Source of the DNA: an uncultured Gammaproteobacteria bacterium | Lineage (GTDB): Bacteria; Pseudomonadota; Gammaproteobacteria; Arenicellales; Poriferihabitantaceae | Length of the DNA stretch: 64,000 nt | NCBI GenBank assembly: GCA_937992195.1 | Contig: CALKKV010000008.1 | Coordinates: forward strand, 1 to 64,000 | Reading direction: 5' to 3' | Shown: piece by piece, positions 1-64,000 of the stretch | How positions within the stretch are numbered: the first letter of the stretch is position 1 | Layout of the letters: each line of letters starts with the position of its first letter | Notes under the pieces: generated by a model | What the model saw: only the letters and a program-made list of their open reading frames with translations | What the model was told of the DNA's origin: nothing | The model's database searches: none | Position numbers and translations under genes: made by a program

Positions 1-609
1 GTCGCATTGCGCGGCCGCGAAGAGAGGGATAAGGGAGAGGAGAAAGTAGATAATGAAGGACAGGCAGATTTTCACATTGATCTCGATGTCTGCTTGCTCG
101 GCAAGATACAACCAGATGCTGCCCCGATCGCCCTATTGGCTGATTCGGAAATTGACTTCACTCTGCTGGACGCGGTGCTTGCAAAGGATAGCTTATTTGA
201 TCAGCATTTTCTGCCAGCGAATGAAATGCAGAAAATTTATCTTGCAAATTTGGGAGAGACGATGCGTCGCCGCGCACCTTTTCTCGCGCAATATCAAGAA
301 ACACTGGAGGGGTTGGGTTATCGCGTTGTCAAAGTGCCCGACTTTCGACTATTACCGACGTTGAATTATCTGGGTCGAATCAATTTGAACTTTAATTACC
401 TCAATATTCTGATCTGGCGTTCGGAAAAAACAGGGCCATCTTGCCTCTATGCCAGTTATGGTATTGCAGCGCTGGATGAAGCGGCAGAACAGATCTATCA
501 GTCTTGTGGCTTACGTTGCACCGCGATAAATCCAGCGGGAACTGCGGGCGCGAATGAAATGATGATGATGCGCGGCGGGTTACATTGCGCAGTGAGCAAA
601 CTTGCCTAA
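1..609 (+). CDS. Guanidino-modifying enzyme (amidinotransferase / deiminase superfamily), C-terminal part
   Basis: The frame is open to the left edge, so the gene starts outside the window; the first in-window start-like codon (TTG at 7) is probably internal. The visible 200 residues carry an H-x-D motif (FHIDLD) near the start and end in GGLHCAVSKLA. Catalytic His-x-Asp followed by a near-terminal Cys in a G-G-x-x-C context is the signature of arginine/agmatine deiminases, dimethylarginine dimethylaminohydrolases and amidinotransferases. The exact substrate cannot be read from this fragment. It sits beside polyamine-type transport genes, so a guanidino or agmatine-like substrate would fit, but that is inference. 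Confidence 0.6.
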   Translation, partial: VALRGREERDKGEEKVDNEGQADFHIDLDVCLLGKIQPDAAPIALLADSEIDFTLLDAVLAKDSLFDQHFLPANEMQKIYLANLGETMRRRAPFLAQYQETLEGLGYRVVKVPDFRLLPTLNYLGRINLNFNYLNILIWRSEKTGPSCLYASYGIAALDEAAEQIYQSCGLRCTAINPAGTAGANEMMMMRGGLHCAVSKLA

Positions 610-681
610 CTGATTATTTGTAGAAATTCAGACTTGATCTGACAGTTACCCGTTTTTCAGTAACCGACTGTCAGGTTGAGT

Positions 682-777
682 TTAGTTCACAAACTTTTCC
701 ATCCAGATTGCTTTACCGTCGATGAGTGTTTCCATCGGCGTCCTCCCGCAGCACATTTTGCCTTGGTGAGTTCGTTG
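682..777 (-). pseudogene. 3' stump of an IS481/IS3-type transposase gene
   Basis: Reading leftwards, 31 codons and a stop encode a tail containing QRTHQGKMCCGRTPMETL. This matches what I know of the C-terminal end of integrase-core transposases of the IS481/IS3 group. The frame is cut exactly where the 30-bp tandem repeat at 777 begins, and nothing upstream continues it. Inverted CTGACAG/CTGTCAG sequences at about 642-680, just beyond the stop, may be the end of the element. It is a dead remnant; the family is named from memory of the motif. Confidence 0.6.
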
Positions 778-836
778 GGGTATCGGTGTCGGAGCATTAA
801 TGTTCAGGGGTATCGGTGTCGGAGCATTAATGTTCA
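777..836. repeat. Perfect 30-bp tandem duplication
   Basis: Positions 777-806 and 807-836 are identical 30-bp units, each starting GGGGTATCGGTGTC and ending TAATGTTCA. The first unit abuts the broken end of the transposase stump, so it may be element-end sequence duplicated during a failed transposition or excision. A related sequence with the core GCATTAAT-TTCAGG occurs at about 58758-58770. Confidence 0.9.
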
Positions 837-1359
837 GGTAGGACAAAGTTTCTTAAATCTTATTTTCAATCGTGAATATATTCTTCCTTCTTGTAGGGGT
901 TTAGCGGAGATGCGTGCAGCACAGTTATGCATCGTTATGCAGAGCAAGCAACGGACGCCTCTCTAAGCGGTTGAAAAATAGTAATCAAATTTGACGACTT
1001 TGTACTCATAATCCATTGGTCGTATCGCTACACGGATGTAGCTTATTAGGGCAACGCAGGAGCAGTTGCCGAGGCCAGGGCGGCCCCGCTTAGATCCTAC
1101 CGGATCCTCCATTTTCGTGCGATTTACGCCGGACAGCACGGTGACACGAATATTTCGAAGGTATTTGCAACTTATTGAAGGGGTGCCTGTAGTCTCGCCA
1201 TTGAACTTCCGGTGTTGAGTGATCAAATAATTCCGAGGCCAGGACACCCTGGACCCGTACCGTTGTTATATAGGCGTCATATTTAAATTCTAATGTGGGT
1301 AGCACCAAGGCGCTGAAAATATTGATTCAGCAGCTGTGCAGTAACTTAAGCTCTATGGT
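837..1359. other. Gene-free stretch, possibly decayed coding sequence
   Basis: No convincing gene is present. On the minus strand around 1090-1308 a 72-codon frame reads protein-like at its start (for example VLASELFDHSTPEVQW), then loses character. No family is recognisable, and it may be a decayed coding fragment. No terminator or RNA gene was recognised. Confidence 0.4.
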
Positions 1360-2265
1360 CTAGAGGTCGGCAGTATCGCTGTCACGCAGCGATTCCTGCT
1401 GTGCGTAAATAGAGGTATACCCCGCGCTCCAATCTGGTGGTAGTGGGCAAGGTCTAGGGTCATGATGGGCCCATTTTGCGGGTTGCCCGCGGACGATCTT
1501 TCTATAATTTCTCTCTACGGCACCTCCATCGGTATAGGGAAATGCATCTGCTGACGCGTAGGCGTTGATCAATAGAGGGCGAACATTTTGGCTGCTGCTT
1601 GGCCGGGAGGCGTGCACTGCACGGGAATGATGAACTGTAATAGAACCTTTGGGTCCAGGTAAACTTACTGCGGAATCTGTGTTGAGCGTTGCTTTATCCT
1701 GGGGTTTTAGCTCTCCTGTCCACACATCATTTTCATCGTACTGTTCATACAGTCTGTCCTCATGGCTACCAGGAATCACCATCAAAGGGCCTTCCGCTTC
1801 CGTGGTATCAGTTAGGTAGGTACCGATCGCCAATACGTTATAGTTGGTATGGGGATAAAAAGGAATGTCCTGATGCCATCCCACCGCATTGCTATCCTTG
1901 GTCGTTGGCCACTTAAAATTTAACTTGGAATGATGGAATGTCACGTTGGGGCCAAGTAAATCGGCGGAAACGTCCGCAATCACGTCATTAGCGAACCGCC
2001 AATAGAGATCAATAGTATCCGGCGCGCTAAAGCGGCGAATTCTCGGCGTCTCCGGACAATGATCTGGCGCGAAGTCGTAAAACCCTTTCTCATTCTCGCT
2101 GTGTTTACTGGCTTCTACCAATTCTGCGGTTTGTCGATTAAGAGCATCTATCCAGGTATCGCTAATCAGTTTTTCCACCAGCAAATAGCCCGTTTCGAAA
2201 TAGGAAACGCGCTGTTCCTCGGTTAAAACTTTGGCGGGATGAGAAAGGATTTCTTCTGGTGTCAT
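1360..2265 (-). CDS. Phytanoyl-CoA dioxygenase (PhyH) family Fe(II)/2OG oxygenase
   Basis: A 301-residue protein of normal PhyH length, probably a cytoplasmic hydroxylase using Fe(II), O2 and 2-oxoglutarate on a small carboxylate. The iron ligands are visible as H131-x-D133 (GWHQDIPF) and a distal His, most likely H218 (AVHAS), with a 2-oxoglutarate-binding Arg about 11 residues later (R229). The ATG at 2265 is chosen over a TTG at 2292; neither has a strong ribosome-binding site. It is transcribed alone, away from the importer operon that begins at 2662. The substrate is unknown; nearby genes suggest an amine, betaine or amino-acid derivative. Confidence 0.85.
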   Translation of the reverse strand: MTPEEILSHPAKVLTEEQRVSYFETGYLLVEKLISDTWIDALNRQTAELVEASKHSENEKGFYDFAPDHCPETPRIRRFSAPDTIDLYWRFANDVIADVSADLLGPNVTFHHSKLNFKWPTTKDSNAVGWHQDIPFYPHTNYNVLAIGTYLTDTTEAEGPLMVIPGSHEDRLYEQYDENDVWTGELKPQDKATLNTDSAVSLPGPKGSITVHHSRAVHASRPSSSQNVRPLLINAYASADAFPYTDGGAVERNYRKIVRGQPAKWAHHDPRPCPLPPDWSAGYTSIYAQQESLRDSDTADL

Positions 2266-2661
2266 AAGAGTTATCACAACGTTTGGGCGCAATACGAAGA
2301 ATACTGACGAACAGCAATAAAATACAGATTTATTTTGTAGATTTCGGCAAACAAGCAGTTACTAATCTCCCGCGGCATATCCGGGGACAGTTTAATTCAC
2401 GTCTGGGGATTTGGCGGTTGATCCCACTCCTTGTCAGATATTCTGTGATTACAGCCTCCCAGAGAAGTCAATCTGCCGTAATTGTTAGGCATAACTAACG
2501 AGCAATATGTTGTGATAGAAGGTCTTCTTCGTGCTTCGCTGACTGGTTAAGTAAGGCGTATAGCAATGCACACATAGTAAAAATAGGACATAATGACCAG
2601 ACCAAAAGTCGTTTATTGGAGCGTTATAACTAAAGATTCACCCACTATACTGGAGATTTTC
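2266..2661. other. Divergent intergenic region with a GGGGACAG-type repeat
   Basis: This spacer lies between the leftward PhyH gene and the rightward importer operon and must hold both promoters. It is AT-rich near 2560-2650, and TGGAGATTTTC at 2651-2661 supplies the ribosome-binding site for the ATG at 2662. A repeat-like sequence lies at 2376-2400. No gene is seen. Confidence 0.5.
2376..2400. repeat. Degenerate GGGGACAGTTTAATT repeat, copy 1
   Basis: Reads CATATCCGGGGACAGTTTAA. Related copies lie at 7943-7959 (AATCCGAGGACAGTTTA), 13098-13117 and 44123-44143. Sequences of this kind are common in gammaproteobacteria around IS200-like/REP-associated transposase genes; that association is from general knowledge and no transposase is attached here. 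Confidence 0.5.
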
Positions 2662-3744
2662 ATGATTCATACTAAAGCTTCGCCGCAGTCCATGCGGTCA
2701 CTGATTTTTTCTGCAACACTTGCCACCGCATTATTCACCGTCAGCTCGCACGCCGAACCTATCACAGTGGTTTCCTGGGGCGGCACTTATGGTGATGCTC
2801 AAGACGCCGCATTATTTAACGATGCATCAAAAAACTCGGGCATTGAAATTATCCGGGAATCCGGAGCAAGCATGTCGAAAGCGTGTCTACAGGTTGAGTC
2901 CGGTTCGGTGACATGGGATTTGGTTGTTACCGGTTCCGGTGGTGCAGCTTCTGCTGCCGAGAAAGGTTGTTTGGAAAAGATCGACTATAGTGTCGTCGAT
3001 GTTTCCAATTTCTACCCGAATCTGTATACCGACTATTGTGTTGGTTCAGATGTGTTCGCAACGGTATTTTCTTGGAATACCGACAAATATGGTGAGCCTG
3101 GATCAGCTGGCGCACCCAACTCTTGGACGGATTTTTGGGATGTAGAAAAATTTCCCGGAACTCGCGCATACCGTGCAAATAACGTGGACGGTGCACTTGA
3201 GCCAGCGCTAATGGCAGATGGTGTGCCAGCAGATCAAGTCTATGAAGTGCTTTCTACCAAAGAAGGTATGATGCGGGCGATCAATAAGATTCGTGAGTTG
3301 AAACCTCATATCGAAGTATTTTGGGATTCGGGTGCACAACAAGCACAGCTTATGAAAGACGGTGAAGTCGACATGACCACCGGTTGGAATGGTCGATTTG
3401 ACAATGCGAAGAAAGATGGCGCAACTGTCGGATACACATTTAACCAGGCGTTGTTGGATTACGATTGCTTTGCGATGCCCAAAGGGGCGCCAAATAAAGA
3501 TACTGCGATGAAGTTTCTTGCTGAAATTTCTAAGGCAGAATATCAGGCTAACCTGCCTTTCCACATTACTTATGGGCCAACCAATAAGAAAGCCTACGAT
3601 GTCACCACGGCTTCCCAGGAACTCCTTGAGTCACTGCCATCACATCCAAACAATGTGCCGCTTATGGTGCCCGTTAGTCTAGACTGGTATGCAAAAAACA
3701 GAACGCAAGCACTAGAGCTTTATATGGAACTATTAAGCGAGTAA
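2662..3744 (+). CDS. PotD-like periplasmic solute-binding protein (polyamine/amine ABC importer)
   Basis: 360 residues with a Sec signal peptide of about 30 residues ending SSHA|EP. The mature protein starts with ITVVSWGGTYGD, the usual opening of family-1 binding proteins of the PotD/PotF group that bind spermidine, putrescine or related cations. The ATG at 2662 is preferred over an upstream in-frame ATG at 2593 because it follows a GGAG and gives a clean signal peptide. First gene of an importer operon (ATPase 3823, permeases 4977 and 5848), separated from the ATPase gene by a terminator hairpin. With Rieske oxygenases next door, the ligand may be a quaternary amine rather than a polyamine. 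Confidence 0.85.
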   Translation: MIHTKASPQSMRSLIFSATLATALFTVSSHAEPITVVSWGGTYGDAQDAALFNDASKNSGIEIIRESGASMSKACLQVESGSVTWDLVVTGSGGAASAAEKGCLEKIDYSVVDVSNFYPNLYTDYCVGSDVFATVFSWNTDKYGEPGSAGAPNSWTDFWDVEKFPGTRAYRANNVDGALEPALMADGVPADQVYEVLSTKEGMMRAINKIRELKPHIEVFWDSGAQQAQLMKDGEVDMTTGWNGRFDNAKKDGATVGYTFNQALLDYDCFAMPKGAPNKDTAMKFLAEISKAEYQANLPFHITYGPTNKKAYDVTTASQELLESLPSHPNNVPLMVPVSLDWYAKNRTQALELYMELLSE

Positions 3745-3766
3745 ATCTGTTCGTTTGTATGCAGAT

Positions 3767-3803
3767 AACCGGGCACATTTCTGCCCGGTTGTTTTTATTT
3801 TTC
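3767..3803 (+). terminator. Intrinsic terminator/attenuator between binding-protein and ATPase genes
   Basis: AACCGGGC, an 8-nt loop and GCCCGGTT form a perfect 8-bp stem, followed by GTTTTTATTTTT. It lies 22 bases after the binding-protein stop and just before the ATPase gene. Partial termination here would give more binding protein than ATPase and permease, a common arrangement in ABC importers. Confidence 0.8.
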
Positions 3804-3822
3804 TCTCGCCATTAAAAAACTC

Positions 3823-4932
3823 GTGTCCCTCGAAAAACCGAATTCCGCACTTCCTATCCATATTACAGGTCTAACGAAAAAATATGGCCAAATGTACGCA
3901 CTGGATACGGTAGATCTGGAGGTTAAAAGCGGTGAGTTCCTAACCTTACTGGGCCCGTCGGGTTCTGGGAAAACGACTTTGCTCATGGCCATAGCAGGTT
4001 TTAATCGACCCGATGCCGGCAGCATCCGTTTTGCAGATACGGAAATGATTCTCACACCACCGCATAAGCGTGATGTTGGTATGGTGTTTCAAAGCTACGC
4101 GTTGTTTCCGCATATGACGGTTTCGGAAAATATTGCATTTCCTTTGAAGCTGCGAAACGTTGAGACGAAGGAGAAGAAGCAACGAGTTCAGGAAGCCTTG
4201 GATACGGTTCAACTCTCAGACCTTGGCAATCGCAATATAGATCAATTATCCGGGGGTCAGCGACAGCGAGTTGCGCTTGCACGTGCCTTCGTCTTTAAGC
4301 CACAGATTCTATTGATGGATGAACCCTTATCTGCTCTGGATAAGAAGCTTCGTGAACATATGCAGATAGAACTCAAACGAATACATGAGCAACTTGGCGT
4401 TACCACAGTTTACGTTACCCATGACCAACGTGAAGCTCTGACAATGTCTGATCGGATTGCGGTTATCAACGACGGAAAAATCGCCCAGATAGATACACCA
4501 CACGCCATCTATAACCAGCCAAGTAATCAATTTGTTGCGGACTTTATCGGTGAATCAAGTATTTTGCCGCTGACGCTAGAGGCCGACAATAAATTATCAT
4601 TTTCGGGACAAAATATCCGGACAGATGTAAATTTAAACTCAGCACGCCAGTGGGGTTTACTGGTCAGGCCAGAACGCTTATTTGTTGCAGATAAAAACAG
4701 CCTCTCCATCGATGAGCATCTTATCTTCAATGGCATAGTGAGAGACTTTGTTTATCAGGGAGAAACCGCATATGCAGTTGCAACCATCAATCAGTCTTAC
4801 GAATTAGCTTTTCGTTTTGGCACTGATGCATCGTCTACTGAGCACATGATGCAAACCGGTGATGAAATCACCCTCGGTTTGAATCGTCACGATACCACCG
4901 TGATTCCGTTGGAACAAATAGATCAAAGTTAA
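3823..4932 (+). CDS. PotA-like ABC importer ATPase
   Basis: 369 residues. Walker A GPSGSGKT at 44-51, Q-loop Q90, signature LSGGQ at 142-146, Walker B ILLMDE at 162-167 and switch H200 are all intact, so it should be active. The C-terminal third is a TOBE-type regulatory domain, as in PotA/MalK/CysA ATPases of 2-oxo-acid and polyamine importers. The start is a GTG just after the terminator hairpin; no ATG is suitably placed. It energises the PotB/PotC-like pair encoded next. Confidence 0.9.
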   Translation: MSLEKPNSALPIHITGLTKKYGQMYALDTVDLEVKSGEFLTLLGPSGSGKTTLLMAIAGFNRPDAGSIRFADTEMILTPPHKRDVGMVFQSYALFPHMTVSENIAFPLKLRNVETKEKKQRVQEALDTVQLSDLGNRNIDQLSGGQRQRVALARAFVFKPQILLMDEPLSALDKKLREHMQIELKRIHEQLGVTTVYVTHDQREALTMSDRIAVINDGKIAQIDTPHAIYNQPSNQFVADFIGESSILPLTLEADNKLSFSGQNIRTDVNLNSARQWGLLVRPERLFVADKNSLSIDEHLIFNGIVRDFVYQGETAYAVATINQSYELAFRFGTDASSTEHMMQTGDEITLGLNRHDTTVIPLEQIDQS

Positions 4933-4976
4933 TCGATAGAAGTGTAACAAGATATAAAACGATCACGGACAATGTT

Positions 4977-5846
4977 GTGAACGAGCAATCTCTTAAAGCC
5001 CAGGAAGTAAAGGAACAGTGGATGTTGCTCGGCTTAGCAGGGCCTGCTGTATTGCTCATATTTGCAATTATTATAGTGCCGGTTGGTTGGTTAACTTATC
5101 TTTCGTTTGTTGATAGCAACGGAGAATTTACGCTTGAACATTATCAAAAAATGATCGAGTACAAATCCTATGCTCGGACATTTATTACGACATTTGAAGT
5201 CAGTATCCTAACAACCCTGATCTGCATAGCCATTGGTTATCCACTGGCCTACTTTCTATCGGTCTTGCCACCAAGGCTCGCTGGTCTATTTATGCTGACG
5301 GTGCTGTTGCCTTTTTGGACTTCATTATTGGTGCGCACTTATGCATGGTTAGTGTTGCTTCAGAAAAAAGGGATTATCAATGATATGGCAATCAGCATGG
5401 GGGTGTGGGACTCGCCTCTAAAACTTGCTCATAATTTAACCGGAACGTTGATCGGCATGGCACATATCATGCTGCCGTTTCTAATTTTGCCGTTATACGG
5501 TTCAATGAAAAAGATTCAGCGCGACCTTATGCATGCGGCCGCTAACTTGGGCGCTTCGCCTATAAAGGCATTCTGGCAAGTTTACTTTCCCCTTACTTTA
5601 TCGGGTATGGTCGCCGGTTCGCTCATTGTTTTTATACTTTGTCTTGGCTTTTACGTCACGCCCGCTGTGCTGGGTGGCGGCAGAGTCATCATGGTGGCAA
5701 CGCAAATAACCGCTATCCTGGAAAATCAATTCAACTGGGGAGCAGCGAGTGCATTAGGAGTTGTTCTGTTGGTGGCAACACTCGTTATCCTGTATGTGGC
5801 ATCAAAACTATTTAAGATTAACTCAGTGTTATTTGGTAAAGATTAA
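4977..5846 (+). CDS. PotB-like ABC importer permease
   Basis: 289 residues, about six membrane segments. It carries the cytoplasmic ATPase-contact loop of binding-protein-dependent permeases (HAAANLGASPIKAF followed by FPLTLSG). The start is a GTG, 44 bases after the ATPase stop. It pairs with the next gene, which begins 1 base after its stop, to form the transmembrane channel. Membrane protein of the inner membrane; similarity to PotB is by fold, loop motif and operon position. Confidence 0.88.
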   Translation: MNEQSLKAQEVKEQWMLLGLAGPAVLLIFAIIIVPVGWLTYLSFVDSNGEFTLEHYQKMIEYKSYARTFITTFEVSILTTLICIAIGYPLAYFLSVLPPRLAGLFMLTVLLPFWTSLLVRTYAWLVLLQKKGIINDMAISMGVWDSPLKLAHNLTGTLIGMAHIMLPFLILPLYGSMKKIQRDLMHAAANLGASPIKAFWQVYFPLTLSGMVAGSLIVFILCLGFYVTPAVLGGGRVIMVATQITAILENQFNWGAASALGVVLLVATLVILYVASKLFKINSVLFGKD

Positions 5847-5847
5847 T

Positions 5848-6663
5848 ATGAGTTGGCTAAAAAAATCAGCGTCTGATACCCAGATTACCCATGGTCGACG
5901 GTTATGGTTGTATGCCAGCGCTGCCATCATAATGCTATTGCTGGTCATTCCAACATTGATCGTTATTCCAATGTCTTTTTCGGACTCACAGTATTTGGAG
6001 TTTCCTCCGAGCAACTGGTCCATGCGCTGGTATTACGAGTACTTTGAATCCGCCCGCTGGATGCGAGCAACCGCTACTTCCTTTCAGGTCGGATTTTTAA
6101 CCATGATACTGGCAACACCGTTAGGAACTATGGCGGCATATGCGCTGTTTGTTTCCGGGCACAAGCTGGCTCGAGTTGTTTTCACTTTTCTGATCACTCC
6201 GATGATCGTTCCAGTTATTTTGATTGCGATAGGAATATTCTACGCCTACGGAAAAGCCGGACTAAATAACACTATCCCTGGGCTAGTATTGGCTCATACA
6301 GTGTTGGCGATTCCCCTCGTTATGATTGTCATTACCGCGGCCTTACGAACCTATGACCTCAATCAAGAACGGGTCGCACGTAGTCTTGGCGCCACTAGAA
6401 CAAAGGCATTTTTTGTTATTACGTTGCCACAAATCAAGTTTTCCGTTGTCACATCAGCACTGCTGTCTTTCCTGACATCGTTTGATGAAGTTATTGTAGC
6501 GATTTTTGTTTCAGGTGGAAGCAATGCTACGTTGACCAAACATATGTTCGCCGCACTGCGTGACTATATTGATCCAACGATTGCTTCTATATCTACCCTC
6601 ATGATTTTGATTTCCACAACATTATTACTTGCCACACAAATATTTGGGTCGAAAGAAAAGTAG
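5848..6663 (+). CDS. PotC-like ABC importer permease
   Basis: 271 residues from the ATG at 5848; a longer in-frame reading overlapping the previous gene is not credible as its start. About six membrane segments and the ATPase-contact loop (ARSLGATRTKAFFVITLP). The motif FDEVIVAIFVSG near the C-terminus is typical of PotC/PotI permeases. It is the last gene of the importer operon; no clear terminator follows. Confidence 0.88.
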   Translation: MSWLKKSASDTQITHGRRLWLYASAAIIMLLLVIPTLIVIPMSFSDSQYLEFPPSNWSMRWYYEYFESARWMRATATSFQVGFLTMILATPLGTMAAYALFVSGHKLARVVFTFLITPMIVPVILIAIGIFYAYGKAGLNNTIPGLVLAHTVLAIPLVMIVITAALRTYDLNQERVARSLGATRTKAFFVITLPQIKFSVVTSALLSFLTSFDEVIVAIFVSGGSNATLTKHMFAALRDYIDPTIASISTLMILISTTLLLATQIFGSKEK

Positions 6664-6791
6664 TTTCCTAGCAGTAACGTATATCCGGTTACAGTTAACT
6701 GAATACCAAATATCCAGTTAATGCTGACCCTGGCGTGAATCAAGCAGAAAGAGTAGGGGCTATTATCAAATCTCTCAGTCTTTAAGCAGCG

Positions 6792-7925
6792 CTATTCACC
6801 GTGGATAGACTGATAGACCAGTTTATGAAAATGATGCACCAAATGTTCGCTTTCGTTACTTCTGTCGTCGTCGATCATGTAACGCCCTTGATCGTATCCC
6901 ATGGAACGCAATCCTTTTTGGGTGCTGATATTTAATTCAATGTCTTCTGGCCCCAGAGATTCATTCATCCAGCGCATACTGGCTTGCGTTACATGCGATG
7001 GTGGATTTTGGGAGCAGTAATAGCCAAATCGCAATATGGATTCTTCGGGCCCGGTTGGGATCATCACAAAAGTTGCGAAAAATTTTGAAAACGGGAAATG
7101 GTAAAAGGTGTTGTTTGGCCAAAGGCCGATATTGAAAAACTTATCATGTGGATCTGGCTCATCTGAAAGTTCAACTCCATAAGGGTCACGGACTTTAAGA
7201 TTAGAAGGTGCGATATAGGTCCACCATTTGTCTCTGGCCGTTAACTTGTACCCATCGAAATCAATCAAGCGGCCTAGTTCAACGTGGCAGGGACCGGACA
7301 AGCTGAAATGATAGCCTTCGATAGAATTATCCATGATCACTTTCCAGTTTGCCGGGACAATAACATCTTGTTCGTCTATCAATTTCAAACTGTCAAGGTC
7401 TGGATAAGTGCCCCGAATCGTTTCATCAGCCCCCGGATACATTTCCGCCATTGGAACTGCATTATGGTCTAGGTTTATAAAGTAGAACCCGAAATATTCC
7501 TCCACTCTGACCGAAGGGCATTGGATTTCTCGGGGATTGAATTTTCTAATTCGCTCACTTCGAGGTGCAGCTCGAAGCTGACCGGTAGATTCATAGCACC
7601 AGCGATGATATCTACAAACAAACAAACCATTGTTTTGGCCTCTACGTTCACTAACAAGGCGATTGCCTCGATGTTGACAGACATTGTGAAAAGCATGGAC
7701 CGTTCCGTCTTTTGCGCAAGCAGTGATCACACTTTGGTCAAAAAGCTCGGTAACCATATACTGACCAGGCTTGCTTAATTCACTCTTATGTCCAACTAAC
7801 TGCCATCCGTACAGGAATATTTTCTGCTTTTCAACTTCATAAATTGCTTCATCATAAAAATATTTTGATGGCAAGGTTTTAGCCAGACCGGGGTCCTGAT
7901 TTAGCCATTCAGTTTTTGAGGTCAT
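6792..7925 (-). CDS. Rieske non-haem iron oxygenase, alpha subunit (1)
   Basis: 377 residues from the ATG at 7925. The Rieske [2Fe-2S] site is C83-x-H85 ... C104-x2-H107 (CQHRG and CRYHRW). The catalytic iron site is H206 and H214 within NWKVIMDNSIEGYH, with a C-terminal Asp expected near DDDRS. The bridging position holds Glu (E203) rather than the Asp of naphthalene dioxygenase, as in quaternary-ammonium oxygenases such as CntA and GbcA. The two iron histidines are seven residues apart instead of the usual four. No ferredoxin or reductase gene is in the window. Likely role is oxidative demethylation or hydroxylation of an imported amine; substrate unknown. Confidence 0.85.
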   Translation of the reverse strand: MTSKTEWLNQDPGLAKTLPSKYFYDEAIYEVEKQKIFLYGWQLVGHKSELSKPGQYMVTELFDQSVITACAKDGTVHAFHNVCQHRGNRLVSERRGQNNGLFVCRYHRWCYESTGQLRAAPRSERIRKFNPREIQCPSVRVEEYFGFYFINLDHNAVPMAEMYPGADETIRGTYPDLDSLKLIDEQDVIVPANWKVIMDNSIEGYHFSLSGPCHVELGRLIDFDGYKLTARDKWWTYIAPSNLKVRDPYGVELSDEPDPHDKFFNIGLWPNNTFYHFPFSKFFATFVMIPTGPEESILRFGYYCSQNPPSHVTQASMRWMNESLGPEDIELNISTQKGLRSMGYDQGRYMIDDDRSNESEHLVHHFHKLVYQSIHGE

Positions 7926-8142
7926 TGGTTTCGTCTCTGGAAAATCCGAGGACAGTTTACTCAATAGATAAAATAATACAAAGTGCGAATCTGTTATAGG
8001 AATTGATCGAAGGGGCAAGAGGTTCCAGTTGGGTCTTTCCTTATTTTTTAGTTAAAAGATACGTAACCGGGCTGTATTACCCATTGTCGAAATATAGTTT
8101 TCTCCCATATGATTCGATAATAATTCTGGTATAGAGATAAGT

Positions 8143-9270
8143 GTGAGCGATCTACCGATATACAGCGCCGTTAGAAAACCCTTGCTGGAAGCTTCCACAC
8201 TGCCGGGGCATTGTTATGTTTCAGGAGAGTTTTTTAAAAAAGAAAAGCAACATATATTTTCCCGCTGCTGGCATTTTGTCGGGCGTGTTGACGAAATATC
8301 TAAAGCAGGGGAGTTTTTGATTGTAGATACTGTCGCAGGTTCTGCTATCGTTTGTCGTGATTCTGGCAATAGAGTGCACGGGTTTATCAATAGTTGTCGC
8401 CATCGTGGCACTCGGTTAAAAGATCTGAATGGGCGCTGCGTAACCTTTGTATGTCCGTATCACGCGTGGAGTTATTCGCACGAGGGTCAATTGGTTGCGG
8501 CTCCGGGAATGGATGCCAGTAATTTCAACAAAGAAGATTTTGCCTTACATTCGGTGCGCCTGGAATGCTGGGGCGGATTTATTTTCATTAACTTCGATGC
8601 TGCAGCTCCGAAATTGGAAGAATGGCTTGGTGATTTGCCTACAGTGATGAGAGGCCATAATCCTGAAACACTTGTGTGCACAAAACGGCTGGAGTTTTCT
8701 ATTAAAGCGAACTGGAAGTTTCTGATTGAAAATGCCTTAGAGGCTTACCACACCGGAACTGTGCATCAGGAAACACTAGGGGCGCAGCGTTCGGAATCGA
8801 TTGAAGCAAAAGGTCAATGGAATGCGCTTTATGTTTTAAATGACGATCACAAAAGTATTGCGACACTGCCAGGAGAGACCCAGACTTTTCCTTTTATCCC
8901 GACCTTGAAAGGAAAATCGAAGAATGGAACATGGTTTACGGTAATCTACCCCTGTACGCAGATTGTGTTTTCTCAGGATTGTGTCTGGTGGCTGGATTTT
9001 AAGCCGATATCGGTTAACCAAACCCGGTTGACTATTGGGGGTTGTTTTCCGGCAGAGACAGTTGCGCTGGATTCATTTGAGAGCGGCGCAGCTGCATATT
9101 ACTACCGATGGAAAACCGCAACCGAAGAAGACAATGCGATTGCAGAGAACCAGCAGCGTGGCCACGAGGCTGGGGTACATACACAAGGTAGATTTGCCAG
9201 CACAGAGCATTGTGTTCATGCCCTGGATAATTGGGTATTAAATCAACTTACAGGAGCTGGCAACGCATGA
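8143..9270 (+). CDS. Rieske non-haem iron oxygenase, alpha subunit (2)
   Basis: 375 residues, GTG start, divergent from Rieske (1). Rieske ligands are C85-x-H87 ... C104-x2-H107 (CRHRG, CPYHAW). The iron-site segment NWKFLIENALEAYH supplies H203 and H208 with the normal four-residue gap, and the bridging residue is Glu (E200). It overlaps the following 2OG-type oxygenase gene by 4 bases (ATGA), so the two are translationally coupled and probably act in one pathway. The closest functional analogues by these motifs are group V quaternary-amine oxygenases; the substrate is inference. Confidence 0.87.
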   Translation: MSDLPIYSAVRKPLLEASTLPGHCYVSGEFFKKEKQHIFSRCWHFVGRVDEISKAGEFLIVDTVAGSAIVCRDSGNRVHGFINSCRHRGTRLKDLNGRCVTFVCPYHAWSYSHEGQLVAAPGMDASNFNKEDFALHSVRLECWGGFIFINFDAAAPKLEEWLGDLPTVMRGHNPETLVCTKRLEFSIKANWKFLIENALEAYHTGTVHQETLGAQRSESIEAKGQWNALYVLNDDHKSIATLPGETQTFPFIPTLKGKSKNGTWFTVIYPCTQIVFSQDCVWWLDFKPISVNQTRLTIGGCFPAETVALDSFESGAAAYYYRWKTATEEDNAIAENQQRGHEAGVHTQGRFASTEHCVHALDNWVLNQLTGAGNA

Positions 9271-10226
9271 GTTTACCCATTGCCCGGCAACTGGATTTCT
9301 CTGAAATTCCAGTTATCGACCTTTCGCAACGAAGTGTAACTGGTTTTGATATCACGTTAATCGAAGAGGTTGCTGACGCTTGTGAAAGAGTTGGATTTTT
9401 CTACATCGAAAATCATTCTGTTTCTGCAGCAGTCGTAGCTGAGTTGCATCAGCAGGCTAAACTATTTTTTGCGCTCCCAATAGAAATAAAAAATGCGTTG
9501 CTGGTTGATTATCAGATGCGGGGCTATTTACCACTTAACTATCAAAGTTATAAGGGTGAAGATCGGGAATCAGTAAGTCGCCAGGAAGGATTTTGGATTG
9601 GACACGAAACATCATTGTCGACAGATCGTCCGCTGGATGGTCCGAATCGCTGGCCTGGGCAAATGCCCGCATTGCGTCAGGCAATGGAAGCTTACTTTGT
9701 CGAAACCGAAATACTGGCACAATCTCTTATGCAATTATTTGCCCATGCATTGCAAATTGACGTAGAAATTATAACTCGGTTGTTCCAACGACCAACTACC
9801 CGGTTAAAACTTAACCATTACCCACCCCAGGAAAATCCTGTTGATCAATATCATATTGGTGTTTTGCCACATGCCGATTCAGGGGCCTTTACCATCCTGT
9901 GGCAGGATGACCATGGTGGGTTAGAAATCCAAAACAAGAATGAGGAGTGGGTTGGCGCACCGCCAATCGAAAACACGTTTGTTGTGAATCTTGGTAAGGT
10001 GATGCAACTTTGGAGTGGCGGCAGATTTCCGGCCACTAAGCATCGGGTGATTAATCGGAGCAAGAATGATCGTTATTCGATTCCACTATTTGTTAATCCG
10101 AATCAAGCTGAGCTAATTAGACCGTTAGTAGGGGAAGGAAGCTCGGAGGAGAAAGAAATACGCTATGCCGATTATCAGTACAAGCACTGGAAAAAAGCGT
10201 TTCCAGTTGCCCACGATGCCGGCTAA
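9267..10226 (+). CDS. Isopenicillin-N-synthase-like Fe(II) oxygenase
   Basis: 319 residues; the ATG at 9267 follows CAGGAG and overlaps the upstream stop. N-terminal DIOX_N-like region (IPVIDLS), then the double-stranded beta-helix core with H202-x-D204 (PHADSGAFT), distal H259 (KHRV) and R269-x-S271 for 2-oxoglutarate. Length and order match plant-ACCO/IPNS-type soluble oxygenases. Coupled to Rieske (2), it probably hydroxylates the same substrate or its product. Confidence 0.87.
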   Translation: MSLPIARQLDFSEIPVIDLSQRSVTGFDITLIEEVADACERVGFFYIENHSVSAAVVAELHQQAKLFFALPIEIKNALLVDYQMRGYLPLNYQSYKGEDRESVSRQEGFWIGHETSLSTDRPLDGPNRWPGQMPALRQAMEAYFVETEILAQSLMQLFAHALQIDVEIITRLFQRPTTRLKLNHYPPQENPVDQYHIGVLPHADSGAFTILWQDDHGGLEIQNKNEEWVGAPPIENTFVVNLGKVMQLWSGGRFPATKHRVINRSKNDRYSIPLFVNPNQAELIRPLVGEGSSEEKEIRYADYQYKHWKKAFPVAHDAG

Positions 10227-10293
10227 ATAATATGGATATCTAGTAGGATACTCGGGGGCAGCTTACGCACGGTCTGCTTCGGCTTATCTTGGA

Positions 10294-11898
10294 TCATTTT
10301 AGTTTCCTTGAGTTAGCGTGCTGCAGCGCCAGTCGATCTATCTTTCCGGTGCCGGTATGCGGTATCGCTTCGACATAGTCGATGATTCGTGGATATTTGT
10401 ATGCAATGAGTTTCTCTTTGACGAATTCCTGGAGTACCTTTGTGGTCTCTTCTGTAGCAATGTTGGCGTTCCGTAACTTGACGATAGCCCGAAGTACCAT
10501 GCGCTGATCCTCAAGGGCATGAGCAAGCACGACGCACTCATGTACGAAGGGGTGCTCGGCCAGACACCGCTCCACCTCTAATGGCCAAACCCATTGACCT
10601 GATACTTTGATCAGATCGTCGGCACGACCCTGAAAGTAAAACGCCTCATCACGTTCAATGAATAAGTCACCCGTATAGATCCAGTCGCCACGTATCGTGT
10701 TTGATGTTTTTTCCTGTTGATTCCAGTAGCAGGGCGTAGACGAATGACCGCGAACCATCATTGCCCCCTCAACACCGGCTTCGACTTTTTGCCCGTCGGG
10801 ATCGACCAATTTCACTTCATAACCAGGCACAACTTTGCCTGCAGAACTAACTCGCTTATCCTGTTCACTATTAGACAGATAGATATGCAGCATTTCTGTT
10901 GACCCAAGTCCTTCAATCGCTTCTAACCCACAAAGATTGCGCCAGGCGTTGAATACATCTTCAGACAGAATTTCAGCAGCAGATAAGCAGCAACGCAAGC
11001 TTGATAGATCATACTGACGTGCTTCTTCATAACGGCAGAGCGATGTATATAGTGTCGGTAAACCAAATAGCATTGATGGTTTATATTGTTCGATCATACT
11101 AAACACGTTTTTAGCACGCGGTTGGCCTGGCATGAGAACAGCGCAGGCACCTGCGGCAAATGGAAATGTTATTCCGTTACCAAATCCGTAGGCAAAAAAG
11201 AGTTTGGGAACTGAGAATAATCGATCTTTAGGTTTTACTTTCAAAATATGATTTGAGTAGGACGCAACGGTAAAAGCCATATCATGATGAAGATGTACAA
11301 TGCCCTTCGGGTTGCCGGTGGAGCCCGAGGAGTACATCCAGAATGCCATGCTGTCAGGGTTTGTATCTGCTGCTGGCAAATCGCCGCTCTGTTCACACAG
11401 AAAATCTGAAGCCGTTACTGCCGTTACTGCCGTTACTGCCGATACCGGCGCCTCTCCATTGACAATAACCAAGGTTTCAACCTGATCTTTCTCAAACATT
11501 TGGGCTAGGGTTGACTCGCAAACGGCAATGCGGGCTCCCGAGTCGGCGATAAAGAAATCGAGAAGGTCTTTCGTCGTTTGTGTATTGAGAAGTACTGGCA
11601 CATATCCGGCACGAACAGCTCCAAAGAATGCAGCGGGAAATGCTGGGGTGTCATCAAGGAATATTGCGATGCGATCAGATTGCTCGAGTCCCGCTGCCTT
11701 AAACGCGAGTCCCCAGGCGGACGCGCTCGCACACAGCTCGCGATATGTAAGCGTACCACTGGGGCCAGTAACAGCTAATGCGTCTGGATTGCGTTCAAGA
11801 TTATCAAACAGGATATTGGAGCAGTTGGAATGAGCAGATTTATCAAAGCCGATAGTAGTGTCGGTATGCATCGTCTTGACGGGGTCTACGATTTTCAT
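10294..11898 (-). CDS. Benzoate-CoA-ligase-family acyl-CoA synthetase
   Basis: 534 residues, the usual length of the family. The ATP/AMP-binding motif YSSGSTGNPKG is at 189-199; the hinge region DLIKVSGQWVWPLEVE and C-terminal catalytic Lys in GTGKIDR are intact. It adenylates a carboxylate and transfers it to CoA; the nearest subfamily by motifs is benzoate/hydroxybenzoate/aminobenzoate-CoA ligase. Residues about 153-163 are a VTA triplet repeat encoded by a 9-bp unit, absent from the family core. It overlaps the upstream flavin monooxygenase gene by 4 bases, which acts on aryl-CoA esters, so the two form a coupled pathway. Confidence 0.87.
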   Translation of the reverse strand: MKIVDPVKTMHTDTTIGFDKSAHSNCSNILFDNLERNPDALAVTGPSGTLTYRELCASASAWGLAFKAAGLEQSDRIAIFLDDTPAFPAAFFGAVRAGYVPVLLNTQTTKDLLDFFIADSGARIAVCESTLAQMFEKDQVETLVIVNGEAPVSAVTAVTAVTASDFLCEQSGDLPAADTNPDSMAFWMYSSGSTGNPKGIVHLHHDMAFTVASYSNHILKVKPKDRLFSVPKLFFAYGFGNGITFPFAAGACAVLMPGQPRAKNVFSMIEQYKPSMLFGLPTLYTSLCRYEEARQYDLSSLRCCLSAAEILSEDVFNAWRNLCGLEAIEGLGSTEMLHIYLSNSEQDKRVSSAGKVVPGYEVKLVDPDGQKVEAGVEGAMMVRGHSSTPCYWNQQEKTSNTIRGDWIYTGDLFIERDEAFYFQGRADDLIKVSGQWVWPLEVERCLAEHPFVHECVVLAHALEDQRMVLRAIVKLRNANIATEETTKVLQEFVKEKLIAYKYPRIIDYVEAIPHTGTGKIDRLALQHANSRKLK

Positions 11899-13049
11899 GC
11901 TCGCAAGCCTTTCTGATCATAAGCGCGCATAAAGCCTGGGGAAAGCCTGCGAAGTCGATCTAAGTCCATACGACCAGATCTTGTAATGTAGTCAAAACAA
12001 AAGTCGAGAGGAGCGAGGCCCATTTTACTGGCAAACGTTTCATACCATTCTGCAGATGTGTTTGCAGCGGTCACAATCTTGCCAGCGATCGGCTTGCGCG
12101 TTTCTTGATAATCTTTCAGGGCGTCTGAAATATTCTTTCCTTTGCGAAGCGATTTGGCCAGTGCTATTGCGTCTTCCATAGCAAGGCGCGTGCCCGATCC
12201 AACTGAAAAATGTGCTGTATGAGCACTATCACCGATCAGCACACGATTCTGGTCGATCCAATTTTCACACCACATCCTTGGGAAACACCGCCACTGAGAT
12301 TTGTTTGTTATCAATGCAGCGCCGTCCAATGTCTCTGAGAAAATTTCCTCGCAGAGTTTCGCTGAGTCTTTTTCGTTCATGCCTTCAAAGCCGTGGGCCT
12401 GGAAGCTCGTTGGATCGCATTCCACAATAAAAGTGCTCATCGCAGCTTGATATCGATAATGATGGGCGTTTACTGCACCGTATTTGGTCTTAAGAAATGT
12501 TTGGGTCAGTGTCTCAAACGGCTTGTTTGTCCCGAACCAAGCAAAGTGGTTACTGAACATAGACATTTGAGGCGCAAATGATGCTGTGTTTGATTGCCGC
12601 ACCGCCGAGTTGATTCCATCAGCACCGACAATTAGATCGGCACTTAGCGTTGCTACATCGTCAACAGTCATATCGAAAATAACTTCAACGCCTTGCGCCT
12701 CAGCACGCTCGGTTAACAGGTCGATTAGTTGTAATCTGCCAATAGAAGCGAAACCAATACCGTCAATAATAATCTCTTCTCCTCGATGGACAAGGGTCAT
12801 GTCTTGCCAGCGCTCCATGTGGGGAGTAATTATTGCGTAGGTTTCAGGATCATCTTTTTTTAGAAAATCCATCGCTTGAGAGGAGAACACAACACCAAAG
12901 CCAAATGTTGCACCGCGGGGGTTTTGCTCTAGCACACGTACCTTAGAATGAGGGCGATCGCGTTTAAGAAGCTGAGCCGCGTATAAACCTGACGGCCCCC
13001 CACCAATGACATCAATTGACTCTAACTTAACCAATTTGCGAGTTCTCAA
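11895..13049 (-). CDS. FAD-dependent aryl-CoA monooxygenase (salicylyl-CoA 5-hydroxylase / 2-aminobenzoyl-CoA monooxygenase-like)
   Basis: 384 residues. FAD-binding GGGPSG at about 16-21, DLIVGADG (DG motif) and IGDSAHTAHFSVGSGT (GD motif) define a class A flavin monooxygenase. The segments TFGFGVVFS, GIGFASIGR and AHFSVGSGTRLAMEDAIALA are characteristic of the branch that hydroxylates salicylyl-CoA or dearomatises 2-aminobenzoyl-CoA. Directly upstream of and coupled to a benzoate-CoA-type ligase, which supports a CoA-thioester substrate. The start is a TTG (13049 or 13034); no ATG or GTG is usable, so the N-terminus is uncertain by a few residues. Confidence 0.85.
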   Translation of the reverse strand: MRTRKLVKLESIDVIGGGPSGLYAAQLLKRDRPHSKVRVLEQNPRGATFGFGVVFSSQAMDFLKKDDPETYAIITPHMERWQDMTLVHRGEEIIIDGIGFASIGRLQLIDLLTERAEAQGVEVIFDMTVDDVATLSADLIVGADGINSAVRQSNTASFAPQMSMFSNHFAWFGTNKPFETLTQTFLKTKYGAVNAHHYRYQAAMSTFIVECDPTSFQAHGFEGMNEKDSAKLCEEIFSETLDGAALITNKSQWRCFPRMWCENWIDQNRVLIGDSAHTAHFSVGSGTRLAMEDAIALAKSLRKGKNISDALKDYQETRKPIAGKIVTAANTSAEWYETFASKMGLAPLDFCFDYITRSGRMDLDRLRRLSPGFMRAYDQKGLRA

Positions 13050-13097
13050 ACAAGTTTACAGACGCGATGATTGTAGCTGGATACTCGAATATTATGC

Positions 13098-13117
13098 GTA
13101 TCTGGGGACAGTTTAAG
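13098..13117. repeat. Degenerate GGGGACAGTTTAA repeat, copy 3
   Basis: Reads GTATCTGGGGACAGTTTAAG, in the spacer upstream of the flavin monooxygenase gene. Same family as the copies at 2376, 7943 and 44123. Confidence 0.5.
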
Positions 13118-13308
13118 AAGTACTGATACCCCCGGGATAGCGTCCAAAAATTGATAGTAAATATAGGCGTATTGTCAAACTAATACATGTAAAAACGCAA
13201 ATAGTGTAAACATGGTCGATTGATTTTCTTAGTATTATTTTCTCAGAAACAATCAGTTCACTCTGGCCACAAAATGCGCATCTCCATGTTCTTCAGATTG
13301 CGAACTAT

Positions 13309-14271
13309 CTACTTCCTATAAGCAAACGCCTTGCCAAAGCGCCAAATCAAATAGTCGCCACAGCTAATCGCAGGCTGTTGTGCGATGTAATCAGCTCCAT
13401 AGATATCGCGCGCATCAACGGGTGTTTCTGGTTCAGGATCGAACGCCAGCACCAGCGACAATCGCTCACGCCCAGAACGATTCACCACTCGGTGTGGCGT
13501 CGATTTATAAGCGCCATCTGTCCAACGATGTAGCAAATCCCCTACATTCACTAGAAGCGTACCCGCAATTGGTGGTGCGTGGATCCATTCTCCATCGACA
13601 GTCTGTACCTGTAAACCACCGATCTCGTCCTGGTATAATACGGTCAATACGCCAAAGTCGGTGTGTGGTCCGACACCAAACTGCTCCGCACCGAGGGTTT
13701 CATCCTGAGTGGGATAGTACACAAAGGAAGCCCGGCTCAACGGTTGATCACAGAAACGTAGAAAAAAATCTTCTTCCAGCGACAACCCGAGCGCTAAGCC
13801 TCGCATCAGATAATGTGCAACGGTTTGGGCATGGGTAAAATAAGCCATCGCTGCCGCTTCCATACCGTCAGGTTGCTCAGGCCATTGATTGCTTCCGCGC
13901 AACGGATGATCTTGCGGCGTTTTGCCTGCTGCGTTTTGATAACCCCAGATAAAACTTTCTTTGAGATCAGTGCGCGCATCATCTTGCATCTTTGCACCGC
14001 CCAGTCCCAGCCAGCCGCGATGTTGTTCTGATATCGAAACTTTCGCTTTCTGCTCGCTGTCTGCGCGGAAAAATTCCATCGCGACATTGCGCGCAGCGTT
14101 GATAACCGAATCTGGAATACCATGGCCGTTGACATAGATGAAGCCGAGATTTTGACTGGCAGCGTGTAATGCTTGGGCAACCTGGTGTGGAGCGCTACCA
14201 TTGCGCAGCGGACTGATGTCTACGACTGGAATGGCTGTCGGGTCAAATTGTTTGGCCTCAGCGTAGACCAT
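13309..14271 (-). CDS. Isopenicillin-N-synthase-like Fe(II) oxygenase (2)
   Basis: 320 residues, ATG start. Begins with the DIOX_N-type IPVVDIS segment and has the full iron site H203-x-D205 (GPHTDFGVLT), H260 (TPHRVVNRS) and R270-x-S272 for 2-oxoglutarate. Soluble cytoplasmic oxygenase. It follows the CMD-like gene by 11 bases, so both are probably in one operon (14870 to 13309). It is a paralogue of the oxygenase at 9267 but divergent in sequence. Substrate unknown. Confidence 0.87.
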   Translation of the reverse strand: MVYAEAKQFDPTAIPVVDISPLRNGSAPHQVAQALHAASQNLGFIYVNGHGIPDSVINAARNVAMEFFRADSEQKAKVSISEQHRGWLGLGGAKMQDDARTDLKESFIWGYQNAAGKTPQDHPLRGSNQWPEQPDGMEAAAMAYFTHAQTVAHYLMRGLALGLSLEEDFFLRFCDQPLSRASFVYYPTQDETLGAEQFGVGPHTDFGVLTVLYQDEIGGLQVQTVDGEWIHAPPIAGTLLVNVGDLLHRWTDGAYKSTPHRVVNRSGRERLSLVLAFDPEPETPVDARDIYGADYIAQQPAISCGDYLIWRFGKAFAYRK

Positions 14272-14282
14272 GGCTTGTGTTT

Positions 14283-14870
14283 TTAAACTTTATCATCCGA
14301 GCTATAGTAACCCACAATATCGCCGTCAGTCGTCACACCCAAACCGTTCAAACAACGGTTTACATAATTAAAATATCCGATAATTTGATTGGCTTCAAGA
14401 ATCTCGCCATCATCTATCCCCGCCGATTTCAATTCTTCGACATCGGCTTGCACCATCTCTCCAGGTCGCAGCGTCAGCTTTTCGGTATAGCGCAACAGCG
14501 CAAGTTCCGCACCATCAAATATAACTTCTGGCGTGCGCGCCCTTAAAGCTGCCTCAACTTTATTCGCTTTAACATCATCTCCCATCAGGTGTTTGGCGTT
14601 CGACCAGTGATTCGCCAGAGAATAAGGGCAGTCATTTAGCATTGAGACATAGGAGCTGATAGTTTCCTGAAACCACATAGGGATGGTGTTTGCATCATCA
14701 TGTAATGCTGCCCGGTATAGCACCACATGACCGCGCATGGTATTTGGCCGCAGCGAGTGCACACGCATAACATTATCGACAGTGCCGTGGGGTGTGCGCG
14801 CTAGTTTTAGTACGTCAAGCAGTTCCTTACTGGCATTCTCATCGTCAATCATTTTTATCCAGGCCGCCAT
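14283..14870 (-). CDS. AhpD/CMD-like protein lacking the CxxC motif (1)
   Basis: 195 residues, all-helical in character. It resembles peroxidase-related carboxymuconolactone-decarboxylase-fold proteins: a central helix with NDCPYSLANH followed later by ILEANQIIGYFNYVNR, the usual end of the fold. The canonical C-x2-C-x3-H is reduced to C81-x6-H88, so AhpD-type disulfide peroxidase chemistry should be impossible. Start ATG 14870. Operon with the oxygenase at 13309 and divergent from a paralogue at 15025. Function unknown. Confidence 0.75.
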   Translation of the reverse strand: MAAWIKMIDDENASKELLDVLKLARTPHGTVDNVMRVHSLRPNTMRGHVVLYRAALHDDANTIPMWFQETISSYVSMLNDCPYSLANHWSNAKHLMGDDVKANKVEAALRARTPEVIFDGAELALLRYTEKLTLRPGEMVQADVEELKSAGIDDGEILEANQIIGYFNYVNRCLNGLGVTTDGDIVGYYSSDDKV

Positions 14871-15024
14871 TTGGTGAATTCCTCATATACGCGAATAGAG
14901 TTTACGAAGAATAACCGATATATAGGTCATTGAAAATTCACGCCTAGCGTTGCAAGCTGAATCAAGAAATAACGAGATTATCACGGCATAATTGAATATC
15001 TTTCACATTGAAGGCCGTTATTTA

Positions 15025-15675
15025 ATGTCTAATTTTACAGATATAGCTTCTACAGATATTTGCTGGATCAAGACTAGGCAGCAACCTGAGCCGTCGGATC
15101 CACTTTATAAAATGTACGAACAGGTCGGTGCTGCTCATGGAAAAATCCATAATCTCTATAAGGCATTCTCACTGCAACCCAAACCACTGATCGCTGCCGA
15201 CCGGCACTATCGGGATGTTTTGCATAACAGTGAAAATCATTCTCCACCCTGGCTATTGGAGCTGTTGGCATCTCAAGCAGCAGTGATTGCAGAATGCGAC
15301 TACGCATTAGCTAATCATGGCGCTAACTTTGCAACACTATTGGGAGATAAATCTAAAGCAGAAAAGATGATGCAAGCGGTAGAAGCGGATAATTTTGATC
15401 AGCCTCAATTGTTTACGCAAAAACAGTCGGCGATATTGAAATTTGGCGCCAAACTATGCCGAACTCCAGAAAACATGACATCTGACGATATCGATAAGTT
15501 GCGCAATGCCGGCGCGAGCGACACTGAAATTTTGGAGTCGGTTCAGGCCACCGCTTGCTTTGCCTATTGGGTACGTTTTATCAACGCCTTGGGGATTCAA
15601 CTAGGAAATGAATCGGTGGGCCTGTTTGACCAACAGGGAAACCGCAGTACAGGAGAAAACACTGACTCAACCTAA
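15025..15675 (+). CDS. AhpD/CMD-like protein lacking the CxxC motif (2)
   Basis: 216 residues from the ATG at 15025, which follows AAGG; an in-frame upstream start at 14992 is less likely. Paralogue of the divergent gene at 14283: it shares CDYALANH (C91, H98), a GDKSKAEKMM segment matching GDDVKANKVE, and the ILES...YWVRFINALG end. As in the paralogue, the second redox Cys is missing. Its end overlaps the convergent MttB-like gene by 9 bases. Confidence 0.75.
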   Translation: MSNFTDIASTDICWIKTRQQPEPSDPLYKMYEQVGAAHGKIHNLYKAFSLQPKPLIAADRHYRDVLHNSENHSPPWLLELLASQAAVIAECDYALANHGANFATLLGDKSKAEKMMQAVEADNFDQPQLFTQKQSAILKFGAKLCRTPENMTSDDIDKLRNAGASDTEILESVQATACFAYWVRFINALGIQLGNESVGLFDQQGNRSTGENTDST

Positions 15676-17106
15676 CAAGCTGTGCAGGCGTTCTTTTACT
15701 CTAGCTTGCATATCCTTTCCGCCGGTTTCCATCCATGCTTCTGCATCGGATCGTTCGGAAAGCTTTGGATACCAGCTTTCCGTTAGATAGCGATCTTGCG
15801 TGTGAGCATCAGTTAAAAAAGCATTGCTGGGGATTGCTCTTTCCATCACCTCAAGAGCCAGTGTTTCTGAACTCACTTCTATCCCATTCGCCATTTGAGT
15901 CACCCAACCCACCATCTCATCACACAGTACAAGTAGCTCCAGTGACCCTGTTCTGCCTCCAGATAAAAATCCGAGGTTATGCACAAACGGAGTTTTTGCC
16001 ATTGCCGCGATAGCAAGATTCGCACCGGTTTCCGCCGCTGCCTGGGCGTCAAACTGATGCGAATCAGAACAGCCGGCGCCAACCCATGAGGGAATGCCAA
16101 CCGAGCGAAAATAGTCACTTGCTCCCAACCCAGCCATCATATATTCCGGCGAACCATAGGCGAGATTAGCTTGCCGCAGGTCCATCGGCAGTATTGCCGA
16201 ACCACTTAATACTGGCGCACCGGGTTCGGTGAGTTGATGAATGACGATGCCAGCGATGGCTTCTGCAGAAGACTGCGCGATGGCTCCAGCGATTGAGATC
16301 GGGCTCGACATACCGGGAAACGTTGCCGGATAACACACCACCGGGGTTCGCCAGCGAGCGCAATTGATTAAGCGTGCACAAAGTTCATCGGGAAGTCGAA
16401 GTGGTGAAACTGGACCAAGCAGCTCAATGGAAATCGGTTTTTCTGCCAGACGATTCCAGCCACCTGTTATGTCGGCAATCTGCTGCATCATACGTACTTG
16501 AATCACGTCGTCATGGGCTAGAAGCGCAGCAGGTTTCTCGCAGTTCTCAAACATCGTTTTGACTGTTTCGATCACCTCATGTTCAGGATCGACTTCGCTT
16601 GGATAGCCGAGCGAGCACACCATATCGAGGTTGGGTAGCTGTTGACAAACCTTGGCGGTTTCCTTGATATCCGCAAGACTACAAGGGCGCAACTCATCGG
16701 TACGAAAGTCGAGAATACGGACGCAGTTGTGCCCAGGGCAAAAGCTCGAAGTCTTACTCGAGGTATCGACGCGAACATTGCCGCTTTGGTCGTAAAGAAC
16801 AATACGATCAGGCACAGTGGAGATTGCTCGTTCTACCAGATCAGGAGGGAAGTGTACGAAGCCATCGTCGGTTTGATGGCAGCCGTGATGTTTGACTAAC
16901 AGGTCCCGCGCTTCCTTAAGTTCGATTTGCGCCCCCACTTTCCAAAGAATCGTGGTAACGGTTTCATGAATTTTACGCGCGTTATTTTGTTCTACAAGCT
17001 CCAGTGAAACGCGTTGTGCTCGCTTGTCGCCTTGTCTGACTGCATCTTCTTTACGTGCAGCTCTAACTGACTTGCGCCTAGACTGGTGTGGTTTTCGTTG
17101 TGGCAT
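15667..17106 (-). CDS. MttB-superfamily (non-pyrrolysine) methyltransferase
   Basis: 479 residues, TIM-barrel type. Long basic N-terminus (SRRKSVRAARKED), then conserved-looking segments of the trimethylamine methyltransferase superfamily such as GHNCVRILD, GLGASDYFRSVGIPSWVG and LSGGRTGSLELLVLCDEM. There is no in-frame amber codon, so it is a non-pyrrolysine member, the group that includes glycine-betaine and other quaternary-amine demethylases that methylate a corrinoid protein. No corrinoid protein gene is in the window. Lies 69 bases after a family-5 binding protein and is probably co-transcribed with it. Confidence 0.8.
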   Translation of the reverse strand: MPQRKPHQSRRKSVRAARKEDAVRQGDKRAQRVSLELVEQNNARKIHETVTTILWKVGAQIELKEARDLLVKHHGCHQTDDGFVHFPPDLVERAISTVPDRIVLYDQSGNVRVDTSSKTSSFCPGHNCVRILDFRTDELRPCSLADIKETAKVCQQLPNLDMVCSLGYPSEVDPEHEVIETVKTMFENCEKPAALLAHDDVIQVRMMQQIADITGGWNRLAEKPISIELLGPVSPLRLPDELCARLINCARWRTPVVCYPATFPGMSSPISIAGAIAQSSAEAIAGIVIHQLTEPGAPVLSGSAILPMDLRQANLAYGSPEYMMAGLGASDYFRSVGIPSWVGAGCSDSHQFDAQAAAETGANLAIAAMAKTPFVHNLGFLSGGRTGSLELLVLCDEMVGWVTQMANGIEVSSETLALEVMERAIPSNAFLTDAHTQDRYLTESWYPKLSERSDAEAWMETGGKDMQARVKERLHSLLG

Positions 17107-17175
17107 CGACTAGACAACAATCCCCGGCAGAATTCAGCCTGCCGAGGTGGGTATCTTCAGGTTGCACAAATCTTG

Positions 17176-18768
17176 TTAACTATTCATCCACCAGCGTTCA
17201 AGCAGTTTGTAACCGTCAAACTCCCAGTTGCCAGCAACTTGTTCAGGCGCACCGACGTTTCCGTTATGCGCTGAAATATGGTTTGCAAAACTATGTACTA
17301 CGGAACCACAATCATCCCGGCAGATAGCCTGCATTTCGTAGTACATGTCGCGTCGTTTGCTGTCGTCCAGCTCCGCTCTTGCTGCGACTAGCAACTTGTT
17401 GAATTTTTCATTCTGCCAGTAGGTTTCATTCCAGTTCGATTCCGCAGAATACCCCTGGGTGAACATCCAGTCTTCGGTTGGTCGACCACTCCAATAACTT
17501 GCACTCCAGGGATGCTTCAACCAGACATCTGACCAGTAACCATCGTCGGGTACTCGGTTCGGAGTGATTTCAATTCCAGAGCTCTTCGCATGCTCACTGA
17601 ACAAGACAGCAGCATCTACTGCACCCGGATACAAACCATCAGATGCACTGAGTTTTACTTTGAGAGTACTTAAACCGGCTTGCTTCAAATGCCATTTGGC
17701 TTTCTCTGGATCGTACTGCCGCTGTTCCAGTTCAGCATTGAAGAAGCGGTTTGCCGGGGAGATCGGGTGATCGTTACCAACGATTCCATGACCGCCCAAG
17801 ACTTTTTCCAGAATTTCATTTCGATCCATTGATAGCTTTAGCGCCATGCGCACATCATTGTTATCAAATGGCGCAAGATCTGTGCGCATTGGGAAGGTGT
17901 AATGCTGGGTTCCGGTGACATCCAGTACCGTGATATCACCGTTACGTCCTAGCAGCTTGGCGGTGTTTGGATCAACGTCACCGATAACATCCACAGCGCC
18001 CGTAACCAGAGCGTTTTGTCTGGCGGTGGAATCCGCGATGGTCAGTATTTCAGCAGTATCCACAAAGGCGCGATCGTTGAGGTAGAAATTGCCATTCTTC
18101 TTCAATTTAGAAAGTTGACCCGCCTCAAACGAATCGAGCGCATAGGAACCACATCCAACATCATACTCGGTTACCTTACCGTCTTTGGAAGGCAAAATTG
18201 AAAGCGAGCTTGCACTCAAAATTACGGGAAAATCTACACTGGGTGATTTCAGCTTTAGTTTGACTATATAGTCACCGTCTGCGGTGATGCTGGTCACTTC
18301 CTCCATAAACGATTTCATCGCAGAAGCTGAATCTTCACCCTGGTGACGCAGCAGTGAAGCGATAATATCTTCCGAAGTTACAGACTTGCCGTTATGGAAC
18401 TCAACACCTTTGCGTAGCTTGAAAACCCATTCTGATGAATCGGTGCCATGCTCGTATGACTCAGCAAGCATTGGTTGAAGCGATCCGTCGGAAGCCACCT
18501 CGGTTAACTGACTGTGAATAGAATAAAACAGAAAGTTGGTGTGGCCACTGGTCGTTTGGATTGGGTCCAGTGAATCGGTAGTTGAGCCCTGAACCGTGGC
18601 AACTCGAAGATGACCACCAGTCTTTGGTGAAGCGGCGACTGCCTGGGTACTGGTTAATGCCGCCGGTAAGGCGGCGGAGAGCCCTACTAGCCCAGCATGT
18701 TGGAATAGTTCGCGCCGTGAGATTTGGCCTTTTTCAAACAGAGACAACAGTCGTTGTAAGGTATTCAT
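17176..18768 (-). CDS. Family-5 (peptide/opine/nickel type) ABC solute-binding protein, Tat-exported
   Basis: 530 residues, the usual size of DppA/OppA-type binding proteins. The N-terminus has a twin-arginine signal (ISRRELFQHAGLVGLSAAL) ending TQAVA|AS. The mature part begins GGHLRVATVQG and has the typical AESYEHGTDSSEWVFKLRKGVEFHNG stretch split over about 100-130. The ATG at 18768 follows AGGAGG in reverse orientation. No cognate permease or ATPase is nearby, so it is an orphan. It may capture a quaternary amine or dipeptide for the MttB-like enzyme encoded downstream. Confidence 0.87.
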   Translation of the reverse strand: MNTLQRLLSLFEKGQISRRELFQHAGLVGLSAALPAALTSTQAVAASPKTGGHLRVATVQGSTTDSLDPIQTTSGHTNFLFYSIHSQLTEVASDGSLQPMLAESYEHGTDSSEWVFKLRKGVEFHNGKSVTSEDIIASLLRHQGEDSASAMKSFMEEVTSITADGDYIVKLKLKSPSVDFPVILSASSLSILPSKDGKVTEYDVGCGSYALDSFEAGQLSKLKKNGNFYLNDRAFVDTAEILTIADSTARQNALVTGAVDVIGDVDPNTAKLLGRNGDITVLDVTGTQHYTFPMRTDLAPFDNNDVRMALKLSMDRNEILEKVLGGHGIVGNDHPISPANRFFNAELEQRQYDPEKAKWHLKQAGLSTLKVKLSASDGLYPGAVDAAVLFSEHAKSSGIEITPNRVPDDGYWSDVWLKHPWSASYWSGRPTEDWMFTQGYSAESNWNETYWQNEKFNKLLVAARAELDDSKRRDMYYEMQAICRDDCGSVVHSFANHISAHNGNVGAPEQVAGNWEFDGYKLLERWWMNS

Positions 18769-18929
18769 GAATCCTCCTGCGGATCAGCCTTTGTTGTCAG
18801 GGCTTCCTATTTCTAGGTTGCCCCGTTAGTGAAGTGGTGTAAATCTTTAGAGTAAAACCATAGCACGGTGTCGTGCTGATCTCAAAAAATTGGCAGAACA
18901 GGCGTTATTTAATGTACTGCTCGACAAAA

Positions 18930-19325
18930 ACAGGGTTCCGATAAGTCGATATGTGAAGGCATATGACACAGGTGTTTGGAATCAGGCACAGGCGTTCGCG
19001 GGGCAACCGATTTTTCTTCCGCGTGCTCGGAATTAGGTGATATCTCATGCACATGAATACGTAAATGCAGCAATCCTGGATGTGGTCATCGTCATGGGAT
19101 TGATAGCTCGCTATGGACTTTTCAAGAATCTCCAGCGCTTCCAGGGTTGATGCGCCATCGGCTATTTCTCCCGAAGCAAATCCCATAGCTGCCAGTGAGT
19201 TCAACACATCAACGTATCGACAAACTAAGTAGCAACATCAGGGTCATCAGCATATTTATTAAAAACCATTCGCATCGTATCTTTGTATTCATTATTCCAT
19301 GGATCAAATAAATCTCTGCATCTCG
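18930..19325 (-). pseudogene. Decayed TPR-family gene (HMPSHI type)
   Basis: Three frames must be joined to read this protein. From right to left: DLFDPWNNEYKDTMRMVF then NKYADDPDVAT (about 19230-19320); LNSLAAMGFASGEIADG then TLEALEILEKSI (about 19085-19225); and HLRIHVHEISPNSEHAEE then HLCHMPSHIDL (about 18935-19060). This order matches a widespread family of bacterial TPR proteins with PDDPDVAALFAEALM, TLEILxVLExA, HLYIHAVEASPxPExA and HMPSHIY. At least two frameshifts and a stop separate the pieces, so the gene is dead. It fills most of the spacer at 18769-19441. Confidence 0.7.
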
Positions 19326-19441
19326 CTTTCCAGACTCACTACAGAAATAGATCGTCGATCGCTGTCTAGCTCATAGTTGGGAAACATATGGCCTTGTCTC
19401 CAGTGAAAAGTTGATTCAACTTCGCGCGACGTATAAATGCG

Positions 19442-20551
19442 CTAAACGCCAATATCTGCGCTTTTCTCAAACAACAGATGCCCGCTATCAATGCGCCGAA
19501 TCAATTCTTTATTGTCGGATCGTTGTAACCAACAGAATTCGCCGTCTCGCCAAAAGCACTGATCGTCTATCCACACAGAGGCATTAAATATTGACCATGT
19601 AATTTCTCCAGGTGGTGTTTTGCCAGCGGTGTGGAAATGTAAATACCTGGGACTGCCAAAACTGATTGCCCCCCAGGCCTTTAAGTTTTGATCTACATCC
19701 TCGGAGAAAAAGGTCAGAGGATTAATTCCAGCATGCCACGAGTGGATATTTGTCTCGGTTACTCCCAATGCTGTTGAAACATCGGAAACGTAACGCTCAA
19801 TTTTCTTAACCGATTTTTCATCGCCATCCAGCGACGCCAAAACGCCTTCGTGCACTTTTGCGAATACGGTATCGTCAAAGCGAATCGCTTCAGGTCCCAC
19901 CTTTACTCCGGCACTGGGCATCATCCATCTTGACAATGCGACGATGCCGTTGGCGGTGGGACCTGGGACTGGCTTGAACGTTGAAACAGGGAACAGTTTC
20001 ATCGTGAAGTCATCATCGCGCCCTCCCCGAAGACTCGGCCAGTCAAACTCTCCTGAAAGATCCGTCCCCAGCGGGCATTGAATTTTCCAGCGCTTGGCTG
20101 AAGTCAACTCCTGTTCAAGACGACCATGCAATTGAGACATCAGCGTATAAGAAAGCGCGGCGTAAGGTGAATCGAGCAGTGTCATTTTGCGGGCATAATT
20201 AATCGTCACTACGCCATCTCCCATCATGGGAGTAAATCGCAGATAGTCTCCTACCCGACTTAGAAACAAGGTGTGGTCGGCGCCTCCCATTGCTCTTGCC
20301 AAATCCTCTGGAAAATCCTCAGGACGCGAAATGATGGTTGGTCGGATTTGCGTGACCACCGCCTGCTGTCTCGTCAGGTAAGCTTCAATCGCGTTGGAAA
20401 CATCGGCATCATAAAAAAGCTGGCCCTCGGGCTCCAACACCAGTAACACGCGATCACCTGGTCTTACGCCCATACATTCGTCAACTAGATTCCGGATTCC
20501 CTGCAGGCAGTCCTTGGCAAAGCTGTTTGTCTTATTTGAGGGTTTCAGCAT
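19442..20551 (-). CDS. M29 aminopeptidase / NicX-like protein (tentative)
   Basis: 369 residues. Features recalling the M29 metallopeptidase fold, shared by 2,5-dihydroxypyridine dioxygenase NicX, are VRPGDRVLLVLEPEG near the start, CPLGTDLSGEFDW at about 159-171 and a C-terminal His/Asp cluster (H270, H273, H305, H307, D329, D330). The usual H-x-D near the end reads W-I-D-D here, so metal binding may differ. It starts 16 bases after the PhyH gene and is the third gene of an operon with two Fe/2OG oxygenases, which makes a dioxygenase or hydrolase acting on their product plausible. Function not established. Confidence 0.5.
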   Translation of the reverse strand: MLKPSNKTNSFAKDCLQGIRNLVDECMGVRPGDRVLLVLEPEGQLFYDADVSNAIEAYLTRQQAVVTQIRPTIISRPEDFPEDLARAMGGADHTLFLSRVGDYLRFTPMMGDGVVTINYARKMTLLDSPYAALSYTLMSQLHGRLEQELTSAKRWKIQCPLGTDLSGEFDWPSLRGGRDDDFTMKLFPVSTFKPVPGPTANGIVALSRWMMPSAGVKVGPEAIRFDDTVFAKVHEGVLASLDGDEKSVKKIERYVSDVSTALGVTETNIHSWHAGINPLTFFSEDVDQNLKAWGAISFGSPRYLHFHTAGKTPPGEITWSIFNASVWIDDQCFWRDGEFCWLQRSDNKELIRRIDSGHLLFEKSADIGV

Positions 20552-20567
20552 AATTGCAGTGAAAAAA

Positions 20568-21383
20568 TCAGGATGAAGACCACACCAGAGGAAATGATGT
20601 GTGAATCATTTCATCTCCTGGCATCAGATTGACTTCTGCATATGGCGGTGAAGTCTTCCAGGGTCGTGTGGCAAAACGCGCATCGTCACCTAGCCAGCGG
20701 GTGGAAAACCCACGACGTCTCGATTTTAATCCCACTGTTGCAGGGGCGCCATGAATCGTGCGCATATGAAAAACGATACAGTCACCCGGCTGTAAATCCC
20801 AGGACAAAACCTCATAGTGTTCACGGTTTGCATCAATATCAGGAATAGTTTCAAAGCCATCGTGACCGTCCGCGTAGTTGCTATGGTCTACAAACAGCCG
20901 CGGGTAGTAAAGTGTTCCAGTGGCATGAGATCCCGCAATAAACTCAGGGCATGCCGATTGCGGCACCGAATCCAATGGCAGCCAGATGGAACACAATTGA
21001 TTACCATCTACGCCATAGTAGGGCAGGTCATGATGCCAGGGCGTGACTTCGCGAGTTCCTGGCTCTTTTACCAACACATGCTCGTGATAGAGGCGGGCAG
21101 ATTTTGATTGTGTAAGTCTGGCGGCGATTTCTGCAGCAGGGGATTGCATAACGAAATCCCGATACTCATCAATTCGCGACCAGTTGCAGTAGTCATCGTA
21201 AAATCCGCCCGGCTCTCCCTCGGACGTATAATATGAATGACTTGGGCCCGGGTCGGCAAAGTTTTTTTCTAGTCCTGCCGATAGTCGATCCAGCCACGAT
21301 TGCTCAAACAAACCGCGCAGGCAAACCGCGCCTTTTGTTGCAAACTCTTCAATGAGAGACGATGAAACGAGAGAATCGCTCAT
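20568..21383 (-). CDS. Phytanoyl-CoA dioxygenase (PhyH) family oxygenase (2)
   Basis: 271 residues. H117-x-D119 (PWHHDLPYY), distal H211 (TIHGAP) and an Arg cluster (SRRRGFSTRW) that would bind 2-oxoglutarate. The GDCIVFHMRTIHGA strand is typical of PhyH. Overlaps the upstream HalD/BesD-like gene by 4 bases, so translation is coupled. It differs clearly from the PhyH protein at 1360. Substrate unknown. Confidence 0.87.
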   Translation of the reverse strand: MSDSLVSSSLIEEFATKGAVCLRGLFEQSWLDRLSAGLEKNFADPGPSHSYYTSEGEPGGFYDDYCNWSRIDEYRDFVMQSPAAEIAARLTQSKSARLYHEHVLVKEPGTREVTPWHHDLPYYGVDGNQLCSIWLPLDSVPQSACPEFIAGSHATGTLYYPRLFVDHSNYADGHDGFETIPDIDANREHYEVLSWDLQPGDCIVFHMRTIHGAPATVGLKSRRRGFSTRWLGDDARFATRPWKTSPPYAEVNLMPGDEMIHTSFPLVWSSS

Positions 21384-22213
21384 AACGAGGTCGACGTGCC
21401 GACGGATTCTTCACCGGTTCTTCCCCAAAACAATTTCCGAACCGACGCACTGTTTTTCATTTCCGGCTGTTCACTATAGCAAAGCACAGGTACCAGTCTT
21501 GGCTGCTGACCGGAGACGCGCGTGACACGGTGGATCGTTTGCCGCCCGCCAAAGATCAACAAAGTGCCAACGGTGAAGGGAAGTTCATGCACGCCATCTC
21601 GCTCGCCGTTTAAGACGTTCTGAACAATTTGCTTCTCATCGGCGGATCCTCGTATCAATGGAACATACTCAAATGCACCGCCTTCTTCAGGTGCCTGGAG
21701 CATTAGCGTGACGGTGAATTCAGATTCGTCAAAATGCCAACCATGTTCTCCACCCTCGACAAATACATTGACAGAACAGGCGCCCAGAGGGTCGGCGAAG
21801 TGATGCAGCGTCTGTTTTCCAAGGACTATCCTGATAAATTCTTTTAAAGGATCCCAGAGATAGAGAGAGCGTAGTCGCGTATCAGCACCGATTCGATCAT
21901 AGGGTACTGACCCGACAAAAGTATGCTCTTGTTGACGCTCGACCCCGCCTTCCTGATACGAATCATCATCGTCGGTCAGATACGCATTGTGGGTACTTTT
22001 GCAGAAGAAGGCCTGGTGGCTAAATTGATTAACTTCTTTTGCAAGTTGATCCAAAGCTTCTGCTCGAATAAACCCGGGTAGGATACACAGGCCCTTGTCA
22101 AGATACTGTTGTCGACATTCTTTGGTAAACAACAGACCCGCTTCCGAGGTTAACTGATCTAGCGGGTATCGCTCGGTATCTACCAGATTTTGTGCTTGAA
22201 GAGATTGAGACAT
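21380..22213 (-). CDS. HalD/BesD-like Fe(II)/2OG oxygenase with intact HxD
   Basis: 277 residues from the ATG at 22213, preceded by CGGAG. The core HGWHFDESEFTVTLMLQ, then GGAFEY and later TIHRVTRVSG...RLVPVLCYSEQP, is the pattern I associate with the HalD/BesD group, whose best-known members chlorinate free amino acids. In the halogenases the Asp of HxD is Gly; here H160-x-D162 is complete, with H228 and R239. That predicts a hydroxylase, not a halogenase. First gene of an operon with PhyH (2) and the M29-like protein. Confidence 0.72.
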   Translation of the reverse strand: MSQSLQAQNLVDTERYPLDQLTSEAGLLFTKECRQQYLDKGLCILPGFIRAEALDQLAKEVNQFSHQAFFCKSTHNAYLTDDDDSYQEGGVERQQEHTFVGSVPYDRIGADTRLRSLYLWDPLKEFIRIVLGKQTLHHFADPLGACSVNVFVEGGEHGWHFDESEFTVTLMLQAPEEGGAFEYVPLIRGSADEKQIVQNVLNGERDGVHELPFTVGTLLIFGGRQTIHRVTRVSGQQPRLVPVLCYSEQPEMKNSASVRKLFWGRTGEESVGTSTSL

Positions 22214-22344
22214 TCGCCAACTCCGTAAAGGCAATTCGTCATAGTATCCTGTATTCTAAGCAAATCCTAACATTTTCTAGTCGAAAAATTGGGATTAAAG
22301 GGGCAAGAGTTTGAGGCGGAGGAAGGGTGAAGAGGGCGCGATAT

Positions 22345-22569
22345 TTATCCAATTAACCTGAAATCAAACCGAATATCAAACCACATATAAATACTACAAA
22401 TCACTAACCCTATCCCCCAGGTCCACATCCACAATTGTTTGCCTCGCCATCCAAACCAAATCAAGGCGATAGCAATGAATAAGCCAATAACTGCAGTGAA
22501 CAGCAGCATATCGTTGCTGGCGTTTTTCGCTAGCATCTCAGCCGGAATCTCACCTTCTCTATATCGCAT
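22345..22569 (-). CDS. Small two-helix membrane protein
   Basis: 74 residues with two hydrophobic segments (about 20-40, LLFTAVIGLFIAIALIWFGW, and 46-64) and a charged N-terminus. ATG start 8 bases after the stop of Rieske (3), so it is co-transcribed with it. No family recognised. It could be a small membrane partner or electron-transfer anchor for the oxygenase; that is speculation. Confidence 0.6.
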   Translation of the reverse strand: MRYREGEIPAEMLAKNASNDMLLFTAVIGLFIAIALIWFGWRGKQLWMWTWGIGLVICSIYMWFDIRFDFRLIG

Positions 22570-22577
22570 AGTTAGTT

Positions 22578-23705
22578 CTATCCAAGATCTATATCGCTAC
22601 CAAGTCGGCTCGCCATATAGCGATACATATCAACAATGGGGCCTTCGAGGTGTTCATTGGAAAACGGGCCAGGGACGAAGTAATGCGACTGCAGACCTTT
22701 TTGCATTGCTTCGAGTTTGACTTTGTCTTCCGCGTTGACCAGATTCATAAAGTCTCTTTGATCTTTAGTGATGCCTTCTGATTGCGGTAAAGAAGACATG
22801 CCCCAACGAACGTTAACGGCATTGTTTGTTTTCGGACTAAGGCACAGGTAGATTAAAATGTTTGGCGCTGCTGCAGCGACCAGATTTGGAAACACACCAA
22901 ACATAAAGGAGCAACGTTTTTCTTTTTCAGTCAGGTTGGGCGGAAATGGTCCACGTTCCGGGTAGTTGGGGTCATAGTAAGAATAGTAGGCATTAAATTG
23001 TCCGTCTGACGGAACGTATTCGCATAACCCGCTGGGTGTCAGCGGATTTAACGTGGTTGGATGTGTTGCATCCAGATGGTAGCCTTCCATAAAATTTTCA
23101 GCCAGACATTTCCAGTTGGTTTCCCAACTGGTTTGTTCTGTGAAACCATGCGCTCTATCTGCGACGTCATAGTTTTCAAGGTAGGGCATCAAGCTGCTTA
23201 ATCGAGGAGCGAGCGGGTCGGCATTTCCATCCAGATTGACAAATAAAAAGCCGAGCCAAATTTCAGTTTTGAAAGAGGGCAGTTTGCAGCTGGATTGATC
23301 AAACGCTTTGACCTTCGACATAAGTGGTGCGGCGACAAGCTCGCCATCTAAATCATAAGTCCACGCGTGATAATTACAAGTAAAACGGGAGCGGTTGCCG
23401 TGGCCGCTTGCTACGATGTTTCCCCGATGTCGGCAAACGTTCGACAACACACGAATCTGGTCATCTTTTCCGCGCGTGACCAATAGCGGTTCACCTACTA
23501 ATTCAGTGGTGTAGAAGTCGCCGGCTTGCTTGAGTTCATCAGCGCGGCCGAGACATACCCAGTCGCGACGAAACACGTGATCCGACTCAAGCTGTAAAAA
23601 ATCATCCGAGGTGTAATAACTTGCAGGCATCACCTTTACTTTCTCGAAAGGCAATGATTTTCTTGTGGTTAGATTCTCTCGAATATTAGTGACTACCTTA
23701 TTCAT
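22578..23705 (-). CDS. Rieske non-haem iron oxygenase, alpha subunit (3)
   Basis: 375 residues from the ATG at 23705. Rieske ligands C91-x-H93 ... C110-x2-H113 (CRHRG, CNYHAW). Iron-site segment NWKCLAENFMEGYHLDATH gives H210 and H215, with Glu (E207) at the bridging position as in the other two. The C-terminal part is standard for the alpha subunit. No beta subunit, ferredoxin or reductase is nearby, so it probably uses an unlinked reductase, as single-component-type quaternary-amine oxygenases do. Confidence 0.87.
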   Translation of the reverse strand: MNKVVTNIRENLTTRKSLPFEKVKVMPASYYTSDDFLQLESDHVFRRDWVCLGRADELKQAGDFYTTELVGEPLLVTRGKDDQIRVLSNVCRHRGNIVASGHGNRSRFTCNYHAWTYDLDGELVAAPLMSKVKAFDQSSCKLPSFKTEIWLGFLFVNLDGNADPLAPRLSSLMPYLENYDVADRAHGFTEQTSWETNWKCLAENFMEGYHLDATHPTTLNPLTPSGLCEYVPSDGQFNAYYSYYDPNYPERGPFPPNLTEKEKRCSFMFGVFPNLVAAAAPNILIYLCLSPKTNNAVNVRWGMSSLPQSEGITKDQRDFMNLVNAEDKVKLEAMQKGLQSHYFVPGPFSNEHLEGPIVDMYRYMASRLGSDIDLG

Positions 23706-24298
23706 GTTAAGTACGGAACAATTCTTTCGATAAAAGCTTTCAATTATATTCGTACCCGTTCTTACATTAGATGCGCGGAGCGCGTTACCAAGTCTTCTAA
23801 AATACACTAAATTTAGAGTTGAATGAAACTGTTTAGAGGAGTGTTTTATCTATAATGCTTGATCTGCGAAGGCCAGATAACCGTTTCCGGTGGAAGGGAT
23901 TGAATGCCCGCATGCACCCGGCAGCAAATATTTTGGCTTTTCCAGAGCTGATTATGTCTGGTTAAAACGTATGCGATGATTTGCACCGACATACTGAGTC
24001 CGTTGATGTGGACAACGATCACCTTTTTGCTGGAGATATGATTGTCGTCGATCTCTTGAAATCGGTGGATTAAAAAGTAATGACCGCAGGCGTTTGCTAT
24101 TTGTGCATTCACCCAAGTTTGACAAGCGGGATAGCGATCTTCTGATTGGAATACAGAAATTTAATTATTAGCGGTTAGAATTTTATATATACTAAACTGC
24201 AAAACGCCTCAGGGCTAATGAAATAAGGATAGGCTTTCATCTCACTGACTAAGTTCGCAACGAGATCGTAGCTCGACCTAAAATTTGTATTGACCTAA
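23706..24298. other. Gene-free stretch with an unassigned short frame
   Basis: On the minus strand, about 23846-24160, a frame reads protein-like (RYPACQTWVNAQIANACGHY ... SSKKVIVVHINGLSMSVQII), starting at a GTG at 24112. I recognise no family and see no ribosome-binding site. It may be the 3' fragment of a decayed gene. The right end must hold the promoter of the gene at 24299. Confidence 0.35.
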
Positions 24299-27200
24299 AT
24301 GATTCCTAGTACAGCCGCTCAAAAATTAAGTTTGACTGTTGCAGTCATTTTATATCTGCTTACTCACCCAAACAGTTATGCAGCAGAGTATCCGCCTAAT
24401 ATTGATTATGGACAGCAAGGTGATTTTATTGCAAAACGTGGTGTTGATCGCGGCAGAACTGCCATTCTTGCGCCGATTGGCCCAATCTTATTAAACCTCC
24501 CTGAGTCACCTGGCTCGTCGGCAAAAAATGTGGATCTTAGTGTCATTGATACTGCCTGGAATCTTGAAGATTTAACCAACCCACAATTAATTGGTCCATT
24601 TAACTGCGACAACAATGGTAATAACTGTACCAATGGTCATGGTATTCATGCGCATGGCGTTTATACCCGTTTTGTCAACGGCAGAGGTTATCTAAGGGGG
24701 AACTTTCGCTATCAAGAAGGTGGGTTTGCATTTTATGATCCATCTCAACCGAGCCTGTCACAACAAATTCGTAGGAGTGAAAATATTGGAAACCAGGTCA
24801 GTCGCGGCTTGGGCTACGGTGCTTTGACATCCCGCTATACAGCGAATGATTACTGGTCATACAACCCTGATCAATTAGATGACCCGCAATTATTAACTTC
24901 GTTTGGCTCGAATATGACACCAGCCGAACAAGCTAAGATAGCTGCTCTGGGTTATGCGAATGAATTGCCCGTATGGCTGGGTAACCATGAATCAGATGTC
25001 TGGGATCACGTGCAATTAACAGGAGTCACCGGCTTCCCGATTTTCTCAGGAAACTTAATGGTGTTTGCATCAGATCAGTTAAACACCGGTATGGCGATTT
25101 ATGATTTATCGAATATGGACAGTAATAATCCCCCTGAATTGTTGTCGATATTCAAGCCAGAGTTGACAGAACCAGGCGGCAGGAACGTTGGTCTTGGAGG
25201 GTATTGGGTTGAGCCTTATGGTGGCAATAAAGTAGCGTTTTTAAACCGCCGAAATTCCTCGCGAGACTATCCAGCCTTCTACATTGTGGATTTCACTGAT
25301 CCACGTGATCCCGAATTAACTTGCGAACTTTATTTTGATCAAGATGAAACCTCGACGCAGGACGGTGACTTTCATACCAATCCGCAGTATGTGAACTTTC
25401 AAGATCAGTATGCCTATGTTGATCACATGAAAATCGATATTGAAGGTTGCGAAACGGCGTATGCTGCAGCGAAAGCCGGCAATCCAAATCATATATTTTC
25501 ATCGAGTGAAATTACCGCATTTACCTTCAAGTTCCCCGATACACATAACTATTGTGATAGCAGCCAGTATTTCCGACCGCTCGGACAGGTTGGTATTTTT
25601 GGGGGGTATGATTTGGGGCCAGAGTATTTCGTTACTTTAGATCGGGCGGTACCAGAAACCGATGTCGGCTATTACACCTGGTATGTAAACCAGCGTACGA
25701 ATCAAGGGGCAAGTTTATCCTCCAGTCATGCTGCAAATGTTTATGGGGTTGATCGTGATTCCAGTTGGCAAGTTGGAGATACACTGCGCGGGCCTGGGGG
25801 AAGCCAGTATCAAATTGTTAGTATAAGTCGAGGTACGGAACAAGCAAACTTCCAGGGGATGTGCTTTTTTGTAACTGACAATGAGCCCGATACCAGAGCG
25901 CCCTATGTGTCCGGACATCGTCCATTGGCGGACCAGACAAACGTTGGTGTTAATACGATGATCCACCTACATATACCGGAAACACTGCGGTCGGAAACCG
26001 TTGCAAATGCGATCAGGTTAATCCGTTTGGATACCAACGTTGAAGTCGCTATTGAGCATCAGTTAAGTCACACTGGCACGATCGCTGTATTTCCAATACA
26101 GGAGCTGGCACTGGATGCGAGCTATCGTGTTGAGGTGTCGGGTATCCAAGACTTTATGGGTAACACTATGTCTCCCTATAGTTTTACTTTTACAACTGGT
26201 GATACCGTCATCGTCACTCCTCCGCCACCAGGGGACGAGCCGGCACCCACATTCACAGGCGTCCCATACTATCCCAACCAGTCGAGTCAGCTCGCGTGTT
26301 CGCCAGAGAGTGTGGCAAATAATTTATGGGCGGTAAATCCAGATAATGATTTGGTTTCGATTGTTAACACCGAGCATGATCCAAATTTCGAATTAAGTGC
26401 CTCATTGAGCAACAACATTAGCAATCAGTACGAGCATCCAAGTAGTATCAGCCGCGTTGGTCAGCGGTATGTCGTTACCTATCGTGACAGTGATGTGGTT
26501 GTTGTTTACAACTCAACTGGTGTGATTCACCGTGTTATTAGGACCGGCTATGGAACGCAACCCATTAGCTCGGTAGCAGATAGTAACTATCTCTATGTCA
26601 GTTTATATCGGAAGGGTGTGGGTCGCAGTAGCACGGGTGACACAAGCCTCGGTCAATTTGGCGAGATACTGAAAATACGGATTAGCGACTATCAAATCGA
26701 GTCAAGATTGGCGGTAGGTCCAACACCAAAAGGCATGGCATTGCGCGGTAATAGGTTACTGGTAACGCGTTTTATTAGTCCAAATACCCACGCAGAGATC
26801 TATGACATAAACACATCAAACTTGAGTCTCACGCGAACTATTCGAATTAATAAGCTCACGGTGCCAGATGATCTTGATCATGGATCAGGAGTTCCCAATT
26901 TTTTGAACTCTATTGCCTTTTCACCTGATGGCACACGCGCATATGTTGCCGCAGTAAAGCAAAATGTTGATAACGCGGAGCTAGATGATGACAACACCGT
27001 TAGGCCGATGGCGGCAATTATTGATTTGGTGAACAACCGGGATTTGAACCAGAATCCCGCTACACCAGTTGGGACACTTGATTACGACAATGCTGCTGAT
27101 CCGCAGTTTTTTAGTTACCTGGTGAATGGTGATCAGGCGGTAGTGTTTCAAGGAAACAATGCGGTGAGAGTGTTTGATGCAGATCAGGGGAGTCAAGCGG

Positions 27201-28444
27201 TGTTTAATACTGGCTTTGCGCCGCAGGCATCTTGTTCTACTTTACGAACCTTGTATGTAAAGAATTTTACAGATCGTTCTGTGAGTGCGATCGATGTTGC
27301 TGAATGGATGCATGATGGGGAATTGAACCCGAGCGTGGTTAACATACCGCTTGTACAAGCGGAAGACGATACACTCGAAGAAGATGAGTTAGCGGGTCTT
27401 AAGCTCTTTTATCATTCCGAACAACCTATGTTCGGAGAGGAAGGTTATATCAGTTGTGCAAGCTGTCATATGGGTGGAGGTCATGATGGCCAAGTGTGGA
27501 ATATGACAAGTTTTGGTGAGGGTTTGCGAAATACTTTGTCTTTGAACGGTCAGTCAGGTACGCGTTTTGGAAATTTGCACTGGACCAGCAATTTTGATGA
27601 GGTGCAAGATTTTATTTTGCAAATTATTAATCTGAACAAAGGAACTGCCGATGTAGATTCTTTTGATGCCAATCGTGACCCGTTGTTTGTTAGTACAACG
27701 GGTTTATCAAGTAAAATAGATCAACTTGCTGCCTATATAGAAAGTTTGGGTAAGGATACTGTTCGCCGTTCTGTCGTAAAAGGTGGCGGTGGTGCAGCCC
27801 GTCAACGGGGAGAGCAACTCTTTTACGATCGAAATTGTGCGAGCTGCCATGCTCCACCCGCTTTTACCGATGGGAATTTACATGATGTTGGAACAGGTTT
27901 AGAAATACGTACACCCCGGCTAACTGAGTTAGCTGATTCTGCACCTTATTTGCACGATGGCAGAGCTGCACAATTAACAGATGTGTTTTCCAATGGGACA
28001 ACACATATCAATCATACTTCGGGATTGTCCGCTCAGCAACGTGGGGATTTAGTAACGTATCTTTTGTCCATTGACAAAGGGAACTTTATCTCGGATTCAG
28101 CGATATTCACTGGCCTTCCATCTTTTGTCGGTCAGTTTGGCGCTTTGATTACGTTACCCGCTGACGAGAGTGAATGGCAAACATGCGCTGAGCAAAATGA
28201 GATTTGTGAGGTGCCGGAAGGCGCCACGATACGCTATGGTGCCAACGGGGTTTATCACTATCTGCACGATCAATCTGGGTCGGTGGATTGTAGTGATGAC
28301 AGGTTTGGCAATGCAATTTCAGGAGCAATCAAGCAATGCGAGTTTTTCAATCCTATAGTTACTGAGATCGCTGAAACGGATGATGGGCTTTTTTGTATAC
28401 CGATTAAAGCGAAAACTGGTCCGCCTGTGTTGATTTGTCTCTAA
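24299..28444 (+). CDS. Giant secreted dihaem protein with propeller-like and Ig-like domains
   Basis: 1381 residues with a signal peptide of about 29 residues (ending SYAA). Residues about 50-480 contain LVIVD-like repeats (VIDTAWNLEDLTNPQLIG, MAIYDLSNMD, YIVDFTDPRDPEL). About 535-640 is a bacterial Ig-like domain (DTRAPYVSGHRP ... SYRVEVSGIQDFMGNTMSPY). About 660-1010 is a second propeller-like region. The C-terminal part carries two haem c motifs, CASCH at 1053-1057 and CASCH at 1180-1184, with RNTLSLNG and PYLHDGR segments as in cytochrome c peroxidase/MauG proteins. A short Cys-containing tail follows. It probably acts in the periplasm or on the cell surface in redox chemistry; the substrate is unknown. 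It appears to be transcribed alone. Confidence 0.72.
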   Translation: MIPSTAAQKLSLTVAVILYLLTHPNSYAAEYPPNIDYGQQGDFIAKRGVDRGRTAILAPIGPILLNLPESPGSSAKNVDLSVIDTAWNLEDLTNPQLIGPFNCDNNGNNCTNGHGIHAHGVYTRFVNGRGYLRGNFRYQEGGFAFYDPSQPSLSQQIRRSENIGNQVSRGLGYGALTSRYTANDYWSYNPDQLDDPQLLTSFGSNMTPAEQAKIAALGYANELPVWLGNHESDVWDHVQLTGVTGFPIFSGNLMVFASDQLNTGMAIYDLSNMDSNNPPELLSIFKPELTEPGGRNVGLGGYWVEPYGGNKVAFLNRRNSSRDYPAFYIVDFTDPRDPELTCELYFDQDETSTQDGDFHTNPQYVNFQDQYAYVDHMKIDIEGCETAYAAAKAGNPNHIFSSSEITAFTFKFPDTHNYCDSSQYFRPLGQVGIFGGYDLGPEYFVTLDRAVPETDVGYYTWYVNQRTNQGASLSSSHAANVYGVDRDSSWQVGDTLRGPGGSQYQIVSISRGTEQANFQGMCFFVTDNEPDTRAPYVSGHRPLADQTNVGVNTMIHLHIPETLRSETVANAIRLIRLDTNVEVAIEHQLSHTGTIAVFPIQELALDASYRVEVSGIQDFMGNTMSPYSFTFTTGDTVIVTPPPPGDEPAPTFTGVPYYPNQSSQLACSPESVANNLWAVNPDNDLVSIVNTEHDPNFELSASLSNNISNQYEHPSSISRVGQRYVVTYRDSDVVVVYNSTGVIHRVIRTGYGTQPISSVADSNYLYVSLYRKGVGRSSTGDTSLGQFGEILKIRISDYQIESRLAVGPTPKGMALRGNRLLVTRFISPNTHAEIYDINTSNLSLTRTIRINKLTVPDDLDHGSGVPNFLNSIAFSPDGTRAYVAAVKQNVDNAELDDDNTVRPMAAIIDLVNNRDLNQNPATPVGTLDYDNAADPQFFSYLVNGDQAVVFQGNNAVRVFDADQGSQAVFNTGFAPQASCSTLRTLYVKNFTDRSVSAIDVAEWMHDGELNPSVVNIPLVQAEDDTLEEDELAGLKLFYHSEQPMFGEEGYISCASCHMGGGHDGQVWNMTSFGEGLRNTLSLNGQSGTRFGNLHWTSNFDEVQDFILQIINLNKGTADVDSFDANRDPLFVSTTGLSSKIDQLAAYIESLGKDTVRRSVVKGGGGAARQRGEQLFYDRNCASCHAPPAFTDGNLHDVGTGLEIRTPRLTELADSAPYLHDGRAAQLTDVFSNGTTHINHTSGLSAQQRGDLVTYLLSIDKGNFISDSAIFTGLPSFVGQFGALITLPADESEWQTCAEQNEICEVPEGATIRYGANGVYHYLHDQSGSVDCSDDRFGNAISGAIKQCEFFNPIVTEIAETDDGLFCIPIKAKTGPPVLICL

Positions 28445-28512
28445 GTAGAACTTGATCGAATCAAACCAAGTGGGATAAAAACTCTTCCCCATCAATCTCC
28501 TGAGCGCTCGCG

Positions 28513-30354
28513 CTAGGTGTAATCGTCAAATGATCCCTGGTTAAGTTTATACAGACGGGCATACAGCCCTTCGTCGGCAACTAAAGAATCATGATTGCCT
28601 TGTTCGATAATTTCTCCGTCTCGCAACACCAGTATCCGGTCTGCGCCACGGATTGTTGCCAGTCGATGGGCAATAATAATTGCTGTTCTGCCTCTTAACA
28701 ATTGAACAAGTGCCTGCTGAATTTCTCTTTCGGTATAGCTGTCTATATTTGCTGTGGCTTCGTCGAGAATCAGAATTCGTGTGTCAGCCACTAACGCGCG
28801 GGCAAACGAAATCAATTGGCGTTGACCAAGTGAGAGATTGCTGCCTCGCTGATCCAGTTCGGTGTCATAACCGAGGGGCAGGGCGCATATGAAATCATGA
28901 GCGCCAACGGTTTTCGCCGCTGACTCGATATCTTCACGAGTTGCTGTAAGAGTATGGTAGCGAATGTTGTCGCGCACCGTGCCGGAGAACAAAAAGGGTT
29001 CTTGCAAAACCATGCCCACTTCCGCGCCAATTGAATCTAGAGCGATGTCGCGCACATTATGCCCGCCAATTCGGATCGACCCGCTGTCGACATCATAAAA
29101 ACGATGCAACAGCGATATCACACTGGTTTTGCCAGAGCCCGTTGGCCCGACAAGAGCAACGACTTCACCTGCATCTACCCGAAAGCTGATTTCTTTTAAT
29201 ACCGGGCGATCAGCTTCGTAGGCGAAAGATACGTTATCGAATTCAACGGAGCCATCATGTTGATTGAGCGTGATGGCATTCGGATTATCCTGCACCGCCA
29301 AAGGTACATCGAGCACTTCGAAAATTCGCTGACCGGATGCCATGGCGCGCTGCATAATGCTGTACTGAATTGTCAATGAGCGAATCGGATCGAAGAAACG
29401 CTGGATGTAGAACAGAAACGCCACCATCACTCCGAGTTCAAGATTTCCATCCAGCACCATGTCTCCGCCAATTAATACAACGATTACCATTGCTAAGCCG
29501 GTTAAGGTGTCGACAATGGGCACCATCATATTCGAGAGCTGGGACGCGCGTAAATGCGCAGTCAGGTTCGCTTTCACCTTTTCACCAAACAGCTGATAGT
29601 TGAGCTGCTCTCGACTCATTGATTGAATGGCGCGAATACCGTGCACGTTTTCAGCAAGCGCGCCATTCACCGTGGAGCTGGTTTCCCGTGCGGTGAGAAA
29701 CGCCTTTCTTGCATAGGGTAGCCACACAATTCGAACTATGAGTAATGCTGGCACCACGGTAAGTGTGAGTAGACCTAGACGAAGATCCAGCCAAAGTAAG
29801 ACCGTGCAAATGCCAATCAGCAGAACCAAATCGCCGAGGGCAAAAATAGAGGTTTCCAGAAACTCCTGCAATGAATTGACATCACCTTGCAGCCTCGACA
29901 TCAATCGGCCGACTTCGGTTTTATCCATGAAAGATAATGAAACCACTTGCAGGTGCGCATACATAGCGCGGCGTAAATCGAAAAGCAGATTGCCAGCCAC
30001 CCGGCCAACTAAAAATTCCTGCACCATATTCGCCAGGTAGTTGATAACGACGACGACAAAGAAACCAATAACAATAATATGCAGTAGTTCAAGACCCGGC
30101 TGATCGCCAAAGAGTGCGTTATCAATTGCAAATCGAATGAGAAGAGGGATCGATATTTGTGTGCTGGTAAAGACCAGCACTCCAATCATCGCGATGAAAA
30201 GTGTGCGTTTATATGGTTTGATAAAAGCCCAGAATCGACGAAGAATTTCACCATCAAAAGCCGCGCCAAACATTTCTTCTTCGAAAGCGTCCTGCGAACC
30301 GACTACCGCTAATGGTTCTTGCTTTTGTTTCTCTTGAGACGAAGTGTTATTCAT
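28513..30354 (-). CDS. ABC exporter half-transporter, MdlB-like
   Basis: 613 residues: N-terminal six-helix exporter domain (about 40-330) and a C-terminal ATPase with GPTGSGKTS, LSLGQRQ signature, ILILDEATANID (catalytic Glu present) and an IIAHRLATIR switch His. The start overlaps the end of the partner gene at 30351 by 4 bases. The pair makes a heterodimeric exporter of the MdlAB/LmrCD/TM287-288 kind, moving lipids, drugs or peptides outwards. The substrate cannot be told. Confidence 0.87.
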   Translation of the reverse strand: MNNTSSQEKQKQEPLAVVGSQDAFEEEMFGAAFDGEILRRFWAFIKPYKRTLFIAMIGVLVFTSTQISIPLLIRFAIDNALFGDQPGLELLHIIVIGFFVVVVINYLANMVQEFLVGRVAGNLLFDLRRAMYAHLQVVSLSFMDKTEVGRLMSRLQGDVNSLQEFLETSIFALGDLVLLIGICTVLLWLDLRLGLLTLTVVPALLIVRIVWLPYARKAFLTARETSSTVNGALAENVHGIRAIQSMSREQLNYQLFGEKVKANLTAHLRASQLSNMMVPIVDTLTGLAMVIVVLIGGDMVLDGNLELGVMVAFLFYIQRFFDPIRSLTIQYSIMQRAMASGQRIFEVLDVPLAVQDNPNAITLNQHDGSVEFDNVSFAYEADRPVLKEISFRVDAGEVVALVGPTGSGKTSVISLLHRFYDVDSGSIRIGGHNVRDIALDSIGAEVGMVLQEPFLFSGTVRDNIRYHTLTATREDIESAAKTVGAHDFICALPLGYDTELDQRGSNLSLGQRQLISFARALVADTRILILDEATANIDSYTEREIQQALVQLLRGRTAIIIAHRLATIRGADRILVLRDGEIIEQGNHDSLVADEGLYARLYKLNQGSFDDYT

Positions 30355-32228
30355 GATTCGGAGATGTGTCCTTGTGTCCCAGTAGTTTGCAGCGCTAACA
30401 AGTTGGCGTAACGACCACCAAGTGCAACCAGCTCTTCGTGAGAACCACGTTCAATGATGCGCCCTTGATCCAGAAACAAAATTTCGTCTGCATGAGCCAG
30501 AGAAGACAAACGATGCGCGACGATAATAGTCGCACGGGCCTCCATATGCTTGCTTAAGGATTGGCGAATCTGTAGTTCGGTGCCCGCGTCCACCGCCGCA
30601 GTAGCATCATCAAAAACTAGAACGCCAGACTCCGGCAGAATGCTTCGGGCAATTGCTAGACGTTGCCTTTGTCCTCCCGACAAGGAAACGCCTCGTTCAC
30701 CAATCAGCGTGTTATATGTGTCGGGCAGCTGATTAATATACTGATGAAGCTGCGCTGTCTCAGTTGCCTGCCGAATTGCGCTGCGATCTGCCCAAGGATC
30801 ACCATACGCGATGTTGGTATCTACCGCTGAGGTAAAAAGAAAAGCATCCTGTTGCACAACGCTGACGAAGCGTCTAAGTTCTGGCAGTCGAAAATTTTTG
30901 ACATTGATTCCGGCGATCGTGATTCGACCTTCGTCGACATCATAAAATCTGGGAATCAGATTGGCGATAGTCGATTTCCCACTGCCTGGTGGCCCAACAA
31001 TGCCAAGAACCTTTCCCGGTTCTATTTCAAAACTAATATCCGTTAACGTGAGCGCTTCTTTATTGTGATCGTAGTAATCAAAACTCACCCCTTCAAAGCG
31101 TATGGTGCCCTTCGCATCTTTAGGAATAGTAACTGCGTCCTGGTGTTCCCGTATATCGGAATCCATATCCAGAATTTCAAATACTCTAGAGCCACAGGTG
31201 GAGGTGCGGGCAATCGAATTTACCATCCAGGCAATTTGTCGAACCGGTTGCTGTAAGATGGTCATAAAGGTGAGAAACGTGGCGAGTTCTCCTACCGTGA
31301 TTCGACCACTAAGCACGTGTTCACCACCTATCCAAAGCACCAGCCCCATCGAAAGAAAAAACGAAAATGTCATGGCGGTGGTGCTGGCGACAAAAACCCA
31401 AATACGGTTTTGTGTGATGTGTCTTGCAATGCTGGATATTTGGTCAAAGCGCGCCAACTCGAATCGAACTGCAGCAAATGCCCGCACCACGCGGATGCCG
31501 CCAAGATTTTCTTCCATTACCCGGGTTAGCACGCTCAATTCTTCTTGCAATGCATACCACAATGCGCGCAATTTGAGTCTTGCTAAACTAGCGCCTACGG
31601 CTACCAAAGGCACAAATGCCAGCGCCACCAGCGCTAACGACGAATCGAGTGAAACCAACATGGCGCCACCACCAAATATCAGCACAACCAGCAAAATTAT
31701 TCTGAGAATGCCGGTATGTACCCATTGTCGAATACCTTCGATATCCAGTATTCCTCGGGTCATCACATCGCCGGTATGGGTTTGGTCGTGATAACGAAAG
31801 CTAAGCTGCTGAAGTTTGGCGTAGTAATCCAGACGCAACCGGTAGCCAATAAGATGCCCGACTGCTTCCCCTTGATAGTTTTGCACCATGGTTACCAGAC
31901 CGCGAAAAACCGAAACCGCAAATAACCACCATGCAGTAATCACCAAAGCGTTGCTTGCACTGGTTTCTGACAAAGATAAATCCCCCAGTATGCCTTGCGC
32001 ATTATCCACTGCATCACCGATTAAACGAGGTATGACGATTTGTGCAATGGCAGCAAGAATCGTTGCCACAATAGCGAGAGTCATCCGCCAGGGATGGTCG
32101 AAAGCCATTCGAGAAATTCGCAATAGTGTGCGGGAATCAAACCCGATCGCAGCGCGATTAATGCGAGCCGAACGTGGTACGAGGGGTAGAGGTGCCGGGT
32201 TTTCGGAATGATTAACTGAAACAGTCAT
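30351..32228 (-). CDS. ABC exporter half-transporter, MdlA-like, with degenerate Walker B
   Basis: 625 residues with the same exporter-plus-ATPase layout as its partner. Walker A GPPGSGKST, signature LSGGQRQRLA and switch VAHRLSSL are intact, but Walker B reads VLVFDDATAAVD: the catalytic Glu after the Walker B Asp is replaced by Asp. Heterodimeric exporters usually have one such degenerate site, so this supports obligate pairing with the downstream subunit. First gene of the two-gene operon. Confidence 0.87.
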   Translation of the reverse strand: MTVSVNHSENPAPLPLVPRSARINRAAIGFDSRTLLRISRMAFDHPWRMTLAIVATILAAIAQIVIPRLIGDAVDNAQGILGDLSLSETSASNALVITAWWLFAVSVFRGLVTMVQNYQGEAVGHLIGYRLRLDYYAKLQQLSFRYHDQTHTGDVMTRGILDIEGIRQWVHTGILRIILLVVLIFGGGAMLVSLDSSLALVALAFVPLVAVGASLARLKLRALWYALQEELSVLTRVMEENLGGIRVVRAFAAVRFELARFDQISSIARHITQNRIWVFVASTTAMTFSFFLSMGLVLWIGGEHVLSGRITVGELATFLTFMTILQQPVRQIAWMVNSIARTSTCGSRVFEILDMDSDIREHQDAVTIPKDAKGTIRFEGVSFDYYDHNKEALTLTDISFEIEPGKVLGIVGPPGSGKSTIANLIPRFYDVDEGRITIAGINVKNFRLPELRRFVSVVQQDAFLFTSAVDTNIAYGDPWADRSAIRQATETAQLHQYINQLPDTYNTLIGERGVSLSGGQRQRLAIARSILPESGVLVFDDATAAVDAGTELQIRQSLSKHMEARATIIVAHRLSSLAHADEILFLDQGRIIERGSHEELVALGGRYANLLALQTTGTQGHISES

Positions 32229-32451
32229 TCGAAAGGTTGTAACATAAAATCTTGTTGTCTTGCGAGGTTAAAAAACAAAGAAGAATTCTGATGAGGTTAA
32301 AGCGCTAAATCTGAAAGAGGGTTTATTTATGGAAGGGCGAGAAAATATTGACTCGCCTACAATATATCCCATTATTTTTGATGCGTGGTGTGGATGTATG
32401 TGGTGAAAATGACTTTGAAGACTTTGCTAGCGATTAATTTCAGTTTCTACT

Positions 32452-32625
32452 CTAGTACGTGTAAAACGGCTGTGATGACCTCGGTGGTTTTAGAGATGCC
32501 ACTGAGGTCTGGTGTATAAATTCCCCGGTTCAATGTTTCCCCAACGGCTTGCTCAGTTTGGCCGAGGGGATAAAGGGATAAGGGGGCATGCGTAATGACT
32601 TCCACGGATAGTCCGAGATAGCTTT
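32452..32625 (-). pseudogene. 3' remnant of an isopropylmalate/tartrate dehydrogenase-like gene
   Basis: The minus strand of the 32229-32703 spacer reads GQTEQAVGETLNRGIYTPDL, then SGISKTTEVITAVLHVLE and a stop at 32452. A TPDL-G/S-G-x-(S/K)-T-T-E-x-x-x-A-V ending is typical of the C-terminus of decarboxylating isopropylmalate/isocitrate/tartrate dehydrogenases. The frame is closed by a stop about 55 codons upstream, and nothing of the catalytic domain remains. Assigned from a short motif, so moderate confidence only. Confidence 0.5.
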
Positions 32626-32703
32626 GGCTATATCAGGGTTGTGGAAAACATAGCCCGGAGAAAGAACTGTTCCGAGCCATGCTTTGATTCCCATAAATAG
32701 AGC

Positions 32704-33900
32704 TTAGTACAAAGACAGCTGACCCCGAAGTTCTCCGCTCGGATTGGCTTCTGTATGAATATTGATGTAAATATTCCCTTCTTTAATTGCAGCACTGAGT
32801 ACATCCAGTGGCTGACCAGCGAAGGGACCCACCAAATCTGCAGCTGTTAATGTGCCGGAAATGAATCTAGATAATCTTCGTACCTGACGTAGATTACTAG
32901 GGTCGAAGTCGGCTGGTAGGAGTGACGCAACCACCGGACCATTTTCACCCACTGCACCAAGGTGTAAGTGTGCCATTGTGATGTTACGAAGCCTGAGGAA
33001 GATATTTCTGAATCTCAGCTCGTCGCCTAATTCATTTAGTGAGTACGCGGCAAAACCAAACGCACGAGTAGCCACAGGTGGAACTTCTTCACTGCCGCTT
33101 AGTCGAGTTGAAAAAACAAGCGGGCCCTCAACCACTGGAGTAGCGTTGAAACTAATTTTGACAACCGGATATCCGTCTACTGCAAAATCAGCCATTGCAA
33201 ACCTCGGATCAGCAAGAATATTGCCACCATCTTCTGGTTGACGAAATTGAACCAGACCAGAAGCGTCCCCGAAATCCAGGATAACTCCGTTTTCGTCTTC
33301 ACCGGTATTGCCAGCAGCTTGACCGAAAAAAGCAGTGTTCGCTGGTATTTCATCGTTCACTTCGGTGCCGGCATCGAGAAGATCTTGTTGCGTAACAAAA
33401 AAGTCTTGAGCTATAAAGTTTCCTAGTTCATCAAAAACAGGGTGAGCCAGCGGATTTCCATTGGCATACCAAAAGTCGTTGCTTGGTAATACCATCGAAC
33501 CATAACTAAAGTAACGGTTAGCGATATTAGTGGAATCCAGAACAAAACTTTGGCTGGCGATTTCTCCTGGACCAATCGGACCGTTTGGCCCAGGGATAGT
33601 GGCATCAACTCCATCTGGTTGGAGTGAAACGAAGTCTGCTGCGAGATCAGCATTGTTTCCATCCTCTGCCAGTCGCTCAATCGCAACACTACCTGGCACT
33701 GGCAGACTGCTGGCCGGTGTGCCGCCGTTATAAAGGTCAAAGGTTCCGTCATGGAAACCTACCCAATGAGGTGTTTGAAACGTACCATTTTGTGGTGCTA
33801 GGTTTTCGATGGTTACGGTAACCCGCACAGATTCTGCATAGGCTGAACCCGTCGCGATGAGTGAAGCACCGACAAGTGCATAAAGTAAATTCTTTTTCAT
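32704..33900 (-). CDS. Secreted spondin_N / CHRD domain protein
   Basis: 398 residues with a clear signal peptide (MKKNLLYALVGASLIATGSAYA|ES, about 22 residues) and an AGGAG ribosome-binding site 9 bases before the ATG. The first part (VRVTVTIENLAPQNG, TPHWVGFHDG, LAEDG) is a spondin N-type domain. The last 120 residues (FSTRLSGSEEVPPVATRAFGFAAY ... MAHLHLGA ... INIHTEANPSGELRGQL, read with gaps) are a CHRD domain. Likely periplasmic or extracellular; CHRD proteins are common in marine bacteria but have no settled function. Confidence 0.85.
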   Translation of the reverse strand: MKKNLLYALVGASLIATGSAYAESVRVTVTIENLAPQNGTFQTPHWVGFHDGTFDLYNGGTPASSLPVPGSVAIERLAEDGNNADLAADFVSLQPDGVDATIPGPNGPIGPGEIASQSFVLDSTNIANRYFSYGSMVLPSNDFWYANGNPLAHPVFDELGNFIAQDFFVTQQDLLDAGTEVNDEIPANTAFFGQAAGNTGEDENGVILDFGDASGLVQFRQPEDGGNILADPRFAMADFAVDGYPVVKISFNATPVVEGPLVFSTRLSGSEEVPPVATRAFGFAAYSLNELGDELRFRNIFLRLRNITMAHLHLGAVGENGPVVASLLPADFDPSNLRQVRRLSRFISGTLTAADLVGPFAGQPLDVLSAAIKEGNIYINIHTEANPSGELRGQLSLY

Positions 33901-34241
33901 TGTTTTCTCCTATGAAAGGTAGTCAAAAATTTAGTAAATAGAAATAAAGGGTTAAATTCAAAGTGGTAACTGAATTTCCACACCATCTACCGTATTCCCT
34001 TGTCTAGCATTTGAGAATTCCCTAAAACCGACTAGAGCCTATACAAATTTGAACAGCCGGAAAAATGAACTTTTTTGCTATTTCATAACTGCATAAAGGG
34101 TATGCACAAATAGCCAATACCCTTTATTTATCTGTGAGATATAGTGGTCGTATCTTGTCTAGTCGAGCTAAAGCTCTTTTTTATGTCCTCCTTGATTCAG
34201 TTTATGGGCCGCTACTTTCTTATCTTTACTATTCCTACACC
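33901..34241. other. AT-rich divergent promoter region
   Basis: No gene. It separates the leftward CHRD gene from the rightward LysR gene and is strongly AT-rich between 33910 and 34140, as expected for two back-to-back promoters. An in-frame extension of the LysR gene from 34134 has no family support. Confidence 0.5.
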
Positions 34242-35144
34242 ATGTTAAAAATATGGGATGATCTAAGGTGTTTTCTAGCGGTCGCCGAAACCGAAAGGCT
34301 GTCAGCTGCTGCGCAAAAAATTGGTAAAAGTCAGATATCTATCGTCGAGCAGATCGAGGGTTTGGAGGAGAGTTTGGATGCAAAATTGTTTATCCTTTTT
34401 GGTGAAAGGTTTACGAAAACAGAGTTAGGAAAAATAATATTTCTCTTAACTTTAGAGATTGAAGAAACTGTGCTTGATACAGAACGGTTTTCCGGTAAAA
34501 GAGAATCAGAAGCTAAGGGTAAAGTAAGTATTGCTATTACCGAGTGTATGGCTTCGTACTGGTTAGTTAGTAAACTGCCGCTACTATCGCAACGCTATCC
34601 AAAAATCGATTTGGAAATATTGACAGGAATCAACGGTGTGGAACTGCTGGAAAAGAAAGCAGATATTACCCTGTGTCTGGGCGAAACCAACTCAGAGATG
34701 TGGAGCAAGCGGAAAGTCGGTTGGGTTGAGTTTGGTCTCTACGTTTCTGACGAGTATCTTCGCAAATTCGGAGAACCCAAAAATTTTGGCTCACTTAGAA
34801 ACCATCGTGTGATTCAAGCTTCCAGGGAGTTGGCTAACCAGTCGCAGGCAGATGCTCTTCGTAACGTTGTGGAAAAGAGTGAAATTGCGTTTTCTACGAA
34901 TAGTATATTGGTTCAGTATATGGCAGCAACCGATGGTCTTGGTATCGCGGTATTGCCAAACTACTTGGTGGATGGTTCGCTAAATCTGCAACGTTTGCTG
35001 CCCGCGGAGTTTTCTATCAAACATGAACTGTGGTTGCTTTGTCATCATCACTCTATGGAAACAAGTACGTCACGTTACGTTTTGGAGTTTTTGACTGATT
35101 CACTAAAAAAAGATAGTCAGCTCTTTTGTCGGAATCTTGAGTAA
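34242..35144 (+). CDS. LysR-family transcriptional regulator (1)
   Basis: 300 residues from the ATG at 34242, where the usual LysR start (WDDLRCFLAVAETERLSAAA) begins. The winged helix-turn-helix is recognisable but divergent: KSQISIVEQIEGLEESLDAKLF replaces the usual QPAVSRxIxxLE pattern. The effector-binding domain follows (KVSIAITECMASYW). Convergent with a paralogue that ends 4 bases away. Target genes unknown; its upstream neighbour is the CHRD gene. Confidence 0.85.
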   Translation: MLKIWDDLRCFLAVAETERLSAAAQKIGKSQISIVEQIEGLEESLDAKLFILFGERFTKTELGKIIFLLTLEIEETVLDTERFSGKRESEAKGKVSIAITECMASYWLVSKLPLLSQRYPKIDLEILTGINGVELLEKKADITLCLGETNSEMWSKRKVGWVEFGLYVSDEYLRKFGEPKNFGSLRNHRVIQASRELANQSQADALRNVVEKSEIAFSTNSILVQYMAATDGLGIAVLPNYLVDGSLNLQRLLPAEFSIKHELWLLCHHHSMETSTSRYVLEFLTDSLKKDSQLFCRNLE

Positions 35145-35148
35145 CAAT

Positions 35149-36039
35149 TCATTGAACCAAAAGAGTTTTATCATTTTTAATTTGATCTTTGAAGAAATCT
35201 CTAACAGCGCTCACTCGTGCGGTAAACTTTAAACCACGGTGGGTTAGCAACCAAATGTCGAGCGTTGTCTCGAATTCTTCAAGTAAGATGCGCTTTAGGT
35301 TTGGCGATCTCTCAGCGACATAGTTTGGCAGTGATGTGATACCGAGTCCGTTAACGACAGCTTGAGTTTGTATGGCAAGGTTATTGGTGAACAAACCTAT
35401 ATTGGATTGTTCTGTGAGAGAGCGTAATTCACGTGCCTGGATGAAATTTGCGATCTCGCCAACAGCTTCAATTATTTTGTGGTCGGCGAGATCAGACAGC
35501 TTGCGTGGTTCATTGAATTGCGCCAAATATTCAGTAGATGCGTAAAGACCGAATCCAACCTTACCCAAACACTGACCAACTAGTTCTTCATCCCCTGGGC
35601 TCCCAATTCGAAGTGCGACATCTGATTCACGCCTGAGCATATCTACCTGGGATATACCGCCGATGATTTCAAGTGTGATATCTGGGTGTTGCTCGTGAAA
35701 CAAAGGAATCTTCTCGAGTACCCAGGTGCTAGCTAGTCCCTCGCTGGTTGCAAGGGAAACTTTGCCTTCCAGTTTTTTCTCTTCACCAGATACCTGGTTG
35801 CTTATGATCCATGCGTTTTCCTCAATAGCAATTGCCGAATCCAAAATTTCTTCTCCAGTTGAGCTTAACAATAAACCATTTGGTAACCGTTCAAACAATC
35901 TAGCATCTAATGCATCTTCCATGGCTTTAATACGTCGTCCTACAGTCGGTTGAGTTACGCCGAGTTTTCGAGCGGCGCCGGACAGACTACCTGTTTCAGA
36001 AACAGCGAGGAAGTAGCGAATATCGTTTAGATCATACAT
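35149..36039 (-). CDS. LysR-family transcriptional regulator (2)
   Basis: 296 residues. Textbook N-terminal helix-turn-helix (DIRYFLAVSETGSLSGAARK, TQPTVGRRIKAMEDALDARLF) and a substrate-binding-like effector domain. It shares many positions with LysR (1), including the IPLFHEQHPDITLEIIGGI/LPLLSQRYPKIDLEILTGI region. It is tail-to-tail with it, which suggests an inverted local duplication. Its promoter region faces the peroxiredoxin / methanethiol oxidase group. Confidence 0.88.
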   Translation of the reverse strand: MYDLNDIRYFLAVSETGSLSGAARKLGVTQPTVGRRIKAMEDALDARLFERLPNGLLLSSTGEEILDSAIAIEENAWIISNQVSGEEKKLEGKVSLATSEGLASTWVLEKIPLFHEQHPDITLEIIGGISQVDMLRRESDVALRIGSPGDEELVGQCLGKVGFGLYASTEYLAQFNEPRKLSDLADHKIIEAVGEIANFIQARELRSLTEQSNIGLFTNNLAIQTQAVVNGLGITSLPNYVAERSPNLKRILLEEFETTLDIWLLTHRGLKFTARVSAVRDFFKDQIKNDKTLLVQ

Positions 36040-36359
36040 TTAGGGTTTCCAAATAGAGCTCCTCTTATCGAAGAGTATAGCAACCCCCAAACACTCTTCT
36101 CAAAATTTCTTAGAGTTTTATAGAGGACAATATTTTGACGTTGAATCCTGTCATGTTTTCTTATGTGTAACTTGAGAACTTTGGTTTAAAACGTATAACA
36201 CTTAGTTTTTGGGAATATTTCGTAACTGGAATTCTCTATTAGACCTTTTCTCCTCTTTCTGTTAGCTAACTATATCCGGTAAATTTAGTGCACGTACCGA
36301 CGAGCGCCGAACGATCCGCTCGGCTTTAAAAGCCGATGCGGATCAACCGCAAGCTATTT
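36040..36359. other. Intergenic region with a strong stem-loop at 36313-36344
   Basis: No gene. GATCCGC-T-CGGCTT pairs with AAGCCG-A-TGCGGATC at 36313-36344 to make a long, nearly perfect hairpin just past the peroxiredoxin stop. There is no T-run on either side, so it may be a transcript-stabilising or Rho-dependent end rather than an intrinsic terminator. The right-hand part holds the LysR (2) promoter. Confidence 0.5.
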
Positions 36360-37013
36360 CTAATCTGGGGCTTTGGTAAACCGTAAGTACGGAAATACGG
36401 TATTGAACGAACCGAATTTTTCTTTGGCGTCTTCGTCACTAACAGTCGGTGGGATAATCACATCCTCACCAGACTGCCAATTCGCCGGTGTGGCAACACC
36501 CTTCGCCGCTGTGGTTTGCAATGCTTCCAAAGCGCGCACAATTTCCGCGAAATTACGGCCGACAGTCATCGGGTATGTCATGGAGAGTTTCAACTGCTTA
36601 TCGGGGCCAATAATGAAAACCGAGCGAACCGTAGCACTGTCGGCAGGTGTTCTTCCGTCAGGCATATAGGCTTCAGCAGGTAGCATATCAAAGAGTTTTG
36701 ACACCTCTAGCCCGATATCGGCAATGATGGGAAAGCCCGCTTTTGCTTTTGAAAACGTTTCAATATCGTTTTTCCATTTCTTGTGGTCTTCGGCGTTGTC
36801 TACAGACACGCCAATCACTTTGGTATTCCGTTTTTCCCACTCATCCATCAACTGCGATACAGCGCCAAACTCTGTTGTGCAAACTGGAGTGAAATCTTTT
36901 GGATGTGAAAACAGGATGGCCCAGCTATCGCCAATCCACTCGTGAAAATTAATCGGGCCCTGGTCTGTTTCAGCGGTGAAGTCGGGTACGGTTGCGTTAA
37001 TTCGTAAACTCAT
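36360..37013 (-). CDS. 1-Cys peroxiredoxin (Prx6 type)
   Basis: 217 residues. Peroxidatic Cys45 in HPKDFTPVCTTEFG, plus the C-terminal extension typical of Prx6-class enzymes (GEDVIIPPTVSDEDAKEKF). It reduces H2O2 and organic peroxides in the cytoplasm. It lies downstream, same strand, of a methanethiol oxidase gene, whose reaction releases H2O2, so local detoxification is a natural role. ATG start after AGGG. Confidence 0.9.
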   Translation of the reverse strand: MSLRINATVPDFTAETDQGPINFHEWIGDSWAILFSHPKDFTPVCTTEFGAVSQLMDEWEKRNTKVIGVSVDNAEDHKKWKNDIETFSKAKAGFPIIADIGLEVSKLFDMLPAEAYMPDGRTPADSATVRSVFIIGPDKQLKLSMTYPMTVGRNFAEIVRALEALQTTAAKGVATPANWQSGEDVIIPPTVSDEDAKEKFGSFNTVFPYLRFTKAPD

Positions 37014-37105
37014 TGTTTCTCCCTATTTTAGAGGTTAAATTAATATTGAAAAATGTCTTGTAAGTAAGACGAAAACAGGTTTCACTGAAATACTACATCT
37101 GATTG

Positions 37106-37765
37106 TTAATGACCATGTAGCGCTGCAGTGATACCAAAAATGCCAACCAGGATTAAACTGATCGCCCACACAAGATCAAGATTAAACCAAGTTTTAGAGA
37201 GGAATTTCAGACCCAGCCAGAAGTAAATAATAGTTGCGATAATAGCACCCGCAGCTGTCATCGCCATTGTATGGATAAATGCAACTACGAATGCAGTTAT
37301 GACGTTGTTGTCCATCAATAGTTGCGCAGCATGATGCCCTGCCGAATGATCATCATGCCCGGCAATGCCCAAAAAAATGGGAACCAACATTAGTCCAGCG
37401 CCATGTGCCATTGCTGCCAGAAAAGACCACAACGCCAAGCGCGCAGGGTGCACTCTCGCCAATATTTTTGGGTGGCGTCGGTTAATAAGCAAATAGATTC
37501 CCATTGCAATAACTAGTAGTCCAGCACCTAATCGAATCTGTATTTCCCATTCGATTAAAATAGTCATTAATGAAAATGGCAACAGTATGCCAATCATTGC
37601 CAGAAAATGCCCGAGGCCTAACATAGCAATAGCCTTGGGCATGGCACTGTGCTTTTTTTCCATCAATGCGGCTGACACTGCCAAAGGCCAGCCCATGCCT
37701 GGATTAATGCCGTGATAAAAGCCGGAAAAAACAACGGCCCCCCAAAGGGCCGTTGCTGTTGTCAT
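37106..37765 (-). CDS. Polytopic membrane protein with His-rich loop (possible metal transporter)
   Basis: 219 residues from the ATG at 37765 (a GTG at 37771 is possible), six or seven hydrophobic segments. Conserved-looking motifs are FYHGINPGMGWPLAV near the start and AMAHGAGLMLVPIFLG in the middle, followed by the His-rich loop HDDHSAGHH. The layout recalls NiCoT/RcnA and TauE-like metal or sulfur transporters, but I know no characterised member. It lies between the methanethiol oxidase, a copper enzyme in studied cases, and the peroxiredoxin. A terminator-like hairpin lies inside its first codons. Confidence 0.65.
   Translation of the reverse strand: MTTATALWGAVVFSGFYHGINPGMGWPLAVSAALMEKKHSAMPKAIAMLGLGHFLAMIGILLPFSLMTILIEWEIQIRLGAGLLVIAMGIYLLINRRHPKILARVHPARLALWSFLAAMAHGAGLMLVPIFLGIAGHDDHSAGHHAAQLLMDNNVITAFVVAFIHTMAMTAAGAIIATIIYFWLGLKFLSKTWFNLDLVWAISLILVGIFGITAALHGH
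37726..37755 (-). terminator. Terminator-like hairpin inside the start of the membrane protein gene
   Basis: On the coding strand, CAACGGCCC, a 6-nt loop and GGGCCGTTG form a perfect 9-bp, GC-rich stem followed directly by TTTTTT. This has every mark of an intrinsic terminator, yet it begins only about 10 bases after the start codon of the gene at 37106 and 40 bases past the methanethiol oxidase stop. It may end most of the upstream transcript or attenuate the downstream gene. Confidence 0.65.
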
Positions 37766-37794
37766 ATCCACTAATGATTAAACGCAACAAATAG

Positions 37795-39195
37795 TTAAAC
37801 AGATGGGTAACAAAAACTATCAGTTGAACAATCGCCACCTTCAAGTCTTATCTGATGCGCACGTAAACCCTGTGGAAAGTCGATATAGAAATCTTTGTCA
37901 AGTTCTAATCCGCCGTTTTTTCCAACATGCGCCATCACCATTTGACCACCTTCATCGTTAGGATAGAACTGATCGTCCCAAGTGGAGTACAGTGAATTGG
38001 TCCAGTACACTCGTTCTCCATCACGGCTTATTTCTACCATTTGAGGACCAAAAGCAAAGCCTTTACCGTTAGGATGTTTGTGATGTGCAATGATGCCACC
38101 AAGCTCAACTTTTCCAGCAAGCTTGGGGTTCAATGGGTCTGAGACATCATACTGATGCATTTCTCCCAGCCCCCAACAGGCGACGTACAGATATTTATCA
38201 TCGAGACTTAAATCAATATCAGTCACTAATGGCGGTACTGCTTCAAAACCTTTTAACAGCTCAGGTAATTCATCGGCTGAAGCCGGCACAGGATCGATAG
38301 TAATGGTTTTTTTGGATTGCCATTTACCATCATCGTCACGCCACCAGGTAAAAATAGCGCCTTGTAAATTAGTGGTATCCACAACAACACCACAAAAGCC
38401 GTATGACTTTGTTGGGTCGTGTGCGGGGCGTACTTCAAGGGCCATCTGGTAGTTCTCACCAAAGTCCATTGTCTGGATATTTTTGCGAGCGCGTAAATCC
38501 CAAAAATGAATAGAGTGACCATACTTATTAGCTAGTAGATCCTCCGGCACAATACCGTTCTCAAATTGTGGCGGTAAACCCCACTCAGAACTCACCATAT
38601 AATCCTGTGGCAAATTCCACCAGAAGTCATAGTGCTTGTCTTGTTTGCCTCGATCCATCTCATAACGTCCGATAATTTCAAACGTTTCGCAGTCCATAAT
38701 AAAAATTCCTGGAGGGCCATCTGTACCATCAGAACCAGCGCCACCCAAGGTGGAAACATAAATACCTTCTGGTCCACAGTGGATAGTGTGCGGACGTGAA
38801 TAGCCTGTTTTTTCAAACAGCTCTTCTGGTTCAATCGTTTTGTGAATTTTTGCTTTTAACGGATCTTTAACATCGATGATATAAATACGAGAGGATCGAA
38901 TACCCGGAACTATCAGATATCGCCTTTCCAGAAAAGCATGACCACTAAGCGGTGATAATGATGAGGAACAAGCATTCCAACCAAAGTGATGAAATTCATC
39001 ACCTTTATTGGGGACTATAACCTGATGAACTATTTCACCATACGTTTTCGAATCTGGATTAAGGTCAACAACGGCAATTCCGTCAGACATTTCTCCATCG
39101 GGGCTTAGCATGACGGTAAAAGCGTAGTTTTCTGACGGCGCTTGCATGGCAAGCTTTGCAGATGCGTGGAACGTTGGATCGGGTCTTATATTCAT
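37795..39195 (-). CDS. Methanethiol oxidase / selenium-binding protein (SBP56 family)
   Basis: 466 residues, the normal family length. Hallmarks are NACSSSLS near residue 75, RPHTIHCGPEG, DFWWNLPQDYMVSSEWG and the Cys-containing end GGDCSTDSFCYPSV. The family oxidises methanethiol to formaldehyde, H2S and H2O2 in bacterial MtoX. No signal peptide is evident from this start, whereas studied MtoX is periplasmic. The ATG follows AGGAGTAAAG. Upstream of a His-rich membrane protein and a 1-Cys peroxiredoxin; the SCO-type copper chaperone often near mtoX is absent here. Confidence 0.87.
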   Translation of the reverse strand: MNIRPDPTFHASAKLAMQAPSENYAFTVMLSPDGEMSDGIAVVDLNPDSKTYGEIVHQVIVPNKGDEFHHFGWNACSSSLSPLSGHAFLERRYLIVPGIRSSRIYIIDVKDPLKAKIHKTIEPEELFEKTGYSRPHTIHCGPEGIYVSTLGGAGSDGTDGPPGIFIMDCETFEIIGRYEMDRGKQDKHYDFWWNLPQDYMVSSEWGLPPQFENGIVPEDLLANKYGHSIHFWDLRARKNIQTMDFGENYQMALEVRPAHDPTKSYGFCGVVVDTTNLQGAIFTWWRDDDGKWQSKKTITIDPVPASADELPELLKGFEAVPPLVTDIDLSLDDKYLYVACWGLGEMHQYDVSDPLNPKLAGKVELGGIIAHHKHPNGKGFAFGPQMVEISRDGERVYWTNSLYSTWDDQFYPNDEGGQMVMAHVGKNGGLELDKDFYIDFPQGLRAHQIRLEGGDCSTDSFCYPSV

Positions 39196-40131
39196 TATCT
39201 TTACTCCTACTTCCTCGACAGTTTAAAAATGACGGCGGGATAAAAAATAGACAGCTTAGAGAGCAAACACCCGGAAATTCGAACACGATTATTTCCAAAT
39301 AAACTATCTAAAACTTAATCACTTCGCCCACTCTATGTGCTCATGTTCTGTCTCTGATTATTTGGGAGTTTGGTCCGTTCACCCTGAAGCTTGTGTTGTG
39401 CCACGTTAAGTTAGGTATTTTAAAATTCCCGAATTATGAGACAAATTATCAATATATGAGAAAACGTATCATAAGATCAATTGCGGCATTTATCAAGATA
39501 GCAGTCGCGCACATGAGTTATTCAGCCGTTTTGCCTGATTCAGGATTCAGATCTATGCAAAAAAATGGGAGAAGTTAGGGGATAGATCAATTTGCAATCT
39601 TTGACAATTTAGCGATCTCTAACATTTTAATTTTAAGAAACTGCTCGTATTAGTTTTAAATTCACTCAGTTCTACCTATTTAGCCCCAATCAGGACGATA
39701 TTCCTGGAGCTACAGGGCGCTTTTCGATTCCAAAAGTTTTCAATGCTGGAGGGTCATGTATCTAAATAGATAGTGATTCAACAATTTTTCTCAGAACAGT
39801 TACCAATAAACGATATGAAGAGTGGAAGAATCGTCAGCAGTAAACAGTTTTCCTATTTTAGATGACTATCGATACTTTATGAATCTGGTTTTAGGGTTAG
39901 TAAGAACAGCATAAAGCGAATGTGAGAGAGCCGTGTCTTGCGATAGTATTCCGGATAGTCTGAATAGCCAAAACCACGTCTTTTCAGGTAAGCTTCTAGT
40001 CATTCGGGTTCTCTGGCTCTGATGTTTCGGGTGGTGGATTCTCCATAGTACGGCAGTATTTCTAGTTGCAAGCCTTTTAGGCTTATGCCCTTGATAGCTT
40101 GTTTCTCTAATTCAACAAGAGGGTAAGAATA
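39196..40131. other. Long AT-rich gene-free region
   Basis: About 930 bp with no credible gene: short frames here have no ribosome-binding site or family. It separates the leftward methanethiol oxidase from the rightward importer operon and presumably contains both promoters. AAGAGGGTAAG at about 40118-40128 is the ribosome-binding site of the gene at 40132. I see no tRNA or riboswitch-like structure. Confidence 0.5.
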
Positions 40132-41295
40132 ATGCATAAACAACATCTCAATATTGTCGGTGCCGCAATCGCATCGGCTCTCATTTCGCAGACGGCTTTT
40201 GCCAATAAAATCACTGAGCTTGGTAGTGGCGAAGGACAAGTTAATATTGTCGCCTGGCCGGGTTATATTGAGCGCGGTGAAACTGATCCTAATTTTGATT
40301 GGGTAACCGGATTCGAAGATAAAACCGGGTGTAAAGTGCAGGTAAAAACAGCCAACACTTCTGATGAAATGGTTGCGTTAATGAACGAGGGTGGGTTTGA
40401 CTTGGTTACCGCTTCGGGTGACGCATCCCTCCGCTTAATCGCGGGTAAGCGGGTGCAAGAGGTGAATATTGATTTAGTGCCGAGTTGGAGTGATGTTGAC
40501 GATCGTTTGAAAAATGCACCGTGGCATACAGTTAATGATAAACATTATGGTGTGCCATATATGTGGGGGCCGAATGTACTGATGTATAGCACGGAGGTGT
40601 TCAAAGAGGCGCCAACAAGTTGGAATGTCGTATTCGAACCAATGACTTTACCAGATGGAAAGTCGAATGAAGGTCGGGTTCAGGCGTATGATGGACCGAT
40701 CCACGTCGCTGATGCAGCAAATTATCTCATGGCTACTCAACCGGAGCTTGGTATTGAGAGTCCGTACGAGCTAAATGCTGACCAATACAAAGCTGCACTA
40801 GATCTGTTGCGTCAGCAACGGAAGCTGGTTTCACGCTATTGGCATGACGCTTTTATCCAGATGGATGACTTTACCAATGAAGGGGTCGTGGCGTCTGGCT
40901 CATGGCCTTTTCAGGTAAACATATTGCAGTCCAAAGGTGCGAAAGTCGCTTCAACGATTCCAAAAGAAGGTGCCACCGGTTGGTCTGATACCACGATGAT
41001 GCATGCTGATGCGGAAAACCCTAATTGTGCGTACATGTGGATGGAGCACACCTTGTCATCAAACCTTATGAGTGATTTGTCCGTTTGGTTTGGTGCAAAC
41101 CCTGGCGTACCAGCAGCTTGTACCGATGGCCGTGGTATGCAAACGGCGGAAGGTTGCACAAAAAATGGAATGGATGATTTCGAAAAAATAAATTTCTGGA
41201 CGACACCCGTAAGTAAATGCGCCTCACAGAACAACGAATGTGTGCCTTACTACCGCTGGGTAAGCGACTATATTGGCGTTATTGGCGGCCGTTAA
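40132..41295 (+). CDS. PotD-like periplasmic solute-binding protein (2)
   Basis: 387 residues; signal peptide of about 25 residues ending TAFA|NK. The mature protein opens QVNIVAWPGYIERG, and contains CKVQVKTANTSDEMVALM and PYMWGPNVLMYS, typical of PotD/PotF-type family-1 binding proteins. Five Cys in the last 75 residues suggest disulfides. First gene of a PotABCD-type operon; only distantly similar to the protein at 2662. Confidence 0.87.
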   Translation: MHKQHLNIVGAAIASALISQTAFANKITELGSGEGQVNIVAWPGYIERGETDPNFDWVTGFEDKTGCKVQVKTANTSDEMVALMNEGGFDLVTASGDASLRLIAGKRVQEVNIDLVPSWSDVDDRLKNAPWHTVNDKHYGVPYMWGPNVLMYSTEVFKEAPTSWNVVFEPMTLPDGKSNEGRVQAYDGPIHVADAANYLMATQPELGIESPYELNADQYKAALDLLRQQRKLVSRYWHDAFIQMDDFTNEGVVASGSWPFQVNILQSKGAKVASTIPKEGATGWSDTTMMHADAENPNCAYMWMEHTLSSNLMSDLSVWFGANPGVPAACTDGRGMQTAEGCTKNGMDDFEKINFWTTPVSKCASQNNECVPYYRWVSDYIGVIGGR

Positions 41296-41320
41296 TATCT
41301 AACATTTGTTGTAATTAAAA

Positions 41321-41343
41321 TCCGCTCTGTAAAGCAGGGCGGA
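41321..41343 (+). other. Stem-loop between binding-protein and ATPase genes
   Basis: TCCGCTCTG pairs with CAGGGCGGA (one wobble) around a 5-nt loop. It sits in the same relative place as the terminator at 3767 in the first importer operon, but without a T-run. More likely an RNA-stabilising or weakly attenuating hairpin. Confidence 0.45.
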
Positions 41344-41361
41344 ATCTATTTCTGTTAGCTT

Positions 41362-42360
41362 ATGACCGCAGCCGTTTCCTTCGAAAATACCTCCAAACAC
41401 TTCGGAGAAGTGATGGCGATAGATCAAGTTAATCTTGACATACAGCCCGGCGAGTTCTTTGCCATGTTGGGTCCGTCAGGTTCCGGAAAAACCACTTGTT
41501 TGCGCTTGATTGCTGGGTTTGAGAAACCGACATTCGGCAGTGTTCATATTTTCGGTGAACGTAGCGACGGGGTACCGCCGTATCGTCGCAACGTCAATAC
41601 CGTGTTTCAAGACTACGCATTGTTCCCGCATTTAAGTGTCTTGGATAACGTCGCTTATGGATTGATGATCGCAGGTGAGGAGAAAAGCACTCGTAGTAAA
41701 GCCGCGGACGAAATGCTCGAGCTAGTCAGTTTAGGTGGTTTTGGTCATCGCAAACCGTCTCAATTATCCGGTGGACAACGTCAGCGCGTGGCATTGGCGA
41801 GAGCGTTAATTAACAAACCCAAAGTTCTGTTGCTAGATGAACCACTAGGCGCATTGGATTTAAAACTGCGAGAGGAGATGCAGGAAGAACTCAAACTGCT
41901 GCAACGACGTCTCGGACTCACGTTTGTTTTTGTCACTCACGATCAGAGTGAAGCTTTGTCTATGGCAGATCGTGTCGCTGTATTTAACGAGGGGCGAGTT
42001 ATGCAGGTCGACACACCGGAATCGATATACAAGTATCCAAACTCAACCTTTGTCGCAAATTTCGTTGGTGCATCGAATATCGTGCCAGCTGAATTTGTGT
42101 CTGCATTGACAGGCAAAGCCTGTCCTGCCAGCTTGCGTCCGGAATTCATCCAGATAGGTTACGGAGACGGTTATAGCGCAACAGTTGCTGATATCAATTT
42201 TATGGGCGCTGCGCGACGCGTCACAGTTGACTTAGAAGAATGCCGATTGCGGGTGTTATTGGGTGTTGATCAGGAAGCGCCCCGTATCGGCGATCAAGTG
42301 AAGGTAAGTTGGGCGCCTGAGAATCTGCATTTAATGGAGCAAAACAGTGGCAATCGCTAA
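41362..42360 (+). CDS. PotA-like ABC importer ATPase (2)
   Basis: 332 residues. Walker A GPSGSGKT at 37-44, signature LSGGQ at 135-139, Walker B VLLLDE at 155-160 and the switch His in FVTHDQ are intact. A C-terminal TOBE-type domain is shorter than in the ATPase at 3823. The last 14 bases overlap the next permease gene. Energises the second amine importer. Confidence 0.9.
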   Translation: MTAAVSFENTSKHFGEVMAIDQVNLDIQPGEFFAMLGPSGSGKTTCLRLIAGFEKPTFGSVHIFGERSDGVPPYRRNVNTVFQDYALFPHLSVLDNVAYGLMIAGEEKSTRSKAADEMLELVSLGGFGHRKPSQLSGGQRQRVALARALINKPKVLLLDEPLGALDLKLREEMQEELKLLQRRLGLTFVFVTHDQSEALSMADRVAVFNEGRVMQVDTPESIYKYPNSTFVANFVGASNIVPAEFVSALTGKACPASLRPEFIQIGYGDGYSATVADINFMGAARRVTVDLEECRLRVLLGVDQEAPRIGDQVKVSWAPENLHLMEQNSGNR

Positions 42361-43300
42361 GCCAACTGAAGCGACACGTGTTGCTAAAACTGGATGGCTG
42401 GGTCGACTTTCTGATCAGCTTTGGCGCAGTCCGCGGTTGCTATTGGTATTGCTGTTACTGCCTCCGATTGCCTGGTTAGGTATCGTCTATCTGGGCTCGT
42501 TGTTTGCATTATTAATACAGAGCTTCTTTTCTATTGACGAATTTTCTGGCCTGATTAATTACAAATTTACCCTAAAGACCTATGGTGAATTATTCATACC
42601 GGCAAATTTCGATATTATCGTTCGAACCGCCAGTATGGCGGCAATCGTTACACTAGCTGCAATAGCTATCGCTTTTCCAATTGCCTTCTTTGCTGCGCGG
42701 TATGCGAAAGGACGCTGGAAAGCCATTTTTTACCTGGGTGTAATGTTGCCACTGTGGTCCAGTTATCTAGTTAAAGTGTATGCATGGAAATTGATTCTGG
42801 CGAAGGAAGGAATCCTTAACTGGGGATTAGAGACCTTGCACTTATCCTGGTTACTTGATGCCTGGTTGAGTTTGTCTGTGATCGGAGGAAACTCCTTGTC
42901 TGTCAGTTACACCGGAACATTCCTGGTGTTCTTGTATGTCTGGTTGCCGTTTATGATCTTACCGATTCAAGCGGCGCTTGAACGAGTGCCGGGTAATTAT
43001 CTCGAAGCGTCATCTGATTTAGGCGCCAGGCCGATGCAGACCTTGAGAACAATTATCCTGCCGCTGGCACTGCCGGGTATTATTGCTGGATCGATATTTA
43101 CCTTCTCTCTCACGCTGGGCGATTACATCATTCCGCAAATTATCGGTTCTTCCCGCCTTTTTATTGGTCAAGCTGTTTACGCTCATCAAGGCACCGCTGG
43201 CAACATTCCGCTTGCCGCTGCATTTTCGGTTGTCCCTGTGATTATCATGGGGTTTTATTTATGGGGTGCGAAACGGCAGGGGGCATTTGATGCGCTCTGA
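42347..43300 (+). CDS. PotB-like ABC importer permease (2)
   Basis: 317 residues, about six membrane segments; the ATPase-contact loop is [14 protein letters not shown] with ILPLALPGI. The start overlaps the ATPase gene by 14 bases, and its end overlaps the next permease gene by 11 bases, so the four genes form one coupled unit. Inner-membrane channel half. Confidence 0.88.
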
Positions 43301-44099
43301 TCAACCCGCACCGTTATCGATAAAAATTCTTGCCGGGGCGGGCTTGTTGTTTTTGCATTTGCCGATTCTACTGATCTTCGTGTACGCCTTTACAACCGAA
43401 GATAAAACCTACCAATGGCCGCCACCGGGCTATACATTGAAATGGCTCGAAGTGACCTGGAATCGACCGGATGTATGGGAGGCGCTCACGCTTTCCGTCA
43501 AGGTCGCGTCTATCTCGACTTTAATAGCAATGTTATTAGGAACGCTTTGTGCTGCGGCAGTGTCTCGAACCCGTTTCTTTGGCCGCGAAGTTGTTTCCCT
43601 TTTAGTTATTCTGCCAATTGCATTGCCGGGTATTATTACCGGAATTTCTCTGCGTTCTGCATTTAATATTGCTGACATTCCGTTTTCGTTTTGGACGATT
43701 GTTCTGGGCCATGCAACGTTTTGTGTCGTAGTTGTTTATAACAATGCTGTGGCGCGATTCCGACGTCTAAGCGGATCCTTAATCGAAGCCTCTATGGATC
43801 TTGGTGCCAACAGTTTCCAAACGTTTCGTCATGTCATCCTCCCTAACATATCAACTGCGCTCCTTGCGGGCGGAATGTTGGCTTTTGCGTTGTCATTTGA
43901 TGAAGTGATTGTGACGACTTTTACCGCAGGGCAACAAGCTACATTACCAATCTGGATGTTAGAAGAACTCGTTCGACCCAGACAACGTCCTGTTACTAAT
44001 GTTGTCGCCATGGTCGTTGTCATTGTTACGTTCGTCCCGATCCTGTTGGCGTATTACTTGACCAGAGACGGTGACCAGGTTGCCGGCCACAGTAAATAG
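43290..44099 (+). CDS. PotC-like ABC importer permease (2)
   Basis: 269 residues from the ATG at 43290, chosen because CAGGGGG precedes it. The contact loop is [20 protein letters not shown], and [12 protein letters not shown] near the end is the PotC/PotI-type segment. Last gene of the second importer operon. A repeat with a GGGGACAG core follows at 44123. Confidence 0.88.
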
Positions 44100-44122
44100 T
44101 CGTTACCGATAGATCAGCAGGG

Positions 44123-44143
44123 ATATCTGGGGACAGTTCCATT
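44123..44143. repeat. Degenerate GGGGACAGTT repeat, copy 4
   Basis: Reads ATATCTGGGGACAGTTCCAT, in the 221-bp spacer between the importer operon and the dehydrogenase gene. The rest of the spacer (to about 44275) may be the tail of the same element. Relatives at 2376, 7943 and 13098. Confidence 0.5.
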
Positions 44144-44320
44144 CCGAATTACATTCCTAGATATATCGGTAGTACTCAGGCGACTGAACCAAATTTCCTA
44201 ATGCCTCGCTATTGATAGAATTCAATTTATGTCTTCCGAGGTATGTAACCTAAGCAGCATGAGCGGAGTTAAAGTACCAATCCGTTTGACTGATACCTGT
44301 TTCTGCAGCAAGCTTTGTCT

Positions 44321-45283
44321 ATGACTGAAAAACCCTTGATTGTGTATCCCGACGCAGATGGCGACGAGGAAGCCCTTTATGTACAACAGTTTGCCCGTTT
44401 ACGCGAAGTTGCCAGTCTGAGAGTCTACACCGGTCGACCAAAATCGAATAAAGAATATATTGAGCGTATAGCAAGGGCACAAGGTGTTTTGCTGGGCTGG
44501 GATCTGCCTGTTGAAGTTATGCAACAAACGGATAATCTGGAAGTGATTAGTTTTACCGGTGTTGGCGCCGACAAGTTTATAGATCTCAATCAAGCCGCGT
44601 CTCAGAATATTGTGGTCTGTAACTGCCCGGGATATTCAGATATCACGGTTGCAGAACACACCATGGCTCTGTTGTTATCGGTTTGTCGTCGTATTCCAAA
44701 CTATGATCGTGCAACACGTAATGGAAACTGGGAGTCAGATAACTCCGCGATTGAGCTGCACGGAAAGTGTATTGGAATTGTGGGTTTTGGTGGTATTGGC
44801 AAACATTTTTCGCAGCTGTGTAAGGCGTTTGGTATGCGGGTATTGGTATGGACTCGGAGCATGAATCCGAAGCTCCAGAATGAATATGGTGTGGAGTTCT
44901 GTGCGCTCGAAGAAATTTACCAACATTGCGAAATTATCTCTCTACATCTTGCATCAAATCCTGAAACAGAAGGCATTATTGACCAGAGTGCGTTCGAAGC
45001 AATGGGCGTTGGCACCATATTGATCAATACCGCTCGCGCCGAGCTCGTAGAGGAAGAAGCACTGATTCAGGCATTGCAAGTCGGTAAGCTAGGCGCTGCT
45101 GGTCTTGATGTGTTTCACGACGAGCCGCCGTCTTTAGAACATCCATTGATCGATATGAAAAATGTTGTTCTGACACCACATATTGGATACAACACCCCTG
45201 AAGCGGTATCCAGGTTATTTTCTATTGCGACAGACAATCTAGTCAGTTACTTTCAAAGAGAGACTAGGAATCAGGTTAACTAG
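44321..45283 (+). CDS. D-2-hydroxyacid dehydrogenase (NAD-dependent)
   Basis: 320 residues from the ATG at 44321. NAD-binding GFGGIG at 155-160, and catalytic R239, E268 and H287 in TARAELVEEEAL, VFHDEPP and TPHIGYNTPEA. This is the phosphoglycerate dehydrogenase / hydroxypyruvate reductase superfamily without the C-terminal ACT domain of SerA. It follows the second amine importer and may reduce a keto acid made from the imported compound. Exact substrate unknown. Confidence 0.87.
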   Translation: MTEKPLIVYPDADGDEEALYVQQFARLREVASLRVYTGRPKSNKEYIERIARAQGVLLGWDLPVEVMQQTDNLEVISFTGVGADKFIDLNQAASQNIVVCNCPGYSDITVAEHTMALLLSVCRRIPNYDRATRNGNWESDNSAIELHGKCIGIVGFGGIGKHFSQLCKAFGMRVLVWTRSMNPKLQNEYGVEFCALEEIYQHCEIISLHLASNPETEGIIDQSAFEAMGVGTILINTARAELVEEEALIQALQVGKLGAAGLDVFHDEPPSLEHPLIDMKNVVLTPHIGYNTPEAVSRLFSIATDNLVSYFQRETRNQVN

Positions 45284-45315
45284 CTAGGTTCCTTATTGAT
45301 ATTTAGAGGGCGCCC

Positions 45316-45351
45316 TCGCCACCTAGTCCTTCTACAAAGACCCAGTGGCGA
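45316..45351. terminator. Possible bidirectional terminator hairpin
   Basis: TCGCCAC and GTGGCGA form a 7-bp stem with a partly paired interior, between two converging genes (stops at 45283 and 45367). T-runs on either side are weak, so termination strength is doubtful. Confidence 0.35.
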
Positions 45352-45366
45352 AGCGTTAAAATTAAA

Positions 45367-47199
45367 TTATTCTACGGTAACTGACTTTGCGAGATTTCTG
45401 GGCTGATCAATATTTTTTCCCAAATACTCCGCAGTGTGATAAGCAAGTAGTTGCAACGGTACATTGAAGGTAATTGGAGAGATCAAGTTATCACCACATT
45501 CGAACTCCACTACGTCTTTAATTTCGTGATTACTTTGACCATCTATCTTGTGATCCGCTAGTAGATATACCTGTCCATGCCGCGCTTTTACCTCTTCGAT
45601 ATTTGAGCTGAGTTTTTCGAGTAGATCGTTTTTGGGGCATAACACTACAACGGGCATGTTCCTGTCGACTAAGGCGAGGGGGCCATGCTTTAATTCGCCG
45701 GCTGCATAGGCTTCTGCATGAATATATGAGATCTCCTTTAGCTTTAGAGCGCCCTCAATCGCGACCGGATAATGATGACCACGCCCGAGAAATAACACAC
45801 TCTTATGTTGTGATATACGTTGGGCAATTTCTTTTATTTGCTCTTCAGTTTTTAACGCGTCTTCCAGCATCTCAGGTAAGTGGGATAGTGCGTCTGCAAA
45901 AGAATCAAGAACCACGTGTGACGAATTTCTTAGTTCACCAAACTTGAGAACCAGGAGTGCGAGAGCTGTAAGTTGTGTAGTGAGCGCTTTTGTAGAAGCA
46001 ACTCCCACTTCGATACCTGCCTTGGTCAATATCACCGCCTCACTCTCTCGATACAAAGAGCTATTGTCAGTATTGCAAATACCTAGGGTTCCTAGATACG
46101 GCGACTCGTTGGCGAACCTTAGAGCTGCGAGCGTATCTGCGGTCTCTCCGGACTGAGAGATGCTGAGAAAAAGTGTATTCGGTGGTACGACCGGATCGCG
46201 ATATCGATATTCGCTAGCAATTTCTACCTGACAAGGGATTTTCGCTATTGATTCTAGCCAATACTTAGCTACCTGACCCGCATTTAACGAAGTACCGCAA
46301 GCGACAATATGAATGTTATCTACCTTATCTAGAATCGTACAGCTACCCTTATCAAACAATCGATTTGATGTCCTGCTATTGACTAGTCTTCCAGAAAGTG
46401 TGGCGCGTACCGAATCTGGCTGTTCGAAAATTTCCTTTTGCATGAAGCTAGCGAACTTGTTTTTAGATGTCGTGCATTTACTATTCGCTAAGCGAGTGCC
46501 AATTCGACTAACATGCTTGCCTTCAGAGTCATAGAAATCGCAGGTTTCAGCTGTAACTTCGGCGATATCACCATCTTCCAGATAATATACAATCTGATTT
46601 TTCTCTCGCAAGGCAATAGGATCCGAGGCAACCATGTAACCTTTTTCTCCCTGGGCAATAATTAATGGACTTCCTTTTCTTGCGGCGATTATTTTTCCTG
46701 GTTCACTGTTAAAGGTAATCGCAATGGCATAAGACCCTTCTAAATGACCAATTGCTTTTCGACATGCGTCGAAAAATCCGACTCCGGAGTTTAGGTATAA
46801 ATCCACCATGTGTGGAATGGTTTCAGAATCTGTTTCCGATGTAAAAACATAACCACGATTGATTAGAAATTGTCTGAGTTCGTTGCTATTTTCAATAACG
46901 CCATTGTGCACAACAGCAACAGCGTTACCCGATATGTGCGGATGCGCATTTTCTCTGTTTGGCTTTCCGTGAGTTGCCCATCGTGTGTGTCCTATTGCAC
47001 AAGTTCCACTTAAAGGATTTTTCGTAAGGCTATTCTGTAGCGCAGAGAGGTTGCCCGCTTCTTTTCGGATTAAAGTTTCCGTTGTGTTTTGTGCCGCAAT
47101 TCCAGAAGAATCGTATCCACGATACTCTAGAGTTCGCAATCCATCAACAATTAAGTTTACTACTTCATTATGTGCTGTTGCACCGACTATTCCACACAT
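45367..47199 (-). CDS. glmS: Glutamine-fructose-6-phosphate aminotransferase (isomerizing)
   Basis: 610 residues, the standard length. Makes glucosamine-6-phosphate from fructose-6-phosphate and glutamine, the first step to UDP-GlcNAc. The N-terminal glutaminase starts MCGIVGA with Cys2 as nucleophile, and TRWATHGKP is intact. Two SIS isomerase domains follow (ACGTSLNAG, SQSGETADTL, ASTKALTTQL) and the protein ends LAKSVTVE as in GlmS. It lies 2 bases after a tyrosine-phosphatase gene at the end of a polysaccharide-type operon, not beside glmU and atp genes, so it is probably a second, pathway-dedicated copy. Confidence 0.95.
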   Translation of the reverse strand: MCGIVGATAHNEVVNLIVDGLRTLEYRGYDSSGIAAQNTTETLIRKEAGNLSALQNSLTKNPLSGTCAIGHTRWATHGKPNRENAHPHISGNAVAVVHNGVIENSNELRQFLINRGYVFTSETDSETIPHMVDLYLNSGVGFFDACRKAIGHLEGSYAIAITFNSEPGKIIAARKGSPLIIAQGEKGYMVASDPIALREKNQIVYYLEDGDIAEVTAETCDFYDSEGKHVSRIGTRLANSKCTTSKNKFASFMQKEIFEQPDSVRATLSGRLVNSRTSNRLFDKGSCTILDKVDNIHIVACGTSLNAGQVAKYWLESIAKIPCQVEIASEYRYRDPVVPPNTLFLSISQSGETADTLAALRFANESPYLGTLGICNTDNSSLYRESEAVILTKAGIEVGVASTKALTTQLTALALLVLKFGELRNSSHVVLDSFADALSHLPEMLEDALKTEEQIKEIAQRISQHKSVLFLGRGHHYPVAIEGALKLKEISYIHAEAYAAGELKHGPLALVDRNMPVVVLCPKNDLLEKLSSNIEEVKARHGQVYLLADHKIDGQSNHEIKDVVEFECGDNLISPITFNVPLQLLAYHTAEYLGKNIDQPRNLAKSVTVE

Positions 47200-47201
47200 G
47201 T

Positions 47202-47783
47202 CTATTCTCCGTATCTAATGTTCTCGCTAGTCTGCGAATCTGCAGTCAGTCTTTCGACCAAAGACTTGCAAACCACAAACAACTGATCAACCATTACATC
47301 GAAATCTGCGTCGATTCCATGAAATGGATCTGGAATAGTGGTGAGCTTAGGATCTTGAGAAAATTCAGTGATCATGTTCACCTTGTACATGAATTCGGAA
47401 GGGCAAATAATGGAAACATAATCGAGATTTCGTTGATCCATTACGATGATGTGATCAAACTCAATAAAGTCTGTCACACTTAACTGTCTTCCTCTCAATC
47501 TGGAAATATCTAGGCCTGCATCCCCCAGGGCACGAATTGCCCTCGGGTCCGGTGCTTTACCAATATGGAAATCGTGTGTTCCTGCTGAATCAGACTCAAA
47601 CTCTGTGCTTTTCTTATTAATCGCAATCAGGAAGTCAAAAATGCCTTGTGCACTTGGAGATCTACAGATATTGCCATAGCAAACAAATAGTACTTTCTTA
47701 GGGCTGGCAGGTTGCAACGTTGAAGTGTGAATGTTAAGGCTGAACTTGGATGGGTTATTGCTAATAATTTGTTTAGAATTCAT
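47202..47783 (-). CDS. Low-molecular-weight protein-tyrosine phosphatase (Wzb/Etp-like)
   Basis: 193 residues. The phosphate loop VCYGNICRSPSAQG (C-x5-R-S) and the distal acid in DPFHG define the LMW-PTP family. About 28 extra residues precede the core. In polysaccharide loci such enzymes dephosphorylate a Wzc/BY-kinase that controls chain export; no kinase gene is in the window. The start overlaps the upstream outer-membrane gene by 11 bases and the stop lies 2 bases before glmS, so it is firmly in the operon. Confidence 0.88.
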   Translation of the reverse strand: MNSKQIISNNPSKFSLNIHTSTLQPASPKKVLFVCYGNICRSPSAQGIFDFLIAINKKSTEFESDSAGTHDFHIGKAPDPRAIRALGDAGLDISRLRGRQLSVTDFIEFDHIIVMDQRNLDYVSIICPSEFMYKVNMITEFSQDPKLTTIPDPFHGIDADFDVMVDQLFVVCKSLVERLTADSQTSENIRYGE

Positions 47784-49095
47784 GTGATATACCTAATGTA
47801 AATGTTGTTTCGTTAGTAAAAAAGTTGTTCAAGTATTTTGCTGAGACAGCTGTATTGCTTGTCACATAGTGGTGAGCGTTTGCGAAAACAGAACTTGCGG
47901 TATTGGACTCTGTTTGACTGGAGCTCCCGCCTACTTGGAAATAGTTCTTCTTCCCATAGCTCTTTGTTAGCGAGACAGAGAGGGCGGTACTGGTGCCGTC
48001 ATTTTTATTCTCGTTGTAAAAGAGTTGCGCCATCGGGGTGACGGTAGTGGGCGTGTTAAAAACGTATCCTGCATAACCCAATATGTTCTCTGTATCACTT
48101 GAGGAGAAAGTAGGAACAATGCCCGCGAGAACGGTGTTTTTCTTCTTGTCTTTAATGGAAAGTTCAAGTTGTAGCTTGACCTTTTTAGAATCACCAGTAA
48201 GAAGTTGCTGCGTACCAGAGAAAAAAAGCGAAGCTTTTTCAGTAATACGGTAGGAGCCTGATAGTCCATACGTATTTTCAACTGTCTCGCTATTTGGGAT
48301 GCTGTTTAGGTTTGGCGTGATCACAGGTTGTTCGTAATTGCGGTACTCGGCTCCCCATCGAAATCGATAGTTTTCTGCAGAGGAGTACGAGATTCGAAAC
48401 GATCCAAGAGATTCTTTATTGGGTGACTGAACTGATCCGTAGCTCAGTTCTAGCTTCCTGGATTTGACCTGTCCTAGCATCTTTAAACCATCCAACGCAG
48501 AAATATTATTTCTTTCCTGTTGTAGAATTTCCTCGAAGTATTTTTTTGCATCGCTCAATTCGTAGTTTGATATAAGGGCGAATCCCAGCCCGGCTTTGAT
48601 TGCATTGTTTTCGGGCTGAATTTTCAGCAGATCCCTATAAATTTTAAGAGATTGTGGAATTTTGCCCATCCAATGCAGCATTCTTGCTCTACCCAAAAAA
48701 GCTGGCGTAAGAGATTCGTTGCTGGAAAGAGATGTATATATAGCTAGTGCACGATCCAGTTGGCCCTGCCATTCGAAGGTAACGGCGAGGTCCAGCTGAT
48801 AGATTTCGTTTTCTGGATCGTTCGCGATTGCAGACTCAAATAAATTCTCTGCTTTATCCAACTCCTTTTTGCTTCTTGCAATCAGGCCGAGATAGAAATA
48901 GCTCTCCGCAATATTTTCTCCAGCGTCAATACATGCGGCAAACTGTTCACCTGAAACAGTAAACTGCTTGTCGATAAAATTCTCCATCGCGTCATGGGAT
49001 TTACATTGCGCCATGACTGTCTCTCCATAAAATAGGAATGCAGTCGTCATCGCTATCGAGAGTGTTGTCTTAGACATGTCTATAAGATTTCTCAT
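47773..49095 (-). CDS. TPR plus outer-membrane beta-barrel protein (PgaA/YaiO-like export component)
   Basis: About 440 residues from the ATG at 49095 (ATG 49077 and TTG 49113 are alternatives). Signal peptide ends TVMAQ. Residues about 50-210 are TPR repeats (ESYFYLGLIARSKKELDKAE, ALAIYTSLSSNES, SLKIYRDLLKIQPEN). About 215-440 is a series of amphipathic strands ending in HEF, an outer-membrane barrel signature. The TPR-plus-barrel layout is that of PgaA/AlgK-E/YaiO-type polysaccharide secretins, so it probably exports the glycan made by this locus. Confidence 0.72.
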   Translation of the reverse strand: MRNLIDMSKTTLSIAMTTAFLFYGETVMAQCKSHDAMENFIDKQFTVSGEQFAACIDAGENIAESYFYLGLIARSKKELDKAENLFESAIANDPENEIYQLDLAVTFEWQGQLDRALAIYTSLSSNESLTPAFLGRARMLHWMGKIPQSLKIYRDLLKIQPENNAIKAGLGFALISNYELSDAKKYFEEILQQERNNISALDGLKMLGQVKSRKLELSYGSVQSPNKESLGSFRISYSSAENYRFRWGAEYRNYEQPVITPNLNSIPNSETVENTYGLSGSYRITEKASLFFSGTQQLLTGDSKKVKLQLELSIKDKKKNTVLAGIVPTFSSSDTENILGYAGYVFNTPTTVTPMAQLFYNENKNDGTSTALSVSLTKSYGKKNYFQVGGSSSQTESNTASSVFANAHHYVTSNTAVSAKYLNNFFTNETTFTLGISHEF

Positions 49096-49109
49096 GGTTT
49101 TTCGATGGA

Positions 49110-50096
49110 TCAAGCAACTAATGCAGGAACTGCTAGATGGTTATGAAACTCGGAAGCAGGTAAATAGGTTTCCTTCCAACTCCGAACCATGGCGATAGTT
49201 TGGTATTCCATTTTGGTGGGGAGAGTTTCACCACGCAGTTCACGGATACAAAGCTCGGGCATATTGATACCGGAGGCGACAGTTAGCGGCATGGTTCCAG
49301 GAAATCGTGGATTTATCTCGAGAAGTCTGGGTTGATTTCGGTCGTCCATCTTGAACTGAATATTTGCCACATAACGAATACCAACATGGGTGGCAATTTT
49401 TGTGGCCATATCGCTGATTCTCTTGTCAAAAAGCGTTTGACTAATAACAGCAATTCCTGAGTCAACTTTGATTCGTTCCCTGATCACATTTGCAATTAAA
49501 TTTCCATTTTGGTTTACAAAAACATCAACTGAAAATTCTTTGCCTGGAAGATAATCTTGAAGTAAAAAACTACCGTCTCGAGGGATGGTCTTCAGGTCCG
49601 CTGGTTTTTCTATCAAAGAGATGTCTCTCGATCCGCTGCCGCTTCTTGGCTTAGCGATGAGAGGAAAACTTAGGCAGCTGATGTCTGTGGAATTATCGAG
49701 TATTTGAAAGGGTGCCAGTGGTACAACACCTTCGAGCACTTGCATCAGCTGATATTTGTCGTAGCAATCTCTTAGTACCGAAGCCGGCGAAGTGATCAAA
49801 TTAATGCCAGCTTCTTCGAATTTACTTCTTTGTGATGCCAATGGCGCAAGCTCACAATCTACTGTGGGAATTACCGCATCGATTTTGTTCTTTAAACACA
49901 GCGACAAAATATAATTCGGAAAATCCCTGTTAGTACCCGCCGGTACCAGAGATCGACGTTCTGCTGGCACGAGATAGAGACCTGTAGAGTGCTTGTCCAT
50001 GTCTGCCATAAAAATGTTGACGCCTTTCATGTGAGAGATCGCGTTTAAAATAGCAATTGCTGCTGATCCACCTGCGCCTGTAATTAAAATATTCAT
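49110..50096 (-). CDS. ATP-grasp ligase (CarB/PylC-like)
   Basis: 328 residues. N-terminal Rossmann-like start NILITGAGGSAAIAILNAIS, then an ATP-grasp core with FPLIAKPRSGSGSRDI, FLLQDYLPGKEFSVDVF and the Mg-binding RLLEINPRFPGT. Enzymes of this kind make amide or peptide bonds using ATP. In a polysaccharide operon it may attach an amino acid or other acyl group to an amino sugar. It starts 20 bases after the receiver-deacetylase gene. Confidence 0.8.
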   Translation of the reverse strand: MNILITGAGGSAAIAILNAISHMKGVNIFMADMDKHSTGLYLVPAERRSLVPAGTNRDFPNYILSLCLKNKIDAVIPTVDCELAPLASQRSKFEEAGINLITSPASVLRDCYDKYQLMQVLEGVVPLAPFQILDNSTDISCLSFPLIAKPRSGSGSRDISLIEKPADLKTIPRDGSFLLQDYLPGKEFSVDVFVNQNGNLIANVIRERIKVDSGIAVISQTLFDKRISDMATKIATHVGIRYVANIQFKMDDRNQPRLLEINPRFPGTMPLTVASGINMPELCIRELRGETLPTKMEYQTIAMVRSWKETYLPASEFHNHLAVPALVA

Positions 50097-50116
50097 AACT
50101 TTTTTCGATTGATTTG

Positions 50117-51103
50117 TTAAATTGTTCGGATAACTTCCAATGGCTCTACGAGTCCAAACCCAGCGAACCGACCCCAGTATTCAGCTGTAGAGGTAATGAG
50201 GGACTCCTTGAGATATCGACACTTTGTTGTCTGTGTCCGATAGCAGGAGATAAGGTCTTTCTTCTCTTTAATTGTCTTGCTGATATCTACGAAGCGAGAT
50301 GGAATAAAATGAATATTTGAGGAAGGGCTTTGGTAACTCTGCAGCTCTTGCACAGACCGAGCCGATACAATAGTGGCGCGGTAACAGTTACGATGATCCT
50401 GGTGTGAATCATTTTTGGAGTGGGTATAAACAATATCTGGCTCAAATTCGCGAACCACTCTAGAGATTACTTCGATGGTTTCTGCTCCCTCAGAAATATT
50501 GGTGTCCTCAAGATCACCCATAAACAGTTTCGCTTGTAATATTGCGGCGGCTTTCATTGACTCTCTGATTCTTAGTTCAGTTTCTCCACCACATTTGCCG
50601 CTAGATAAAGTGAGAATAGCGATCTCGTCGCCATTGTTTCTGTGATTTATCAGTATTCCGCCACATCCGATTTCCACATCATCAGGGTGGGCGCCGATAG
50701 CCAACACTTTCTGCTTCGGAGATATAGCATTGCTACTCACCACCTTTCGTAGCTGCTCGCGTACTTTCGATAGCAGCTTTTCTTTGTTAACCGGCTTACT
50801 CAGAAATCCATCAATATTGGTGTCTAGTGCCCGCAATGTGACGTCGGTGCTCAGACTCCCAGTCATAAGCAGTACTCCGCATGTCTGATACTTTTCTTTG
50901 ATTAGCTGTGCATAATCTATGCCGTCTAGATCGGGCAGGAAAATGTCAGAGATCACCAAGTCCCATTTTTCCTTCAGAAGTGCGATAGCTTCGCCCCCTG
51001 AGTCCGTCGTTTTTATGTTGGTGTAACCCGCGTCTTTCAACCAACGTTGCAGAATCAAGAGTATGTCTCGATCATCATCGACCACTAAGATTTTGTTGTT
51101 CAC
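50117..51103 (-). CDS. Receiver domain - PIG-L/LmbE N-acetylglucosamine deacetylase fusion
   Basis: 328 residues from the GTG at 51103, which follows AGGGGAC; a longer frame upstream has no family support. Residues 1-120 are a CheY-like receiver with acidic DDD at 9-11, phospho-acceptor D53 and K103. Residues 131-328 are a PIG-L deacetylase with the zinc motif AHPDDVE (138-144) and HSKNDSHQDHR (228-238, supplying H234 and H237). The output domain is thus an enzyme acting on GlcNAc-type sugars and should be switched by phosphorylation. First gene of the operon ending with glmS. The cognate kinase is likely the divergent H-NOX-linked hybrid kinase or another. Confidence 0.88.
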   Translation of the reverse strand: MNNKILVVDDDRDILLILQRWLKDAGYTNIKTTDSGGEAIALLKEKWDLVISDIFLPDLDGIDYAQLIKEKYQTCGVLLMTGSLSTDVTLRALDTNIDGFLSKPVNKEKLLSKVREQLRKVVSSNAISPKQKVLAIGAHPDDVEIGCGGILINHRNNGDEIAILTLSSGKCGGETELRIRESMKAAAILQAKLFMGDLEDTNISEGAETIEVISRVVREFEPDIVYTHSKNDSHQDHRNCYRATIVSARSVQELQSYQSPSSNIHFIPSRFVDISKTIKEKKDLISCYRTQTTKCRYLKESLITSTAEYWGRFAGFGLVEPLEVIRTI

Positions 51104-51183
51104 TATTTTGTCCCCTGTAATTTGATAGGGGTATTTTTGTTTTTCAGGCTTTCTCCAACAAGACTTCGAAAGACGAGTTTGGG

Positions 51184-51199
51184 TGGGCAAAAGATTGCA
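51184..51199 (+). promoter_or_regulatory. Candidate sigma-54 -24/-12 promoter
   Basis: TGGGCAAAAGATTGCA has GG and GC separated by 10 bases and a perfect TTGCA -12 half, but a poor -24 half. It lies in the divergent spacer, pointing towards the H-NOX gene 140 bases on. No enhancer-binding protein gene is in the window. Confidence 0.3.
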
Positions 51200-51337
51200 G
51201 TCATGTACTTCGGGACAGTCGATCAAGTGAGAGGTGTTCTTAACCTATCCTTTAGGTCAGGTTGGATGACTGAACGGTCAGGTGAAATAGACAAGCGGCA
51301 CTGTTAGGATGTCCTATCACTTACAGGCTTGTTTCTC

Positions 51338-51886
51338 ATGAAAGGCATTATTTTTTCGAGTTTTCTGGATTTCGTCGAACTGCGACTGGGCGACGACTTC
51401 TTGGAAGAGATGATCGACGTTTCTAATCTGAAAACAAACGGGGCTTATACTAACGTCGGCACTTATCCTGTCGAGGAGTTGGTCACCATGCTTGGGTACG
51501 TTCTTAAAATGCATGCTATTGACAAAGACCAACTGCTGAAAGATTTTGGTTGTCATACGTTTGGACATCTGACCAAGAACTACAATCATTTAGTGGTGGA
51601 TTTCAAAGACGCGTTTGACTGCATATACAACGTCGATCAAACTATCCACCAGAACGTGCTAAAGCTCTATCCAGATGCGGAGTTGCCAAACATGAGGGCG
51701 AAAATATTAGATCAGGGCAACAAATTGCATTTAGTATACGAATCAAGTCGGCCATTTATGTATGTGGCTTATGGCTTACTAGATGGTTGTGTAAAACATT
51801 TCGATGATAATGTAACGATCGAAATGCAAGACCTATCTAATGGTGTTGGCACCCACGCTGAGTTTTATTTGACACGAGATGACTGA
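51338..51886 (+). CDS. H-NOX haem nitric-oxide sensor protein
   Basis: 182 residues, a stand-alone H-NOX domain of normal length, from the ATG at 51338. Proximal haem ligand H104 (NVDQTIHQNV), the porphyrin-binding Y134-x-S136-x-R138 (YESSR), and the typical start MKGIIFSSFLDFVELRLGD. It binds haem and senses NO, and in known pairs it inhibits or releases a histidine kinase. Its stop overlaps the kinase gene by 8 bases, so the two are a sensor-kinase pair. Cytoplasmic. Confidence 0.92.
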   Translation: MKGIIFSSFLDFVELRLGDDFLEEMIDVSNLKTNGAYTNVGTYPVEELVTMLGYVLKMHAIDKDQLLKDFGCHTFGHLTKNYNHLVVDFKDAFDCIYNVDQTIHQNVLKLYPDAELPNMRAKILDQGNKLHLVYESSRPFMYVAYGLLDGCVKHFDDNVTIEMQDLSNGVGTHAEFYLTRDD

Positions 51887-53549
51887 CCGGCCCGATAAAT
51901 TTCAGAAACGATTCGAACGCGAACGAGCCGCGCGGATCGAAGCAGAACGACTATTGGAAAAGATTTCTGGGGAGCTTTATCAGTCGCTACTGGAAACAAA
52001 GGAAAGCCAAGACATGCTACAAAGTGCGATGTCCAGCATGGCAGATGGTTTTCTCCTGTTGAATGCAAATGATGAAGTCATTCTCTCCAATGAACAAATT
52101 CGGAAAATATACGCGAATAGACGACATATTTTTGACACGGGGCACTCGATTTTAGAAGAGTTCCAAGAGCTAGTTTCACATCCGGAGTATGTTGCAGTGA
52201 AATCCGGGTCCCGACCAGAGGCCTATTTTGAGATTGAGTATGTCGACGAAACTATTGTTTCCGTCAGTATGGCCTCAACTCCCGAAGGACACCTCGCCTC
52301 AACTCATCGCGATATTACTGCGCTAAAGAAATCGGAAATCGAAAAAAGAGAGCTGTTGGTAGATTTGATGCGTTCTCAACGCATGGAGGCAATAGGGCGA
52401 ATGTCTGGAATGATCGCGCATGACTTTAATAACATTATTGCCGCTATTCAGGGATTCGCCGGATTTCTGCAGGAAGACTTGCCAGAGGATCCGGCTTTGC
52501 ATGACATGGTTCATCGAATCATTTCAGCCACTTCTCGAGCCCAAGATTTAATCAAGCAAATACTGGAGCATGGAAACCAGCAGCAAGCTTCGGTGCATCA
52601 GGTCTCTCTGATACCCGTGATCGATGATTGCGTCGATATGTTATTGCCCACTCTGGAATCCAAGGTTCATATTGATATCGATGCACCTGAGAAGCCAATC
52701 TGGGTCGAAGGCAATGAAAGTCGACTTGGGCAGCTATTTACTAATTTGCTAACCAACTCTGCTCGTGCAATCAAGGAAAAATCTGGGTCAATCTATATAG
52801 CTGTAGAGGTACATGAAGGATTTGAGTTTCAAGATTACCACCCTCCGGGTTCGCAAATATCTCCAGCTTCCGACTCGGCAATTACCGTGCTGGGCAACTT
52901 GAGCTATTCCGGAAATTGTGTTGTTGTAAATATCCTCGATACCGGTTGCGGGATGACGCAAATTGAATGCGACCGTATATTTGAAATGTATTTTACAACC
53001 AGGGAGAACGCGATTCATGGCGGTGTCGGCATGTCCAGTGTGGCAGAAGTAGTAACAGAATATGAAGGAGGGATACAGGTTAGTTCAAAAGAGAATATTG
53101 GAACGATTGTTACTGTGGTGTTTCCACTGCTTAAAAAGCTCAACCTTGCGTCTGACCCTTTTAAGCAAGATAACTCGAACACGAAAAATCAACAGTTTGA
53201 TATTCTTCTAGTCGATGACGATATCAACGTTGGTGAAATGGTAAAGAAAATGTTGGAAAGATCCGGGATATCGGTGGAATATCTCTCCTCATCAAAACGG
53301 GCTGCTGACATCATTACGGAAAACCCTTTTCGGTGGAAGTTAATCGTTAGCGACCAGATAATGCCGGACCTGAAGGGTACTGATCTCTATTTGGCGCTCA
53401 GAGATCGGCAAATAGATCTGCCCTTTGTCATTTGTTCTGGGAAAATAGACACCGAAAGTGAAATGGTGATCAGAGCGTTAAAGATCGATGTCATACCAAA
53501 GCCTATTGACAAAGAAACCTTGCTGGATAAGGTTAAACAATACCTTTAA
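51879..53549 (+). CDS. H-NOX-associated hybrid histidine kinase
   Basis: 556 residues, no membrane segment. N-terminal coiled coil (FERERAARIEAERLLEKI), a PAS-like domain (about 45-150), HisKA with phospho-acceptor H181 in MIAHDFNNIIAAI, an HATPase domain (NLLTNSARAI, DTGCGMTQIE, GGVGMSS), and a C-terminal receiver (ILLVDDD, phospho-acceptor Asp in KLIVSDQIMPD). This is the layout of HnoK/HahK-type kinases controlled by H-NOX. Phosphate can pass to the response regulator at 53640 or to the receiver-deacetylase. Confidence 0.9.
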   Translation: MTDRPDKFQKRFERERAARIEAERLLEKISGELYQSLLETKESQDMLQSAMSSMADGFLLLNANDEVILSNEQIRKIYANRRHIFDTGHSILEEFQELVSHPEYVAVKSGSRPEAYFEIEYVDETIVSVSMASTPEGHLASTHRDITALKKSEIEKRELLVDLMRSQRMEAIGRMSGMIAHDFNNIIAAIQGFAGFLQEDLPEDPALHDMVHRIISATSRAQDLIKQILEHGNQQQASVHQVSLIPVIDDCVDMLLPTLESKVHIDIDAPEKPIWVEGNESRLGQLFTNLLTNSARAIKEKSGSIYIAVEVHEGFEFQDYHPPGSQISPASDSAITVLGNLSYSGNCVVVNILDTGCGMTQIECDRIFEMYFTTRENAIHGGVGMSSVAEVVTEYEGGIQVSSKENIGTIVTVVFPLLKKLNLASDPFKQDNSNTKNQQFDILLVDDDINVGEMVKKMLERSGISVEYLSSSKRAADIITENPFRWKLIVSDQIMPDLKGTDLYLALRDRQIDLPFVICSGKIDTESEMVIRALKIDVIPKPIDKETLLDKVKQYL

Positions 53550-53639
53550 TCAGGTGCTCTTCAGCTTGGGACAGCCTGATTCGAGCAGGTTACAATGCGT
53601 GGTAGTATCTATCTGGACTGGAGCCCTTTTTCTTAGCTA

Positions 53640-54269
53640 TTGAAAATAGTCATCGCTGATGATCACGATTTGGTCAGGGACGCTATCATTACCCTGATTG
53701 AAAGAGATGATCCCAATTCTGAAGTTTTCGGCGCAAGCGATTTCGATAGCGCTCGCGAGATACTTGATCAACAGCCTGATGTTGATGTCTTGCTGCTCGA
53801 CGTAATTATGCCCGGAATGGCAAATATGGTGTCGGTACGCACGATCCGAGACAACTACCCTAAAATCCCTGTCGTACTGATGTCAGGTCAAATCAGTCAG
53901 GGCGATGTCGAGCGCGGATTCGAGATGGGTGCGCGGGGGTTTATTCCTAAAACGATGAATGGGAAAACCTTGCTATCGGTTCTACACCTCGTAGTTTCGG
54001 GTGCCAGATATATACCCGATCTTGTGTTAGATGCACCCTCGGAACCTAAACAGGTTAACGCCGACTCTGCAAATCTTTCAGCGCGGGAACTGGATGTTTT
54101 AAATGAGCTTGTTAAAGGTTTGTCAAACAAGGTTATTGCAAAAAACCTTGGGGTAGAGGAAACCACCGTTAAGTTACATTTGCGATCTCTCTTTAAAAAG
54201 CTTGAAGTTAAGAATCGAACAGAGGCAGTGATTGCCGCGATGGAGCAAGGCATTATTTGCGAAAGTTAG
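53640..54269 (+). CDS. NarL/LuxR-type response regulator
   Basis: 209 residues. Receiver domain (VIADDHDLVRDAI, phospho-acceptor D54 in LLLDVIMPG, K105 in FIPKTM) and a C-terminal LuxR helix-turn-helix (LSARELDVLNELVKGLSNKV, then EETTVKLHLRSLFKKL, with gaps). The start appears to be a TTG at 53640; no better codon lies close. It follows the H-NOX kinase by 90 bases and is the likely transcriptional output of the NO-sensing system. Confidence 0.88.
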   Translation: MKIVIADDHDLVRDAIITLIERDDPNSEVFGASDFDSAREILDQQPDVDVLLLDVIMPGMANMVSVRTIRDNYPKIPVVLMSGQISQGDVERGFEMGARGFIPKTMNGKTLLSVLHLVVSGARYIPDLVLDAPSEPKQVNADSANLSARELDVLNELVKGLSNKVIAKNLGVEETTVKLHLRSLFKKLEVKNRTEAVIAAMEQGIICES

Positions 54270-54292
54270 CTTATTTCACCGACAGGGCCACT

Positions 54293-54712
54293 CTAGCCGA
54301 CTTTTGGAGAATTCGGAAACCTCAGTTTAAAAGTGAGTGCTCCACCTGTCTCCGGATTGGTGTAATAGCGAAACTCGATGTATTCCTCATGATGCTTCCA
54401 CGAATCGAGCTCGAAACTAAAAGAAGACAAACCATAATATTCTGCAATCTCTAGAAAGTACCGTACCCTGGTATCAGGATAGTGCAGGACCTCTAGTACC
54501 AGCCTCTGTTGAGCTGAGCCGAGCCGATAGTAAACTCCCTTGAACCGCGATACATCGCCATCGATTCGCTCCATTTCTTCGGTCTCGAGAGTATACCCCC
54601 GTTCCGACATTATCCGTACCGTTTCCAGGGCATACTCTGGCGACATCTCCATAACGAATTTCTTGTGGCTAGCTAACTGAATGACAAGAAAAATCCTGGG
54701 TCTAGTATCCAC
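54293..54712 (-). CDS. Uncharacterised soluble protein
   Basis: 139 residues, GTG start overlapping the upstream gene by 40 bases. Mixed alpha/beta composition, no signal peptide and no membrane segment; contains FSFELDSWKHHEEYIEFRY. No family recognised. Co-transcribed with the gene at 54673 and probably with the glycosyltransferase gene further upstream. Its stop lies 23 bases past the stop of the convergent response regulator gene. Confidence 0.6.
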   Translation of the reverse strand: MDTRPRIFLVIQLASHKKFVMEMSPEYALETVRIMSERGYTLETEEMERIDGDVSRFKGVYYRLGSAQQRLVLEVLHYPDTRVRYFLEIAEYYGLSSFSFELDSWKHHEEYIEFRYYTNPETGGALTFKLRFPNSPKVG

Positions 54713-55110
54713 TGACGCAAGATTAGTCCGATTACTATGAGTTCCAGTACGATCACTATGCGATAGAGCAGCTGTTTTTCGTTTTCAAGATCGATAGCTA
54801 TTTCCAACTGAAATCGCTCCTTGTCATGGTCAGTGCCGAGGACAGGGCGGACACGGCGTGTCAGGTGTCGCTGCGATCCAATCTGGATTCGATCAAAACT
54901 TCCATCTGATACGAGATCTTCGATTAGTTCTCTCACCCCTTTTGCTGGAATGTCTCCCGGACAATCTGGCAGCATTAGGATCAACTCGGCATTGTCTGGA
55001 CAAGGGTCGGGTGCGTGATTCAATAACCATTCAGCGAGTTCATGACGCGCTTGAAGCAGACCTTCATCGGCAACAATTTTCAGAAAGCGGCTATTCGTCC
55101 TTTCAACCAT
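54673..55110 (-). CDS. Uncharacterised protein with C-terminal membrane anchor
   Basis: 145 residues, ATG start. The N-terminal 110 residues look soluble (VRELIEDLVSDGSFDRIQIG), and residues about 113-135 form a single membrane helix (LLYRIVIVLELIVIGLIL). No family recognised. Overlaps the next gene. Position suggests a role with the glycosyltransferase at 55372. Confidence 0.6.
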   Translation of the reverse strand: MVERTNSRFLKIVADEGLLQARHELAEWLLNHAPDPCPDNAELILMLPDCPGDIPAKGVRELIEDLVSDGSFDRIQIGSQRHLTRRVRPVLGTDHDKERFQLEIAIDLENEKQLLYRIVIVLELIVIGLILRQWILDPGFFLSFS

Positions 55111-55113
55111 CCT

Positions 55114-55278
55114 TCAATATCTCAACTTAACAGCTAAAATTAATACGCCAAAAACGACAAACAACAAGATCGCAACACGCTTCAGCCATCGAGTTTTTCT
55201 TAACTCTTTTCTCAGATCGTTCCTGAATGACTCAATGCTTGAATTTGAAATTCTGTCGTTAATAGTATTGGTGTGCAG
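55114..55278 (-). CDS. Possible small single-helix membrane protein, start unclear
   Basis: An open frame of about 54 codons ends 3 bases before the ATG at 55110. It encodes a charged segment (FRNDLRKELRKTRWLKR) followed by a strong membrane helix (VAILLFVVFGVLILAVKL). The composition looks genuine, but no ATG, GTG or TTG is in frame, so it needs an unusual start (CTG or ATT) or is a decayed gene. Confidence 0.3.
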   Translation of the reverse strand: MHTNTINDRISNSSIESFRNDLRKELRKTRWLKRVAILLFVVFGVLILAVKLRY

Positions 55279-55371
55279 CTAAATAGATGTCGCTGCAAAA
55301 TTGCATTATCGGGCACGAAATTGTATCAGCTAACAACTATATAAACTTAACGTGTGGGTGGAAACTGTATG

Positions 55372-56853
55372 TTAATTGACCTTTCCGGTTTTCACGGTTT
55401 TATCCCATTTCATTTCCGCACCTTGTATTTCCTTCACATAAGCGCCAAAAGTTACCGCACAAAGAAAAGCTCCATAACCCCCAAGATAAAGAAAAACAGG
55501 CCCCAGCCAGCGAAAGTACTGAGATTGCTCAAACTTGATCGCCATAAATGACACCGCCATTGATACAGAAAGCCAAGAATAGAGAAAAAGCGTAAAAACA
55601 GTGAGTGGTAATCCCGTTAACTCAATACCTAAGTAACGGGCCGGCACCTCAACTAAGGGGGGCCAGAGGGAGTAGGCGATGACCCCAAGTGAAACAACAC
55701 CAGGGAACAGTATGCCTTCGAAGTAGCATTTATCGGCAGATTCCTTATCAACCACAAATGAACACAACGTCACAACCAAATAAACAACGCCGGAAATTAT
55801 CCAGAGCCCCTGAAAAGCAGTCCATGACCAAGTTTCGTTCAAAAAGTAAAGCGCGATGAGTCCTGCTGACGCCGTGAGCTGAAACACTGGCATTAAAAAT
55901 ATAGAGAACCACATAAGAAACATCGAGAAGGAACCGAGACCTTGATGTTCATCCCGATTCAACCAAAGTTTTGCAAACACACCAGAGATCTGCACATTTC
56001 CGCGTGACCAGCGCAAGCGTTGCTTCCACAAGCCCAATAGGCTGTCTGGCTCTTCTGCCATAACTATTGCATTGGGTTCAAACAAGACACGCCGTCCAGC
56101 GAGTTGAGAGAGAAAAGTGGTAAATGTGTCTTCAGCCAAAGTATCACTAAATATCTTGCCGCCGATCTGTTGTAAGTTAGTCCGAGTATGTAACTGCGCC
56201 CCACCTGAAAGACAAATCAAGAATCCCAACACATTTTGTGCACGGCGGGCTGCACCGGTCGCAGTGATATATTCGAATGTGACGTATCTTTGTACGTAGT
56301 TGGGAGAACGACTGCCTTCTTTAATATAAGCAGTTACTGCCCCCACAGTTGGGTCAGACAGATGACGAGCCATTTTACGTAATGCATCTTGTCGATAGAG
56401 TACGTCTGCGTCCATTATCAGTACTGCCTCGCTCCAACTGTTCTTCCATAAAACGTCGAGTCCATAGTTCAATGTGTGAGCTTTTCCCTCGCCACCAGAT
56501 ACCCGTCGAATGTGGTAAACCTGACCGGGGTATTCTTTGCTTTTTTCAATAACGGTCTGCGGAGTTAAATCTGAAGACGCATCGTCAATGACGTATATGC
56601 GTAAACTGTTTGGAGGATAATCCAGTTGAATCAGTCGGTCGATGGTGGTTCCAATTACGGCGTCTTCATTCCATGCAGGAATCAAAATAGAGACGCGCGG
56701 CAAATAATCTTTTGTACGTTCCAGATGCGTTGCAAAGGCCGAGAAAGGGAGCAAGAGATACTGGTACAAACCGGCCAAAACAGGCGTTACACCTAAAAAC
56801 ACAAAGAAAGTGCAAATAACAACTAGAACTTGATGTAGTAGATCTGGCACCAT
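55372..56853 (-). CDS. Family-2 processive glycosyltransferase (BcsA/PgaC-like)
   Basis: 493 residues: an N-terminal membrane helix, a GT-A catalytic domain and about four C-terminal membrane helices. Catalytic motifs of processive beta-glycan synthases are all present: VSILIPAWNED, DDASSD, LIMDADVLY, SGGAQLHTR, TLAEDTF and QRLRWSRGN (Q-x-x-R-W). Such enzymes make poly-GlcNAc, cellulose or hyaluronan-like chains at the inner membrane. With GlmS and a GlcNAc-type deacetylase nearby, an aminosugar polymer is the best guess. A broken copy of its 5' part lies at 58825. Confidence 0.87.
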   Translation of the reverse strand: MVPDLLHQVLVVICTFFVFLGVTPVLAGLYQYLLLPFSAFATHLERTKDYLPRVSILIPAWNEDAVIGTTIDRLIQLDYPPNSLRIYVIDDASSDLTPQTVIEKSKEYPGQVYHIRRVSGGEGKAHTLNYGLDVLWKNSWSEAVLIMDADVLYRQDALRKMARHLSDPTVGAVTAYIKEGSRSPNYVQRYVTFEYITATGAARRAQNVLGFLICLSGGAQLHTRTNLQQIGGKIFSDTLAEDTFTTFLSQLAGRRVLFEPNAIVMAEEPDSLLGLWKQRLRWSRGNVQISGVFAKLWLNRDEHQGLGSFSMFLMWFSIFLMPVFQLTASAGLIALYFLNETWSWTAFQGLWIISGVVYLVVTLCSFVVDKESADKCYFEGILFPGVVSLGVIAYSLWPPLVEVPARYLGIELTGLPLTVFTLFLYSWLSVSMAVSFMAIKFEQSQYFRWLGPVFLYLGGYGAFLCAVTFGAYVKEIQGAEMKWDKTVKTGKVN

Positions 56854-56926
56854 TAATTTGGCAGGAAATAGAGAACGCCTAAGGCTCTATACAGAGCATC
56901 GCATGGTCAAAGCATACACCTAAATT

Positions 56927-56943
56927 TTGGTGCCAGGTACCAA
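56927..56943. promoter_or_regulatory. 17-bp inverted repeat upstream of the glycosyltransferase gene
   Basis: TTGGTGCCAGGTACCAA is a near-perfect palindrome 74 bases upstream of the glycosyltransferase start. It is kept unchanged in the duplicated fragment at 59212-59228. Size and place fit an operator for a dimeric regulator. Confidence 0.4.
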
Positions 56944-57033
56944 GCGAGCGGAAACAACTCAATTAGGGGTAATAGTCTGACTCCACACCTTAAAAATCGC
57001 TGGAAACTTGAAGCTAGATCACCCAATTTTATT

Positions 57034-57066
57034 CATAAAAAAGCCGACCCAAATTAATGGGTCGGC
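57034..57066 (-). terminator. Intrinsic terminator of the porin gene
   Basis: On the minus strand GCCGACCCA, a 6-nt loop and TGGGTCGGC make a perfect 9-bp stem followed by TTTTTTATG, 26 bases past the porin stop. Confidence 0.85.
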
Positions 57067-57091
57067 AATGAAGTACTTTAGAGTGTAAATC

Positions 57092-58069
57092 CTAGAATCT
57101 GATGCGTGCACCCAGAGCGAAAGCATCGCCGTCAACACCATCTCGGTTTTCAAAATCCACATAGTTCGCGTAGATTTCCAAACCTGGCGTAGGCTTAATA
57201 TTTATACCAAGAATGCTCATTTCATCTGTTCCGGTTAATGCGGTGGTAACGCCTTCATCGTTAGTAATAGTGCTTTGGTCAAAGTCACCGGTACCAATAG
57301 ACACGGTGGTAATTCCAATGGTGTAACTTGCCATCAACCAGTCTGTCTCGCGCTCTGCCAGAGGGTTGTCGTCTTCGGAGAATGAATATGATAAACCAAA
57401 GCCGATGCCATGTTTGTAGGCAATTGATGAGGAAGTAACGTCTCCGGAATCACGATCGACGAAACCAGCGCGAGCGTCTAATGTTCCTCCAGCGACATCG
57501 CCCTTGTAGAAAAAAGAAACCTCGTTAGTATCGCCACTATTGGCAGATAGTGCAGCACGAAAACCGCCGAAGTTAGGCGTATCGTAGCGAATCCGGTTCT
57601 GTCTACCTATACCGTCGATGGATCGATAGTTAAGATCCAGGACGCCTGCAAACAGCAACCAAGATTCAGCGCCTCCTAAGTAGTTAAGTAGACCATAAGC
57701 TTCGAAGGTGCTGTCCGTAGCACCATCACCTTTACCAACTCCAATCTTTCCAAAAGGTCCGCCGACAAAGACATCAGAAACTCTGACTTCAGTGTCGGTT
57801 CTGTCCTCTAACGTATTGGAAACATTATCCTGATCCTGGAATTCCAGGCGGAAACCGGTATTGTAGTTGCCACCAAAATCCTGCTTGCCTCGGATTCTGA
57901 ATCGACTGCCAGATGTATTGTTGTCCACTACTTCCAGGTCTTCGACGTCTCCGCCAAACACTGCGGCTGAGTTAACCTGTCCGGAAAGATTAAAGTCGAA
58001 AGAATGGCTTGGTAAAGAAACAAGCAGGGAAGCACACGCGACACCAGTGCCCAACATAAATTTATTCAT
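57092..58069 (-). CDS. Gram-negative general porin
   Basis: 325 residues with a signal peptide (about 23 residues, ending SHS|FD) and an AGGAG ribosome-binding site. The mature part begins FNLSGQVNSAAV, shows alternating strand residues and ends ALGARIRF with terminal Phe, the outer-membrane insertion signal. A trimeric 16-strand porin of the OmpC/PorB-like superfamily is expected. Followed by a strong terminator; single-gene unit. Confidence 0.88.
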   Translation of the reverse strand: MNKFMLGTGVACASLLVSLPSHSFDFNLSGQVNSAAVFGGDVEDLEVVDNNTSGSRFRIRGKQDFGGNYNTGFRLEFQDQDNVSNTLEDRTDTEVRVSDVFVGGPFGKIGVGKGDGATDSTFEAYGLLNYLGGAESWLLFAGVLDLNYRSIDGIGRQNRIRYDTPNFGGFRAALSANSGDTNEVSFFYKGDVAGGTLDARAGFVDRDSGDVTSSSIAYKHGIGFGLSYSFSEDDNPLAERETDWLMASYTIGITTVSIGTGDFDQSTITNDEGVTTALTGTDEMSILGINIKPTPGLEIYANYVDFENRDGVDGDAFALGARIRF

Positions 58070-58239
58070 TTGCTACTCCTCAGTTGTCATTGTCATAAAA
58101 ATCGGTAAAAACATTACCGTTAATAACAAGACCGCTGTTGAGCACAAATTATTACAATTATTTTATATTTGTCATAAATACGCGAAATAAGGGGTCCACC
58201 ATGCTCATTCGGTGCGTAACATATACTTGTTTCCAGAGG

Positions 58240-58638
58240 TTATTCAGTGGCACCCGTTGTCTTCTTTTGTGCCTGAAACTCTTGCCATTTTTTGTATTCG
58301 AGAAACTCCTTATATTCTTCAGAGTTGTCTGATTTATGTTGCAGCCACTCTTGATAGGACGCATTATCACTGGACGGAGTTGCTTCAACGCCGGCAGCTG
58401 CTGTTTCAGGCTCAGGCTTGGCTTCTGTCTGATTCTCCAGTTTCTCGATCCTTTGTTCGAGCGCCGCATTTTGCTCAATAGACTGCTCTTCTGTATCAGA
58501 TTTGTTTAATAAAGCACCAACGTTAATCTTGCTTTCGCTTTCCTCAATATCCCATTCGTCCAGTGCTGGGCCTGTTGCGGCACATCCCGTTAGAATTAAA
58601 ATACAGATTAGTGGTGACAAAGTGCGTATGGGTCTCAT
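58240..58638 (-). CDS. Small lipoprotein with coiled-coil segment
   Basis: 132 residues. A lipobox LTGC ends a 19-residue signal, so the mature protein starts at Cys19 and is lipid-anchored. The rest is acidic and low-complexity, with a short coiled coil (AALEQRIEKLENQ) and a Glu/Lys-rich end (EEYKEFLEYKKWQEF). No family recognised. Confidence 0.7.
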   Translation of the reverse strand: MRPIRTLSPLICILILTGCAATGPALDEWDIEESESKINVGALLNKSDTEEQSIEQNAALEQRIEKLENQTEAKPEPETAAAGVEATPSSDNASYQEWLQHKSDNSEEYKEFLEYKKWQEFQAQKKTTGATE

Positions 58639-58824
58639 TTTCTTAAGATTTTTAGGTTCATGGATTACATAATTAATGCAACTTTTCAGAATGTCGTTTT
58701 AAATGGACAGTCGCTTGGAAAGTTCGTTCCTGTAGTTCGGTGGAATTCGCGGTCTGGGCATTAATATTCAGGCCGTGCTCCATAATATATCAGCTAACTC
58801 TTTCAGCTCCAGCGATTCCTGTCG
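58639..58824. other. Junction sequence left of the duplicated glycosyltransferase fragment
   Basis: No gene. About 58754-58770 contains GGGCATTAATATTCAGG, similar to the core of the 30-bp repeat at 777-836, and the stretch ends exactly where the duplicated fragment begins (58825). It may be the trace of the mobile element that moved the fragment. Confidence 0.4.
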
Positions 58825-59242
58825 GTAGTTGGGAGAACGACTGCCTTCTTTAATATAAGCAGTTACTGCCCCCACAGTTGGGTCAGACAGATGACGAGCC
58901 ATTTTACGTAATACATCTTGTCGATAGAGTACGTCTGCGTCCATTATCAGTACTGCCTCGCTCCAACTGTTCTTCCATAAAACGTCGAGTCCATAGTTCA
59001 ATGTGTGTGCTTTTCCCTCGCCACCAGATACCCGCCGAATGTGGTAAACCTGACCGGGATATTCTTTGCTTTTTTCAATAACGGTCTAAAGAAAGTGCAA
59101 ATAACAACTAGAACTTGATGTAGTAGATCTGGCACCATTAATTTGGCAGGAAATAGAGAACGCCTAGGGCTCTATACAGAGCATAGCATGGTCAAAGCAT
59201 ACACCTAAATTTTGGTGCCAGGTACCAAGCGAGCGGAAACAA
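58825..59242 (-). pseudogene. Broken duplicate of the glycosyltransferase 5' region
   Basis: 58825-59087 matches 56296-56558 and 59088-59242 matches 56803-56957, both with only a few base changes. The copy therefore contains about 100 bp of upstream DNA including the 17-bp inverted repeat, the ATG and 17 codons, then a 244-bp deletion, then an internal 263-bp coding piece. The deletion is not a multiple of three, so the frame is lost after codon 17. It cannot make a working enzyme but still carries the promoter region. Confidence 0.9.
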
Positions 59243-59290
59243 TCTAAGGAGGGCGATAGTCTATCTGAATTCGAGTATGAGGCATCTGTC

Positions 59291-59704
59291 TTACTCTTGC
59301 CGGAGCCCTCGGAATACGTAGTTCTCTTGCAATCGGCAGTAGCGAAAATTTAATATGTGACCTAACGCGACAAGAGATGCGCCCACTACCGTTAGAATCT
59401 TCTCCCAGTTTTCACCGAGTCTGTCATGTCCAAGGAGCACGGTCGCAACTAATACCAATAAACCCAGTCCTCCGAGTGCTAAAACCCGACTGTGTTGATG
59501 TTTTTTGCACCCAAGAGTTAATGCATAAATGCTCATGGGTAAAATAGCGATCACCATCCACATGTGAAAAGTTTCATCATGAAGCGATAAACCTGCCAAT
59601 GAAGGTAATAAAGCCACCGTCAGCGGTGCTACAAGGCAGTGGATCGCGCACAAAGCAGATAAGCTAATTGACGCTTTATCGACCAAATTTTGATTTGTAG
59701 TCAT
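59291..59704 (-). CDS. MerC-domain membrane protein
   Basis: 137 residues, four membrane segments. The N-terminal SALCAIHCLVAPLTVALLP carries the paired Cys (C-x3-C) of MerC-type transporters, and CKKH follows the second helix. MerC was named for mercury uptake, but MerC-domain genes often occur in zinc-starvation (Zur) regulons. The Zur-type palindrome at 59836 lies 132 bases upstream, which supports the zinc role here. No mercury reductase is present. Confidence 0.8.
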   Translation of the reverse strand: MTTNQNLVDKASISLSALCAIHCLVAPLTVALLPSLAGLSLHDETFHMWMVIAILPMSIYALTLGCKKHQHSRVLALGGLGLLVLVATVLLGHDRLGENWEKILTVVGASLVALGHILNFRYCRLQENYVFRGLRQE

Positions 59705-59835
59705 AAATTCTCTCTTGTTTATAAATGCATCTGTGGAAAGCTCCTGGATTACTTTTTAAACAAAACACTACTCCCCAGGGCAACCAAGTTTTGAATTCAA
59801 CATGAAATTAAACAGCAGTCGTTGAATTGATTAAT

Positions 59836-59853
59836 GTTATGTTATAACATAAC
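59836..59853. promoter_or_regulatory. Zur operator (perfect 18-bp palindrome)
   Basis: GTTATGTTATAACATAAC is a perfect inverted repeat and closely matches the gammaproteobacterial Zur box core (TGTTATAxTATAACA). It lies between the divergent MerC-like and barrel genes, 30 bases before the start of the latter. Zn-loaded Zur would repress both directions; the zinc-type genes on the right support this reading. Confidence 0.8.
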
Positions 59854-59882
59854 TAAAATTATTACTACCTGAGATTGCTTTA

Positions 59883-61088
59883 ATGAAGATACTGAACAAA
59901 TTGCTGGTGGCTGCCACAATTTCATTTACAACCTTTCCGATTGCTTTTGCGGAAACGACAGATGATCCACAAATTAATATTGGTGTGGTCTTTGATGGAA
60001 GGTTTCAGGAAGGAGTGCGAAGTCTTTCGGAGTTTGAGGAGGGATTTGGTTTAGGAGAGACAGAGCTTACAATTTTCGGAAATATTGACGACAAATTTCG
60101 TGGTGTACTAACGCCGGTATTGGAATTTGAAGGCGGTGAAACAGAGGTTGATGTTGAAGAAGCCTTTATCGAAGCGATTGGATTAGCACCAGGTCTAAAC
60201 CTTCGTGCAGGTCGTTTCTTTTCTGAGTTTGGATATTTAAATCCTGTGCATTTGCACGAAGACGACTTTGCGGACAGACCTGCTGTTTACCGGGCCTATC
60301 TAGGAGACCATTACTTTGATAATGGTGTTGCAGTGGACTTTTTAGCGCCGACAGACCAGTTTTTCTCTGTAACGTTAGAGGTATTTGATGGGGAAGGGCT
60401 TAGCGCGCCCGATACACCGGAATCAGAGATAGATACAGTCAATGTTGTTGGAGGCAGCGTTAATTTTGGTGGCGACTCAGGTACATCTAACAGCTGGCAG
60501 GTTGGATTAAGTGGTTTATTTAACGAAAATGGGATGGTGACAACATCAAGTCTTGGGACCCATGAAGAAGGCGAAGAGGAGAATGAGGAAGCGGAGGAAG
60601 ATGGACACGGGCACGGAGCAGCGCTTACGGGAGATACTCTGCTTGGTTTGGACTTTGTGTGGAAGTGGGCGCCAAACGGAAATCTGAAAGATAGAAACCT
60701 AACCTTAAGCGCAGAATATATTCGTCTTGACGATTTGTTTGACAGTGCGGTCGGAGCGGTAGAAGGAGCACCCGACAACGTTGACGGTTGGTATTTGTCT
60801 GCTGCATATCAATTTGCCCCAAGCTGGACCTTTGGATTGCGATACGGCGAAGTAGATATTTATGAGGGAGAGGTAGAATTCGATGAGGGAGTGATCGAAG
60901 GGGAATTTGATCAGGAAACAATTTCTGAATTGGATATATCGTTGGCCTGGCATTCGTCACACTTTTCAACAGTGAGGGCGACCTATACTCGGGAAGAGCT
61001 TGACGGACATGAAGGAACTGAAGAAGAGAATATTTTTGTACTTCAGTATGTTATGAGCTTAGGTGCGCACAGATCGCATACGTTTTGA
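59883..61088 (+). CDS. Outer-membrane beta-barrel of a zinc-uptake operon
   Basis: 401 residues, signal peptide ending IAFA|ET, then repeated amphipathic strands and a terminal Phe (HRSHTF). One loop (about 225-245) is extremely acidic and His-containing (EEGEEENEEAEEDGHGHG), a likely metal trap. The segment NLRAGRFFSEFGYLNPVHLHEDDF is typical of porin-like barrels. There is no TonB box or plug domain, so it would act as a channel, not a TonB receptor. Directly behind the Zur box and 20 bases before the ZnuA-like gene. Confidence 0.72.
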   Translation: MKILNKLLVAATISFTTFPIAFAETTDDPQINIGVVFDGRFQEGVRSLSEFEEGFGLGETELTIFGNIDDKFRGVLTPVLEFEGGETEVDVEEAFIEAIGLAPGLNLRAGRFFSEFGYLNPVHLHEDDFADRPAVYRAYLGDHYFDNGVAVDFLAPTDQFFSVTLEVFDGEGLSAPDTPESEIDTVNVVGGSVNFGGDSGTSNSWQVGLSGLFNENGMVTTSSLGTHEEGEEENEEAEEDGHGHGAALTGDTLLGLDFVWKWAPNGNLKDRNLTLSAEYIRLDDLFDSAVGAVEGAPDNVDGWYLSAAYQFAPSWTFGLRYGEVDIYEGEVEFDEGVIEGEFDQETISELDISLAWHSSHFSTVRATYTREELDGHEGTEEENIFVLQYVMSLGAHRSHTF

Positions 61089-61108
61089 CAAAAAAGTAGG
61101 AAGCTATA

Positions 61109-62035
61109 ATGCAAAAATATTATGCAATCCTGTTTGTAGTATTGCTGATTGCACTTTCACCTATTTCTGCATCCGCTTCGGAACCGTTCTCTGTTTTCGC
61201 ATGTGAGCCGGAATGGAAGGCGCTAGTGAAAGCGATTGGTGGAGACGACGTGAAAGTGTATTCAGCGACAACTGGAATGCAGGATCCTCACTATATTGAA
61301 GCAAGACCTTCTTTGATTGCAAAAGCTCGGTCCGCGGATATGGTTGTTTGTACTGGTGGGGAGCTTGAGATCGGTTGGTTGCCCGTTGTCCAAAGACGTT
61401 CAGGAAATCCGAAGATTCAGGGTACATCAGATGCAGTTTTTTTTGCATCTGACTATGTCTCTAGATTGGAGATTCCGGATTCTGTTAATCGAGCAGACGG
61501 TGACGTCCATGCTTCCGGAAACCCCCATGTGCATCTTGATCCTTACAGGCTATTGAAAATTGCAGAGCATTTAGTGCGGCAGATCAAGCGACTTGATCCA
61601 TCACGCGCCGAAAACTATGAGCAAAGGTGGCAGATATTTAGGTCTCAATGGTCGGAGGCGATTGCAGGCTGGGAAAGCCAAACGTCAGCTTTAAAAGGAA
61701 CGAAGGTGATGGTCCACCATCGATCCTGGAGCTATCTTTTTGACTGGCTTCAATGGGATACAGTTGCTGAATTAGAACCTGTTCCGGGAACTCCACCGAC
61801 TACACGCCATTTAACCTCGTTACTGGATATTGTTCGTAGCGACCAGCCTGCTGCAATTTTACTAGCGTCATACCAAAATCCCCGCGGTGCAAAATGGATG
61901 TCCAGGAAAGCGGATCTTCCTATAATTTCACTGCCTTTCACTATTGGTGGATCGGAAGATGCCAGAGATCTAAATTCATTGTTCGATGCAATTATTGCAC
62001 GACTCGTAGACGCAGTTTCAAAGAGCAACGAATAA
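61109..62035 (+). CDS. ZnuA-like zinc ABC binding protein
   Basis: 308 residues, signal peptide of about 26 residues (ending ISASAS). Metal-site residues of cluster A-I binding proteins are visible: DPHYIEARPSLI, a second His in NPHVHLDPYR, a third in VMVHHRSWSYLF, and a late Asp region (SDQPAAILLASY). The long His-rich loop of classical ZnuA is absent; only HASGNPHVH is present. Delivers Zn(II) to the permease encoded 1 base after its stop. Confidence 0.85.
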   Translation: MQKYYAILFVVLLIALSPISASASEPFSVFACEPEWKALVKAIGGDDVKVYSATTGMQDPHYIEARPSLIAKARSADMVVCTGGELEIGWLPVVQRRSGNPKIQGTSDAVFFASDYVSRLEIPDSVNRADGDVHASGNPHVHLDPYRLLKIAEHLVRQIKRLDPSRAENYEQRWQIFRSQWSEAIAGWESQTSALKGTKVMVHHRSWSYLFDWLQWDTVAELEPVPGTPPTTRHLTSLLDIVRSDQPAAILLASYQNPRGAKWMSRKADLPIISLPFTIGGSEDARDLNSLFDAIIARLVDAVSKSNE

Positions 62036-62036
62036 A

Positions 62037-62816
62037 TTGGAGTTTCTCCCAATTCTACTTCCCGCATTAATAGCAGGACTGCTTGTTGTACTCACCCACA
62101 TACCCTTAGGCGCCGAGGTTTTACGTCGTGGAATTGTCTTTATTGATCTCGCGCTAGCCCAAACAGCAGCATTGGGGTCAATTGTAGCAACCTGGGTATT
62201 CCACAAAGAGAGTCATGATTCCCACGAATATTTTAGTTCACTACTAATATTTTTAGCCTCATACGGTGCGGCGATAGTGTGCGCGAGCGCCCTCTACTTT
62301 ATTCGAAAAGCGCCTGCAAAAATACAGGAAGGACTGATTGGAAGTATTTTTATCTTGTCTTCCAGTATGAGTATTCTGCTTCTGTCAGAGCACCCCCAGG
62401 GCGGAGAACATTTGAAGGATATTCTGGTTGGACAAATTTTGTGGGTCGGCTGGCAGGACATCGCCGTTGCTATTTTAGTCACGGCATTGGTTCTAGGTGG
62501 ATTGTATTTATTTCAAAGAAAGCAGAACCAGTTTGTTTTCTACCCCACACTGGCGATTGCGATCACGTTATCAACACAACTAGTTGGCGTTTATCTGGTA
62601 TTTGCTACCCTAATTATTCCAGCATTAGCTGTTTATCGGAGTAATAGACCGCTACTTTTTGCATATCTGGTAGGAGGGATAGGTTATATATCGGGTTTGG
62701 TTCTTTCCGTATTGATTGACTCTCCTTCGGGGGCTGTAATCGTTCTAACGCTTTCCGTAGCAGGGCTGCTAATTTGGTTATTAGGAGGTGCGGAGAAACA
62801 GCGTAATCAAATCTAA
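62037..62816 (+). CDS. ZnuB-like zinc ABC permease
   Basis: 259 residues, about eight hydrophobic segments, TTG start 1 base after the binding-protein stop. Characteristic ABC-3 family segments are EVLRRGIVFIDLALAQTAALG, GQILWVG and QLVGVYLVFATLIIPAL. It imports Zn(II) across the inner membrane. The ATPase (ZnuC) that it needs is not encoded here or elsewhere in the window. Confidence 0.86.
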   Translation: MEFLPILLPALIAGLLVVLTHIPLGAEVLRRGIVFIDLALAQTAALGSIVATWVFHKESHDSHEYFSSLLIFLASYGAAIVCASALYFIRKAPAKIQEGLIGSIFILSSSMSILLLSEHPQGGEHLKDILVGQILWVGWQDIAVAILVTALVLGGLYLFQRKQNQFVFYPTLAIAITLSTQLVGVYLVFATLIIPALAVYRSNRPLLFAYLVGGIGYISGLVLSVLIDSPSGAVIVLTLSVAGLLIWLLGGAEKQRNQI

Positions 62817-62873
62817 GAATCTTTACAGTTATATGTATTTAGGAAAATGATTAAAGGTGACGACGAATGAATT

Positions 62874-62909
62874 AAAAAAAGCGGAATGGTTATTGACTAA
62901 CCATTCCGC
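62874..62909 (-). terminator. Intrinsic terminator of the Gly-rich protein gene
   Basis: GCGGAATGGTTA and TAACCATTCCGC form a perfect 12-bp stem with a 5-nt loop. On the minus strand it is followed by TTTTTTTAATTC, so it ends the gene at 62940; it may also stop the zinc operon in the other direction, though no T-run lies there. Confidence 0.85.
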
Positions 62910-62939
62910 CTTACATAGACGCTTAAAATTGCGGTGGAG

Positions 62940-63206
62940 CTACTTGCTCATCATCTTTTTGATTAATCCAACGACCACCATCAGAGCACCGCCACCAAGA
63001 CCACCTCCGGCAAGACTGCCTACGATCCCATCAAGGCCACCGCCACCGAGCATGCTCAATAACTGGCCGCCAAGTCCGCCACCCAAAACACCTGCAATGC
63101 TGTTTCCGACAGTTCCAAGGCTCAGATTTTTGAGCAGGGCACCCGCGGCGTTTCCTCCTACGGCACCACTGATTAAGTTAATAATAATCGGCATTAATGC
63201 TTCCAT
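62940..63206 (-). CDS. Small Gly-rich hydrophobic protein
   Basis: 88 residues from the ATG at 63206. Composition is dominated by Gly, Leu and Ala (GGGLGGQLLSMLGGGGLDGI), with a hydrophobic C-terminal helix and KKMMSK tail. It resembles small Gly-zipper-like proteins, but I recognise no defined family. Has its own terminator, so it is probably a highly transcribed single gene. Confidence 0.65.
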   Translation of the reverse strand: MEALMPIIINLISGAVGGNAAGALLKNLSLGTVGNSIAGVLGGGLGGQLLSMLGGGGLDGIVGSLAGGGLGGGALMVVVGLIKKMMSK

Positions 63207-63421
63207 AATAAGTTTCTCTCGATAGTTGTAAGTTGCTGTAATGTTAAGTTTGCAGACGATGCTTGTCGTCAGCAAATTGAATTATAGTACACTTTTTGAG
63301 AGCGTCGGCTGTATTTGGCTAGGTGCTGATTTTCTGACAGACGGCTAAACATACTTGCTTCGATTTCTGGACACAGACCGTTCGTTTTTGTTTGTCGAGA
63401 AATAGGCAACGAAAAACACTA

Positions 63422-63925
63422 TTATCGATTACGCTGTTCGACTGATTTACGGTATTTCTCCGTGGCTTTGATTTCTAGTCCTTGGCTCGCAAGAAATTGC
63501 ACAAAAGCATGCATATCTATGCCGCTAACACGGTCTAGTTTGATTACACTTTCATCCAACCCGATCAGTCGATAAACGGGACGACTGTCAGCAGCGCTCG
63601 GTTCCGCGCCTTCGTCGATATAGGCAATATCCTGAAGACCAATTGAGAATGATTGGTCAATTTTTTCATCGGGTGAACGCCAGTCTATTTGTTGGTGGTT
63701 TGCCGTGATATGCCACTCACCACCAGATTGATTGAGAACTTTGGCTTGAAAAAGCATATAAGCACCGACTGCAATCAAAGCCAAAGATGCCAGGTTATAA
63801 ACAAGGGCTTTGTCTTTCATCTGACTGAAAATCAAAAAACCAATACCCACTGCCAGCAGGCCTATACCCCATGGCATCAGTTGTTTTGCTACGGTTTCGG
63901 CACTGCCGATGTATTCAAAAGTCAT
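63422..63925 (-). CDS. Uncharacterised membrane protein with two N-terminal helices
   Basis: 167 residues. Two membrane helices (about 18-35 and 43-59) are followed by a soluble domain of about 100 residues with alternating beta strands (SFSIGLQDIAYIDEG, PVYRLIGLDESVIKL), recalling a PH-like fold. No family identified. Starts 6 bases after the stop of the gene running in from the right edge. Confidence 0.65.
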   Translation of the reverse strand: MTFEYIGSAETVAKQLMPWGIGLLAVGIGFLIFSQMKDKALVYNLASLALIAVGAYMLFQAKVLNQSGGEWHITANHQQIDWRSPDEKIDQSFSIGLQDIAYIDEGAEPSAADSRPVYRLIGLDESVIKLDRVSGIDMHAFVQFLASQGLEIKATEKYRKSVEQRNR

Positions 63926-63931
63926 GGCTGA

Positions 63932-64000
63932 TTAAATTATCTTAAAATGCGAATTGGATTGGACGATAGCGTCGATAAATTCGTTAGCATCAATTGAGAA
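63932..64000 (-). CDS. C-terminal end of a gene running in from the right
   Basis: The minus strand is open from the edge to a TAA at 63932, encoding FSIDANEFIDAIVQSNSHFK and two more residues. The close spacing to the next gene supports a real coding end, but the fragment is too short to assign. Confidence 0.4.
   Translation of the reverse strand, partial: FSIDANEFIDAIVQSNSHFKII

Follow-up and report, generated by a model that had tools for sequence, protein, structure and literature searches.

Three closely spaced genes in the 64,000-nucleotide stretch of marine bacterial DNA analysed here (the window) raise the question of whether they serve one dedicated catabolic pathway and what the last of their products does. 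Betaines, homarine and trigonelline are N-methylated compounds through which much carbon and nitrogen circulates in the sea. To our knowledge, many steps in the breakdown of such compounds have no assigned gene. One of the three products, named X369 here for its 369 residues, has some 400 relatives encoded in species genomes. With members that recur beside demethylases and importers, yet are annotated as hypothetical, this family offers a specific candidate for one of these steps.

Arrangement of the gene cluster

An earlier note on this DNA had described tightly coupled genes for a HalD-like protein, a PhyH protein and a NicX/M29-like protein. This arrangement was confirmed on the minus strand (Table 1): according to the ORF calls, the stop of the HalD-like gene and the start of phyH share 4 bp (21380-21383), and a gap of 16 bp (20552-20567) separates the stop of phyH from the start of X369. 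A promoter scan gave no signal above chance. Homologues of all three proteins were found at 28-82% identity across many genomes and they are thus genuine genes, beyond doubt.

Table 1. Positions of the genes of the 13.3-22.2 kb cluster in the window and of the remnants found in a congener (genome G002)
Feature	Position	Strand	Remarks
IPNS-like 2OG oxygenase (IPNS)	13309-14271	minus	Pfam PF14226/PF03171
CMD2, second peroxidase-related AhpD/CMD-type protein	14283-14870	minus	TIGR01926 over cut-off
CMD1, peroxidase-related AhpD/CMD-type protein	14992-15675	plus	TIGR01926 over cut-off
MttB-superfamily (non-pyrrolysine) methyltransferase (MttB)	15667-17106	minus	Pfam PF06253, E 5.7e-79
SBP_bac_5 substrate-binding protein of an ABC importer (SBP5)	17176-18768	minus	Pfam PF00496, E 9.2e-63
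X369	19442-20551	minus	complete ORF
PhyH	20568-21383	minus	complete ORF, 271 aa
HalD-like protein	21380-22213	minus	277 aa from ATG; alternative TTG start possible at 22234
Decayed remnants of X369, mttB and cmd1 next to an intact phyH gene	L045:9034-9642 (G002:C105)		

The three genes form one end of a cluster in the order IPNS, CMD2, CMD1, MttB, SBP5, X369, PhyH and HalD, in which CMD1 alone is encoded on the plus strand. The remaining members of the cluster are found with X369 in other genomes as well. Orthologues of SBP5 (64-73% identity; loci L031, L032, L034 and L036) and of MttB (66-70%), which has glycine betaine methyltransferase among its PDB relatives, occur in other X369 clusters, and orthologues of CMD1 (59-66%) adjoin X369 elsewhere. 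Close relatives of these three window proteins flank X369 in Arenicellales-type genomes and in genome G013. CMD2, with AhpD proteins among its PDB relatives, has orthologues of about 72-79% identity next to X369 (L037-L044). It adjoins X369 in other genomes, among them the congener G003, as a CMD2-IPNS pair in which the oxygenase shares 63-69% identity (L037-L040). The substrate had been supposed to be imported. This is plausible, since there is an SBP5-type gene 0.7 kb downstream and several X369 relatives have SBP5-ABC genes beside them.

Next to the CMD2-IPNS pair, a gene of the benzoate-CoA ligase family (TIGR02262 over cut-off) overlaps one for an FAD monooxygenase that resembles the N-terminal half of salicylyl-CoA 5-hydroxylase (10294-13049). 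By their sequence matches, the two are possibly an aryl-CoA hydroxylation pair.

The two hydroxylase-type oxygenases

Both Fe/2OG-type oxygenases of the earlier description were recovered with Pfam models. The HalD-like protein matched PF23169 (E 5.5e-17; 62 bits against a cut-off of 26) and its nearest PDB relatives are HalB/HalD. Its iron triad H160, D162 and H228 was present in 22 of 22 aligned sequences (the window protein and 21 homologues), with the HxD in the motif GWHFDE. In halogenases of the HalD/BesD family, Gly replaces this Asp (HxG) and leaves a halide site on the iron. The window protein shares the Pfam HalD family with the HalD/HalB/BesD halogenases and the lysine hydroxylases (7U6H, 7U6I, 6NIE), but differs from the halogenases in its HxD. 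The site is therefore of the hydroxylase type, and the motif points to an amino-acid-type hydroxylase rather than a halogenase. A function as halogenase was ruled out by the HxD in all aligned homologues.

PhyH matched PF05721 (E 2.1e-25) and kept its triad H117, D119 and H211 in all 25 homologues. Its closest solved relative is MysH (9C9N), a 2OG dioxygenase of mycosporine-like amino acids, with an E-value of 3.7e-35 compared to 2.7e-8 for the runner-up. Both proteins have the HxD...H iron motif, but identity is low over 248 residues and the genes around the window protein do not make up a mycosporine biosynthesis cluster. The likeness may serve as a lead toward the kind of substrate, namely amino-acid conjugates.

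In another family of the order, orthologues of the HalD-like protein (about 60-64% identity; L175, L176, L177 and L179) are accompanied by arginase-family genes, a triple RidA-domain protein, a desaturase-like gene and SelO. This company hints that the HalD of that family may act on a guanidino or amino-acid substrate.

Predicted fold of X369

X369 itself gave no match to Pfam, even at E 10, nor to NCBIfam, nor to PDB sequences when searched with the single protein or with a 17-row profile. Its structure was modelled with AF2 from an alignment of 63 relatives (pLDDT 93, pTM 0.90). Foldseek ranked NicX first (E 1e-13) and M29 second (E about 1e-9), as the earlier note had expected for the fold. 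Over 301 residues, the model superimposed on NicX with Z 24.2, an rmsd of 3.3 and 12% identity. The fold is shared over the whole chain with this 2,5-dihydroxypyridine 5,6-dioxygenase (PDB 7CUP, 7CN3). The M29 aminopeptidases (AmpT 2AYI, AmpS 1ZJC, PepS 4ICR) reached Z 16-17, with AmpT at 17.3. Both groups were far above all remaining matches, which included CgnE/CgnB of crocagin biosynthesis (Z 10-11). The alignment of the X369 profile with a NicX profile by hhalign had a probability of 96.6 and an E-value of 7e-10 over 293 columns; the NicX query sequence was letter-for-letter that of PDB 7CN3 over 350 residues.

The modelled fold of X369 is hence clearly nearer to NicX than to M29. Separation from plain aminopeptidases, a check proposed with the original observation, was borne out by this ranking, and PF02073 (peptidase M29) matched neither X369 nor any other protein of its genome. 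X369 as a plain aminopeptidase was ruled out by motif and fold ranking together with the missing Pfam match. A broader hydrolase reading, in which X369 has inherited M29-like metal hydrolysis, cleaves an amide, N-formyl or ring amide and relies on the oxygenases only to prepare its substrate, is unlikely, although to be taken seriously. It draws on M29 as the second-best fold; the closer fit to NicX and the lack of an M29 match speak against it.

Putative metal site

Peptidases of family M29 bind metal with an HxD near the C-terminus and an upstream Glu. In X369, H273, H305 and H307 are invariant in 63 of 63 relatives. Position 316 is Glu in 54 of these, Asp in 7 and Asn in 2. At position 318, Ala, Ser, Cys, Thr and Asn occur, but never Asp. 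The iron ligands of NicX are H265, S302, H318 and D320 (PMC7910607). Two aligners agreed in placing E316 of X369 on NicX H318 and T318 on D320. MAFFT put H307 in the column of S302 and H305 on a conserved His of M29, numbered 345; both residues lie on the preceding strand of X369 (predicted 303-308). With hhalign, H273 fell on NicX H265 via a gap of 2 residues and was offset by two residues without the gap; it is located on the strand that bears H265, either at the equivalent position or two residues further along.

In the X369 family, S302, H318 and D320 of NicX are thus replaced by His, by Glu/Asp/Asn and by Ala/Ser/Cys/Thr/Asn, respectively. Because these ligands are not kept, the O2 chemistry of NicX is not transferable to X369 by homology, and the replacements ruled out X369 as a true NicX orthologue. 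The comparison with M29 was two-sided. H305 shares a column with a conserved M29 His, which agrees with inherited hydrolysis, but the M29 HxD and the upstream Glu, which aligns with the column of NicX H265, are not kept in X369 (alignment with M29 member L138; conservation in 63 relatives). By alignment, the HxD metal motif common to NicX and M29 is lost in X369. We infer a rebuilt site of three His instead, with Glu316 as possible fourth ligand. If this site is true, one fold supports the chemistry of peptidases, of two-His-one-carboxylate dioxygenases and of three-His enzymes.

Distribution and neighbourhood of the X369 family

A scan of the genome contigs with the single X369 sequence found nothing, whereas a profile search of species-representative genomes yielded 399 loci encoding relatives. 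All relatives with public annotation are labelled hypothetical, and no description of the family was found in literature on the homarine operon, NicX relatives and N-methylproline demethylases. X369 occurred in 25 of 194 related genomes (including its own genome and the remnant in G002). Throughout a Pseudomonadota-wide sample of 398, it was convincing in only 3 other genomes, all of one family. In the window genome (G000), X369 is the sole member of its family.

Neighbours were counted at 73 loci on the named genome contigs, up to 8 kb away from X369. CMD/AhpD-type peroxidase-related proteins were the most frequent (37 of 73 loci; 28 of the 49 loci flanked by 5 kb or more on each side), followed by VanA-type Rieske oxygenases (26). 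SBP3 was present at 17 loci, SBP5 at 14, and SoxA and SoxB of the sarcosine-oxidase type and any MttB at 13 each. Creatininase was counted 10 times, PhyH 9 times and HalD 6 times. At 16 comparison loci of HalD or PhyH orthologues, no CMD relative was found. The context of X369 is that of N-methyl-compound catabolism, given its CMD, VanA-Rieske, sarcosine-oxidase-type and MttB neighbours. GST genes were also among the neighbours and might recall the cis-trans isomerisation of ring-cleavage products. As regards hydrolysis by X369, creatininase and AstE/AspA-type hydrolases are often near it, which fits a hydrolytic route; these neighbours could, however, already perform the hydrolysis themselves.

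In the tree, the window protein belongs to a clade of 12 rows (98% SH-aLRT) together with HalD/PhyH-linked proteins from Granulosicoccaceae. This clade lies inside a larger half with the MttB/SBP5-linked proteins, and the other half is mostly VanA-linked. The substrates probably differ by clade, as the company does (MttB/SBP5 versus VanA/SBP3/Sox).

Relation to homarine catabolism

The VanA/Sox-linked clade might act in the pathway of homarine (N-methylpicolinate), opening the pyridine ring at C5-C6 on the way to N-methylglutamate; the window protein would then be a sister enzyme acting on this N-methylated heterocycle or a similar one. NicX cleaves its pyridine ring at C5-C6 (PMC7910607), and by chemical reasoning the same cut, with C6 released as formate, would yield the skeleton of N-methylglutamate. 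A role of Mgd in homarine catabolism is reported in PMC13390433, which cites Ferrer-Gonzalez et al. 2026, and R. pomeroyi depletes homarine quickly (PMC12817926). At 13 of the 73 loci, X369 has SoxBDAG/Mgd-type genes beside it; the neighbours are the same on plasmids of Ruegeria, Leisingera and Paracoccus, where X369 is annotated as hypothetical. Nevertheless, we consider this assignment improbable for several reasons. The Sox-type subunits may equally belong to sarcosine oxidase, X369 is confined to one family in the other Pseudomonadota sampled (3 of about 397), and in the window cluster MttB and 2OG oxygenases take the place of VanA-Rieske and Sox. Mgd/Sox-type genes flank a different X369 clade, and the window cluster is without them.

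Outside the cluster, the window genome has two soxA genes and many GcvT-domain oxidoreductases, with 40 matches to TIGR01372 in all. It is rich in N-methyl-compound metabolism.

Separability of the HalD-PhyH pair

The earlier note had taken it as plausible that the three gene products act in sequence, by hydroxylation and then ring opening or amide cleavage. One dedicated pathway of the three was not supported. HalD and PhyH are adjacent in genomes G009, G029, G089, G098 and G106, in which X369 was not found. In G002, of the same genus as the window genome, X369 is in pieces with stops in two frames. Next to it are fragments of mttB (43 residues) and cmd1 (36 residues), but PhyH is intact; HalD is split by one frameshift, possibly an assembly error. 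These remnants are a natural loss of the X369/MttB/CMD module. From the pairs without X369 and this joint decay, X369 appears to belong with MttB and CMD and not with HalD-PhyH. The trio is, for the same reasons, composite and part of the larger cluster, which also encodes the importer protein SBP5, MttB, CMD1, CMD2 and, as a third 2OG oxygenase, the IPNS-like protein.

The pair and X369 could even be functionally unrelated, a mobile or flexible locus having placed the hydroxylases beside the MttB/CMD/X369 module. Pairs in genomes devoid of X369 and the survival of PhyH in G002 are what this would predict. We regard it as quite unlikely, given the operon-like packing in the window and the recurrence of the linkage. 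All three genes are also linked in Granulosicoccaceae-type genomes (L047; L048, L050 and L052, the latter three with a CMD and a GST gene in between), and X369 is again linked to HalD in L047 and the L048-L052 clade, as well as in L041-L044, where the HalD is a more distant one. Taken together, the original observation, the fold, the oxygenases and the linkage elsewhere stood, and the reading as a single pathway was weakened.

Proposed function

The best explanation of the whole is a catabolic cluster at 13.3-22.2 kb with X369 as its O2-using, cleaving enzyme, a reading we hold tentatively and with somewhat less than even confidence. The cluster would take up and degrade a compound that resembles an amino acid or a betaine and is probably N-methylated. 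X369 would be a metal-dependent enzyme on a NicX/M29 scaffold with, most likely, Fe(II) held by H273, H305, H307 and usually Glu316. It would most likely use O2 to cleave a ring or a C-C or C-N bond of a hydroxylated, N-methylated substrate. HalD and PhyH, presumably 2OG hydroxylases and a conserved pair of their own, may feed this reaction or merely share the cluster. In the presumed order of steps, they and the IPNS-like protein would supply hydroxylations, as VanA-Rieske or IPNS seem to do elsewhere, and MttB would take off a methyl group. The fit of SBP5, MttB and CMD1 in the window argues for this explanation and the variation at position 316 weakens it. X369 may instead hydrolyse its substrate in the manner of M29 or use a metal other than iron.

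A bolder extension is that X369 represents a new class of marine ring-cleaving non-heme iron dioxygenases with a three-His (plus Glu) site on the NicX/M29 scaffold. Its members would open phytoplankton-derived N-methylated heterocycles or betaines, partnered by hydroxylases that can replace one another (Rieske, IPNS-like or HalD/PhyH). This is rather doubtful at present. The family is a so far unnamed variation on a known fold, and the role predicted for it is plausible.

Further genes in the window

Three alpha subunits of Rieske oxygenases (6792-9270 and 22578-23807) partially resemble glycine betaine monooxygenase GbcA; for the one at 22578, carnitine monooxygenase is the nearest in the PDB. 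The product of 37795-39195 resembles methanethiol oxidase MtoX, well below the cut-off (130 of 650 bits). An exported-looking protein of 1381 aa (24299-28444) combines a Big_5 domain with a C-terminal cytochrome c/MauG-like domain.

Follow-up and report, generated by a model that had tools for sequence, protein, structure and literature searches.

The start of a membrane-protein gene in the window (the whole 64,000-nucleotide stretch of DNA analysed here) holds a hairpin followed by a run of T, which is best read, with a probability of roughly 0.64, as an operon-internal intrinsic (Rho-independent) terminator of the preceding SBP56-family gene that sets the amount of membrane-protein mRNA. The hairpin is kept in many related bacteria by matching synonymous codons. 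The element probably stops part of the transcription arriving from the SBP56 gene, and its position within the opening codons of the following gene would be due to the near contact of the two genes. A polymerase that has passed the SBP56 gene would make the hairpin and the U-tract before a ribosome engages the new gene; a share of the polymerases would stop at the U-tract, and the others would read on and yield the membrane-protein mRNA. The SBP56 mRNA would keep the stem at its 3' end, where it may also have a protective role. The ratio of the two products would be set by the strength of the hairpin and the U-tract and perhaps also, in relatives whose stem lies ~17-27 nt past the stop codon, by the ribosome that completes SBP56 translation. 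We infer this termination, its efficiency and its ratio-setting role from the observations below.

Both genes lie on the minus strand. The SBP56-family gene (39195-37795, stop codon TAA at 37797-37795) encodes a methanethiol-oxidase-like protein of 466 amino acids, and the membrane-protein gene (37771-37106), which holds the element, encodes 221 amino acids from GTG at 37771-37769 or the in-frame ATG at 37765-37763. The earlier note named the upstream protein methanethiol oxidase. Its place in the SBP56 family stands (571 bits for Pfam SBP56, PF05694, against a gathering score of 34); the specific name is less secure, with 130 bits for the NCBIfam MtoX equivalog NF052453, under the cut-off of 650. 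Since the protein passes the former and fails the latter, methanethiol oxidase is only a lead. On a Marinovum plasmid the pair, with a long spacer and no selected hairpin, lies two genes past one annotated DMSP demethylase DmdA, which fits this lead. In the accessible text on the Ruegeria pomeroyi mtoX operon, the partners differ, being SCO1/SenC and MauG-like genes (PMC5739008). A gene of the 1-Cys peroxiredoxin type (36360-37013, minus strand) follows the pair in the window and in locus L014 (95% identical), and peroxiredoxin relatives occur near the pair in four further loci of 100, fitting the production of peroxide by a methanethiol oxidase. Further downstream, 34134-36039 holds two convergent ORFs of the LysR-family regulator type, end to end, with the LysR Pfam assignment confirmed for ORF 35149-36039 only. 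The membrane protein matched no Pfam or NCBIfam family at E 0.001. Its AlphaFold2 model is helical (mean pLDDT 81), and a fold search with this model gave no match (best E 0.45). DUF7103 matched weakly in three of five members (best E 0.0029), and below the cut-off for the window's protein. Comparison of 46 sequences showed that His55, His100 and His123 are invariant and His20, His146 and His167 near-invariant, a set suggestive of a metal or haem site.

On the minus strand the element consists of the 5' stem arm CAACGGCCC (37755-37747, codons of residues 6-8), the loop TTTGGG (37746-37741), the 3' stem arm GGGCCGTTG (37740-37732) and, directly 3' of the stem, the U-tract TTTTTT (37731-37726) in the Val-Phe codons GTT TTT. 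The 39-nt spacer from the SBP56 stop codon to the stem (37794-37756) contains the GTG (37771) and ATG (37765) start candidates, and a motif scan found no Shine-Dalgarno-like motif in it. These coordinates bear out the description in the earlier note of a 9-bp GC-rich stem plus TTTTTT in the first codons, about 10 bases into the gene and about 40 past the upstream one; the stem starts 10 nt past the first base of the ATG, 16 nt past that of the GTG and 39 nt past the upstream gene. The folding-energy calculation proposed there was equally favourable: the 35-nt RNA of 37725-37759 folds at -20.8 kcal/mol (z -4.96), and none of 200 shuffles is equally stable. With longer flanks, z is about -2.6 and 2-3 of 200 shuffles are equally stable. 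As for a competing antiterminator pairing upstream, the 76-nt fold around the hairpin adds just a weak helix, and in 59 of 86 close-spaced loci the stretch from the stop codon to the stem region is 21 nt. A search of 37000-39600 with Rfam 15 gave no match above gathering score; the best, STnc350, lies on the opposite strand and scores 21.9 bits where 60 would be needed (E 0.58). The terminator-like pattern is present on the RNA sense strand only, with no T-run next to the hairpin on the plus strand. The window copy has the sequence features of an intrinsic terminator, namely a stable GC-rich hairpin and a U-tract directly after the stem. A working terminator within a gene would, however, yield non-stop mRNA, which counts against this reading.

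When the 64-kb window was scanned on both strands for a hairpin followed by a T-run, 14 candidates emerged, of which four have a strength of at least -18 kcal/mol: 3764 on the plus strand, and 62912, 37756 (the membrane-gene element) and 57066 on the minus strand. The candidate at 3764 starts 19 nt past the end of ORF 2593-3744, and that at 57066 starts 25 nt past the end of ORF 57092-58069. A simpler pattern scan of the window did not list the element at 37756 (minus). Across 93 loci, a coding-strand scan of the two genes gave 40 terminator-like matches at the hairpin site and 30 elsewhere (190,918 nt). Such matches in the two genes are not rare, and what stands out is the pile-up at one place. 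A second match at ~37607 (minus), 140 nt into the membrane gene, has -15.1 in the window copy and is shared by L026, L041 and L064, and a match at -941 recurs in L036, L043 and L046 among the 20 of 30 off-site matches listed.

The loci came from whole-genome searches and one genome-contig scan (the best 80 of 573 confirmed matches). After anchoring, the set comprised 100 unique loci, of which 93, counting the copy in the window, have a protein identity of at least 60%. The named loci are mostly Rhodobacteraceae, with Rhizobiaceae, Granulosicoccaceae, Halomonas and Marinobacter also present, and many are metagenome bins. Left out were L003 and L004, which gave no membrane-gene match on comparison, and the duplicates L034, L060, L074, L083, L092 and L099. 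Five loci that failed the anchor pattern (L032, L079, L090, L091 and L103) were read apart from the main set, for fold energy and spacer; all fold at -19.4 to -24.5, and the spacer, obtained for all but L079, is 21 nt in the other four. L007-L013, at less than 60% identity, stand outside the 93-locus analyses of Phe codons, consensus, pair counts, position along the gene and terminator-like matches, and none of their folds is better than its own recoding null. The tree sets for covariation and spacer comprise 93 rows, 92 of the main loci plus L007. The SBP56 gene lies upstream in 92 of the 93 loci, and in the remaining one (L075) the contig ends before it. Among 14 genomes with SBP56 identity of 85-93%, none lacks the membrane gene. 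These come from a search for close SBP56 genes without a membrane gene, which matched SBP56 in 24 of 57 genomes; the other matches were one at 69% (with a 40% membrane-gene match) and nine at 43-45% identity. In the 60 nearest genomes, a strong match to the gene pair was found only in the window's own genome and in G002, with two more weak ones. Copies of the pair 85% and 76% identical come from another family of the class and from Alphaproteobacteria, and the pair also occurs on plasmids, a patchy spread that suggests horizontal transfer.

Comparison of synonymous sites in relatives, the check proposed by the earlier note, showed that the pairing is kept. The null was made of recodings with synonymous codons drawn by each locus's own codon usage. 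None of 300 recodings of the window copy folds as well. The 86 close-spaced loci have a mean fold of -19.7 compared with -11.9 for their recodings, and 86% of them have p <= 0.05, although these p-values are not independent because the loci are related. Along the gene, the mean z of the recoding test is -2.08 at the hairpin and from -0.67 to +0.11 in 34 other test windows. In the stem register, wobble bases pair with wobble bases; thus the peptide gives part of the stem and synonymous choice the rest. In the pair count over 93 loci, 93.5% of the cells are paired, and 36 cells are double changes, compared with 9.3 in shuffles (none of 500 reaching 36) and no more than 19 in any slid register. 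The two measures that relatedness affects least, namely how many pairs show double changes and how many pair types occur, are not exceptional (104 and 177 of 500 shuffles). On the SBP56 tree, two wobble pairs covary. Their 5' sides changed 13-14 times, and the pairs changed together versus apart at 4.4:0.3 and 5.4:0.1 (means over random pairings), with sign tests of median p 0.125 and 0.0625; crossed control pairs gave 2.0:0.4 and 1.7:1.8 among the control output listed, which has five of nine pairs in full. L032 has the same shape with a quite different stem (-24.5). In L002, the closest relative from the same genus, the hairpin is retained (-19.5) and the U-tract is absent. The synonymous-site conservation of the pairing supports the earlier idea that this DNA serves two roles, as coding sequence and as a terminator-like element. 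The Leu9 codon at the loop (37747-37745) is CTT in 56 of 93 loci versus 24 of 89 for the Leu preceding another conserved Trp (LWS). There seems to be a preference for T at this unpaired base that pairing does not explain.

The hairpin is not carried by every copy of the gene pair. More distant loci, at 49-65% identity, were taken from the 8 of 17 plasmid records examined. The hairpin is clearly selected in L138 from Phaeobacter piscinae (-19.7, p 0.000), whose junction lacks a U-tract. Two loci are equivocal, L140 at -20.9 (p 0.20, its spacer not properly measured) and L142 at -14.5 (p 0.34), and the recoding test showed no selected hairpin in L139, L141, L143, L144 and L145 (p 0.36-0.73). These five, which include Rhizobium, Cupriavidus and Agrobacterium, have spacers of 42, 100, 14, 11 and 42 nt, respectively, which are short in three or four of them. 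Judged by these sequences, the element belongs to one clade of the gene pair and not to all of it.

The bases after the stem show a codon bias of their own. Among the loci with Phe15, the codon is TTT in 39 of 41 (19.7 expected). In the 38 Phe15 loci with a hairpin and a short spacer, T-ending codons are found at residue 14 in 33 (10.8 expected), at residue 15 in 36 (17.8 expected) and at residue 16 in 16 (7.4 expected), and there is no T excess at residues 17-20. The bias is weaker in the 44 hairpin-bearing close-spaced loci without Phe15, where residue 14 is T-ending in 17 (9.2 expected) and the tail averages 3.3 T of 8. In the same 44 loci, His20 is T-ending in 3 (22.5 expected) and Tyr19 in 33 (21.0 expected). 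At least five T in the eight bases past the stem are present in 40 of 82 hairpin-bearing close-spaced loci, and the window's own tail has no more T than its codon use would readily give (p 0.11). With poor U-tracts behind half of the conserved hairpins, the chief alternative to termination is a role in protecting or processing mRNA: a conserved hairpin that does not terminate would guard the processed 3' end of the SBP56 mRNA, mark a processing site or slow initiating ribosomes, with the U-tract secondary. The hairpin is indeed better conserved than the U-tract, 42 of 82 loci having fewer than five T of eight, and loci without Phe15 fold no worse than those with it (means of -20.7 and -19.6). 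However, an unbroken run of six T stands where a terminator needs it in the window, and the Phe15 loci favour T at residues 14, 15 and 16 but not at 17-20. We consider this rival unlikely, though it deserves to be taken seriously, and prefer the terminator.

The hairpin is also linked to the distance from the upstream gene. The stem region begins exactly 21 nt past the SBP56 stop codon in 59 of the 86 close-spaced loci; the same count gives 38 nt for the window. The first in-frame start codon lies 0-3 nt past the stop in 67 of the 86, and a Shine-Dalgarno-like motif is present there in one. Seven of the 93 tree rows have a spacer of 58 nt or more, and in each of these the hairpin is weak (above -14 kcal/mol), compared with four of 86 short-spacer loci (L024, L048, L104 and L107; Fisher p 3.5e-8, with both the 58-nt and the -14 kcal/mol thresholds picked after seeing the data). 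Spacer class changed five times on the tree, with independent pairs at 3.9:0 (median p 0.125). L014, whose protein is 85% identical to that of the window, still has TALWGAV behind an 88-nt spacer and folds at only -8.6 kcal/mol. The long spacers of L007, L030 and L088 fold into hairpins of their own, with no obvious T-run by eye.

As far as the available text of the E. coli study goes (PMC4824070), ribosomes still lag behind RNA polymerase over the first 100 bp of a coding region, so that terminators placed there are efficient, and one 30 bp past the AUG works. Efficiency climbs with distance from the preceding stop codon, to ~27-30 nt, because the finishing ribosome hinders folding (PMC4824070). 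The 21-nt spacing of most relatives is within this graded range and the 38-39 nt of the window is beyond it, which, if the behaviour in E. coli carries over, leads us to expect a plain, fairly efficient terminator in the window and, possibly, gating by the upstream ribosome in the relatives. In a full version of such gating, the stem would lie at a fixed distance past the SBP56 stop codon, a ribosome close behind the polymerase would hinder it and the membrane gene would be transcribed, slow translation would lead to termination, and the window's spacer would have outgrown the gated range and left a plain terminator. This version is tentative, and we consider it unlikely. If ribosomes matter, the finishing one of the upstream gene is the likelier, because the spacing from its stop codon is conserved. 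The earlier note had assigned this part to translation of the early codons: ribosomes on the membrane gene would hold the hairpin open, and expression would depend on the gene's own ribosome loading. A ribosome at the start codon, which precedes the stem, would melt the hairpin, and start codons so close behind the SBP56 stop could allow quick re-initiation. However, a start just 10-16 nt before the stem leaves little time until the U-tract is transcribed, terminators this early in E. coli genes (first 100 bp) work (PMC4824070), and the Shine-Dalgarno-like motif is nearly absent. Early-codon control is thus doubtful, and we rate it as very unlikely. For the tie to a metabolite that the earlier note also suggested, the present results offer no support.

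The hairpin could also have no function in RNA, the conserved peptide TALW(W/G)AV happening to have a near-palindromic coding sequence. The peptide does favour pairing, recodings already folding at about -12 kcal/mol. However, they fold far less well than the real loci. Moreover, L014 (TALWGAV) and L023 (TALWWAV) fold at just -8.6 and -8.1, and L015, L032 and L113, which differ in both residues and stem, reach -18.4, -24.5 and -24.6, which makes an effect of the peptide alone highly improbable. A DNA palindrome bound by a dimeric transcription factor would explain the dyad symmetry (consensus core GGCCC-N6-GGGCC) but is scarcely credible given the G-U pairs in 33 of 93 loci at one position, compensated changes that preserve RNA pairing and not one site sequence, a distance from the preceding stop codon that most loci keep constant, and a T-run on one side only.

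The putative terminator has several known counterparts. In E. coli frd-ampC, the terminator of one gene is the attenuator of the next, in compact DNA; that element sits before the next coding sequence, whereas the window element is within it. A leader-peptide attenuator was considered and rejected, the upstream ORF being the 466-aa SBP56 gene and not a short leader. The attenuators of pyrBI and the amino-acid operons, as described in the accessible part of the source, likewise place a terminator inside a translated frame, but those frames are short leader peptides and the one in the window is a functional membrane-protein gene (PMC4824070). The tR2 constructs in E. coli, from the same partial text, carry a terminator in the first 100 bp of a coding sequence and at a graded stop-codon distance; they are engineered, whereas the window element is a natural, conserved, predicted terminator (PMC4824070). 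Internal intrinsic terminators set operon stoichiometry in the ABC importers of Ruminiclostridium cellulolyticum, which, in the portion of the report at hand, share with our element a stem-loop between a highly made first gene and its operon partner, variable U-tracts and partial read-through, predicted in our case (PMC9045158). Those stem-loops are intergenic, whereas the present one lies inside the coding sequence of the next gene and is held by synonymous choice (PMC9045158). The premature 3' ends in 5' UTRs and ORFs of E. coli also place RNA 3' ends within genes as regulation, but the cases in the available portion of that source are mainly Rho-dependent or processed, and it contains no conserved synonymous-site hairpin (PMC7815308). 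A literature search by title and abstract, with most subscription papers outside its scope, gave no description of such an element. The parts are known; their combination, a probable terminator that synonymous choice preserves within the start of a gene in loci from two classes, is a new form as far as we have seen.

Terminator-like matches in coding sequence are common in predictions and are mostly discounted. In the present case, selection on synonymous sites seems to maintain such a match in loci of two bacterial classes, and it may therefore offer a natural system in which termination in a gene start, and ribosome-polymerase coupling outside E. coli, could be measured. If gating by the upstream ribosome were true, the start of the membrane protein's first helix would be shaped partly by its own terminator in Alpha- and Gammaproteobacteria. 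On the terminator reading, recoding the membrane gene would delete a regulatory signal, and the two genes, which may have a part in methanethiol metabolism, should be expressed at a fixed ratio.

Follow-up and report, generated by a model that had tools for sequence, protein, structure and literature searches.

The question raised by this locus is whether one protein joins a phosphorylatable receiver to a sugar deacetylase and, if so, what signal would reach it and what chemistry it would control. In the 64,000-nucleotide stretch of DNA analysed here (hereafter designated the window), such a protein of 328 residues (plus stop) is encoded on the minus strand at 50117–51103, starting with a GTG codon at 51103 that is preceded, 9–10 bases upstream, by the Shine-Dalgarno-like AGGGG. 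The sequence-only reading had described a complete receiver with D53 and K103 fused to a complete PIG-L/LmbE deacetylase but gave no strand; coding on the plus strand over this interval is ruled out by stops throughout the given frame, and both parts of the description were borne out on the minus strand. The receiver domain (residues 1–120; 50744–51103) matches Pfam Response_reg over the entire profile (1–111 of 111; E = 2e-25, far above the cut-off) and has the full receiver fold with the acidic pocket (D9, D10 and D11), the phospho-acceptor D53, T81 at the Thr/Ser position, and K103. The deacetylase domain (residues 131–328; 50120–50713) matches Pfam PIG-L over profile positions 1–126 of 129 (E = 1e-26, likewise far above the cut-off) and has the HPDD motif, the distal His ligand, and the PIG-L fold. 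In alignments to 2ixd and BshB, made with HMMER for the former, H139, D141, D142, H234, and H237 of the zinc site correspond to H12, D14, D15, H110, and H113 of BC1534 (2ixd).

In the AlphaFold model of the fusion protein, helix 5 of the receiver ends near residue 124 and the first strand of the PIG-L domain begins at residue 132, with about 10 linker residues between the two domains. Both folds were recovered by Foldseek, with PDB matches to BC1534, BshB, diacetylchitobiose deacetylases, CheY-like receivers, PleD, CheB, and PorX; the structure prediction and family search proposed earlier for both halves thus gave CheY-like and BshB/BC1534-like folds alongside Response_reg and PIG-L. The model has a mean pLDDT of 70 (60–93 in blocks of the receiver) and is poor for residues 260–328, so that, with low confidence in the C-terminal 70 residues, it allows no judgement of the interface or of the direction of control. 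The fusion, in which no hydrophobic segment could be seen, is most probably located in the cytoplasm. The best reading of the protein is a response regulator having a zinc de-N-acetylase, of predicted activity, as its output.

The search for the same domain order elsewhere, also suggested by the sequence-only reading, found the fusion in six genomes including that of the window, and the neighbouring genes were read. The fusion of another species in the genus (L002, JAHQWE010000017.1; L002, G002, and G744 are one genome) shares 91% protein identity with that of the window, with a pN of 0.046 against a pS of 0.79 at which synonymous sites are saturated, and is, judging from these values, under strong purifying selection. 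The order of the window contains the fusion in 2 of 109 genomes, and a Bacteroidota order in 4 of 114 (G1008, G1029, G1126, and G1271), where it is 43–45% identical overall and, for the first three of these, about 55% identical in the PIG-L half. Across the five fusions that were aligned, which come from two phyla, none of the receiver or zinc-site residues varies. In a quick tree of 124 PIG-L domains, those belonging to the fusions group in a single clade with an SH-aLRT of 100, and the receivers agree weakly, the fusions lying on one side of a branch with a support of only 36; the simplest reading is, therefore, that the fusion would have originated once and then been transferred between phyla.

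The genome searches comprised 1,650 genomes in all, counting repeats between searches, and were made with the PIG-L half of the window and tuned to its subfamily, so that fusions of distant PIG-L subfamilies may be missed. The window's own aside, the nearest PIG-L matches in 369 genomes of the class, 299 of the phylum, and 247 of the Thermodesulfobacteriota phylum yielded no receiver fusion, receivers having been looked for in the frames that were reported and the loci that were fetched. Further long PIG-L frames of the phylum (e.g., G536, G504, and G034), considered as candidate fusions, carry no receiver, and the plasmid collection contained no record covering 80% of the fusion query. Stand-alone relatives were also observed, one on an Arthrobacter plasmid (L235, 8001–8606; 36% identity, 1e-32) that is unannotated in its record, and others in most members of a small-genome family in the sample of the window's phylum (f211; 32–37% identity).

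Nucleotide alignment of the window with L002 gave a single 11.5-kb match of 74% identity, from the stop of a GlmS gene to the start of a GT2 glycosyltransferase gene (45365–56850), whereas the immediate flanks differ and no further match was found outside these positions within the L002 stretch, except for a GT2 fragment. Because the genes are kept together in two species though the adjoining DNA differs, this block is, by the comparison, a cassette of sensor, kinase, fusion, and glycan genes, in which the fusion (91%) and the GT2 protein (92.5%) are the best conserved. The fusion heads an operon, in which the genes are separated by about 20 bases or less, or overlap, and which continues on the minus strand with an ATP-grasp ligase-like protein (49110–50096; ATPgrasp_Ter/PylC-like N by Pfam), a protein with TPR repeats and a predicted outer-membrane β-barrel (47773–49113), a Wzb-like low-molecular-weight protein tyrosine phosphatase (47202–47783; Pfam and NCBIfam), and GlmS (45367–47199; TIGR01135, 762 bits). 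The presence of GlmS and an outer-membrane barrel protein in the operon, as claimed earlier, agrees with the ORF map and Pfam, the barrel being assigned from the TPR repeats (Pfam), low-confidence strands in the model, and a C-terminal Phe. Filing this protein under YaiO was rejected as lacking sequence support: no match to E. coli YaiO was obtained by BLASTP at E up to 10, no YaiO model was among the NCBIfam matches, the likeness lies only in the layout of TPR plus barrel, and the model is too poor for fold comparison. As both genomes hold a second full-length GlmS elsewhere, the GlmS of the cassette looks like a dedicated precursor supply.

The far part of the cassette, again on the minus strand, contains two small proteins conserved in L002 (54293–54712 and 54673–55110, the latter with one hydrophobic segment near its C-terminus), neither of which has an NCBIfam match and the former of which has no Pfam match either, and the membrane GT2 glycosyltransferase of the PgaC/NodC-like type (55372–56853; Pfam and NCBIfam). 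The best NCBIfam model for the latter, PgaC poly-GlcNAc synthase (TIGR03937), gives 136 bits, below its cut-off of 422.3 bits. Positions 58825–59242 are made up of two contiguous stretches that match 56296–56558 and 56803–56957 of the GT2 gene region at about 98.5% identity, a rearranged partial copy near the edge of the cassette that hints at recombination there.

Divergent from the fusion, across 225 bases, are three genes on the plus strand, of which the first two, a sensor and a kinase, had been missed by the sequence-only reading and hint at the source of the signal. The first encodes an H-NOX (HNOB) haem gas sensor (51329–51886; 110.7 bits for the HNOB domain versus a cut-off of 25.5), in which the haem motif Y-x-S-x-R occurs as YESSR at residue 137 and His107 is the candidate proximal ligand, as assigned by motif and not by structure. 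This gene overlaps by 8 bases that of a soluble hybrid histidine kinase (51879–53549; PAS-HisKA-HATPase-REC by Pfam, with the HisKA His at residue 181 and no hydrophobic segment), and the third encodes a response regulator with a LuxR/GerE DNA-binding domain (53640–54269; Pfam). H-NOX and the fusion co-occur in exactly the same two of the 24 genomes sampled in the family. H-NOX proteins bind and regulate kinases, which in turn act, through phosphorylation, either on c-di-GMP enzymes or on regulators of transcription (PMC8738867).

From this arrangement we infer phosphotransfer, substrate, and direction of control, with every biochemical step between them, and assign a probability of roughly 0.45 to the reading that H-NOX and its kinase send a signal which, through phosphorylation, controls a de-N-acetylase in the cytoplasm whose substrate is an amino sugar destined for a surface glycan. 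The H-NOX protein would sense nitric oxide (or another haem ligand) and control the neighbouring hybrid kinase, from which a phosphoryl group would be passed to D53 of the fusion, either directly or via a phosphorelay, and also to the LuxR-type regulator, which would form a parallel transcriptional branch. The phosphorylated receiver, tied by its short linker, would alter the activity of the PIG-L domain, and the latter would de-N-acetylate an amino-sugar intermediate in the cytoplasm, for which the extra GlmS would provide the supply. Presumably, the glycan is built by the PgaC-like GT2 protein and exported or anchored by the TPR/barrel protein, and acylation of the liberated amine may fall to the ATP-grasp enzyme. 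The earlier proposal that phosphorylation would switch the deacetylase half is plausible; its wording that control is of glycan chemistry "rather than of transcription" is too strong, as a LuxR-type DNA-binding regulator stands beside the same kinase.

The proposed control is weakened by the nature of the kinase, since hybrid kinases with their own receiver often need an HPt protein and a gene for one was not found in the cassette, and by the Bacteroidota loci described below, three of which show no nearby H-NOX, GT2, or GlmS relative and one of which shows the barrel only. It gains support from the block matching L002 from end to end while the flanks do not, which suggests that the genes for sensor, kinase, fusion, and glycan chemistry move as one unit. 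It is also favoured by the invariant receiver and zinc residues, the recovery of both folds, the single PIG-L clade, the co-occurrence of H-NOX with the fusion, the second GlmS, the Bacteroidota barrel, the E. coli yai cluster, and the known regulation of kinases by H-NOX (PMC8738867). The broader idea that a horizontally mobile, NO-responsive two-component cassette acts post-translationally, via the receiver-deacetylase, on surface glycan acetylation, as an H-NOX-to-matrix route needing neither c-di-GMP nor transcription, is tentative and leans towards doubtful.

It may instead be that the fusion is a phosphorylation-controlled deacetylase whose state is set by an unlinked kinase or acetyl phosphate, with the H-NOX kinase serving only the LuxR-type regulator, which would control the operon. 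The fusion and H-NOX transcripts are divergent and not co-transcribed, the hybrid kinase could form a separate pair with the LuxR-type regulator, and Bacteroidota fusions have close by neither H-NOX nor a kinase relative that can be recognised. Indeed, in the Bacteroidota loci L207, L208, and L209, no H-NOX, GT2, or GlmS relative was found near the fusion, which has an unrelated setting (a methyltransferase, an NHL-repeat protein, and a PurD-like ORF), indicating that the H-NOX link belongs to the cassette and not to the fusion in general. However, the movement of the whole block together in two species and the exact co-occurrence of H-NOX and the fusion within the sampled family argue for a linked kinase, and we regard an unlinked one as rather unlikely.

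Less likely still, the receiver would govern dimerisation, localisation, or the binding of a partner such as GT2 or ATP-grasp, and not catalysis, the deacetylase being constitutive or its activity secondary. A precedent exists in PorX, for which a zinc-induced conformational change outweighed phosphodiesterase activity in vivo (PMC11320123), and single-domain PIG-L enzymes work without any receiver; against this, the zinc and catalytic residues are invariant in fusions from two phyla, indicating that catalysis is under selection.

Other loci bear on the glycan chemistry assumed for the deacetylase. In the Bacteroidota locus L228 (2006–4453), the fusion and a relative of the TPR/barrel protein (E = 7e-17 over the TPR part) are convergent neighbours, the barrel being the only cassette relative nearby, with no H-NOX, GT2, or GlmS. 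In E. coli K-12 and one E. coli plasmid, the PIG-L gene yaiS clusters with the GT2 gene yaiP, a transferase, and the outer-membrane protein gene yaiO. Single-domain PIG-L genes are found near ATP-grasp genes at three loci of other Pseudomonadota (L065, L066, and L067), in polysaccharide clusters as they appear from the ORFs, and these are possible deacetylate-then-ligate pairs. Collectively, these neighbours point to glycan chemistry and name no substrate; PIG-L enzymes act on diverse GlcNAc conjugates. A small soluble conjugate in place of a glycan precursor (GlcNAc-malate, a thiol precursor, being one example) would agree with BshB1 as the best NCBIfam match of the fusion (TIGR04001, 100.7 bits) and with the finding of no other PIG-L in the 86%-complete genome of the window, but it is quite improbable in view of a score that falls far short of 182.5 bits, the BshB1 cut-off, and of the glycan-type neighbours. 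A sequencing or binning error joining two genes, conceivable in a draft genome of 95 contigs and named earlier as what would refute the fusion, has a negligible probability given six genomes with the fusion, saturated synonymous change at 91% protein identity within the genus, and strong purifying selection.

If true, control of the deacetylase by H-NOX and its kinase would extend the outputs switched directly by phosphorylation to an enzyme class that alters the charge of sugars at the cell surface. Sugar chemistry may then be switched by an environmental signal without the detour through gene expression. It would also provide a possible link from H-NOX sensing to biofilm-type glycans that bypasses c-di-GMP; with sensor, kinase, enzyme, and glycan genes in one cassette, the entire route between the gas sensor and the modified glycan could be reconstituted for study in vitro or in a laboratory strain.

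Response regulators with an enzyme as the output are known, for example CheB and PleD. Like the fusion, these two, both of which were Foldseek matches, have an N-terminal receiver and a C-terminal enzyme (methylesterase and diguanylate cyclase, respectively) under phosphorylation control; unlike it, they serve to modify chemoreceptors or to produce a second messenger, with no sugar chemistry, and their output halves are non-homologous. PorX, a studied protein of this kind, likewise combines a receiver and a zinc hydrolase without a DNA-binding domain; it differs in its alkaline-phosphatase-superfamily enzyme, long helical linker domain, and role in type IX secretion (PMC11320123). BshB1, LmbE, and the diacetylchitobiose deacetylases share the fold and zinc-site residues (20–29% identity to solved structures by Foldseek), but are stand-alone enzymes without a receiver, and the fusion scores below the BshB1 cut-off. 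The E. coli yaiS-yaiP-yaiX-yaiO cluster resembles the cassette in grouping PIG-L (32% identity), GT2 (24–25%), and an outer-membrane protein, but lacks the receiver, H-NOX, kinase, and GlmS, and YaiO is dissimilar in sequence to the barrel protein. H-NOX/histidine kinase networks, as in Shewanella and Vibrio, share the H-NOX gene overlapping the kinase gene and the response regulators nearby; in contrast, their reviewed outputs are c-di-GMP enzymes, a quorum-sensing relay, and transcription regulators, and no H-NOX system beside a sugar deacetylase is listed in the review (PMC8738867). Our literature search, the scope of which did not extend to two output-domain surveys by Galperin that may hold an earlier listing, found no description of a protein joining a receiver and PIG-L/LmbE. 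Fusions of a receiver with a metabolic enzyme form an accepted, though rare, class of narrow phyletic spread (PMC5847659). One case, the MTH_548-type REC plus BcsA-like glycosyltransferase of methanogens, resembles the fusion in joining one or more receivers to a glycan-chemistry enzyme and in its narrow spread, but is archaeal and a glycosyltransferase, not a deacetylase (PMC5847659). As this class already exists, we rate the PIG-L output as an addition to the known enzyme-output response regulators and not as a new category.
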